Below the pieces are notes generated by a model that saw only the letters and a program-made list of their open reading frames with translations, did not search any database and was not told the origin of the DNA. DNA of 32,976 nucleotides, taken from the NCBI GenBank assembly GCA_028870705.1, contig JAGWPD010000095.1:1-32976 (forward strand), read 5' to 3'. This DNA comes from Gammaproteobacteria bacterium. GTDB lineage: Bacteria > Pseudomonadota > Gammaproteobacteria > Steroidobacterales > Steroidobacteraceae. Position 1 is the stretch's first letter. Each line of letters opens with the position of its first letter. The position numbers and the translations under genes were made by a program. Below, piece after piece: positions 1-32,976 of this stretch.

Positions 1-265
1 CAGCGTCGGCCGCGGCGCCCCTGCTGCCGCGCTTCTTCTTGCCGCCGGTGGCGGCAGGCGCCGATGCGGCCGCGCTGCCGGCTTCGGCCGACGGGTACCA
101 TTCCTGGACGCCCTTGTGCCCGCGGCAGGCGCCCTTTTTGCTCGATGCGGTGGTATAGCTGCCGTCCTTGCAGGCGCCGGTTGCGCCGGCCGGCGCCTGC
201 GCCATCGCGGCAGCCGAGGCCAGCAGCGCAGTGGCCAGCACCGTGAATACGATCGATCGGGACAT
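1..265 (-). CDS. DUF3761-like small exported protein (partial, C-terminus cut by window edge)
   Basis: The reading frame is open from an ATG at 265 to the left edge, so the 3' end is missing (88 codons visible). Residues 1 to about 22 form a Sec signal peptide ending Ala-Met-Ala. The mature part starts with a compact cysteine motif (GACKDGSYTTASSKKGACRG, then HKGVQEWY), which is the pattern of DUF3761 proteins: two cysteines around a D-G-S-Y/T core, then G-H-x-G-V. After this it becomes an Ala/Gly/Lys-rich tail containing KKKRG. A GAGGG stretch upstream of the ATG can act as ribosome binding site. The function of the family is unknown; the protein is probably periplasmic. It is divergent from the methyltransferase-like gene at 400, with about 130 bp of shared upstream region. 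Confidence 0.7.
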   Translation of the reverse strand, partial: MSRSIVFTVLATALLASAAAMAQAPAGATGACKDGSYTTASSKKGACRGHKGVQEWYPSAEAGSAAASAPAATGGKKKRGSRGAAADA

Positions 266-399
266 GGATGCACCCTCAGGTTGGTTTGAAGAATCCGGGC
301 CGCCGTGTGGCGTATCAATCATAGGATGCAAGTGGGACAATGGCATGAAATTCCATTAATTCGCCAGGAATGTGGGATTGACCTTTGGAGGGAGCCACC

Positions 400-1170
400 A
401 TGAAAGCAGTCCACATCCTCGCCATGCTGCTGGCCCTGCCGGCCGCCCAGCCTTCACACGCCGCCGACGCGCGCGCGGCGATCGGCGCCGCGGTCGCCGA
501 TAAATCGCGCCCGGAGGCGGATATCGGCCGCGATGGCGGGCGCAAGCCGGCTGAAACGCTGGCCTTCGCCGGCGTGAAGCCGCGCTCCACGGTCATCGAA
601 CTCATTCCCGGCGGCGGCTACTACACGCGCCTGCTGAGCAAGGTGGTGGGGCCGCACGGGCACCTGTACGCCCTCGTGCCAGCGCCTCGCGCCGATGCCG
701 CTCCCGATGCGCCCGACCGCTCATTGCCTATCAAGGCGATTGCCGCCGAGAACGGTCATGGCAACGTCAGCGTGCTGGTGCAGCCGATCCGTGCCCTCAG
801 GCTCCCTGCGGGAGCCGACCTGGTGTGGACCTCGGACAACTACCACGACGTCAAGAACGTGAAGGACATCGACATGCTGGCGTTCAACAAGTCGGTCTTC
901 GATGCGCTCAAGCCCGGTGGCCACTATCTGGTGATCGACCACGCCGCGGCGGCGGATGCGCCAGCCGACGTTACCGACTCGCTGCATCGCATCCGCGCCG
1001 CCACCGTCAAGGAAGAAGTGCGGGCCGCGGGCTTCGTGCTCGAAGGGGAAAGCGACGTGCTGCATAATGCCGCCGACAATCACGAGCTCAAGGTCTTCGA
1101 CCCCGCGATCCGCGGCAAGACGGATCAGTTCGTGCTGATGTTCGTGAAACCTGGCAGGAAGGCGCCGTAG
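400..1170 (+). CDS. Exported class I SAM-methyltransferase-fold protein (COG4798-like)
   Basis: The product is 256 aa. The ATG at 400 is chosen over the in-frame TTG at 385 because GGAGGGAGCC sits just before it and a clean signal peptide begins there (residues 1-21, cleavage after SHA). The mature protein has the nucleotide-binding strand-loop of class I methyltransferases (VIELIPGGGYYTRLL, about residues 65-79). A DLVWTSDNYHD segment lies where motif IV would be, followed by a PGGHYLVIDH strand near the middle. This matches the 'predicted methyltransferase' COG4798 group, which is commonly exported. Since S-adenosylmethionine is not expected in the periplasm, enzymatic activity is uncertain. 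It converges with the rhomboid gene, 27 bp from its stop. Confidence 0.8.
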   Translation: MKAVHILAMLLALPAAQPSHAADARAAIGAAVADKSRPEADIGRDGGRKPAETLAFAGVKPRSTVIELIPGGGYYTRLLSKVVGPHGHLYALVPAPRADAAPDAPDRSLPIKAIAAENGHGNVSVLVQPIRALRLPAGADLVWTSDNYHDVKNVKDIDMLAFNKSVFDALKPGGHYLVIDHAAAADAPADVTDSLHRIRAATVKEEVRAAGFVLEGESDVLHNAADNHELKVFDPAIRGKTDQFVLMFVKPGRKAP

Positions 1171-1197
1171 CCGGCACGGCCGGCGCGAATGCGCCCT

Positions 1198-2082
1198 TCA
1201 TGGCGCCGCCAGTGCGCAGGCCCAGGCGATGGCCAGTGCAGCGAGCGCTGCGGCGCCGGCCAGCCATTGCGGCAGGCGCTCGAGCCGACGCGCGACGGCT
1301 GGTACTCCGGCCGTCGCGCCGAGCAGGCAGCCGACCAGGAAGCCCATCAGGTGCGCGACCACGTCGGTGCCCTCGCCCGCAGTGCCCAGCCATCCCAGCA
1401 ACACCGTGCCCGCCACCAGCGGCGCCCAGCGGCGCGCCCAGCTCTGCCGCAGGGGCAGGCGCGTCCGCCATGAATGCGCAGCCATCAACCCCAGCGCAGT
1501 GAATACCGCGGTCGATGCGCCCACCGAGCGGTGCGCCGCAGGGCCCAGCAGGCCTTCGAGCAGGTTGGCCAGCGCCGCACCCGTGACGATGTACAGCCAC
1601 GCCCGGCCGCTGCCGAGCTGTCGCGCGGCGAGATAGCCGAACCAGATGCCGCCACCCAGATTCGCAACGATGTGGTTGGCATCGAGGTGCAGCGTCAATG
1701 CGGTCCAGGCGCGCCACCACTGGCCCTGCTGCACCAGCCCGGCATCGAGCGCGCCATTCTCGAAGGCCTCCGGCCGCCAGTAGCCGTTCGCGATCGCGAA
1801 AGCGACACCGAGCAGCACCAGCGCATACACGATGGCCCCTGCCCAGGCAAACGGATACACGCGTGCCGCCACCCGCACCACGGGCACAGCGTGGTTCTCG
1901 GCCTCGTATTGGCGCAGGTGCGCCAGCGCGCGGGTGGCGTCCGCGGCGTCGACGCACAGCAGGCAATCGACGCCTTCGGTCAGCATGATGTTCTCGATGT
2001 TCACCGCGGTGAGCACGAGCGCACGGTCCCGGCAGGCGGGGTGACTGGTCGAACGGTAGACTTCGCGCAGATCCTCGATCAA
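1198..2082 (-). CDS. Rhomboid family intramembrane serine protease with N-terminal DUF2007-like domain
   Basis: The product is 294 aa. Residues 1-65 are soluble and look like the DUF2007 'signal-transducing' fold (EVYRS, then ALVLTAVNIENIML...GVDCLLCVDAADA). From about residue 78 there are six or so membrane segments. Rhomboid catalytic features are visible: H137 and N141 in TALTLHLDANHIVANLGGG, the active-site serine S190 in VGASTAVFTALG, and the catalytic histidine H244 in DVVAHLMGFLVG. It should cleave transmembrane segments of membrane proteins in the inner membrane; the substrate is unknown. It diverges from the GST gene with only 37 bp between start codons. It is longer than a minimal rhombosortase, so a link to the GlyGly-CTERM-like protein at 9645 is possible but not supported by sequence alone. 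Confidence 0.9.
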   Translation of the reverse strand: MIEDLREVYRSTSHPACRDRALVLTAVNIENIMLTEGVDCLLCVDAADATRALAHLRQYEAENHAVPVVRVAARVYPFAWAGAIVYALVLLGVAFAIANGYWRPEAFENGALDAGLVQQGQWWRAWTALTLHLDANHIVANLGGGIWFGYLAARQLGSGRAWLYIVTGAALANLLEGLLGPAAHRSVGASTAVFTALGLMAAHSWRTRLPLRQSWARRWAPLVAGTVLLGWLGTAGEGTDVVAHLMGFLVGCLLGATAGVPAVARRLERLPQWLAGAAALAALAIAWACALAAP

Positions 2083-2119
2083 TGGCCGCCATCATACCGC
2101 CGTGCTATGTTTACGACCC

Positions 2120-2728
2120 ATGAACAAGCCCAAGCTGAGCTATTTCGATGCACCTGTCAGCCGCGGCGAAGAATGCCGGCTGGCACTGCACGTCGCGGGA
2201 ATCGACTTCTTCGACGAGCGCATCAAGTCCGCCGACTGGCCGGCATTGAAGCCGAACTCGCCCTATGGCTCGATGCCTTTCCTCACGATGCCGGGCAGGC
2301 CTGCGCTGGCGCACAGCAACGCGATCCTGGTGTACATCGGCCGCGGCCACGGACTGCATCCGCAGGATGCATTCGAGGCGGCGCGCCACGAAGGCATGAT
2401 GCAGCATGTCGAAGACCTGCGTGCCCGGGTATCGCCGACGATCCGCATGGCGGACGCGGAGAAGAAGGCACGGCGCGAGGAACTGGTGGCCGGCTACCTG
2501 CCCGAATGGGCGCAGGCGGCGGAACGGAACATCACGGCCACGCCGTTCTTCGGCGGCGGCAAGCTCCAGGTGGTCGACCTGAAGCTGTACATGGCCGTGC
2601 GCTGGTTCAATGGCGGCAAGGTCGATCATATTCCGGCGACGATTTTCGACCCTTACCCGCGGCTGACCGGCGTGCACAATGCGGTACGCGACCACGCCGC
2701 CGTCAAAGCGTGGAACGCGAAGGCCTGA
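2120..2728 (+). CDS. Glutathione S-transferase family protein
   Basis: The product is 202 aa, the usual GST length. The start at ATG 2120 (MNKPKLSYFDAPVSRGEE) fits the family better than the upstream GTG at 2102. The N-terminal thioredoxin-like half begins with the strand KLSYFD, whose Tyr sits in the position of the catalytic Tyr of alpha/mu/sigma GSTs. It continues to the cis-Pro and glutathione-binding segment YGSMPFLTM...LAHSNAILVYI. The all-helical C-terminal half follows (HVEDLRARVSPTIR, FFGGGKLQVVDLKLYMAVRWF). The resemblance is closest to sigma-class/prostaglandin D synthase-like bacterial GSTs. Its role is probably cytosolic glutathione conjugation or peroxide defence; the substrate cannot be told from sequence. 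No operon partner is obvious. Confidence 0.88.
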   Translation: MNKPKLSYFDAPVSRGEECRLALHVAGIDFFDERIKSADWPALKPNSPYGSMPFLTMPGRPALAHSNAILVYIGRGHGLHPQDAFEAARHEGMMQHVEDLRARVSPTIRMADAEKKARREELVAGYLPEWAQAAERNITATPFFGGGKLQVVDLKLYMAVRWFNGGKVDHIPATIFDPYPRLTGVHNAVRDHAAVKAWNAKA

Positions 2729-2785
2729 GTGGCGCCCGACCGGCCGGTGGCGGGGGTGCGCGCGTGGAACAACTGCCGGCCGCGA

Positions 2786-2813
2786 TGGTCTACCCCACGG
2801 GTTTCGAACCCGG
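2786..2813 (-). other. tRNA 3'-end-like fragment (T arm plus acceptor and CCA)
   Basis: Read on the minus strand, this stretch has a T-loop TTCGAAA flanked by CCGGG and CCCGT (4 of 5 pairs). It is followed at exact tRNA spacing by a 7-base acceptor half (GGGGTAG), a discriminator A and CCA. No D arm, anticodon arm or matching 5' acceptor strand is visible upstream, so it is not a complete tRNA. It could be the remnant left by an element that integrated at a tRNA 3' end, or chance. On the plus strand the same bases form a 6-bp hairpin after the GST gene. Confidence 0.25.
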
Positions 2814-2859
2814 CATCAGAACGTAACCAAGCGCCGCCTGTCGGCGGCAGGAGTCCCGC

Positions 2860-3222
2860 ATGAGACTGATCCAAGCGAATGCCCTCGCCCGCGCCGCCGG
2901 AGTAGCCTGCCTGCTCGCGCTGGCGGCCACCGCCGGAATCGCCTACAGCGCCGAGTCCGAGCACATGGACCATCCGGCACCGTCGAAGGAAATGCGCGCC
3001 AAGATGGCGGCTGCGCACGAGCAGCTGGCGGCCTGCCTCAAGTCCGACAAACCCATCTCCGAATGCCACGAAGAGATGATGAAGATGCACGAGGAGCACA
3101 TGATGCAAATGGAAGCCGGTGAGCACGGCGAGAAGGACATGCACGACTGCATGCGCCACATGCATCACGACCATGACAAGGCGGGCGCCGCCCAGCCACC
3201 GGCTGGCGCCAAGCCGAAGTAA
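2860..3222 (+). CDS. His/Met/Cys-rich small exported protein, probable metal binder
   Basis: The product is 120 aa, preceded by AGGAGTCCCGC before the ATG. Residues 1 to about 31 form a signal peptide (ending IAYSA). The mature protein is dominated by His, Met, Glu and Lys: HMDH, then CLKSDKPISECHEEMMKMHE, EHMMQMEAGEHGE, and DCMRHMHHDHDK. It has three cysteines (one in AACLK, one in ECHEE, one in HDCMR). A Pro/Ala/Lys tail ends it. Clusters of Met and His in a periplasmic protein suggest binding of copper or another soft metal, but I do not recognise a named family. It stands alone between the GST and TraB/GumN genes, with the next gene 40 bp downstream, so co-transcription with the latter is possible. 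Confidence 0.75.
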   Translation: MRLIQANALARAAGVACLLALAATAGIAYSAESEHMDHPAPSKEMRAKMAAAHEQLAACLKSDKPISECHEEMMKMHEEHMMQMEAGEHGEKDMHDCMRHMHHDHDKAGAAQPPAGAKPK

Positions 3223-3262
3223 CGCGGCCCGCTGGCGCGACGCACCGGTCACCCGGCTGGCC

Positions 3263-4159
3263 ATGCGGCCTTCACGACTGGCACAGGCAGTCACCGCATG
3301 GCTCGGATTGGCCGGCGTCGCGCTGCTCGCGGGGGCGGTGGCGCGCGCGGATGATGCGCGTCACGTCTTCTGGGAGGTGAAAGGGGCGCACAACACCCTT
3401 TACCTGGTCGGCTCGGTACATTTGCTGAAGTCGGGCGACAGCGCGCTCCCGCCGGAGATCCAGCAGGCGTACCGGCATTCCGCCACGCTGGTAATGGAAT
3501 TGAATCTCAATGACGAAAGCGCCAATGCATTGACCGGCCCGACGGCGCAATCCACGCTGCTGCCCGAGGGCCAAAGCCTCAGCCAGGCACTCGGGCCCGA
3601 GCTATATGCCAGCCTGCTCGCGCACTCACGACGGCTGGGGCTGCCAGCCGAGGCCGTGGAGCACTTCCAGCCCTGGTTCGCCGCAATGGTGCTCGAGCAG
3701 TTGACGCTCGTGCAGGCGGGCTATGAATCCGGCGCGGGCGTGGACATGCAGCTGACGCGCAGTGCGATGGCCGATCACAAGCCGATCGTGGCGCTCGAGA
3801 CGATGGACGAGCAGATCGGTTTCTTCTCGCACCTGGCGCCTGCAGAGCAGCGCGACTTCCTGCGCGGCACCCTCAAGGACCTGGACACCGCCGACAGCGA
3901 CACCGCAGCCGTGGTCCGCGCCTGGCAGCGCGGCGACGTGGGCGAACTCGAACGCCTGTTCCGCGAAGAGCGCGCCGATTCACCTCAGCTGATGCGATTG
4001 CTCACGACCGACCGCAATCGCAGATGGCTGCCGCGGATCATCGCGCTCCTCGATGACGAGCACGATGACATGGTGGTGGTCGGCGCCATGCACCTGATTG
4101 GCGATGACGGCCTGGTCGCGTTGCTGAAGCGGCGGGGCTACGAGCCCGTGCAACACTGA
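3263..4159 (+). CDS. TraB/GumN family protein
   Basis: The product is 298 aa. The start at ATG 3263 gives a good signal peptide (MRPSRLAQAV... ending AVARA) and avoids overlap with the upstream gene. The family landmarks are present: an opening WEVKGAHNTLYLVGSVHLLK with the G-S-x-H motif; ATLVMELNL with its conserved Glu; the central GVDMQLTRSAMADHKPIVAL with LETMDEQIGFF; and the closing VVGAMHLIGDDGLVALLKRRGY. These conserved GxxH and Glu residues are proposed metal/active-site residues in TraB-type (Tiki-like) proteases. Bacterial members are mostly uncharacterised; exported ones may be periplasmic peptidases. The length is normal for the family. Confidence 0.88.
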   Translation: MRPSRLAQAVTAWLGLAGVALLAGAVARADDARHVFWEVKGAHNTLYLVGSVHLLKSGDSALPPEIQQAYRHSATLVMELNLNDESANALTGPTAQSTLLPEGQSLSQALGPELYASLLAHSRRLGLPAEAVEHFQPWFAAMVLEQLTLVQAGYESGAGVDMQLTRSAMADHKPIVALETMDEQIGFFSHLAPAEQRDFLRGTLKDLDTADSDTAAVVRAWQRGDVGELERLFREERADSPQLMRLLTTDRNRRWLPRIIALLDDEHDDMVVVGAMHLIGDDGLVALLKRRGYEPVQH

Positions 4160-4277
4160 AGCCCAGAAACGCACTGCCGCTCGGATCCGGTAGCGACAAC
4201 GCATACGCGGCACCGAACATCGCCGCCAGCGCCAGTGCCCATTGCTGCCGCTTGCCCGGCGCTAGCGTCATGCGCAT
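4160..4277 (-). pseudogene. Possible 5' remnant of a small membrane-protein gene
   Basis: Downstream of the SDR on the minus strand, an ATG at 4277 opens about 39 codons that read like a real N-terminus (MRMTLAPGKRQQW, then ALALAAMFGAAYALSLPDP). It has a positively charged start, one membrane segment and a Pro/Asp turn. The frame then runs into the antisense of the TraB/GumN gene, where it loses protein-like character and stops at 4038. It could be the start of a gene truncated by rearrangement, or an accidental frame. The function is unknown. Confidence 0.25.
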
Positions 4278-4310
4278 GCCGCGTGCACGACTGGCGAGGC
4301 CATGACCCGC

Positions 4311-5057
4311 CTACCAGATGCCGCCGAGCGCAACGGTGATCGCCTCGCCATTCACGCCCGCGGCCGCATCGCTGCACAGGAAGGCGATCACTTCGGCGAC
4401 CTCGCGCGGCTGCAGCACCCGATTCTGCGGATAGATGGCTGCACGCTCGCGCCATACTTCTTCAATGCCGATGCCGCGCCGCGCCGACTCCGCCGCCGCG
4501 GAACGCTCGGCCATCGCTGTCTTCACCCAGCCCGGCAGCACCGCGTTCGAGGTGACGCCGAACGGCCCCGCGTCCTGGGCGATCGATCGGGCCAATCCGA
4601 TCACGCCGTGCTTGGAAGCGGTATAGGCGCAGCCGGCGCGCTCAGCCTTCTCTCCGGCGGTCGAACTGGTGAACACCAGCCGCCCGTAGCCGCGCTGGCA
4701 CATGCCGCCGACCGTCAGGCGCGCGAGTTCAAAGGGACCGTCCAGGTTGACCCGCATCGTCTCGCGCCACACGGCTGGATCCTGCTCCCAGACGAGGCGT
4801 TCATGGGCGGAGCCGATGCCGTGGTTGCAGACCAGCACATCGACTGGCCCCAGCCGCCGCTCCGTCTCGGCGACGGCCAGCCGGCAACCTTCCGGGGTAC
4901 CCAGGTCGGCGACGACAAAATCGAGGCCGACTTCCGCCAGCTCCTTCGCGCTGCGCGCCACGATCATCACGCGCGCACCGGCCGCGGCCAGCAGCAATGC
5001 GGCTTCCCGGCCGATTCCCCGGCCTCCGCCCGTCACCAGCGCCGCGCGTCCCTGCAT
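4311..5057 (-). CDS. SDR family NAD(P)-dependent oxidoreductase
   Basis: The product is 248 aa, typical for a classical short-chain dehydrogenase. The cofactor motif TGGGRGIG is at residues 9-16. VCNHG, the equivalent of NNAG, ends at residue 80, with N104 in MRVNLDG. The catalytic Ser is in FTSST (131-132), and Tyr145 and Lys149 form the YTASK motif. The PGWVKT segment follows as usual, and the C-terminus (VNGEAITVALGGIW) matches the G-x-x-x-x-V-D-G-G type. The enzyme should oxidise an alcohol or reduce a ketone in the cytoplasm; 3-oxoacyl-ACP-reductase-like members share this layout, but the substrate is not predictable. It is divergent from the truncated Kelch-type gene at 5215. Confidence 0.92.
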   Translation of the reverse strand: MQGRAALVTGGGRGIGREAALLLAAAGARVMIVARSAKELAEVGLDFVVADLGTPEGCRLAVAETERRLGPVDVLVCNHGIGSAHERLVWEQDPAVWRETMRVNLDGPFELARLTVGGMCQRGYGRLVFTSSTAGEKAERAGCAYTASKHGVIGLARSIAQDAGPFGVTSNAVLPGWVKTAMAERSAAAESARRGIGIEEVWRERAAIYPQNRVLQPREVAEVIAFLCSDAAAGVNGEAITVALGGIW

Positions 5058-5214
5058 CCAGAGCTTCTCCGTTGGTTAGCCCGAACCCTACCTAAATTCG
5101 CGCCGGCCGTCACGCGGCATGCAGCTCGCCACCGCGTGCGTAGGCCCAGGGTGCCGGCCGCCGTGCGCTATGATCGATACCGGGTCGCAACGCATCACGG
5201 GACGGAGGGCATGC

Positions 5215-5727
5215 ATGAGGCGACCGATCGGCCTGCTCGTCACGATGACTGCGTGCGTGTCGGCCTGCGGCGGCGGTAGTGGCGTCAGTGGCGCGGGAAC
5301 GGCATCGTACGCGGTGGGCGGAACGGTTGCGGGACTTGCCGGCGCGGGCCTGGTGCTGCAGGTCAACGGCGGCGGCAACCTGCCAATTTCCGCGGATGGT
5401 GCATTCAAATTTGCCGCCGCCTTCGCCGGCGGATCCGGTTACGCCGTGACGGTCGTGACCCAACCCTCTTCACCGGCGCAATACTGCGCCGTCGCGGGTG
5501 GCTCCGGCACCGTGGGCACGACGGATGTATCCACCGTCAAGGTCACTTGCGTCGCCTCGAGGTTCACGGTGCTCGCCCATCAGCCGCCCGCCTCTGGTGG
5601 GCTGACGATGCTGCTGACCGACGGCAGCGTCATGATGCAATCGAACAATGATGCCGGCGTCTTCTACCGTTCGATGGGCGTTGCCAACGGCATCGCCTCG
5701 ACATCATTCGCCCTGACCATAAATTGA
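5215..5727 (+). pseudogene. Truncated Kelch-type lipoprotein gene (N-terminal part only)
   Basis: The 170-codon frame has a strong ribosome binding site (GGAGGGCATGC) before ATG 5215 and a lipoprotein signal with lipobox VSAC followed by GGG. Residues about 36-115 are a beta domain (YAVGGTVAGLAGAGLVLQVN..., YAVTVVTQPSSPAQYCAV...GTVG...VTC). This domain is familiar from long proteobacterial lipoproteins, where it precedes Kelch-type propeller repeats. The next segment (TVLAHQPPASGG, TMLLTDGSVMMQS, DAGVFYR) is the beginning of that propeller. The protein then diverges and stops after about 20 unrelated residues, with no further blades. It is therefore probably a truncated gene. The short product may still be made and lipidated. 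It is followed by a barren region with other decay signs. Confidence 0.7.
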
Positions 5728-6505
5728 GTCGCTCCCATCCGCTCGTATGGCACTGCAGCACCGGTAATTGAGTGGCTGATAAGCCGCCCACGCGCCCGGG
5801 CGGCACAATCGTTCCCTACCTCCTCCGGCACCAGCACGGCGGCACGGATCCGCGCACGTCGAAGGACGGCGGGGGTTTGCACTCGGGCGAGATCGGGCTC
5901 GAGGAGCTGGTGATGAATTCCAACTCGGCGACCGGTTTCAAGATGAATGGCGACAAAGTCACGACACGCCCTCCACCGTGTTCGCAGGGGACAGCGCGGC
6001 AGACTTCACCAACGATGTGCGCGTCGAAGTGCGTAACAGGCTGTCCGAATCGACCGTGAAGGCAAGCCATGTGCTCGCTGCGGAGGCTACGCACCGCTGG
6101 GACAGCAGCTGCAGCGCATGTTTTGGTTGCCATTTGGCGGCAACGAACCCGTGGATTGACAAACGTCGTACTCGTGCATGGTGTGGCATGCATGGCACGC
6201 CATTGTGACCCGGCGCGAGGTCGACCCTAAGTTCGCCAGATCGGCACATTCGACCGCAGAACAACAATTGTCATTGATAGTCAATTGCCTCGGGAGCAGT
6301 GTGGAGCAACTCTCGCGCCAATGGTTTGCGCAACCACATGGGCAATCGACCCCAGGAACATCGACAAATGGGTTCAGTGAGCGAACGCGCGGCGTCGGCG
6401 TTATGTAAGCCCCAGCGCGCCAGCAAGCGAGGGACATGTGCGGCAATATCCCTGCCGTTGTCACGGTCGCCATCTCCGGCGCCGCGGCAGATACAATCTT
6501 TCATT
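5728..6505. other. Intergenic region with no intact gene; probable decayed sequence
   Basis: About 780 bp holds no convincing intact gene. There is an imperfect 12-bp direct repeat (AATTGAGTCGCT at 5722-5733, AATTGAGTGGCT at 5766-5777). There is also a GC hairpin at 5783-5804 and several short protein-like patches in different frames. One patch (6156-6230, plus) reads TNVVLVHG, which resembles the first strand of alpha/beta hydrolases, but stops after 25 codons. Another, around 5900, is LEELVMNSNSATGFKMNGDK. Base composition is closer to neutral than in the flanking genes. This fits remnants of broken genes. No clear promoter for the sigma gene at 6506 was identified. Confidence 0.5.
5783..5804 (+). 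terminator. GC-rich hairpin after the truncated lipoprotein gene
   Basis: The arms GCCGCCC and GGGCGGC are perfectly complementary over 7 bp with an 8-base loop. It lies 56 bp after the stop of the truncated gene. There is no T-run after it, so intrinsic termination is doubtful; it could be a Rho-assisted terminator or just a palindrome. Confidence 0.3.
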
Positions 6506-7075
6506 ATGGCGACCACTACGGACCATTCCGCGACCGAGCAGCTGTTTGCCCGTTGGACCAGCGGGGACCGTTCGGCGCTGGATGACCTGCTGGGCCATCT
6601 CTACCAGGACATCCATGCCATCGCGGTGCGCGAGTTGCGCTCCGAATCGCGTCTGACGCTCCAACCCACGGCGCTGGTGCATGAGGTGTATCTGCGCATG
6701 GTCGCGCTGCGTGAGCCGAACTGGCAGGGCCGCGCGCACTTCCTGGCGCTGGCGGCGCGCGTTGCACGCCAGGTGCTGGTCGATGAGGCGCGGCGCCAAA
6801 GGGCCGTGAAGCGTGACGGCGGTACGCCGGTTACGCTGAGCGACGTGAACCTCGGGGGCACTGACGCGGCCTACGATGCGCTGGATGTGGACGACCTGCT
6901 GTCCGAGCTCAAGCGCTTCGATGACCAGGCGGCGGAGATCGTCGCCCTGCGCGTGTTTGGCGGGCTTTCAATCGAAGAGGCCGCGGAGGTGCTGCAGTTG
7001 TCCGTGGCGACGGTCAACCGGCGCTGGGCGACGGGCAAGGCCTGGCTGACGCATGAACTCAGTCGCGGTGCATGA
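6506..7075 (+). CDS. ECF43-like RNA polymerase sigma factor (TIGR02999 / sigma-70 ECF-like)
   Basis: The product is 189 aa. Sigma region 2 covers about residues 10-95 (LFARWTSGDRSALDDLLGHLY, LTLQPTALVHEVYLRMV, FLALAARVARQVLVDEARRQRA). Region 4 covers about 130-187 (FDDQAAEIVALRVFGGLSIEEAAEVL, then VATVNRRWATGKAWL). The LQPTALVHEVYLR signature is characteristic of the PF07638/TIGR02999 group, whose genes usually sit next to Ser/Thr kinase genes. No Shine-Dalgarno is visible before ATG 6506, and TACAAT lies 8 bp upstream, so a leaderless message is possible. The stop overlaps the kinase start (ATGA), implying translational coupling. By analogy with Xanthomonas EcfK/PknS, the kinase probably activates it by phosphorylation; that is inference. 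Confidence 0.92.
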   Translation: MATTTDHSATEQLFARWTSGDRSALDDLLGHLYQDIHAIAVRELRSESRLTLQPTALVHEVYLRMVALREPNWQGRAHFLALAARVARQVLVDEARRQRAVKRDGGTPVTLSDVNLGGTDAAYDALDVDDLLSELKRFDDQAAEIVALRVFGGLSIEEAAEVLQLSVATVNRRWATGKAWLTHELSRGA

Positions 7076-9528
7076 CGGCCACTAAAGCAAACGCCGCCGC
7101 TTACCTGATCTTTGCCGAAGCGCTGGAACTTGCCGCCGGCGAGCGGCCGGCGTTCCTGACCCGCGCCTGCGGTGGCGACCGGGACCTGCGGCACACCGTC
7201 GAGCGGCTGCTGGCGATTGCGGAATCCGCTAGCGAAACGCTGAGCTTCACCACCAATGGGGCGACGACGGCGGATCGCGCCGGCAAAGTCTACGGTCCGT
7301 TCCGGTTGCTCTCGCAACTGGGCTCGGGCGGCATGGGTTCGGTCTACGAGGCCGAGCGGATCGACGGCGTGCCGCAACGCGTCGCCGTCAAGATCCTGCG
7401 CGAGAGCGTCGCCGCGGCCGATCGCCAGCTGTTCCTGCGTGAGGCGCGGATCATCGCGCGCCTGGAACATCCCTGCATCGCCCGTCTCATCGACGTGGGC
7501 GTCGATCATGGCGAGGGTTGGATCGCCATCGAGTTCGTCCATGGGCAGGGCATCGTCGAGTACTGCGACGCGCGGCAACTCGACATCGCCGCGCGCGTCC
7601 GCCTGTTGGTAACTGTGGCCGACGCCGTGACCGTGGCGCACCGGGCGCTGATCGTCCATCGCGACATCAAGCCGAGCAACGTGCTGGTGACCGAGGAGGG
7701 TCAGCCGAAACTGATCGACTTCGGCATCGCTTACGTGCTGACACTCGCAAGCGAGACGCGCGAGGCGACCAGCGACGTCGGCCGGCTGTTCACGCCGCAC
7801 TACGCCGCACCGGAACAGGTCAAGGGCGAACCCGTCACCGTCGCCACCGATGTGTTTGGCCTGGGAGCGCTCGCTTATCGGCTGCTCACCGGGCAGCCGC
7901 CGTATGCCGATGCCAGCAGTGCCGTCGGTTACCTGCTCGCGGTCACCCGCGACGATGTTGTACCACCCAGTCAGATGGCGCAAGGCGCCTCGGACAATCC
8001 CGTCAGAGCACGCCGCCTGCGGGGCGACCTGGACTGCGTGCTGCTCAAGGCGCTGGAACGCGAACCCGCGCGCCGTTACAAGGAAGTGCAGGAGCTGCGC
8101 GAAGATCTCAGCGCGTACCTGGCGGGCAGGCCGGTCAGGGCGCATCCACCCTCCGCGACGTATCGGCTCAACAAATTCGTGCGCCGGCGCAAGCTGGCGG
8201 TCGGCATACTCGGCGTGCTGCTCGTCAGTCTCGGAATCGGCGGCACTCTCTATGTCATGGAGGCACACCGTGTGGCGCTGGCTCAGGCTATCGCGGCACG
8301 GCGCGGCGAGTTCCTCGAGACGCTATTGAAGTCGGCGGATCCGCGCGAGGGACACCGCGACATCACCGTGGCCGAGCTGCTGGACACGGCCAGCCGACAG
8401 CTGGAAGAGCGCGCCGCCGCCGAGCCGCTGGTAACGGCCTCGATGTTGGGGCTCATCGTCGACACGGAGACGGCGCTCGGTCGCTACCCGCAGGGTCTGG
8501 CCGCCAGCGACCGGCAGCTGGCGCTGCTGCGCGACCATGAAGGCACCGCGCTGGATACCGCGCGTGCGCTCATCTCCCGCGGCACCCTGCTGCGCACCAA
8601 TGCCCGCTACGCCGACAGCGTTACGGTATTGAGGCAAGCGCAGCAGCTGCTCGCACCGCTGAAGCATGTGGACGACGAGCGCGAATCATTGCTGCACGAG
8701 CTGGGCGGCGCGCTGGCGTATACGGGAGCCGAGCGCGAGGCGGAATCGATGATGCGCCAGGCAATTGCCCTGTGCCCGCGAGTGACCGTCGACCGCGTTG
8801 CCAGGCTGGCAGTGGCGCAGAATGACCTGGCCGTGCTGCTGGGCAACGAAGCCCGCTTTGCCGAATCCGTCCGGATGGCGCGCGCCGCACTGGCCACTGC
8901 CCGCGCGGGGCTGAGTCCTGAGCACCCCTACCAACTGGTCGCAGAACAGACGACGGCCATGGCGCTCCTGAACCTTCATCACCCCGAGGAATCCGAACCG
9001 TTGCTGCGTGACATCATTGTGCGCAGTGGCCGCGTCAACGGTCCGGAGGGGCGTGACACTTTGATCGCCAGGGTGCAGCTGGGCGAAACCCTGATTGACT
9101 TGCGCCGCTATCGCGAAGCGCAGGCACAGATCCGGCCCGCCGCGGAAATCCTGCAGCGGGTCGAAGGTCCGGACAACCGGTATACCAACTCGGCGTGGAG
9201 CGATTATGCCCAGGCGGCCTGCCTGGGCGAGGATTCCGCAGCGGGGCTGCCGATAGCAGAGCGTGTGCTGGCGACCCGGACCCGAACTCTCACGGCGACC
9301 GACTGGCGCATCATGGGCTCGAGGGCTGTCCTGGGTCTGTGCCTCACTGGCCTCGGGCGCTACCACGAAGCGGAGCCACTGCTGTCGAAGGCAGCCGCGG
9401 ATCTCGAAGTAGCGCGCGGCGCGGGCTTCTATGCCACGCAATTGGCATACAGGGCCTTGCGGCGCCTGTATCTGCGGCAGGGACGCGCCGACGATGCGGC
9501 GCAACTGGAAAGCCGAATCCAGCGCTGA
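7072..9528 (+). CDS. Transmembrane serine/threonine protein kinase with C-terminal TPR-like domain
   Basis: The product is 818 aa. Residues 1-70 form a helical leader typical of this kinase group. The kinase domain spans about 75-350: glycine loop GSGGMGSVY (85-92), VAVK with Lys108, catalytic HRDIKPSN (196-203), DFG (217-219) and APE (246-248). All catalytic residues are intact. A single membrane segment (about 375-396) follows a basic RRRK stretch. The remaining 420 residues are helical repeats of TPR type (for example LLRTNARYADSVTVLRQAQQLL and GRYHEAEPLLSKAAADL), predicted to lie in the periplasm as a sensor. It overlaps the sigma factor gene by 4 bp and is followed by an SBBP surface protein gene 116 bp downstream. 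The likely role is to sense an envelope cue and phosphorylate the sigma factor. Confidence 0.93.
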   Translation: MTATKANAAAYLIFAEALELAAGERPAFLTRACGGDRDLRHTVERLLAIAESASETLSFTTNGATTADRAGKVYGPFRLLSQLGSGGMGSVYEAERIDGVPQRVAVKILRESVAAADRQLFLREARIIARLEHPCIARLIDVGVDHGEGWIAIEFVHGQGIVEYCDARQLDIAARVRLLVTVADAVTVAHRALIVHRDIKPSNVLVTEEGQPKLIDFGIAYVLTLASETREATSDVGRLFTPHYAAPEQVKGEPVTVATDVFGLGALAYRLLTGQPPYADASSAVGYLLAVTRDDVVPPSQMAQGASDNPVRARRLRGDLDCVLLKALEREPARRYKEVQELREDLSAYLAGRPVRAHPPSATYRLNKFVRRRKLAVGILGVLLVSLGIGGTLYVMEAHRVALAQAIAARRGEFLETLLKSADPREGHRDITVAELLDTASRQLEERAAAEPLVTASMLGLIVDTETALGRYPQGLAASDRQLALLRDHEGTALDTARALISRGTLLRTNARYADSVTVLRQAQQLLAPLKHVDDERESLLHELGGALAYTGAEREAESMMRQAIALCPRVTVDRVARLAVAQNDLAVLLGNEARFAESVRMARAALATARAGLSPEHPYQLVAEQTTAMALLNLHHPEESEPLLRDIIVRSGRVNGPEGRDTLIARVQLGETLIDLRRYREAQAQIRPAAEILQRVEGPDNRYTNSAWSDYAQAACLGEDSAAGLPIAERVLATRTRTLTATDWRIMGSRAVLGLCLTGLGRYHEAEPLLSKAAADLEVARGAGFYATQLAYRALRRLYLRQGRADDAAQLESRIQR

Positions 9529-9644
9529 CGGAAGTTTTACTGCTACGAAATCCGGCGCATTTACGCCATTACTCCTAGAAGCGACTTTGCACGCTGACCG
9601 CTGCCTGATCCGGGCGCGGCGGCACGAAGAGCAGGAGCAAGGCA

Positions 9645-12600
9645 ATGCTGCGCGAATACCGACGGCTGGGGTTGTTTGGCGGACTGATACTGGCGTGCCT
9701 GGGCGCGACCGAGGCACAGGCCCTCGAGCGGCGAATCGAGCTCAATCACCGGCCGCTGCACTTCGAGCAGAACGTGGGACAGGCGCCTGCCGGCGTGGAC
9801 TATCTGGCCCATGGCAGCGGCTATGCCATCACCCTGTCCCAAGGGCGCGCGGCTGTCGTCTGGGGTCCAGGCGGCGCCATCGCCCTGGATCCCGTCGGTA
9901 CGAGCGGAGCGCGCGCGCCGGCCGCGGAGCTGCCGCTCACCGGTGAGGTGAACTATCTGATCGGCAACGATCCGCGCCGCTGGCTGACCGGCATCGACAC
10001 CTATGGCCGGGTGCGCTACGGGCAGCTCTACCCTGGCGTGGATCTGCTGTATTACGGCACGGAAGGCCGGCTGGAATACGATTTCGTGGTGGCGGCTCAT
10101 GCCCGCGCCGAACGCATCGGCCTGCGCTTTTCAGGTGCCGACACCGTGCGTGTGCAGCCCGACGGCACTCTGACCGTAGGACAGGGATCGCACACACTCA
10201 GCTTCGAGCAGCCGGTGGCGTACCAACGCGCGCGCGGGCAGCGAGTCGCCGTGCGCGCCGCCTATCGCCTCGATGGCGACACCGTGCGCTTCGCAGTCGG
10301 CCGCTACGATCACTCGCGCAAGTTGATCATCGATCCGGTGCTGAGCTACTTCAGCTACCTGGGCGGCAACAGCACCGACGTGATCGGTGGCACGCCGCCG
10401 TCGGTGGCACAAATCTCGGGTCAGGCGGCGGCGGTCGATGCGGCGGGCGATCTGTACGTCGCGGGTTATACGACCTCGCCCAACTTTCCGACCCAGAGCC
10501 CCTTCGCCGGCGCACCGGCCAAGATCAACAGCAACCTGGCCTCGGCTTTCGTGACCAAGTTTGCGCCCGACGGCAAGACGCTGATCTTCTCCACCTACTT
10601 CGGCGGCACGGATGGCAGCGACTACGGCTACGGCATTGCGGTCGATGGCACCGGCAACGCCTTCGTCGTCGGGCAGGCGGGCTCGAGCGATTTTCCTTCC
10701 ACGGCGGGGGCGTACCTGCGCATCTGCTCGCCGACCTACGTGAATTCCCAGAACAATCCCTACAGCGGATGCGGCAACAACAACGGCAATGAGTCCTTCA
10801 TCGTGAAGCTCTCGTCCGCCGGTTCGTTGATGGCTGCGACTTTCATCGGCGGCACGCACACGCTGTCCGCCGCCACTGCGGTGGCGGTGGACTCGGCCGG
10901 CCGGCCCCATGTGGCGGGCACGACGCTGCCCGGTGAGGACATTCCCGCGGGCCTCCTGGGAATCGGTATCAATCAGGCGGTGGGCTTCCAGACCACCGCC
11001 GGCGCGGTGCTGCGCGCCTATCCGTATATCGCGAACCAACCTATCAACGGGGCTCTGCAGTACGACGCTTACCTCAGCGTGTTCGACGCCTCACTGACGA
11101 CGCTCCTGTACTCGACCCTGATCGGCGACGATCGGCCGCAGGACGGAAGCGTGCCGTTCACCAGTCAGGCGAGCACCGCAGGCCTCGCGGTGTCGGTCGA
11201 CGGCAGCGGCAACAGCTATCTCGGCGGCTGGACGGTGGACAGTTACCTGCCCACGACCGCCGGTGCGCTGGTGCCGACGCCCGCCGGCTGCGGCCCGACA
11301 ACCTCCGGCAATCCGAACAGCCTGGCCGGTCGCTGCGGCTTTGTGGCGAAATTCTCGTCCGTGAGCGGCACCAACGGGCCGGCGCTCAGCTATGCCACTT
11401 ATCTGGGCGGCTACCCCGCCGGCGGCAGCAGCAGTTGGGAAGAAATGGTGACCGGGATTGCCGCCGATGCGGCCGGCGATGCCTATGTGGTGGGCTATTC
11501 CAACATTGCCGGCTATCCAACCACCAGCGGCGCATACCAGACGACCTGCAATGGATTTACCGGCAGCAATTTCGGAAATCTGAACTGCAACAGCATCTTT
11601 GTTTCGGAGCTCAACCCCGCCGGCAGCATGCTGCTCGCCAGCAGCTATTTCGGTTGCGTCACCTGCAGCGGCGATGGGGTGAGCACCAGCGGCGCGATTG
11701 GTTTCGATAGCGCCGGCAACGTGTACATCAGCGGCTTCGGCGGCAACGGCTTGCCCGTGGTGAATGGTTTCAACAGCAACAACAGCACCGGCGGCCAGGC
11801 CCCATTCGTGGCGGAATTCAATGCCGCGCTGACGACGCTGAAGTTCTCCAGCTTCATCAACGTGGGCAATGCGGGCCAGATCAGCCCCGGCGGCCTGGCG
11901 CTTGACTCGAACAACGCGATCTACTTCGCCGGCAGCGTCAATTCGCCCGCCAGTACGGCCGCGACCAGCGGGGCATTCCAGTCCGCCTATGGCGGCGGCA
12001 GTTCCGATGGCTTCGTCGCCAAGCTGGTGGTGACCGATGCCACCTCGACGGCGCTCAAGGTGGCGCCGACCGCGGTCAATACGGGTGCCGCGGTCACATT
12101 CACCGCCACGGTGACCGATGGTTCCGGCGGTACCACGCCGACCGGTACCGTGACCTTCAACGATGGTTCCACGGCGCTCGGTAGCGCCACGCTCGACAGC
12201 TCCGGTGTCGCCAGCTTCACGACCTCCACGCTGGCCGCCGGGAACTATGCGGTCGCCGCCAGCTACGGCGGCGATGCCGGGCACAGTGCTTCGGCCTCCA
12301 GTGTCGTGAACCTCAGCGTGTCGACGCCGCCGCCTCAGCCGACGGTCACGCTCAGCGTTTCGCCGACCAGCATCACGCTGGGCCAGAGCACCACGCTCAC
12401 CTGGTCATCGACAAACGCCACCAGTTGCACGGCGAGCGGCTCGTGGAGCGGTACGCAGGCCACCAGCGGCACATCCAGCCAGACGCCCGCGTCCACCGGC
12501 AGCCTCAGCTACTCGTTGGCCTGCACCGGTGCTGGCGGTACAACCAGCAGCTCCGCGACTCTTACCGTCAACGCCGCGAGCGGCGGCGGAGGTGGCTCGA

Positions 12601-12740
12601 GTGGTAGCCATGGCGGCGGTGGCGCATTCGGATGGTGGACGCTGCTGGTCCTGGCGCTGGTGACTGCCCGCACAACCCTCGCCAGAGGACGGTTACGGGC
12701 CGACGGAGGACTGGTCGCCTTGATCGATACCGCTAGCTGA
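9645..12740 (+). CDS. SBBP-repeat beta-propeller surface protein with Ig-like domain and GlyGly-CTERM-like tail
   Basis: The product is 1031 aa; AGGAG precedes the ATG. The signal peptide ends at TEAQA (about residue 26). Residues about 30-235 are the DUF7948-type domain that precedes SBBP repeats (FEQNVGQAPAGVDYLAHGSG, VDLLYYGTEGRLEYDF, LIIDPVLSYFSYLGG). Residues about 240-800 carry many SBBP units of the form F-x-T-Y-F/L-G-G ... A-V-D-x-x-G-N-A/x-Y-V-x-G ... F-P-T. These are followed by a bacterial Ig-like domain (STALKVAPTAVNTGAAVTF...VTFNDGSTALGSATL) and a Ser/Thr-rich domain. The tail has GGGGAFGWW, a hydrophobic stretch and a basic cluster (about 990-1016), like a GlyGly-CTERM sorting signal. 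About 15 extra residues follow it, which is unusual. It is probably exported and surface-attached, perhaps under control of the upstream sigma/kinase pair. Confidence 0.88.
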   Translation: MLREYRRLGLFGGLILACLGATEAQALERRIELNHRPLHFEQNVGQAPAGVDYLAHGSGYAITLSQGRAAVVWGPGGAIALDPVGTSGARAPAAELPLTGEVNYLIGNDPRRWLTGIDTYGRVRYGQLYPGVDLLYYGTEGRLEYDFVVAAHARAERIGLRFSGADTVRVQPDGTLTVGQGSHTLSFEQPVAYQRARGQRVAVRAAYRLDGDTVRFAVGRYDHSRKLIIDPVLSYFSYLGGNSTDVIGGTPPSVAQISGQAAAVDAAGDLYVAGYTTSPNFPTQSPFAGAPAKINSNLASAFVTKFAPDGKTLIFSTYFGGTDGSDYGYGIAVDGTGNAFVVGQAGSSDFPSTAGAYLRICSPTYVNSQNNPYSGCGNNNGNESFIVKLSSAGSLMAATFIGGTHTLSAATAVAVDSAGRPHVAGTTLPGEDIPAGLLGIGINQAVGFQTTAGAVLRAYPYIANQPINGALQYDAYLSVFDASLTTLLYSTLIGDDRPQDGSVPFTSQASTAGLAVSVDGSGNSYLGGWTVDSYLPTTAGALVPTPAGCGPTTSGNPNSLAGRCGFVAKFSSVSGTNGPALSYATYLGGYPAGGSSSWEEMVTGIAADAAGDAYVVGYSNIAGYPTTSGAYQTTCNGFTGSNFGNLNCNSIFVSELNPAGSMLLASSYFGCVTCSGDGVSTSGAIGFDSAGNVYISGFGGNGLPVVNGFNSNNSTGGQAPFVAEFNAALTTLKFSSFINVGNAGQISPGGLALDSNNAIYFAGSVNSPASTAATSGAFQSAYGGGSSDGFVAKLVVTDATSTALKVAPTAVNTGAAVTFTATVTDGSGGTTPTGTVTFNDGSTALGSATLDSSGVASFTTSTLAAGNYAVAASYGGDAGHSASASSVVNLSVSTPPPQPTVTLSVSPTSITLGQSTTLTWSSTNATSCTASGSWSGTQATSGTSSQTPASTGSLSYSLACTGAGGTTSSSATLTVNAASGGGGGSSGSHGGGGAFGWWTLLVLALVTARTTLARGRLRADGGLVALIDTAS

Positions 12741-13659
12741 AACCGGTGCTTGCCAGATTCCGGGCGACACTCGCATCCGGCTGATTCGTACTGCCGGCGC
12801 CCCAGCCGAGCGCCGTGCAGATGGCCCACGGCAGCTCGGCCCGATTGAGCGTATACAGGTGGAAATCTCCCACGCCTTCACGCCACAAGCGCTCGAGCAG
12901 AGCGATTGCAGTGGCCGTGGCCACTTCGCGGTACGCCGGGCTGTCCGCTTCCACGCCGACAAACCGCTCGGCTACCCATGCGGGCAGCGAAGCGCCACAG
13001 CGCCTGGCGAAACGCGCCGTCTGCGCCAGATCGTTGATCGGCAGAATTCCCGGAACGATCGGCTGCCGGATGCCGCGCGCCGCGCAGCGGTCACGGAAGC
13101 GCAGATACACCTCCGCATCGAAGAAGAACTGGGTCAGCGCGCGACTCGCGCCCGCCTCCAGCTTGCGCTGCAGGTGCTCGAGATCGGCCGCGCCCGATGC
13201 CGCTTCGGGATGGGATTCAGGGTAGGCCGCCACCGAGATATCGAACGGCGCCACAGCGCGGATCAGTTCCACGAGCTCAATGGCCGATACCAGGCCACGC
13301 GGATGGGGAACGAAGCGGTCGCCATTCAGGCCGTCGCCACGCAAAGCCACGACCCGGCGTACGCCGTGATCCCAGTAGGCGCGCACCAGCTCGCGCAGGC
13401 TCTCCCGGTCCACGCCGGCACAGGACAGATGCGGCGCGACCGGCAAGCCACTGCGGCTCATCAGTTCGACGACGCATTGCCGCGTGCGCTCGAGCGACGA
13501 ACCGGCCGCGCCATAGGTCACAGAAAAGAATCGCGGCTCCAGCGCACCCAGCCTCGTGGCGGTATCCCACAGGCGGCGGGCCGCAAGCGGCTCGCTTGGC
13601 GGAAATACTTCAAATGATACGCCGGGTGGCGGGCGCGGATCCGCACGAGGGGTAGCCAT
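12733..13659 (-). CDS. metF: Methylenetetrahydrofolate reductase family protein
   Basis: The product is 308 aa from ATG 13659, which has AGGA upstream; an in-frame TTG at 13695 would add 12 poorly conserved residues. MetF landmarks appear in order: VSFEVFPPSEP near the N-terminus with the conserved Glu, FFSVTYGAAGS, VVALRGDGLNG for flavin binding, DISVAAYPESHPEA, ALTQFFFDAEVY, QPIVPGILPI, and GVGDFHLYTLNRAEL at the C-terminus. The enzyme reduces 5,10-methylene-tetrahydrofolate to 5-methyl-tetrahydrofolate with an FAD cofactor in the cytoplasm, supplying methionine synthesis. The length is normal for bacterial MetF. Its 3' end overlaps the convergent SBBP gene by 8 bp. No metE/metH or metR-like neighbour is present. 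Confidence 0.93.
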   Translation of the reverse strand: MATPRADPRPPPGVSFEVFPPSEPLAARRLWDTATRLGALEPRFFSVTYGAAGSSLERTRQCVVELMSRSGLPVAPHLSCAGVDRESLRELVRAYWDHGVRRVVALRGDGLNGDRFVPHPRGLVSAIELVELIRAVAPFDISVAAYPESHPEAASGAADLEHLQRKLEAGASRALTQFFFDAEVYLRFRDRCAARGIRQPIVPGILPINDLAQTARFARRCGASLPAWVAERFVGVEADSPAYREVATATAIALLERLWREGVGDFHLYTLNRAELPWAICTALGWGAGSTNQPDASVARNLASTGFS

Positions 13660-13711
13660 TGCGCCGATCCTGTGGATCCGGCGGGCGGCGGTCAACCACC
13701 ACAGTTGATAT

Positions 13712-13739
13712 CAGGTGTTAACGCCGGTGCGCACACCTG
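13712..13739. promoter_or_regulatory. Inverted repeat upstream of metF
   Basis: CAGGTGT (13712-13718) and ACACCTG (13733-13739) are perfectly complementary over 7 bp with a 14-base spacer, about 53 bp upstream of the metF start. It could be an operator or an RNA hairpin in the metF leader. I could not match it to a known SAM/SAH riboswitch or MetR/MetJ site. Confidence 0.3.
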
Positions 13740-13835
13740 CGCCTGCATCCTGCGCAGTCTTGAGCACACCAAGAGTCAACCAGGTCTCCGGTGCGAAACG
13801 CCAGCGATGTGAACAGATGGCTCGGCCACAGCCAG

Positions 13836-14783
13836 TCACCTCAGCTGTGCTGCAATCTGGCATTCCAATTGCTGGATTTGACCCTGGCGCCGCCGGTACA
13901 TCGAGCGTTTTCGACTGGGGATGCTCTCGGGTTCCCGTGCAGCATGTTCCAGGGGTACGTGCCAGTTACCGCATATGCTGGGTCGGGCCCCGGCTTCCAG
14001 AAAGTAGCCGTCATAGGAAAATGTAATCGACGCGCGTGAACCTCGTTCCGATCGGAGCGTTACTTGCTGCTTGTCGGACACGCCAACAATGGTCCTGATC
14101 CGCCATGCGCTCGCGATACAGCGCAACACCTGGAGTAACAGGCATTGTGGGCGAAGGCCCGAGAAATGCTTCGTCGCTGCCCGCACCGAAGCACGCGGAT
14201 CCGTGCCCTCGATTACGTTCCCACCCTGCATCGCCCCGATGAACATCACGGCGTCCGGCAGCACCGAGAAACTGGCCGTGAACACACGATGGTCGCTGCC
14301 GTCCTTCAAGTCAATGCGCCACAAGCCTTCTTGCGGGCTGTCGACGTTCAATGCCAGTTCAATGGCGTAGCCGCATTCGGACCACAACAGTTGTTTGGAA
14401 CTCCCCATCAGGAAATCTGGGAATGACCGATGAATGCGCGTCGCGGTGAAGGCCAGATCGTGCGCAAACGCATGAAACCGGTCCTGCAGAGTGGAGTCTG
14501 CGGTCAGGAAGCGCGTCACGAGGGGCCGGAAAATAACGGGGTGCCTCTTCAGGGCAACACTGATTGCCGGGCATTCTCCGACCGCGGCGTCGACCAGCAG
14601 GCGCCAGTGCCTCGAGCGAAGAGCGACCCAATGGAAGCGGCATCGACGGCCGACGTTGAACCACCGGGTGTGCCTCAGCGCCAGGAATTCTCCCACGGAA
14701 GGCCAGGGGGAGCTGAGGCGCGGCCGCGTTTCAGCCGGTCGCAGCCCATACGGTGGATCGAGTAAGGAAGCGAGAGATTCCAT
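13836..14783 (-). CDS. VirK/YbjX family protein (DUF535)
   Basis: The product is 315 aa from ATG 14783 (a TTG nine bases upstream is possible). The DUF535 pattern is clear. There is a helical N-terminus, then LQDRFHAFAHDLAF, a beta-rich core (GYAIELALNVDSPQEGLWRI, RVFTASFSVLPDAVMFIGAM) and TKHFSGLRPQCLLLQVLR. The block IRTIVGVSDKQQVT follows, and then the C-terminal FSYDGYFLEAGA...NWHVPLEHAAREPESIPSRK with the basic RKRSMYRRR end. The conserved acidic/aromatic Y-D-G-Y-F segment corresponds to the family's YDAFW motif. Salmonella VirK and E. coli YbjX are linked to envelope properties and resistance to host peptides; the biochemical role is unknown. Its nearest downstream gene is metF, 176 bp away. 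Confidence 0.85.
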   Translation of the reverse strand: MESLASLLDPPYGLRPAETRPRLSSPWPSVGEFLALRHTRWFNVGRRCRFHWVALRSRHWRLLVDAAVGECPAISVALKRHPVIFRPLVTRFLTADSTLQDRFHAFAHDLAFTATRIHRSFPDFLMGSSKQLLWSECGYAIELALNVDSPQEGLWRIDLKDGSDHRVFTASFSVLPDAVMFIGAMQGGNVIEGTDPRASVRAATKHFSGLRPQCLLLQVLRCIASAWRIRTIVGVSDKQQVTLRSERGSRASITFSYDGYFLEAGARPSICGNWHVPLEHAAREPESIPSRKRSMYRRRQGQIQQLECQIAAQLR

Positions 14784-14859
14784 GATCTGCAAAGGCCCTG
14801 AATCATTACCGGCGCAAGGTCAATTCATTAGACGCAATCGCAATCACCGATCAATCGGA

Positions 14860-15669
14860 TCATTGGCTGAAGCTGCGTTCGAATGCCAGGCCGCCCATCC
14901 AGGTTGGCGATCCAGTGGTCAGCCCATGCGCGGCATAGGCGTCGATGTGCCAGCGTGCATTGGCAGCGTAGCGACCGAACAGCGCCACCTGCTCGTTGCT
15001 TGTGCGCCCCGTCAGTACCGGGGCCCGCCAGGAAGCATAGCCACCCGCGCTCCACTGGCGCGTGACGCGGTAGCTCAGGCCGGCGCTGGCGAACGGACAA
15101 TCCCGCAGCGCGACGTTGGCGGGCCTGCCGTTGAATCGATAACCCGCATCGAGGAAGGGCGTCCATCGGCCAACGAGCCGCAGATAGCGCGCCTCCATCC
15201 AATAGTCGTTGCGTCCGGTGCCCAGACCGCGCGCAGCGCTGGTCATGGCCAGCTTGGCCGAAGCCCTCAATTCAAGGATCTGTTGCCGGCTGCGAATCAG
15301 CTCGTAGCCAACGGTCATGGCGGGATCGCCCATGCCGGAACGCGTAACGGTGCCGGCTGCGCCAGCCGAAGAATTGCCGACTGGCAGGCCGTCGGGCCCG
15401 ATGGCCACGGCGGCAGGACCGGAGATGGAATAGGCCGGCAGCCGCAGCTGCCAGAGCAAGCGTTGCCCGCGATACCGCAGCGTCGTCGTCGCGGCGGACA
15501 GGTCCGTGGTTGAAGTGCGGCCGTAATTGCCGGTCGATTGCGCCAGGGAGATTCCGACTTGCCATGCGTCAGCGGCTGACACAGCCGCAGCCCGCAGGCT
15601 CCCCAGCATCACAACCACCACGATCGCAAAACCAGGTCGATGAGGCGACCAGTCGCTCCCGATGCTCAT
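14860..15669 (-). CDS. Predicted outer-membrane beta-barrel protein
   Basis: The product is 269 aa from ATG 15669. The ATG is preferred because it places a signal peptide near the N-terminus (IVVVVMLGSLRAAAVSA, cleaved before ADAWQVG). The rest is a succession of amphipathic beta strands with alternating residues and short polar turns: TTLRYRGQRLLWQLRLPAY, GDPAMTVGYELI, DYWMEARYLRLVGRWTPFLD, YRVTRQWSAGGYASW, WHIDAYAAHGL. A glycine-rich loop lies in the middle (GLPVGNSSAGAAG). It resembles phenol-degradation/MetA-type or generic transporter-like barrels of proteobacteria, with no cofactor motif. It lies 68 bp downstream of a small acidic exported protein gene and is probably co-transcribed with it. 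The exact function is unknown. Confidence 0.72.
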   Translation of the reverse strand: MSIGSDWSPHRPGFAIVVVVMLGSLRAAAVSAADAWQVGISLAQSTGNYGRTSTTDLSAATTTLRYRGQRLLWQLRLPAYSISGPAAVAIGPDGLPVGNSSAGAAGTVTRSGMGDPAMTVGYELIRSRQQILELRASAKLAMTSAARGLGTGRNDYWMEARYLRLVGRWTPFLDAGYRFNGRPANVALRDCPFASAGLSYRVTRQWSAGGYASWRAPVLTGRTSNEQVALFGRYAANARWHIDAYAAHGLTTGSPTWMGGLAFERSFSQ

Positions 15670-15737
15670 GCTGCGGTGGCCCAGGTGTGGCACTGGCGGC
15701 GCGATCCGGCGATCGCGCCGCCAGCTGCGCACCGGTC

Positions 15738-15989
15738 CTAGCCTTGCGGTCCGTCCTGAACCGTGTCCAGGTCCATGCCCGTCTGGGTGTCGGCAACATC
15801 GTCAGGGCCAGCGACGTCATTGACTCCCTGCACATCGTTGACGTCCACGGTGTCCGTGTCCGCACCGGTTGCCGTCACGGCATCCGGCGTGTCACCCGGT
15901 TCGGGATTGTCGCCCGCCAGCGCGAGCCCCAGCGGTGCGATTGCCAAAACACTGGCCGCGGCCGCAACGCGAAGTTTTCTGCTCAACAT
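15738..15989 (-). CDS. Small Asp-rich exported protein
   Basis: The product is 83 aa. The start is set at ATG 15989 because GGAGG lies about 6 bp upstream and a signal peptide follows (MLSRKLRVAAAASVLAIAPL, ending LALAG). The mature protein of about 57 residues is strongly acidic and built of loosely repeated units: DAVTATGADTDTVDVNDVQG, VNDVAGPDDVAD, TQTGMDLDTVQD. It contains no Lys, Arg or Cys after the signal. I do not recognise a family; it may bind Ca2+ or be disordered. The barrel gene follows 68 bp downstream on the same strand, suggesting a two-gene unit. Confidence 0.65.
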   Translation of the reverse strand: MLSRKLRVAAAASVLAIAPLGLALAGDNPEPGDTPDAVTATGADTDTVDVNDVQGVNDVAGPDDVADTQTGMDLDTVQDGPQG

Positions 15990-16326
15990 GTCCAACCTCC
16001 ATTCACTACCTGCGATCGGGCAGGCGCTTGCTGTGCAGTTCCTTGGACGCGGGCGGCAGGTCGAATCAATCGCTGGCTCGAAGCCCGGGCCGTCGGCATT
16101 CCGCGACAATTTGCCTCGCCGGAGTCGCGACCTGATCAACAAATATCAGGCCGCTGCCGCGATGCTGCCAGCTCGGGAAACCTGCCGTCGCGGCTTGTAA
16201 AGTCGCAGGAACGCCGCATTGCCGCTCGGTCCTGCCAAGGCGTGACTAAACATGGCGACATAAGCACTGCCTCATGGTTATGGCATTACCGCAGCATCAT
16301 GCGTGACGCTCCGCGAACCCGAGCTC
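15990..16326. other. Intergenic region upstream of the Asp-rich protein gene
   Basis: This 337-bp stretch lies between the stop of the glycosyltransferase gene and the start of the small acidic protein. It must carry the promoter of the latter. The one structure I can see is a perfect 6-bp inverted repeat with an 8-base AT-rich spacer at 16131-16150 (CCTGAT, ATCAGG), about 145 bp upstream of the start. No protein-like frame is present. Confidence 0.45.
16131..16150. promoter_or_regulatory. Inverted repeat, possible operator
   Basis: CCTGAT at 16131-16136 and ATCAGG at 16145-16150 are perfectly complementary around the AT-rich spacer CAACAAAT. It sits in the upstream region of the small acidic protein gene. 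It could be a regulator site; no protein can be named. Confidence 0.25.
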
Positions 16327-18018
16327 TCAATTGCGAATCAATGCATAGTTTTGAGCCGCTATCCCCGGATAGTCGATAGGAGTCACGGCGAATCGACCGG
16401 GGTGCGTCGCGAACTCACCGTTGTGAAGATCGTCCTTTTCGATCAACAGAGCCGCAGGTCGGTTGTTGCCCAGAAAATCAGTGGCGGCCTGGAAAGTCTC
16501 GTGGACCGGCAGCTTGCTTTGCAGATAGAACGTCATGCACCCGGTGACGTGCGGAGCATCGGTGCCCAAGGCAATCTGCCGACCTTTTCGCATTTGTTGC
16601 AACAGGCTATCGGCCACGGGCTTGCACGAACGCTGCGGGTCATAGCATTGCGTGAAGAACACCAAGCCAATCATCAGCAGCAACGTAATCGTACCGGGGA
16701 AAGCATCGGCCAGACGTTCTCGTCTCTCGGTGCGCAATTGAGAGCCTGCATACCCGACGACACCAACGATCATTCCGGTCAAGGCTACGCCGGCGAGAAG
16801 GTACATCGCGCCAGCTCGAGGTGCGGCTACACGGATGATGTCGATGCCGCCAGTGTAGCGAGTAAGCAAGCCTTGCGGTGCAAGATAGAGGCTGATGATG
16901 ATTAGCGGCGGCAGCAACGCGACGATGCCCGCGCAAAGACCCGCTAGCACGATTGTCCACTTGTCGAAGGGCGAGTTCCAGCGCGTCAGAGCTGTGTCCA
17001 ACCAGACGGCGGTGAGATAGAAGAGAATCGGCAACATCGGCAAGGCGTACTCGGAGACCTTCGCGGAGGAAGCATGCAAGATCAGCAACATGACGACGAG
17101 CGCGAATTTCAGGTAAACGGAAAAATCCGAGTGCGCCGGCGCGCTGCGTCGAAACCAGTAGTAGAGCGCGGCAGGCACCAAGACTACCCACGGCAATATG
17201 CGTGGCGGCAAGTCCCACAAATAGTAGAAGAGTCCCTCCTTGTGGACAAAATAGGGATCAACCGGAAGACTGGCATCCGAAAAGGTGAAGAAGCGTCCAA
17301 GTTGGTTGTCTACGAAGATAATCCGCAAATACTCTTCGCCACCGACAAGCCAAACGCGGTACGCCCAGATGCCGACCAGCAGGGAAAATACCGGTAAGTA
17401 GAGCGTCGGCAACAGGAAGAACCATCGCCACTGCCGACGGTATGCCAGGAAGGCCATGATGGGTATCCACACGAACACCACACCTACGAGTCCCTTGGCA
17501 AAAAAGGCCACGGATGAGGCGAGAAGAAACGGGGCAAATTCCAACGTGCGGTTCCGGTGCCGCGAATAGGCCCACCAGAAGAGCTGCATGCTGAGAATGA
17601 CCACGAATACGAGCGTGGCATCGGTGAGTACGCTTTTCGAGTACTCGAGGTAGAGAAGCGACCCCGTGCAAAGAAAGGCGGCGCACAGTCCGACTCGCGG
17701 GCTGTGCTCTCGGCGCCCCCAATAATAGACGATGAGCACGGCGCCCCAGCCATAGAGGGCAGAGGGCATGCGAATGAGTGCTTCGTTGAGGCGGCCCGTC
17801 ACGCGAATGAGCACCAGGGCGGTCCAGTGCATCAACGGCGGTTTCTCCAGGTATGGCTGCCCATTGAGCAGTGGGACTGCCCAGGACCCAGCATCGTGCA
17901 TCCCCCATATCATCCCGGCGCCCACTGTATCCATGGGTGCCCACAGGCCATGGTCAAAGATGCCCAGGAAATAGACCAGGCTGAGGATCAACAGGAGTCT
18001 CGTCGAGTTCGTGATCAT
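16327..18018 (-). CDS. ArnT-like glycosyltransferase, GT39/GT83 family integral membrane protein
   Basis: The product is 563 aa with about 11-13 membrane helices. The first periplasmic loop carries the expected layout: WAPMDTVGAGMIWGMHDAG with an acidic residue (D30), then VPLLNGQPYLEKPPLMHW, the hallmark E-K-P-P motif of ArnT-type lipid-phosphate-dependent glycosyltransferases. Later helices include a conserved FFAKGLVGVVF segment and the SAKVSEYALPMLP block, which resembles the R/K-x-x-Y-x-L-P motif of the family. It should transfer a sugar from a polyprenyl-phosphate donor to an envelope acceptor such as lipid A or a protein, on the periplasmic side. The C-terminal 90 residues form a soluble domain. 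The gene is visibly richer in A+T than its neighbours, suggesting transfer. No arnBCADEF genes are adjacent. Confidence 0.87.
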   Translation of the reverse strand: MITNSTRLLLILSLVYFLGIFDHGLWAPMDTVGAGMIWGMHDAGSWAVPLLNGQPYLEKPPLMHWTALVLIRVTGRLNEALIRMPSALYGWGAVLIVYYWGRREHSPRVGLCAAFLCTGSLLYLEYSKSVLTDATLVFVVILSMQLFWWAYSRHRNRTLEFAPFLLASSVAFFAKGLVGVVFVWIPIMAFLAYRRQWRWFFLLPTLYLPVFSLLVGIWAYRVWLVGGEEYLRIIFVDNQLGRFFTFSDASLPVDPYFVHKEGLFYYLWDLPPRILPWVVLVPAALYYWFRRSAPAHSDFSVYLKFALVVMLLILHASSAKVSEYALPMLPILFYLTAVWLDTALTRWNSPFDKWTIVLAGLCAGIVALLPPLIIISLYLAPQGLLTRYTGGIDIIRVAAPRAGAMYLLAGVALTGMIVGVVGYAGSQLRTERRERLADAFPGTITLLLMIGLVFFTQCYDPQRSCKPVADSLLQQMRKGRQIALGTDAPHVTGCMTFYLQSKLPVHETFQAATDFLGNNRPAALLIEKDDLHNGEFATHPGRFAVTPIDYPGIAAQNYALIRN

Positions 18019-18499
18019 GAGCTCTGGTGGCGCATTCCCGGTGTGCCCGCTGGTCCGTCGCTGAAGACAGCAAGGCCGCTGTGCGATGTGAAGCTCCGGT
18101 TGGCCCCGTCACTTCCTGCCAACTCAACGGCGCAAACTTCAAGGAGAGCTGCGCCGATCACACTGGGCTCATGGCCTTGAGGCGAATCTGTGGGGTGGCC
18201 CGCTTTTGGCCAGGCACCGGCAATACGACGCTGTTCGCGGGATTCGCATGTACAGCGGGTGTTGCGGCAAATGGGCTTTCGGCTGCGTAGGCCATGCCCG
18301 CAGGAGGCCAGTCGGATCCACTGCAAGTCGCCACAGGCAAGAATGAAACTGCGGCGCTTGGCAGGCCGTGCCGGGACTGAACTAGGGCGTCTGGACGAAC
18401 GCCACTCCCAGCAACACGGCGCCCGTTACCGCATGAGGGTGGCCCCCCGAGATCAAGGACCCGCCTCGCCACGAACCACTGCCGCCGGGAGATGGGTCA
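18019..18499. other. Intergenic region without a recognisable gene
   Basis: About 480 bp lies between the glycosyltransferase start and the small hypothetical gene, whose transcripts both read leftwards. Open frames exist on both strands, for example 18158-18472 on the minus strand with a segment SVVLPVPGQKRATPQIRLKA. None has a credible start with ribosome binding site plus protein-like composition. It probably carries the promoter of the glycosyltransferase gene and remnants of other sequence. Confidence 0.4.
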
Positions 18500-19009
18500 T
18501 CAGTCCGGCAACGCGACCCAGACATCGCGGATCGCCTTGATGGCGAGTGCCTGCATGGAGGGTGCCTCGGCGCCTTGCCGGATCCGCCGCATCACATCGT
18601 CCGCGAGCGCCAACGCCTCGCCATTCACGGTGTTCTGCAGCAGCAGGTCCGAAAAATCCTTGACTTCGAGGCTGCCCATCGACCGATTTTCGAGCCGCTC
18701 GGATCGCGGCGGCAGCCAGTCGCAACTCGCTGCGGGCGTGTGCTGGCGGATGACCTCTCCTACATAGAACGTGGTGGCTATGACGGTCGTCAGCAGCGAG
18801 GCGACCGCCACTGCGCTGAATTGGGCATGTATTGCCAGCAGGTAATCATCCAGATGACGCAGACTGCCCACGCTAAGGTCGAGCTGCTTCCGGTCCAGTA
18901 CCTCGGGACAGGCGATGCGGTATTCGACGCGGTTGCCGACATTGCCGCGCAGCAGGCCCATGTAGAAGCTGGTCAATGCCGACAGATCGGGGTCAAGGTC
19001 GCGCTTCAT
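18500..19009 (-). CDS. Hypothetical protein, unknown family
   Basis: The product is 169 aa from ATG 19009 (MKRDLDPDLSALTSFYMGLL). An upstream in-frame start at 19081 would add 24 basic, poorly protein-like residues. The composition is ordinary for a folded soluble protein: LRGNVGNRVEYRIACPEVLD, SLRHLDDYLLAIHAQ, an Ala/Val/Thr-rich segment (SAVAVASLLTTVIATTFYVG) that could be a membrane helix or buried helix, and a C-terminal helical part (ALADDVMRRIRQGAEAP). I do not recognise the family. It diverges from the ECF sigma gene at 19153, with about 140 bp of shared upstream DNA. Confidence 0.65.
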   Translation of the reverse strand: MKRDLDPDLSALTSFYMGLLRGNVGNRVEYRIACPEVLDRKQLDLSVGSLRHLDDYLLAIHAQFSAVAVASLLTTVIATTFYVGEVIRQHTPAASCDWLPPRSERLENRSMGSLEVKDFSDLLLQNTVNGEALALADDVMRRIRQGAEAPSMQALAIKAIRDVWVALPD

Positions 19010-19122
19010 GAAGCGTACATCCACAAGGTTCCGGTTCGAAACGACGGCATGCGACCGTTTAGACGAACGCCGCCGGGCCAATCATTCGATGGATTCCCGG
19101 GTCCGAATACGTCTAATCTGGA

Positions 19123-19142
19123 GCCCTGCAGAGCTACAGGGC
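19123..19142 (+). promoter_or_regulatory. Hairpin overlapping the likely ribosome binding site of the ECF sigma gene
   Basis: GCCCTG (19123-19128) and CAGGGC (19137-19142) pair perfectly over 6 bp with an 8-base loop. The 3' arm contains the only purine-rich stretch (AGGGCGG) close to the GTG start at 19153. Folding would therefore mask it and could limit translation of the sigma factor. Confidence 0.3.
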
Positions 19143-19152
19143 GGTAGAGCGG

Positions 19153-19776
19153 GTGTACGAAGAAGACCAGGCGCTGGTCAGGCTGCTCTGCCAGGGCGAC
19201 GAGGCGGCGTATCGACGGTTTTTCGACGCCTATGCTCGGCGGTTGGCGGCGTTCGTCCAGCGCCGCATGGGCGGCGACCAGTTTGCGGTGGAGGATGTGG
19301 TCCAGAACGCGTTCATTCGTGCCGTCCGCGGCCTGCCCCAATATCGCGGCCAGGCCAGCCTGTATACGTGGCTGTGTGCCGTGGCGCGCAGCGAAATCGT
19401 GGACGAGCTGCGCCGGCGCGGCCGTAGTCCCAGGACCCTCAGTCTGGATGGGAGCACCGGAGTGGCCGCTTTGGTGGAAACTCTTCATCCAGTAGACGAT
19501 CCGCAAGGACCACGCCATGCCGAAAGCGCCGATTCCCTCGAGAGAGTCGCGCGGGTACTGGCGCAATTGCCGGCCCGATTTGCGGTTGCACTGGAAGGCA
19601 AATACGGTGACGAGTTGAGCGTGCGCGAGCTGAGCCGGCAACTTGGCCAGTCGGAAGCCGCGACGCAATCCCTGCTCGCCAGGGCGCGCGACGCGTTCAT
19701 CAAAGCATGGGAGGCTGACGGTCAGGTTCCCCCAGTCGAATCAGCCGGATTCGACGCTGGCCCGACGGACACGTGA
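19153..19776 (+). CDS. ECF RNA polymerase sigma factor, FecI-like position
   Basis: The product is 207 aa from a GTG at 19153. Region 2 covers about residues 23-92: FFDAYARRLAAFVQRRMGG, FAVEDVVQNAFIRAVRGLPQ with the D-V-V-Q-x-x-F core motif, and LYTWLCAVARSEIVDELRRR. Region 4 covers about 131-190: VARVLAQLPARFAVALEGKY, then LSVRELSRQLGQSEAATQSL for DNA binding. The tail is Pro/Asp-rich. The stop overlaps the GTG of the FecR gene by 4 bp, and a TonB receptor follows, so this is the cytoplasmic output of a cell-surface signalling operon. It probably controls the receptor gene itself. No ECF promoter could be assigned with confidence in the 140 bp upstream. Confidence 0.9.
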   Translation: MYEEDQALVRLLCQGDEAAYRRFFDAYARRLAAFVQRRMGGDQFAVEDVVQNAFIRAVRGLPQYRGQASLYTWLCAVARSEIVDELRRRGRSPRTLSLDGSTGVAALVETLHPVDDPQGPRHAESADSLERVARVLAQLPARFAVALEGKYGDELSVRELSRQLGQSEAATQSLLARARDAFIKAWEADGQVPPVESAGFDAGPTDT

Positions 19777-20765
19777 CCACCAAGGCGCCTGATCGTGGTG
19801 AATCGCGCGGCGAAATGCGCCTGCGCGAATATCTGCGCACGCGTCCGTTGGCCGAGGATTCCCTGGCTCGCATGCGCGATGCCGTGGCCGCGGAATGGCG
19901 TTCGTCCACGCAGCGCAGGCGGATGCAGCGACGGGTCGCACTGTGGGCAATGACGGGGGCAGCGGCTGCCATCAGCGCAGTCTGGATTGCCAGTCCCTGG
20001 TTCGCGCCGGCGCCCGGATTGCCGCTGGGCACCGTGTCTGGGGTCACCGCGGACAGCCTGTACGAACTTCGAGCATGGCGGCGGGATTCCGCATTGACCG
20101 CCGGTCAGCCAGTGCGGGCGGGTATGAAGCTGGAGGCGCGCCAGACGGCGGACATAAGCCTGCAGGGTGGTGGCACGCTGCTGCTGCGGGCAGGCACGCG
20201 TGCCCGCGGCGTGGACGGCCACACGCTCTATCTGGAATCCGGCACCGTCTACGTCGACATCGACCCCGCGTACGAGCGGGGTACGCTGGAAATTTTGACG
20301 CCGCGGGGCTCGGTCAGACATACCGCGACCGAATTCGAGGTGGCCGTAGGCACGAGCGGGGAGCGCGTACGGGTTCGCGAGGGCGCGGTGCTGGTTGGCA
20401 GCGCCAGGGCGACCCGGTCGCTGACCGCGGGCGACGAGTTGACTCAGGCGGCTGACGGTACGACTCAACTGCGGCGCATCGACAGCACGGACCCCGCATG
20501 GAAATGGGTCGAGGAAAGCAGCACGGTTCCGGATGCCGATGGCAAGCCAGTCGCCTTCCTGCTGGCCTGGGTGGCGAGGCGCTCGGGCCGCTCCGTACAA
20601 TATGCCGATGCGCACGCACGTGAGATGGCCGAGAAGACCATCCTGCATGGATCGGTTCGTGGCCTCGACGCCGCCGCCGCCTTGCGCACCGCCGTCTCCA
20701 CCACGACGCTGCGATGCGAGTTCCGCCCGAAAGTCCTGTGGGTCGCGGCGGCTGGAACCCGGTAG
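19773..20765 (+). CDS. FecR-type anti-sigma/transmembrane regulator with C-terminal STN-like domain
   Basis: The product is 330 aa, starting at GTG 19773 inside the stop of the sigma gene (GTGA overlap). Residues 1-54 form a cytoplasmic helical domain rich in Arg, presumably binding the sigma factor; it does not look like the usual DUF4880 domain. A membrane segment spans about 55-77. The periplasmic FecR domain covers about 105-225: AGMKLEARQTADISLQGGGT, YLESGTVYVDIDP, TPRGSVRHTATEFEV, RVREGAVLVG. The C-terminus (about 258-325) has the strand-helix pattern of an STN domain: VAFLLAWVARRSGRSVQYAD, LDAAAALRTAV, TTLRCEFRPKVLWVA. The following receptor has its own STN domain, so the two may contact each other in the periplasm. 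Confidence 0.87.
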   Translation: MTTKAPDRGESRGEMRLREYLRTRPLAEDSLARMRDAVAAEWRSSTQRRRMQRRVALWAMTGAAAAISAVWIASPWFAPAPGLPLGTVSGVTADSLYELRAWRRDSALTAGQPVRAGMKLEARQTADISLQGGGTLLLRAGTRARGVDGHTLYLESGTVYVDIDPAYERGTLEILTPRGSVRHTATEFEVAVGTSGERVRVREGAVLVGSARATRSLTAGDELTQAADGTTQLRRIDSTDPAWKWVEESSTVPDADGKPVAFLLAWVARRSGRSVQYADAHAREMAEKTILHGSVRGLDAAAALRTAVSTTTLRCEFRPKVLWVAAAGTR

Positions 20766-23052
20766 CTGGAAGTTTGCCGGCTGGATCGCCTGCTGGCTGC
20801 CGCTGCTCGCTCCGGGCCTGTCGCAGGCTGCCGCCAGTCAACCCGTCAGCGCGCTGATCGATGCCTTGCGGCGAGATGGCATCGAAATTCTGTACAGCTC
20901 CGAACAGGTACCCGATGACTGGTTGATCGCGACCGACGGCGAAAAGTCCAGCGGGCTGGAACGGCTGGCAACCGTGCTGGCGACGCGTCAGCTCCGTTTG
21001 AGCCTCATCGCGCCAAATCATTATGTGATCGAATGGATGGCCGCGCAGCCTGCGCATCCGACAGCAGCGCCGGCAAGCACGGATGAGCCGCGCGTGGACA
21101 GACTGGATGAGATCCTGGTCCGCGCGAGCCGCTACTCCCTGAATCAGGCCGCCGATCGCAATGCTGCGACCCTCAATGAGCGACGCATCGCCGATGCGCC
21201 GGGCACCGCCAATGATGTGCTGCAGGCGGTGCAACTGCTGCCGGGAATCGCCGCCATCGATTCCTCGCAACCCCACGTGCGCGGCTCCGCCCCCGATGAC
21301 GTGCTGATCCTCTACGATCATGTCCCGGTGTCCGATCCCTATCATTTGCGGGGATTCCCCAACATGGCGGGCATGTTTGACGCATTGACGGTGGACCGGA
21401 TAGACGTCTACACCGGCGCGTTCCCGGCACGCTACGGCGATCGCAGCGGGGGCGTGATTGACATTGCCGCGCGCCAGCCGGCACGCGGCCTGGAGAACAT
21501 ACTGCAGGTCAGCACCACGACCCAGCTGCTGGCCAGCTCCGGGCTCAGCGGGCGCGGCAGCTCGTGGAATCTGGCCATCCGGCGCCTGCATCCGAATGTC
21601 GCGGTCGAGACGGCAGCCGGTGAAGTGGACCAGCCTGCGCTGCTCGACGGGCTGGCGCGGGTCCAATGGCCGTGCGGCGAGGGCAACCGATGCACGGCGG
21701 GTGCACTGTTGATGCAGGATGAGATCAGCCTCAGTGGCGAGCTCAGTGCGGCCAGCGCCCATGCACTCTATCGCGACGAACATGCCTGGGTAGCGGTGGA
21801 GGCCGCGACCGAGGCGGCGTCGCTCCGCCGCGCAACGCTCAGCGTGGCGCATTCGGAGCGGCGGCGCGACGGGAGCCTTGCTTACCCAAGCGTCGTCACG
21901 GGCCGCGTCAGTGAGGACCGGGACATTCGCAGCGTGTCATATTCCGCTGAATGGCGCCTGCGGACCGCGGCCGATCAATCCTGGTCCATCGGCACCGACG
22001 GCGGATATGCGGACGGCGAGAGCCACTACGAAAGGACGGCCGCCTTCGCCCCCGCTGCCGCCGCAGCCTTTGGCAGATCGGCCTCGGCACAGCAGCTCGC
22101 TGACGCGGCGCCGATCGCCGTACGCACCGCCGCGTTTGGAGATTATCACGCGAGCATGGGGCCGCACGGCGACTGGGAAATCGGCGGCCGTCTCGACTGG
22201 CGGCGCTTCAGCATGAGCCCGTCGATTCTGAGCTGGAGTCCACGCCTGCATGCCCGCGTGCAGCTGTCGCCGCAGTGGCAGGCATTTGGCGGCTGGGGCG
22301 TGTACCGCCAGTCGCAGCGACCGGATGAATGGCGGCTCGAGGAGGGCCAGCAGACTGTGGATCCCCTGCAAACGGTGGAGCAGGCCATCGTGGGTCTGAA
22401 CGGCTCAGCATCCCCATCGCTGCAATGGCGGGTTGAGGCCTATGACAAGCGCTGGGACCATCCGGCGCCTTACCTGGAGAATCTGCTGGGCGGCCAGACG
22501 CTGCTGCCGGACCTGTCGCCCGATCGTGTGGCCATCCGGCCGACCAGCGCGCGCGCTTGGGGAGTCGAGTTCAGCGGTCACGCCGCATTGGGTCGCTGGA
22601 CGATTGACGGCAATATCACCCGCTCCAGTGCGCAGGATCTGGTCGGCGATGTCTGGACTGACCGAAGCTGGCAGCAAGGACTGGCGCTGGCCGCGGACAT
22701 CAGCTGGCGGATTCCGAGCTGGACGCTGGGCGCCACCATTCATTGGCACAGCGGCTGGCCGCGCACTCCCCTGCTCCCGGCAAGCGCAGCCGCCGGTGGC
22801 GCCGGGTGGGCGGTCGGGCCGCGCAACTCCGGGTCGTGGCCGCCGTTCTTCTCCGCAAACATCCGCGCCGCCTGGCACCGGGCGTGGGCGCGCACGGAAC
22901 TGGAGGTATTCGCGGAAGTGGGCAACGCGACCAATCACCCCAACCCCTGCTGCGTGGCGCTCATCGGTGGCGAGGCCACCCCGAGCGCAGACCTGCTGGG
23001 CTATTGGCGGCCGCGCACCCTGGGCGCCGGCTTTACCCTGCGGCGACGCTGA
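20647..23052 (+). CDS. TonB-dependent outer-membrane receptor with N-terminal STN signalling domain
   Basis: The frame is continuous to 23052. The start is uncertain: ATG 20647 (801 aa) overlaps FecR by about 120 bp, and the signal peptide (FAGWIACWLPLLAPGLSQA) begins only about 40 residues in. No better ATG/GTG/TTG lies closer. After the signal comes an STN domain (DNA about 20845-21040: SALIDALRRDGIEILYSSEQ, LATVLATRQLRLSLIAPNHY). A TonB-box-like LDEILVRA follows, then a plug (NDVLQAVQLLPGIAAID, PHVRGSAPDDVLILYDHVPV, RIDVYTGAFPARYGDRSGG) and a beta barrel. Barrel landmarks include EVFAEVGNATNHPNPCCVA near the C-terminus. The protein ends in LRRR instead of the usual terminal Phe/Trp. The substrate is unknown. 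It forms an operon with the sigma and FecR genes. Confidence 0.85.
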   Translation: MDRFVASTPPPPCAPPSPPRRCDASSARKSCGSRRLEPGSWKFAGWIACWLPLLAPGLSQAAASQPVSALIDALRRDGIEILYSSEQVPDDWLIATDGEKSSGLERLATVLATRQLRLSLIAPNHYVIEWMAAQPAHPTAAPASTDEPRVDRLDEILVRASRYSLNQAADRNAATLNERRIADAPGTANDVLQAVQLLPGIAAIDSSQPHVRGSAPDDVLILYDHVPVSDPYHLRGFPNMAGMFDALTVDRIDVYTGAFPARYGDRSGGVIDIAARQPARGLENILQVSTTTQLLASSGLSGRGSSWNLAIRRLHPNVAVETAAGEVDQPALLDGLARVQWPCGEGNRCTAGALLMQDEISLSGELSAASAHALYRDEHAWVAVEAATEAASLRRATLSVAHSERRRDGSLAYPSVVTGRVSEDRDIRSVSYSAEWRLRTAADQSWSIGTDGGYADGESHYERTAAFAPAAAAAFGRSASAQQLADAAPIAVRTAAFGDYHASMGPHGDWEIGGRLDWRRFSMSPSILSWSPRLHARVQLSPQWQAFGGWGVYRQSQRPDEWRLEEGQQTVDPLQTVEQAIVGLNGSASPSLQWRVEAYDKRWDHPAPYLENLLGGQTLLPDLSPDRVAIRPTSARAWGVEFSGHAALGRWTIDGNITRSSAQDLVGDVWTDRSWQQGLALAADISWRIPSWTLGATIHWHSGWPRTPLLPASAAAGGAGWAVGPRNSGSWPPFFSANIRAAWHRAWARTELEVFAEVGNATNHPNPCCVALIGGEATPSADLLGYWRPRTLGAGFTLRRR

Positions 23053-23065
23053 GCCCGGGGACGCC

Positions 23066-23083
23066 AGTCGCGCTACCGCGACT
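23066..23083. terminator. Possible bidirectional terminator hairpin
   Basis: AGTCGCG and CGCGACT are perfectly complementary (7 bp) around the loop CTAC, between the convergent TonB receptor and cytochrome-fusion genes. It has the right place for a shared terminator but lacks a T-run on either side. Confidence 0.35.
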
Positions 23084-23121
23084 CGGATGCCCGCACCTCG
23101 ATCGCCACGCGGGGTGCCGGC

Positions 23122-24786
23122 TCATTTTTCACTCGCAGATTCCAAAGGTACGGTCCAGTCGCCCTCCGCACTGACACGTGTGCCTGCACTGTCCGTAAAG
23201 TGGACGATATATCCCCCCTTCGAGGCGAAGCGCTGGCCCGGCGCCAACGCGAGCCGCGGATAGTAGCCCGTGACCAGCCGATGCTCGAGCATCTCCTCCA
23301 CCCGCTCGACCAGGTAGTCGCGCACGAATGTGTCGACCATATGATTGATCGTTTCCGAAACAATTGCGCACACTAAGTAGGTGTCGGTCTGCGCCTGTTC
23401 GGCCACGATCGGAATCTGCCGCATGCGAAACCAGCCCAATGGGTAATCCATCTGCACGCGCCGCCGGTCGGGCAGATTGAACGGGTAGCTCATGTGGGTC
23501 GCGGCGCGCCACGCTGCCGGGAGCGGAGCGTGCTCGAGCCCACCCATGCGGCCGGACATATATGCCGCCACATCATGTGGGGGTACCAGCGCGAGTGCCG
23601 CCAGGTCCGGCGCACGCAACCACAACACCAGCAGCTCACCGGGCCCCGTCTGGCCTACACGTTCACGCAGTTCGCTTTGCGTGGCCCTGGCGCCCAGGCT
23701 GCGATTGACGACCCGCAGCCCGGATTGGTGCAATTCCTTGTCCAGCGCGGCGGCTGCTTCGACCCCGACGTCGCCCGCGCGAAAAATCTGCACCACGCGT
23801 GACACCGGCACCGCCCGCTGGCGATCGCGAATCGCCTGAGCTAGCAGTTGCGCTTCCAGCAACACACCCTTGGAAAGATAAAGCGTATCGAAGTCGCTTT
23901 CGCGGTCGACTGGCAAGTCGACATTCGGGAACAGGCAGGGCAGCTCGGCAGCCTCGCAGAAATGATGCACCGGCGCCCAGCTGTGACCACCGACGCCCGA
24001 GATCACGGCGAACACCGGGGTTGCCGCAAGCTTCGCGCGCAGCTGTGCCTCCCAGGTCTCGGGCGCACCGGTGAGCTGCCAGACGTTCAGCGCCCAGCGC
24101 CGATTGACCTTGAACATCATGCGTCGCGAAGAATGCAGCCGCGGACTCTCGGCCCGGGTGTAATGGTTCTTGTCGTCGAAGAACTTCTCCAGCACCTCGA
24201 TCACGCCCTTCGCCACAGCCGGGTCGGCCTCCGGCGTGATGATGGTCGCGAAATGCAGCGCCGAGGGCGTTACACCGGGGACCTCGGCAGGCGCGAGCCG
24301 CCGCAGGTAGGCAATCAGCGAGCTCATCTGCGCGTCGTCGAGCTGGAAGTGCGGCATGAGGTAGCTGAGTGGCCGACCGTCGGCATCGATCCCCGTGCGT
24401 ATCGCGCGTGCCAGGGTCTCGTCGGTGTAGGGTTCGCGATCGGCCCGCATGCCCTCGACGTACGGCAGGTCCAGTTCATCGGCTGCCGCAGCGCGCGGAT
24501 GAAACAGGTATCTGCCGGCGATCGGGGGAATCGTCCGCCGGCCTTCCTTCATCCCCAGACCGCTGCGGCGATGACAGTTGACACACGCCGCAACCGCGCC
24601 CTCGACGCCCATGCCGGCCTCGCGCTCGGCTCGCAACGGTTCGCCGGAGGGCAACAGACCCAGGCGGTAAATCCTCTCGCCCGCCTCGTCGGCGTGCGCC
24701 CCGGCAGCGGTCATTGTGCCCCCGAGCATGACGAGCACGGCAAGCGGCGCGATGCGCGATCGCCACCCGAGCAACGCGGGAATCAT
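23122..24786 (-). CDS. Periplasmic c-type cytochrome fused to ABC-type substrate-binding-like domain
   Basis: The product is 554 aa with signal peptide about 1-32 (ending GAHA). Residues about 35-170 are a class I cytochrome c: heme motif CVNCH at 68-72, then RRSGLGMKEG, and a distal Met in PLSYLMPHFQLDD that probably ligates heme. From about residue 185 to the end there is a type 1 periplasmic-binding-protein-like fold. Its blocks include TPVFAVISGVGGHSWAPVHH, LPCLFPNVDLPVDRES, LLAQAIRDRQRAVPVSRVVQ and GPGELLVLWLRAPDLAAL; a C-terminal part carries ETINHMVDTFVRDYLVERVE. It is the last gene of the operon, and its ATG overlaps the SCO gene stop (ATGA). It could deliver or accept electrons while sensing a ligand; no transporter genes are adjacent. 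Confidence 0.85.
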   Translation of the reverse strand: MIPALLGWRSRIAPLAVLVMLGGTMTAAGAHADEAGERIYRLGLLPSGEPLRAEREAGMGVEGAVAACVNCHRRSGLGMKEGRRTIPPIAGRYLFHPRAAAADELDLPYVEGMRADREPYTDETLARAIRTGIDADGRPLSYLMPHFQLDDAQMSSLIAYLRRLAPAEVPGVTPSALHFATIITPEADPAVAKGVIEVLEKFFDDKNHYTRAESPRLHSSRRMMFKVNRRWALNVWQLTGAPETWEAQLRAKLAATPVFAVISGVGGHSWAPVHHFCEAAELPCLFPNVDLPVDRESDFDTLYLSKGVLLEAQLLAQAIRDRQRAVPVSRVVQIFRAGDVGVEAAAALDKELHQSGLRVVNRSLGARATQSELRERVGQTGPGELLVLWLRAPDLAALALVPPHDVAAYMSGRMGGLEHAPLPAAWRAATHMSYPFNLPDRRRVQMDYPLGWFRMRQIPIVAEQAQTDTYLVCAIVSETINHMVDTFVRDYLVERVEEMLEHRLVTGYYPRLALAPGQRFASKGGYIVHFTDSAGTRVSAEGDWTVPLESASEK

Positions 24787-25379
24787 TCTGTCGCGAGCAA
24801 CAGACGATACTGGCGCAGCAGTTCCGCCGGGCTCGCGAAACCGTCAATGCGCAACCACGGTTGGCTCGGGGCGATCCGCATCAGCGTCACGGGCGCGTGG
24901 CTCATCTTGTCGCCGCGATACACATCGAAGGCCCGCTGCGCGCTCTGGCTCTGCGCCAGTGTGCCGGTGTATTGATTCCAGCCGGCCCGGGCACCAAATT
25001 GCTTTGCGTACGCGCGTAAGCGCGCCGGCGAATCCTGCTCCGGATCGGTCGATATGGACATCAGGTGCACGCGTGCACTGTCAGTGCCCAGCTGGCGCTG
25101 GAAATCGGCGAACACCTGGCTCATCAGCGGACAGATAGAGCTGCAGCTGGTGAAGATGAAATTGAGCACCACCGGGCGCCCATCGTCCATTTCCCGCGCC
25201 AGCGACACGCGGCCTCCGTCCTGGCGCACCAGCGAAATGGCGGGCACCGCATAGTTGACGGTCGAAATGGTGGGCTGCGTCGCAGCCTGGGTCGCCAGCC
25301 CAAAGGTCATGAGCACCGTGACGTAGCAATAGGCGCGGCAGGTCATGCGCTGGCTGCCAGTGGTTATGGGCGAATTCAA
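24783..25379 (-). CDS. SCO1/SenC family protein
   Basis: The product is 198 aa if the TTG at 25379, which overlaps the upstream stop as TTGA, is used. ATG 25346 would give 187 aa and still keep the signal peptide (VTVLMTFGLATQAA). The thioredoxin-like fold carries the SCO metal/thiol motif with Cys79 and Cys83 (FTSCSSICPLMS). The STDPEQDSP segment follows, and a histidine (His161 in MSHAPVTLM) sits where SCO proteins have their third copper ligand. SCO proteins deliver copper to cytochrome oxidase CuA or act as periplasmic thiol-disulfide proteins. Here no oxidase genes are in view, and the neighbour is a cytochrome c fusion. Copper supply or redox maintenance for this operon is the likely role. 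Confidence 0.9.
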   Translation of the reverse strand: MNSPITTGSQRMTCRAYCYVTVLMTFGLATQAATQPTISTVNYAVPAISLVRQDGGRVSLAREMDDGRPVVLNFIFTSCSSICPLMSQVFADFQRQLGTDSARVHLMSISTDPEQDSPARLRAYAKQFGARAGWNQYTGTLAQSQSAQRAFDVYRGDKMSHAPVTLMRIAPSQPWLRIDGFASPAELLRQYRLLLATE

Positions 25380-26191
25380 GTCGGCTTGGCGAAGCGCTGC
25401 GCGTCGAGGTGCACATTCACGCCCACGTGCTCGAGCGCGATGCGCTCACTGCGCGCCACCCCCTGCACGCTGGTCTCGATCAAGTGCGCTATGACCAGCC
25501 CGTCGACCTTGCGGTAGTCGCGCAAGTACACCACCACACCATGCATCCGGCCGTCGAGCCGGCGCGGTGTGCCCTCCATTTTTACCTCGAGGAACGACTG
25601 CGCGTCGATCCAGTCGTGCAGCGTGCGCCCGTTCCTGAGCGTGAGTTTGAGCTTGTAAGCCGGATTCCCGTCGACAGCATCGATGCCCTCGAATTCGATC
25701 CGGGTGCCCTTGGCCGCGTAGTCGACCAGCAGGCCATCGAGGTCCGGCTGGCCGGCCGCGAGCTTGGCTTCCTCGGCGGTGTAAGGCTCGACTTCATGCC
25801 GGTTCAGGAACGGACGCAGCTTCCAGCCCTGGGTACCGTCGTACACCTGCACGGCGGTCTGGCCATTGAACTGCAGCTCCAGGCGCGACTTGCGGCCGCG
25901 CTGCATATCGAGCGTAAACGGCAACTTCACCTGGGCGGTCGGGTCCAGGTTGGGCGGTGGCGCCGGCATGCCCGGTGCTTTGATGTAGTGCTGGCTGTTG
26001 CCGCCGGCGTCCATCTTGCCCGCCCAGCTCATGGTCTGCAGCGCGTGCCAGGCGGACAGCCCACCGCGCGCGGCAATGTTGCGCTCGACGATCGCTTCCG
26101 CGCTGAGCTTGGGCGGCGGGGCCGTGGCGCCGCTTGCCAGCGCCGGCGCCACCGCCAGCACCATCCATACGAGTGGTCTTGCTCGGAACAT
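25376..26191 (-). CDS. LolA-like outer-membrane lipoprotein-sorting family protein
   Basis: The product is 271 aa with signal peptide about 1-22 (MFRARPLVWMVLAVAPALAS). After KLSAEAIVERNIAARGGLSA comes a chain of beta strands typical of the LolA/LolB half-barrel: MSWAGKMDA, VKLPFTLDMQRGRKSRLELQ, VQVYDGTQGWKLRP, FEGIDAVDGNPAYKLKLTL, LHDWIDAQSFLEVKMEG. The end reads VVVYLRDYRKVDGLVIAHLI then ETSVQGVARSERIALEHVGV. This matches 'outer membrane lipoprotein-sorting protein' homologues that are not LolA itself and whose cargo is unknown. It is the fourth visible gene of the operon, between an unknown exported protein (29 bp away) and SCO (4-bp overlap). It may carry a hydrophobic ligand or protein in the periplasm. 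Confidence 0.8.
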   Translation of the reverse strand: MFRARPLVWMVLAVAPALASGATAPPPKLSAEAIVERNIAARGGLSAWHALQTMSWAGKMDAGGNSQHYIKAPGMPAPPPNLDPTAQVKLPFTLDMQRGRKSRLELQFNGQTAVQVYDGTQGWKLRPFLNRHEVEPYTAEEAKLAAGQPDLDGLLVDYAAKGTRIEFEGIDAVDGNPAYKLKLTLRNGRTLHDWIDAQSFLEVKMEGTPRRLDGRMHGVVVYLRDYRKVDGLVIAHLIETSVQGVARSERIALEHVGVNVHLDAQRFAKPT

Positions 26192-26220
26192 ATGCGGGCT
26201 CCCGCACGCTCACGCGCGCT

Positions 26221-26694
26221 CTAATTCGCCACAATCAGGCCGTCAACGCGGAACGAGCCGATGACCACGCTGACGCGATCGCCGGCCGTGACCACGCCAC
26301 CTTTGTTCGAGAACAGCACCCAGTAGGTCTTGCCCGCTTCGGCGGCGCCGGATTGGCGCAGCGGCCCTACCTTCTCCATGGTGGGCACGGACAGTACCGC
26401 GCCGGCGCGCTCGTCGAGCAGGCTGGGATTGGACACCTTGTCGAGCAACGGCTTGGCCAGGCGTGCGTCAACGATGCGGTAGCTGAAGCGCACCAGCTGG
26501 CCAGACTCTGCGAGCTGCGCTCTGAGCTGATCCACGCCCCAGGTGGCGCTGTAGTAGCTGCGCGCACTGGCCGGCATTTCCCCGGCCGCGTAACGCGAGG
26601 CGTGCCTTAGGCGCGTGGCCGGCGCGGAGGCCGCCATCCCGACCGAGGCCAGGCAGAGCCCAAGCACCAGCCAAATGCCCGCCGGCCTGCGCAT
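26221..26694 (-). CDS. Exported protein of unknown function
   Basis: The product is 157 aa from ATG 26694 (a GTG two codons upstream, at 26700, is possible). It has a signal peptide about 1-24 (WLVLGLCLASVGMAASA). The mature protein has a helical N-terminal third (RYAAGEMPASARSYYSATWG) and a beta-rich core. The core includes SGQLVRFSYRIVDARLAKPL, PSLLDERAGAVLSVPTMEKV, GKTYWVLFSNKGGVVTAGDR and VSVVIGSFRVDGLIV. I recognise this pattern as recurring in uncharacterised proteins but know no function for it. It begins 7 bp after the stop of the LTxxQ protein gene, so it is clearly in the same operon. Confidence 0.75.
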   Translation of the reverse strand: MRRPAGIWLVLGLCLASVGMAASAPATRLRHASRYAAGEMPASARSYYSATWGVDQLRAQLAESGQLVRFSYRIVDARLAKPLLDKVSNPSLLDERAGAVLSVPTMEKVGPLRQSGAAEAGKTYWVLFSNKGGVVTAGDRVSVVIGSFRVDGLIVAN

Positions 26695-26701
26695 CGGCAC
26701 C

Positions 26702-27205
26702 CTACCCCGCCTGCTGGTGACTGGCCGCGTCCAGCCAGTCCTGGACGCTGGGCGCGGTTGGGTCGTGCGCCGGACGTTGTGGCCGCGGCGGATTGAATTG
26801 CTTGCGCTGTTCGGGGGTCAACAACGCGCGCATGCGATCGGCCGCGGCGACGCCGATGGCACGCGTGGCGTGGATGCGATTCGCGGCATCGATCCCCGGA
26901 TCACGCCACACCTGCCGCACCTGCTCGCGCTGCCACGCCAGCAGCGCCCGCAGTTGCGCTTGCTGACGGGCATCGAGGTGCAGCTGCCGCGCGTACAGCT
27001 CGACGCGCCTTTCGAGCCCGTCGCCGTGATCGCGCGAAATTGGCGCCTGCGCTGCAGCCGACACCACGGGGCCCGTGGCGGCCGCAGCGTCCATGCATAC
27101 GCCAGCCATGGTCATCAGCGCCCCGAGCGCAAGCGCGCACTGCCCGCGGTTGGTGCCGCGGGCAGTGCCGATCTTCGTGGCCGCCTGCAGCCTACGGTGT
27201 CGCAT
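26702..27205 (-). CDS. Spy/CpxP-like LTxxQ-motif periplasmic protein
   Basis: The product is 167 aa. The ATG at 27205 lies inside the end of the giant upstream gene (14-bp overlap in another frame). The signal peptide is atypical, with 21 basic/polar residues before the hydrophobic core (CALALGALMTMAGVCMDAAA). The mature part is almost all helix: GLERRVELYARQLHLDARQQ, AQLRALLAWQREQVRQVWRD, RIHATRAIGVAAADRMRALL. It ends in the family motif LTPEQ (129-133) followed by RKQF and a Pro-rich tail. Spy and CpxP are periplasmic helical chaperone or metal-stress proteins with LTxxQ repeats. This one is probably a periplasmic chaperone for the operon's large exported protein or part of a metal response. 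Confidence 0.75.
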   Translation of the reverse strand: MRHRRLQAATKIGTARGTNRGQCALALGALMTMAGVCMDAAAATGPVVSAAAQAPISRDHGDGLERRVELYARQLHLDARQQAQLRALLAWQREQVRQVWRDPGIDAANRIHATRAIGVAAADRMRALLTPEQRKQFNPPRPQRPAHDPTAPSVQDWLDAASHQQAG

Positions 27206-30200
27206 ACCCGGTGAGATTGGCGGTTTGCGGGCTGCCGGCTCCGTTGTCGGTGAATACCGCCGTGCCGCTGCGGTTGGTGCCGCGGGCCGAAAGCACGTTG
27301 GTGAATCTCACGGTCGCCGTGCAGGTCTGTCCGGGCGCCACCGCGGCGCCGATACAGGTGTTCGCGTCGAGACTGAAGAACCAGGAGAGAAACCCACTAC
27401 CCGCACCGCTGTTCACTGCCACATTGGTAATGGCGATCTGGGCACCGCCCGCGCCGGCCGTGTTGGTGAACGTCACCGTACCGGTACCCGAACAAGCGGC
27501 CGTATTGCCGGACAGGCAAGAGGGAACGGGGCTCGCCAGCGTGATGGTCAAGGGTGTGACCGACACGGTCGCGCGAGAGGCGACGCCGGCTCCGCTCAGC
27601 ACAACCGGCACGGGAGTCACGGTCGCACCGGGCGCGGCGACCGTCACAGACCCGTTGTAGGACTGCGCCGCGGTCGGTGCAAACCGGATCTTGATGGTGC
27701 AGGCGGCGCCGATGGCGAGGTTGGCGCCGCAGTTCGGTTGCCCTGCCGGGAAGGTACCGGTCGTGACCCGGGTGAATGGTGCCCCGATACCGGTGTAGGT
27801 CAGGTTCGCCAAGGCCGTGTTGCCGGTATTGGTCACGGTCAGGTTCTTCACGGCGCTGGTCGTGCCGGTGGCCCAATTACCGAAATCCAGCGGGCTCGGG
27901 CTCACCGCGGCGCTCAGCCGCTGCACGAACACGGTTTCGACGGCACCGATATCGGCCGGATTAACCGCGTTGTGCGGCCGCAGGCTGCCAAAGTAGTCGG
28001 TATCCGGCGCGGGCTCGTTGGCCCCAGTGTTGACGGCGATCGAAGCCGGATCGGTTGAGTAGGCGCCGAGGGTCGGCCCGTCCAGTGCCCCGCCGATCAG
28101 GCTCTGACCCGCGCTCGAGAACAATGCGAGCGGTCCGTAGCTCAGGTTGATCCAGTTGCTGCCCTCGTCGACCGTGGCGGCCGGCTGAATGTTGTTGAAC
28201 ACGAACACCGGGCTTAACCCCGTAGTCTCGGAGCGACCCGCGGGTACGTTGTAGCCCATGCCGCCGTTCTCCGGAGGCACGCGTGAGCCGTTGCAGTATT
28301 GACTGATCAGCGGTGAAGTGGCCGGAACCTGGTTACCCGTGCCATTCACGTAACCGACCGGATTGGCGGTGAGGATCGAGTTGTTTACCACCAGCGTCGG
28401 ATTGACCGAAGGCGCACCGAGAATCGGCGTGAAGCCAATCACCGCGTGGTTGGTTGGCGAAGTGTCGCCGCGCACACCGACGTCCCAATAGTTCGCGCCG
28501 CTCATGCAATCTCCAGTCGCGTGCTGGTTCAGGGCGGGGAACAAGCCCACCAGATTCTGCTGTGACTGGTTGCCGCTGCCCTTGAACGGATCTTTGACTT
28601 CCGCACCGGTCGCGTCCGCGTAGGCCACGTGGAACGCTCTGTTCTGCCAGAACAAGTCGTTCGCGACGGCGGGCATCGAGAGCGTGCGGCAGCGGCCGTT
28701 GGTGCGTGAGAGCTGTGAATCGGCGGCATTGCCGTAGTTGTAACCCGCCGGGCAAACCACCAGCAGCGGCAGGCTCGCGATCAGGTTGGGTGTATTGACC
28801 GTGGTCACCAATCCCGCCGGCTGCGGAATATGTGGTGCGTCCGTCGCCAGGCACCCGGGCGCCTGCGGCATGCCGGGGTCCGGCTGCAGGCAACCCGGCG
28901 CGGGTGAGGCGGCCATGCCGGCGCCCAGGGCCTTGAACAGCACGCCGGCCGAAGCGGTCGTATCGTTCGATGCGATGGTGTTGTTGATCAGCCGCACCTT
29001 CAGTGCGTCTTCGAGCGACACGCCCGCGCCGTCCCAGCCCGCCACGTTGTTGGCGATGATGTTATTGGTCACGGTCACGTCGTGCCAGCGGTTTGGATTG
29101 GTCGGGAAGGCGCTCACTTCGGTGCCGTTGACCTGCTGCAGACGCAATCCGCCGCCGCTGCCGCTCTCGGCACTGTTGCCGAGGATCAGGTTGGCATCGA
29201 TCCGCAACCCGGAGCCGGTGCCGTCGCCGATACCCGGCACGCAGTCGTTGTCCGTGAAGCTGCCGCATTCATTGCCATCGGCCAGCACGCGATCCGAGTT
29301 GGCGCCCACGATCGCCAGGCCACCACCGTTGGTGGGCAAGGTCGGGTTGACGCTCTGGTTGAACAGGATCCAGTTGTTGTGGATCCGGCCATTGACGCTA
29401 AGGCCCAGGTGCTCCATGCCGCCGCCGTCGCCAGTGCTCAGGTTGCCGGCAATCCAGTTGTGATCTATCTCATAGTTGTCGGCGCCGGCGCTCACGGTGA
29501 GGCCGCCGCCTCCGGACGGAGTGCCGGAGAACAGCGCGTCGCCGAGCGATGCATTGTTGTAGATATCGTTGTGGTGCACGTGCACGCCGACATTCAGCTG
29601 GAACGGGATCGCGCCATTGACCGGCGTGCCCGACAGTGGCGGGCACAGCGGCGCCGGCGTCGGCACGCCCGGACCACAGATCGTGCCGTCGTTGATGTAA
29701 GCCGGTGGCGTCTCGCCATTGCCCAGGTTGATGCCACCCGAGAGCGTGCCGTGATTCGCCGACAGGCGGTTGTTGGCCACATCAAGATTGTGGTTCCAAC
29801 CGTGGATGAATATGCCGCCACCGCCTTGCGAACTGTTGATGATGCTCAGGCCGTCGATGCGCGACGGGTTGCAATGGAAGTTGCTGGTGCCGTAGTCGTA
29901 CATGGTCCGCGCGGTGGTGGATGAGTTGCAGTCGGTGTTGCGGCCATCCAGATAGCGGCTGCCATCGGGGAAAGCGCCCGCCACGCCGGGCGTCGCCTGG
30001 CCCCACAGGTCGGTACTGCCGTTGGGAACGCGCACACCGCGCCCCAGCACCGTCACACCGGCACCTTCGTAGGCGCCCATCAGCGTCGGCTCCTGCAATA
30101 CCTGCGCCAGGTTGCCGTTGCTCGAGGCATCCCAGCCCACGAAGCCCTCGAAGGGAATGCGGTCGACGCGCAGATACATGTCGTCCGGGCAGACAAAGCC

Positions 30201-32976
30201 GGTCTTGGCGTCAAACTGCGCATTGTTGAGATTCGGCACGCCATCGATGGTCAGGCCGAAGAGGCAATTCACCTGCCGCCGCCAGGCATCCATCTTGCCC
30301 GCGGGGTGCGCGTCGGCATTGATGGTTACGGCACCGGAGCCGACGCCTTGCAGTCGCACCGGTTTCCACATCAGGAGGTTTTCCTTGTAGGTGCCGGGGC
30401 CGACGATGATCAGATCGCCAGGCTTGGCGGCATCGATCGCATGCTGAATCGCATGGCCGGTGAGATCCTGGCCGGCCACGTAGATCGGCTTGCTGCCGCC
30501 CGCCGTGACCGTAATCGCATCGATAGAGCGCTTGCCAGTGTCAGCCGTGATGACCAGCTGGCCGCACAAGGCGGCACCGGCCGCGACACCTCGCTGCGCC
30601 GGCGCGCAGGCCGGCAGCGCGGGCGGTACGGTGACCGTGATGGCCGTGTCGCTCCATGCGCTCACCGGCGCATTTAGGCCACCGATGGTGACCGTGCCCG
30701 TGCCCTGCGCAGCGCCAAACCCATAGTGGCGCGTGATGGTCTTGAGGTTGAAAGGCGCGGTTGCGGCGTTGGGTCCGGAGAAGGCCGGATTTTGCACTAC
30801 CTTGTCGCCCAGCGCCGTGATGATGAGCGAACCGCTCGCCCCCAGCGACAGGCTCGCGCTCGCCGCGGCACCGCTTCCGCCGCCTCCCGCGAAGCTGACG
30901 AGCGGAGCGGCGTCGTAACCCGCGCCGCCGCTTTGCAGCGCTACGGCCCTGACCGTAAGGCGCGCCGTGGCGGTGGCCGGCCCGGTGCTGAAAGAGATGC
31001 CGGGCGCTGCCGTATAGCCGCTGCCGCGGTTGCTCATGTCGATCCCGGTGACCCGACGGTTCTGATTGGTGGGGTTGTTGCTCGACATCTGCGCGCTGCC
31101 GGTGGCGCGCACGCAGGTGGTGGTGTTGATGACGCAGGGCGGCGCGTCGAAAATGACCGTGGGAGTTGCCACGTTGCGATAGGAGCCGTTGGGGCTGTTG
31201 GCGACGCTCACCGAGCCCACGCCCATCAGCGCGAGAGCGCCGGCACCGGCTCCGCTCGCGCCGGCCGGCGGCGTGAAGTCGACGGTCGGCACGGACGTGT
31301 AGTTGGCGCCGCCGTTGGTCAGCTGCACCGCGCTCACCGGACCAGTCGCGCTGACCCACGGACCCTGCACGGCATTGGGATCGGCGTTGACGACCTGGCG
31401 GATTGCCGGCGTGCCGTCCGGATATTCCGCATCAGGCAGGTTGTAGCCTTCCGCAAAGGCCTGCGTTGGCACCACTGGTGTATCCATGTAGGTGGTGAAG
31501 CCGGGCATGAACGGCTGTTCGTAGCAGAAGTTGCTGTAGGCCGGGTTGTAGTTCGGATCCGTGACGGTCTGCCCGGGGTGGGCGGCGTCGGCCACCGGAC
31601 CCGGATCGTTCATGCAGGCGATCATCATCGTCGGGATGTACCCGGTCGGATTGGGCGGATTGACCGCGTAGCTCGAGTAGTTGAGGCCGTTGTACAGACC
31701 CCATTGGTCGGAGTACACGCGCGCAATCTCCTTGCCGGTGTAGTCGCGGATGCCGACCGGCAGATTGGGCGGACCGAACTTCTCGCCAAATTGCGGCGAG
31801 AACGGATCGAACTCCGAGGCGAAGTCGTTGGTGATCGTGCCGGTGAAGTGCCCGGCGATGTGCGCCGAGGTGAACACGTAAAACTTCACCAGCGCCGTGG
31901 CCTGGTTCTCGAGGATCACGGCCTTGCGATCGCACAGGTGGCGCGTGGCGCCGGCAAACGGCGCGTTCTGGCCGGCCGTCGGGAACAGGCTGTTGTAATC
32001 GGGCACGATGCGCGCGGCACCGACGCAAGGCCAGAACGACTCGATGCTGCCTGTGTCGCCCTCGTGGCGCGGGGTGGCGCCGAGGTTGGTGGTGGCATTG
32101 AGGCCGTTGTTCTGGTTGTAGTAGGCATTCACCGCGGCCTGGTCGGGCATGATGAAGACATTGCCGAAGCCCGCCGGAAATTGCTGTGAGACGGGCGCAA
32201 TGTAGGTATCGCCGAGGAAAATGTTCTTGTCTTCCTCCTTCACGAGCTCGAAGCCCGGCGGCACGATGACCTCCACCACGTACTTGCCGGCCGGTAGCAT
32301 CGGATTGCCGTCATCCGGGTTGGCGCCACAAATCGAGCAGTTGGTACCCGCAGGCCGGCCACTGACCGCATCGCGCCCTGTGACGCTCGGGAACCTGTAC
32401 ATGCCGTCGTACGGTGCCGGCTGAATCTGGTTCAGCATCGACCACCCGTCGTAGCACTTGAACTGCGCATTGTTCGGAAGCGCGGTGCGGTTCGGATCGA
32501 GCCATTGCGTGCTGTCCTTCAAGGTCGCAAAGAACGGGCTCGCCGGGTCCTGGCCCGGGCAATTCATGTTCGGAACGCCGTCCGAGCGGAAGCCCTGCGC
32601 AAAATCATCCCAGCTGCTGGTGGTGGTCCGATCGACCAGTTTCAGCCCGCTGGTGCCGTCCGGCGCGGTGACTTCCTGGTACAGATTGACCTTGACGCGC
32701 GGTACGCCCGGCTCCCAGCTCAGCTGCAGGAGCAAGGCCGGATCATCGAACGGGCGCGTCGAGGCATAGATCACGTGGCCCTTGATGCCGCCGTTCTCGT
32801 TGGGCAGGAAGGGCTTCATCGCAAATTCCGCGTAGTCGTTCAGACCCAGCAGTCCCTGCCAGCCTTCGGTGGTGGTCCCCGGCGGATCGATGCGGGCGGT
32901 GGAAAGGCCGGTCACGCCGGCACCGGAAGTGCCGTTGTAATAGGGACCATTGGCAATCGAGAAGCCGGCGCAATCG
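27192..32976 (-). CDS. Giant exported beta-helix surface protein (N-terminus beyond window edge)
   Basis: The frame is open from the right edge (1927 codons visible; the GTG at 32915 is internal, since DCAGFSIANG...YYNG continues upstream). Order: an N-terminal region with SdrD/Cna-B-like beta domains (KYVVEVIVPPGFELVKEEDK, GNVFIMPDQAAV, YTGKEIARVYSDQWGLYNGL); three glycine-rich repeats of the form GGxGYxxxPxVxF...GAxAxA (about 30850-31345); an IPT/TIG-like domain (YGFGAAQGTGTVTIGGLNAP); and a long right-handed beta-helix. The helix opens with IQHAIDAAKPGDLIIVGPGT and continues with repeated N-x-I/L-x-x-N turns such as HHNDIYNN, DHNWIAGN and NNIIANNVAGWDGAG. Two choice-of-anchor-D-type domains with CGANLAIGAACTIKIRFAP close it. 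The beta-helix suggests carbohydrate or surface binding. It is the first visible gene of the operon. Confidence 0.85.
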   Translation of the reverse strand, partial: DCAGFSIANGPYYNGTSGAGVTGLSTARIDPPGTTTEGWQGLLGLNDYAEFAMKPFLPNENGGIKGHVIYASTRPFDDPALLLQLSWEPGVPRVKVNLYQEVTAPDGTSGLKLVDRTTTSSWDDFAQGFRSDGVPNMNCPGQDPASPFFATLKDSTQWLDPNRTALPNNAQFKCYDGWSMLNQIQPAPYDGMYRFPSVTGRDAVSGRPAGTNCSICGANPDDGNPMLPAGKYVVEVIVPPGFELVKEEDKNIFLGDTYIAPVSQQFPAGFGNVFIMPDQAAVNAYYNQNNGLNATTNLGATPRHEGDTGSIESFWPCVGAARIVPDYNSLFPTAGQNAPFAGATRHLCDRKAVILENQATALVKFYVFTSAHIAGHFTGTITNDFASEFDPFSPQFGEKFGPPNLPVGIRDYTGKEIARVYSDQWGLYNGLNYSSYAVNPPNPTGYIPTMMIACMNDPGPVADAAHPGQTVTDPNYNPAYSNFCYEQPFMPGFTTYMDTPVVPTQAFAEGYNLPDAEYPDGTPAIRQVVNADPNAVQGPWVSATGPVSAVQLTNGGANYTSVPTVDFTPPAGASGAGAGALALMGVGSVSVANSPNGSYRNVATPTVIFDAPPCVINTTTCVRATGSAQMSSNNPTNQNRRVTGIDMSNRGSGYTAAPGISFSTGPATATARLTVRAVALQSGGAGYDAAPLVSFAGGGGSGAAASASLSLGASGSLIITALGDKVVQNPAFSGPNAATAPFNLKTITRHYGFGAAQGTGTVTIGGLNAPVSAWSDTAITVTVPPALPACAPAQRGVAAGAALCGQLVITADTGKRSIDAITVTAGGSKPIYVAGQDLTGHAIQHAIDAAKPGDLIIVGPGTYKENLLMWKPVRLQGVGSGAVTINADAHPAGKMDAWRRQVNCLFGLTIDGVPNLNNAQFDAKTGFVCPDDMYLRVDRIPFEGFVGWDASSNGNLAQVLQEPTLMGAYEGAGVTVLGRGVRVPNGSTDLWGQATPGVAGAFPDGSRYLDGRNTDCNSSTTARTMYDYGTSNFHCNPSRIDGLSIINSSQGGGGIFIHGWNHNLDVANNRLSANHGTLSGGINLGNGETPPAYINDGTICGPGVPTPAPLCPPLSGTPVNGAIPFQLNVGVHVHHNDIYNNASLGDALFSGTPSGGGGLTVSAGADNYEIDHNWIAGNLSTGDGGGMEHLGLSVNGRIHNNWILFNQSVNPTLPTNGGGLAIVGANSDRVLADGNECGSFTDNDCVPGIGDGTGSGLRIDANLILGNSAESGSGGGLRLQQVNGTEVSAFPTNPNRWHDVTVTNNIIANNVAGWDGAGVSLEDALKVRLINNTIASNDTTASAGVLFKALGAGMAASPAPGCLQPDPGMPQAPGCLATDAPHIPQPAGLVTTVNTPNLIASLPLLVVCPAGYNYGNAADSQLSRTNGRCRTLSMPAVANDLFWQNRAFHVAYADATGAEVKDPFKGSGNQSQQNLVGLFPALNQHATGDCMSGANYWDVGVRGDTSPTNHAVIGFTPILGAPSVNPTLVVNNSILTANPVGYVNGTGNQVPATSPLISQYCNGSRVPPENGGMGYNVPAGRSETTGLSPVFVFNNIQPAATVDEGSNWINLSYGPLALFSSAGQSLIGGALDGPTLGAYSTDPASIAVNTGANEPAPDTDYFGSLRPHNAVNPADIGAVETVFVQRLSAAVSPSPLDFGNWATGTTSAVKNLTVTNTGNTALANLTYTGIGAPFTRVTTGTFPAGQPNCGANLAIGAACTIKIRFAPTAAQSYNGSVTVAAPGATVTPVPVVLSGAGVASRATVSVTPLTITLASPVPSCLSGNTAACSGTGTVTFTNTAGAGGAQIAITNVAVNSGAGSGFLSWFFSLDANTCIGAAVAPGQTCTATVRFTNVLSARGTNRSGTAVFTDNGAGSPQTANLTGYATP

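What the first reader, a model, noticed from the sequence alone, without database searches (positions are those of the whole stretch)
23122..32976. Compact operon of exported redox and scaffold proteins, possibly an undescribed extracellular system
Six consecutive minus-strand genes overlap or nearly touch (14-bp overlap, 7 bp, 29 bp, 4-bp overlap, 4-bp overlap). All appear to be exported; the giant protein's signal peptide would lie outside the window. The set is a giant beta-helix protein, an LTxxQ protein, an unknown exported protein, a LolA-like carrier, a SCO protein and a cytochrome c-PBP fusion. Known family roles (copper delivery, heme electron transfer, chaperoning, surface scaffold) point to one envelope redox process, perhaps oxidation of a metal or an extracellular substrate. 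I know no named system with this composition. The missing upstream genes could include a multicopper oxidase.
Basis: partly seen in the sequence, partly recalled or inferred. Interest (0 to 1): 0.8.

Follow-up and report, generated by a model that had tools for sequence, protein, structure and literature searches.

The report
Half of a split copper-oxidase operon
The six genes are the downstream half of a secreted copper-enzyme gene cluster that many soil and iron-oxidising bacteria carry and that has been reported before, and sequence comparison suggests that its oxidase is built from three separate protein chains sharing one active site.

Summary
The six minus-strand genes are real: MofC-like cytochrome c/binding-protein fusion, SCO, LolA-like, small exported protein "X", LTxxQ protein, and the 3' part of a giant beta-helix protein cut by the contig end. 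The window is one whole contig. Paralogous contigs and relatives supply the missing part: two multicopper-oxidase (MCO) genes plus the giant's cupredoxin N-terminus; contig C126 is the likely partner, by inference.

The cluster is widespread: giant...LolA...MofC in one run in 69 of 80 MofC-seeded loci; MCO2 in 31 of 31 genomes searched. It is published: Sideroxydans lithotrophicus ES-1 Slit_1812-1818, raised on magnetite (PMC12016527; also PMC5566968). So this is a new member of a known kind, function unproven.

What I add: MCO1, MCO2 and the giant's N-terminus are related two-cupredoxin chains with reciprocal ligand loss. MCO1 keeps only domain-1 copper motifs, MCO2 only domain-2 motifs, the giant neither. 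This predicts a heterotrimeric oxidase with one composite trinuclear centre, between homotrimeric two-domain and six-domain MCOs. My searches found no print of it. The substrate is inferred: Fe(II)/Mn(II) most likely, phenolics possible.

The parts
23122..24786 (-). MofC-like protein: signal-peptide-like N-terminus, one CxxCH cytochrome c domain (CVNCH at residue 68), weak periplasmic-binding (ANF_receptor) domain
   Evidence: Cytochrom_C 23.8 bits (cut-off 21.3), ANF_receptor 18.2 bits (cut-off 25.4); CxxCH in 8 of 8 aligned members; domain make-up as described for MofC-like proteins in PMC5566968
24783..25379 (-). SCO1/SenC copper chaperone (TTG start chosen mechanically; ATG 11 codons inside possible)
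   Evidence: PF02630 E 8.3e-21; SCO found in 54 of 80 related loci
25376..26191 (-). LolA-like exported protein
   Evidence: PF17131 LolA_like in 20 of 21 aligned members (best 4.5e-8), not in the window protein itself
26221..26700 (-). X: small exported protein with a C-terminal Ig-like beta-sandwich domain, a marker of this cluster
   Evidence: AlphaFold mean pLDDT 86.8; no PDB match at E<=0.001; in the 274-genome class sample X occurs in 6 genomes (window's own included), all 6 with MCO1 and MofC
26702..27205 (-). LTxxQ (Spy/CpxP-like) periplasmic protein
   Evidence: PF07813 22.3 bits (just under cut-off), weak Spy match far below cut-off; an LTXXQ relative directly follows the giant in 6 of 80 loci, one of them G016's
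27192..32975 (-). C-terminal 1927 residues of the giant MCO3/beta-helix protein, cut by the contig end; N-terminus with signal peptide and two copper-less cupredoxin domains probably on contig C126
   Evidence: 44% and 58% identical to the C118 giant over two stretches; by alignment about 365-395 residues missing between C126 and the window; join inferred, no overlap

Best explanation
SHOWN: the genes match, in order and sequence, the 3' half of a cluster whose full order in relatives is MCO1 - MCO2 - giant (MCO3 + beta-helix) - (LTxxQ) - X - LolA-like(s) - SCO/MofC, in part of the loci with type II secretion genes (secretin, pseudopilins) or an FKBP nearby. MCO1, MCO2 and the giant's N-terminus are homologous two-cupredoxin chains; MCO1 keeps the domain-1 copper motifs only, MCO2 the domain-2 motifs only, MCO3 neither.

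INFERRED: the three chains assemble like a two-domain-MCO trimer, with a single type 1 copper in MCO1 and a single trinuclear centre made by MCO1 domain 1 and MCO2 domain 2; MCO3 is a structural third subunit that ties the enzyme to a beta-helix/Ig surface module. SCO loads copper; LTxxQ, FKBP, LolA-like and X help fold or carry the subunits; MofC gives or takes electrons during maturation or turnover; the type II system exports the complex. The enzyme oxidises a substrate outside the cell with O2. I think Fe(II)/Mn(II), perhaps mineral-bound, is the most likely substrate (about 0.45); phenolic or humic substrates are next.
For: Intact loci: G016 has MCO1-MCO2-giant(3298 aa)-LTxxQ-X-LolA-LolA2-SCO-MofC with a secretin/pseudopilin block beside it; MCO1-MCO2-giant was read in 14 distinct loci. 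Own genome: C118 and C274 share an exact 141-base end overlap and give one complete copy; C126 ends inside a giant N-terminus.

Co-occurrence without seeding, 273 genomes of the class sample apart from the window's own: MCO1 6, X 5, MofC 8, five shared by all; Fisher p 5e-10 (MCO1 x X), 3e-8 (MCO1 x MofC), genomes treated as independent.

Reciprocal motif loss: MCO1 16 of 16, and 5 of 5 type II MCO1s, have HxxHxHG and HCH...H..M, none HPxHxH or WHSH; MCO2 21 of 21 have HPxHxH and WHSH, none HCH. Domain 1 of both matched to two-domain MCOs 3g5w and 2zwn. Paralogy: hhalign MCO1-MCO2 97.5% E 5.8e-12, MCO2-MCO3 99.9% E 1.5e-31.

Beta-helix module fused to MCO3 (C118, G016), fused to MCO1 (C228), or separate (G365:C27, G264).

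Two-domain MCO trimers form the trinuclear centre from domain 1 of one protomer and domain 2 of the next (PMC13151041, passages). The matching ES-1 cluster is raised on magnetite (PMC12016527).
Against: No structure of the assembly: the MCO2 model failed (mean pLDDT 42.9) and multimer prediction was not on offer. Domain-2 alignments to 3g5w are weak alone: MCO2 i-E 0.22 for HxxHxHG and not significant for HSH, MCO1 not significant (i-E 600); the MCO1-MCO2 hhalign alignment stops before WHSH. So domain-2 loss in MCO1 rests mainly on motif counts. MCO3's match to solved MCOs is short (best E 3.7e-4). The C126-window join is inferred: no overlap found. A classical MCO needs no cytochrome. Substrate evidence is only co-expression in another species. 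The 80 loci are the best 80 of 188, found by MofC, with several from one contig or genome, and cannot show how often MofC lacks the cluster; in the class sample 3 of 9 MofC-positive genomes (G155, G160, G283) lack MCO1 and 1 of 7 MCO1-positive ones (G136) lacks MofC and X.
Confidence: 0.66

Rival explanations
1. Laccase-like reading: the secreted enzyme oxidises phenolics, humics or plant polymers, not metals; the adhesin-like giant binds organic matter.
For: Many carriers are soil Burkholderiales (soil habit from general knowledge); the best structural relatives include a two-domain laccase; Keffer et al. mention adhesin- and polysaccharide-lyase-like domains in the ES-1 giant; the polysaccharide-lyase fn3_3 domain matches the C228 giant (just below cut-off) and the G365 giant.
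Against: The ES-1 cluster is raised on magnetite in a lithotroph; carriers include Sideroxydans, Gallionella and Anaeromyxobacter records. No substrate was tested in the passages read.
Confidence: 0.3
2. MofA/OmpB/MnxG membership: the cluster is a split version of the MofA/MnxG manganese oxidase itself.
For: Shares MofC-like, SCO and (in some loci) FKBP genes with mofA/ompB clusters as described in PMC5566968; G155 has an MnxG-family protein near SCO and a distant MofC relative.
Against: The MnxG-family chain from G155 gives no blastp match below E 0.03 to MCO1, MCO2 or the giants, while matching solved MnxG 9bxa at 2.4e-85; He et al. [quoted passage not shown] MofA and OmpB themselves were not compared.
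Confidence: 0.08
3. Two independent, homomeric MCOs: MCO1 and MCO2 each form their own trimers, and the giant is a separate adhesin.
For: Two-domain MCOs are trimers of one chain; Keffer et al. describe both proteins as having canonical or typical MCO motifs.
Against: Neither chain alone carries the motifs of both domains, so a homotrimer would lack half of the trinuclear ligands.
Confidence: 0.12
4. Copper handling: the cluster is an envelope copper oxidase/sequestration system like CueO/CopA.
For: SCO, copper ligands; NCBIfam matches of MCO1/MCO2 to copper_res_A and of MCO2 to CueO, all far below cut-off.
Against: A 3000-residue exported protein is out of proportion for such a task, and CueO/CopA are single-chain enzymes (general knowledge). 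Copper-efflux genes were not searched for.
Confidence: 0.05

Closest known systems
Sideroxydans lithotrophicus ES-1 cluster Slit_1812-1818 (PMC12016527; three tandem MCOs in PMC5566968)
   Same: Same parts and order by locus tag: cytochrome, SCO1/SenC, small hypotheticals, giant cupredoxin protein without MCO motif, two MCO-motif cupredoxins
   Different: The window copy has an LTxxQ gene, and its genome holds at least three such loci. ES-1 itself was not fetched; Sideroxydans MAG loci L075/L148 (one contig) and L121 stand in for it
mofABC / ompB clusters (Leptothrix, Rubrivivax A210, Geobacter)
   Same: As described in print: MofC-like protein with cytochrome c plus periplasmic-binding domain, FKBP-type MofB, SCO copper chaperone, extracellular MCO; Rubrivivax mof operon also has a copper metallochaperone and an exported unknown (passages)
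   Different: One long MofA chain there; an MnxG-family chain (G155) shows no blastp similarity below E 0.03 to MCO1-3
Two-domain MCOs (3g5w, 2zwn)
   Same: Two cupredoxin domains per chain; type 1 and HCH motif in domain 1, HxxHxH in domain 2
   Different: There all ligands are on one chain in a homotrimer; here the motifs are divided between two different chains, with a third that has none
Six-domain MCOs (ceruloplasmin, MnxG)
   Same: Would have six cupredoxin domains in all with one trinuclear centre left of a hypothetical three (PMC3600357, passages)
   Different: One chain there, three here

Membership tests
Slit_1812-1818-type cluster | Two MCO-motif cupredoxin genes next to a giant cupredoxin gene without MCO motif | tested here: met
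   Not in the window (contig end) but in own contigs C274/C118 and C126 and in relatives, 14 loci read; for the window's own copy only by the inferred join to C126
Slit_1812-1818-type cluster | SCO1/SenC, cytochrome and small exported proteins in the same run | tested here: met
   Window; 69 of 80 MofC-seeded loci with giant...LolA...MofC
Slit_1812-1818-type cluster | Direct sequence comparison with ES-1 proteins | not tested
   ES-1 record not fetched; Sideroxydans MAG L075 MofC 55% identical
mofABC / MnxG / OmpB | Single-chain MofA/MnxG-family oxidase | tested here: not met
   MnxG-family chain of G155 has no blastp match under E 0.03 to MCO1-3; NCBIfam MnxG model does not match MCO1, MCO2 or the window giant at E<=0.01
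mofABC / MnxG / OmpB | MofC: cytochrome c plus periplasmic-binding domain | tested here: inconclusive
   cytochrome above cut-off, binding domain below it; no MofC sequence from Leptothrix compared
mofABC / MnxG / OmpB | MofB FKBP in the cluster | tested here: inconclusive
   Absent from the six window genes; FKBP (PF00254 E 3e-20) beside the C118 copy on the other strand and in 7 of 80 loci
Two-domain MCO | Two cupredoxin domains per chain | tested here: inconclusive
   Domain 1 clear (best E 4e-14 for MCO2, 8e-15 for MCO1), domain 2 weak or not significant; AlphaFold model of MCO2 unusable
Two-domain MCO | All type 1 and trinuclear motifs on one chain | tested here: not met
   21 of 21 MCO1 (16 + 5 type II) lack HPxHxH and WHSH; 21 of 21 MCO2 lack HCH
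Two-domain MCO | Trimeric assembly | not testable with these tools
   no multimer prediction

The most novel reading that the evidence does not exclude
The cluster encodes a heterotrimeric multicopper oxidase: three diverged two-cupredoxin chains in which complementary loss of copper ligands has left one composite trinuclear centre between MCO1 and MCO2, while the third, copper-free chain became the anchor for a movable beta-helix module. It would be the unfused intermediate between homotrimeric two-domain MCOs and six-domain proteins such as ceruloplasmin and MnxG, living today in many soil and iron-oxidising bacteria.
Probability: 0.58. Interest if true: 0.75.

Novelty: new member of a known kind. 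Interest (0 to 1): 0.5.

Why it matters
The same kind of cluster sits in a lithotroph that raises it on magnetite and in many common soil genera, yet its enzyme is unstudied as far as the passages I read say. The reciprocal-ligand reading gives a sharp, cheap test (co-expression against single expression) and would supply a living intermediate for the evolution of six-domain copper oxidases. MofC relatives also lie with or near at least three kinds of MCO, which makes MofC a general, unexplained partner of extracellular copper oxidases.

Tried and rejected
Rejected: MCO1-MCO2 natural fusion in Anaeromyxobacter (a 1255-residue open frame): the stretch before MCO2 in that frame matches no MCO1; my script drops overlapping frames, so MCO1 was not called in that stretch at all. 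Rejected: C228's left end as the direct neighbour of the window; no end overlap, and C228 proteins are only 28-40% identical to locus A. C210 fits better as C228's continuation, also without overlap. Rejected: MofA/MnxG membership.

Led nowhere: MCO2 structure; PDB search with X, no match at E<=0.001; paper search for beta-helix + SCO1 + MCO + manganese + Burkholderia, 0 papers. G283 has MofC and two SCO-like genes but no MCO recognised in 17 kb; its 616-aa frame has no Pfam hit. A class-wide search at E<=1e-40 gave MCO1 matches in open frames of 420-691 residues, apart from the own C228 giant; none looked like a single-chain MofA, but the threshold is strict.

MCO2 identities there are the best hit of each genome, which may be another copy than the fetched locus. 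The motif counts left out MCO1s whose best match is the C228 giant; one search adds 5, same result. Two odds were lowered by 0.02 because domain-2 alignments are weaker than first worded.

Not done: comparison with ES-1 or Leptothrix proteins themselves; a tree; naming the MAG's family; signal-peptide prediction.

Full report
OBSERVATION. The six minus-strand genes are present at the stated coordinates. The window is the whole of contig C32 of a 3.0-Mb, 343-contig assembly, 93% complete, so the giant gene is cut by the contig end. Pfam supports SCO1/SenC and cytochrome c; the binding-protein, LTxxQ and giant matches are below curated cut-offs in the window proteins. LolA-like is supported by 20 of 21 aligned relatives, not by the window protein itself. 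NCBIfam gives the giant a choice-of-anchor D domain above cut-off and a weak NosD match.

THE MISSING HALF. The same genome holds related loci. C118 and C274 share an exact 141-base end overlap and together read secretin, pseudopilins, SCO, MCO1 (650 aa), MCO2 (553 aa), a giant of about 3080 aa, X, LolA-like, MofC, then FKBP (other strand), a second LolA-like and LTxxQ. The window proteins are 44% and 58% identical to the C118 giant over two stretches, 52% to its X, 51% to its LolA, 53% to its MofC. C126 (6397 bases) reads MCO1, MCO2 and 941 residues of a giant N-terminus before it ends. By alignment to the C118 and G016 giants, about 365-395 residues separate it from the window's first residue. 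No end overlap exists, so the join is inferred. In 31 loci, MCO2 identity to C126 and giant identity to the window rank alike (Spearman 0.84); this shows shared history, not linkage.

CONSERVATION. Among 98 genomes of the relatives draw (own included), 8 have the window giant's conserved region, in 4 of 45 genera. G016 keeps the order MCO1-MCO2-giant-LTxxQ-X-LolA-LolA2-SCO-MofC with a convergent secretin/pseudopilin block. A MofC profile found 188 related stretches in named genomes; the best 80 were kept, some of them from the same contig or genome. In these, within the fetched stretch, giant occurs in 75, LolA-like in 71, X in 58, SCO in 54, pseudopilin-like in 29, GspD in 9, FKBP in 7, LTxxQ in 7 of 80; 69 of 80 have giant...LolA...MofC in one run, 6 of 80 with LTxxQ directly after the giant. 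Flanks of at most 10 kb mostly do not reach MCO1/MCO2, so I asked for 32 of the 80 loci's genomes: 31 were held and 31 of 31 matched MCO2, weakest best hit 2.8e-116 (place in the genome not checked for each). The order MCO1-MCO2-giant was read directly in 14 distinct loci.

UNSEEDED TEST. In one class-wide draw of 274 genomes, MCO1 (E<=1e-40) occurs in 7, MofC (E<=1e-20) in 9, X (E<=1e-8) in 6. All 6 X genomes have both others. Without the window's own genome: MCO1 x X p 5e-10, MCO1 x MofC p 3e-8, treating genomes as independent. G136 has MCO1 alone. G155, G160 and G283 have MofC without MCO1: G155 has an incomplete MnxG-family chain (NCBIfam MnxG 2e-242, 807 bits against a cut-off of 3100; PDB 9bxa 2.4e-85) near SCO and a distant MofC relative, G160 an MCO of 849 aa with FKBP and MofC, G283 no MCO recognised. 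MofC relatives thus lie with or near at least three kinds of MCO.

THE SPLIT OXIDASE. MCO1 and MCO2 each match two-domain MCOs best among solved structures. Profile alignments to 3g5w show MCO1 domain 1 keeping HxxHxHG and HCH....EH..M, and MCO2 domain 1 having lost both; MCO2 domain 2 lines up its HxxHxHG and HSH with those of 3g5w, at weak scores (i-E 0.22 and not significant), and MCO1's domain-2 alignment is not significant. Motif counts carry the domain-2 claim: 16 of 16 MCO1 and 5 of 5 type II MCO1 have the HxxHxHG/HCH set and none has HPxHxH or WHSH; 21 of 21 MCO2 have HPxHxH and WHSH and none has HCH (17 of 21 also fit HxxHxHG; where I inspected them this is the same domain-2 motif). 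The giant's N-terminus has neither set and is clearly related to MCO2 (99.9%, E 1.5e-31), as MCO1 is (97.5%, E 5.8e-12). In two-domain MCO trimers the trinuclear centre lies between domain 1 of one protomer and domain 2 of the next (PMC13151041, passages), and six-domain proteins are thought to have lost two of three such centres (PMC3600357, passages). The economical reading is a heterotrimer with one composite centre. That is inference; the MCO2 model failed and no complex could be predicted.

A MOVABLE SCAFFOLD. The beta-helix/SdrD-like module is fused behind MCO3 in the C118, G016 and G365:C37 type, in front of MCO1 in own C228, and is a separate gene before MCO1-MCO2-MCO3-X in G365:C27 and G264. 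Fusion to different subunits in different lineages argues that all belong to one complex.

ACCESSORIES. X folds confidently as an Ig-like sandwich without a significant PDB relative. The secretin on own contig C210 carries a cohesin domain, and the gene after X there and in G264 is a subtilase with a MopE-type putative metal-binding motif (in G264 just under cut-off). SCO loading copper, LTxxQ/FKBP/LolA/X assisting folding or transit, and the type II genes exporting the complex follow from family knowledge; none was tested.

KNOWN OR NEW. He et al. [quoted passage not shown] lithotrophicus ES-1. Keffer et al. 2025 (passages and Discussion part 1 read) identify Slit_1812-1818, find it raised on late magnetite against Fe(II)-citrate, note that the giant Slit_1816 lacks MCO motifs, and list Paraburkholderia, Ralstonia, Anaeromyxobacter and Steroidobacteraceae as other carriers. 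A search for the Slit_1816-1818 tags found only that paper. So the finding is a new member of a reported kind. Searches (two-domain, six-domain, heterotrimer, trinuclear, cupredoxin, MCO) listed nothing about a heterotrimeric split MCO; 10 of 50 and 10 of 26 matching papers were listed, most seen only as listings, and the library holds open-licence papers only.

VERDICT. Ordinary as a discovery of a cluster, useful as a mechanism: the guess of a missing MCO was right, and the copper-ligand pattern makes a clear, testable prediction.

Noticed in passing
window 19153-23052 (+): ECF sigma factor, FecR and a TonB receptor (STN-like N-terminus by eye, no Pfam hit) form a Fec-type surface signalling set convergent to the cluster, ending 69 bases from MofC.
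   Followed up: partly
window 7072-12737 (+): Ser/Thr protein kinase with TPRs followed by a 1031-aa protein with DUF7948, SBBP and Ig-like domains.
   Followed up: no
L205 (G160:C178) and L204 (G155:C3): MofC relatives sit with an 849-aa MCO plus FKBP, and near an MnxG-family chain plus SCO: MofC goes with at least three kinds of MCO.
   Followed up: partly
L124 and L131, within 10 kb of MofC: Very large multihaem cytochrome-like open frames (39 and 42 CxxCH motifs; L124 also one with 21) near the cluster in 2 of 80 loci.
   Followed up: no
L199 (G000:C210) 2736-4490 and L202 15417-17129: Subtilase with a MopE-type putative metal-binding motif directly after X, perhaps a processing protease.
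   Followed up: partly
L199 (G000:C210) 4500-6884: Type II/III secretin carrying a C-terminal cohesin domain.
   Followed up: no
L058+L059 (G005:C155) 9254-10818 and 10821-22182: MCO2 and giant genes are each split into two overlapping frames, decayed or misassembled.
   Followed up: no
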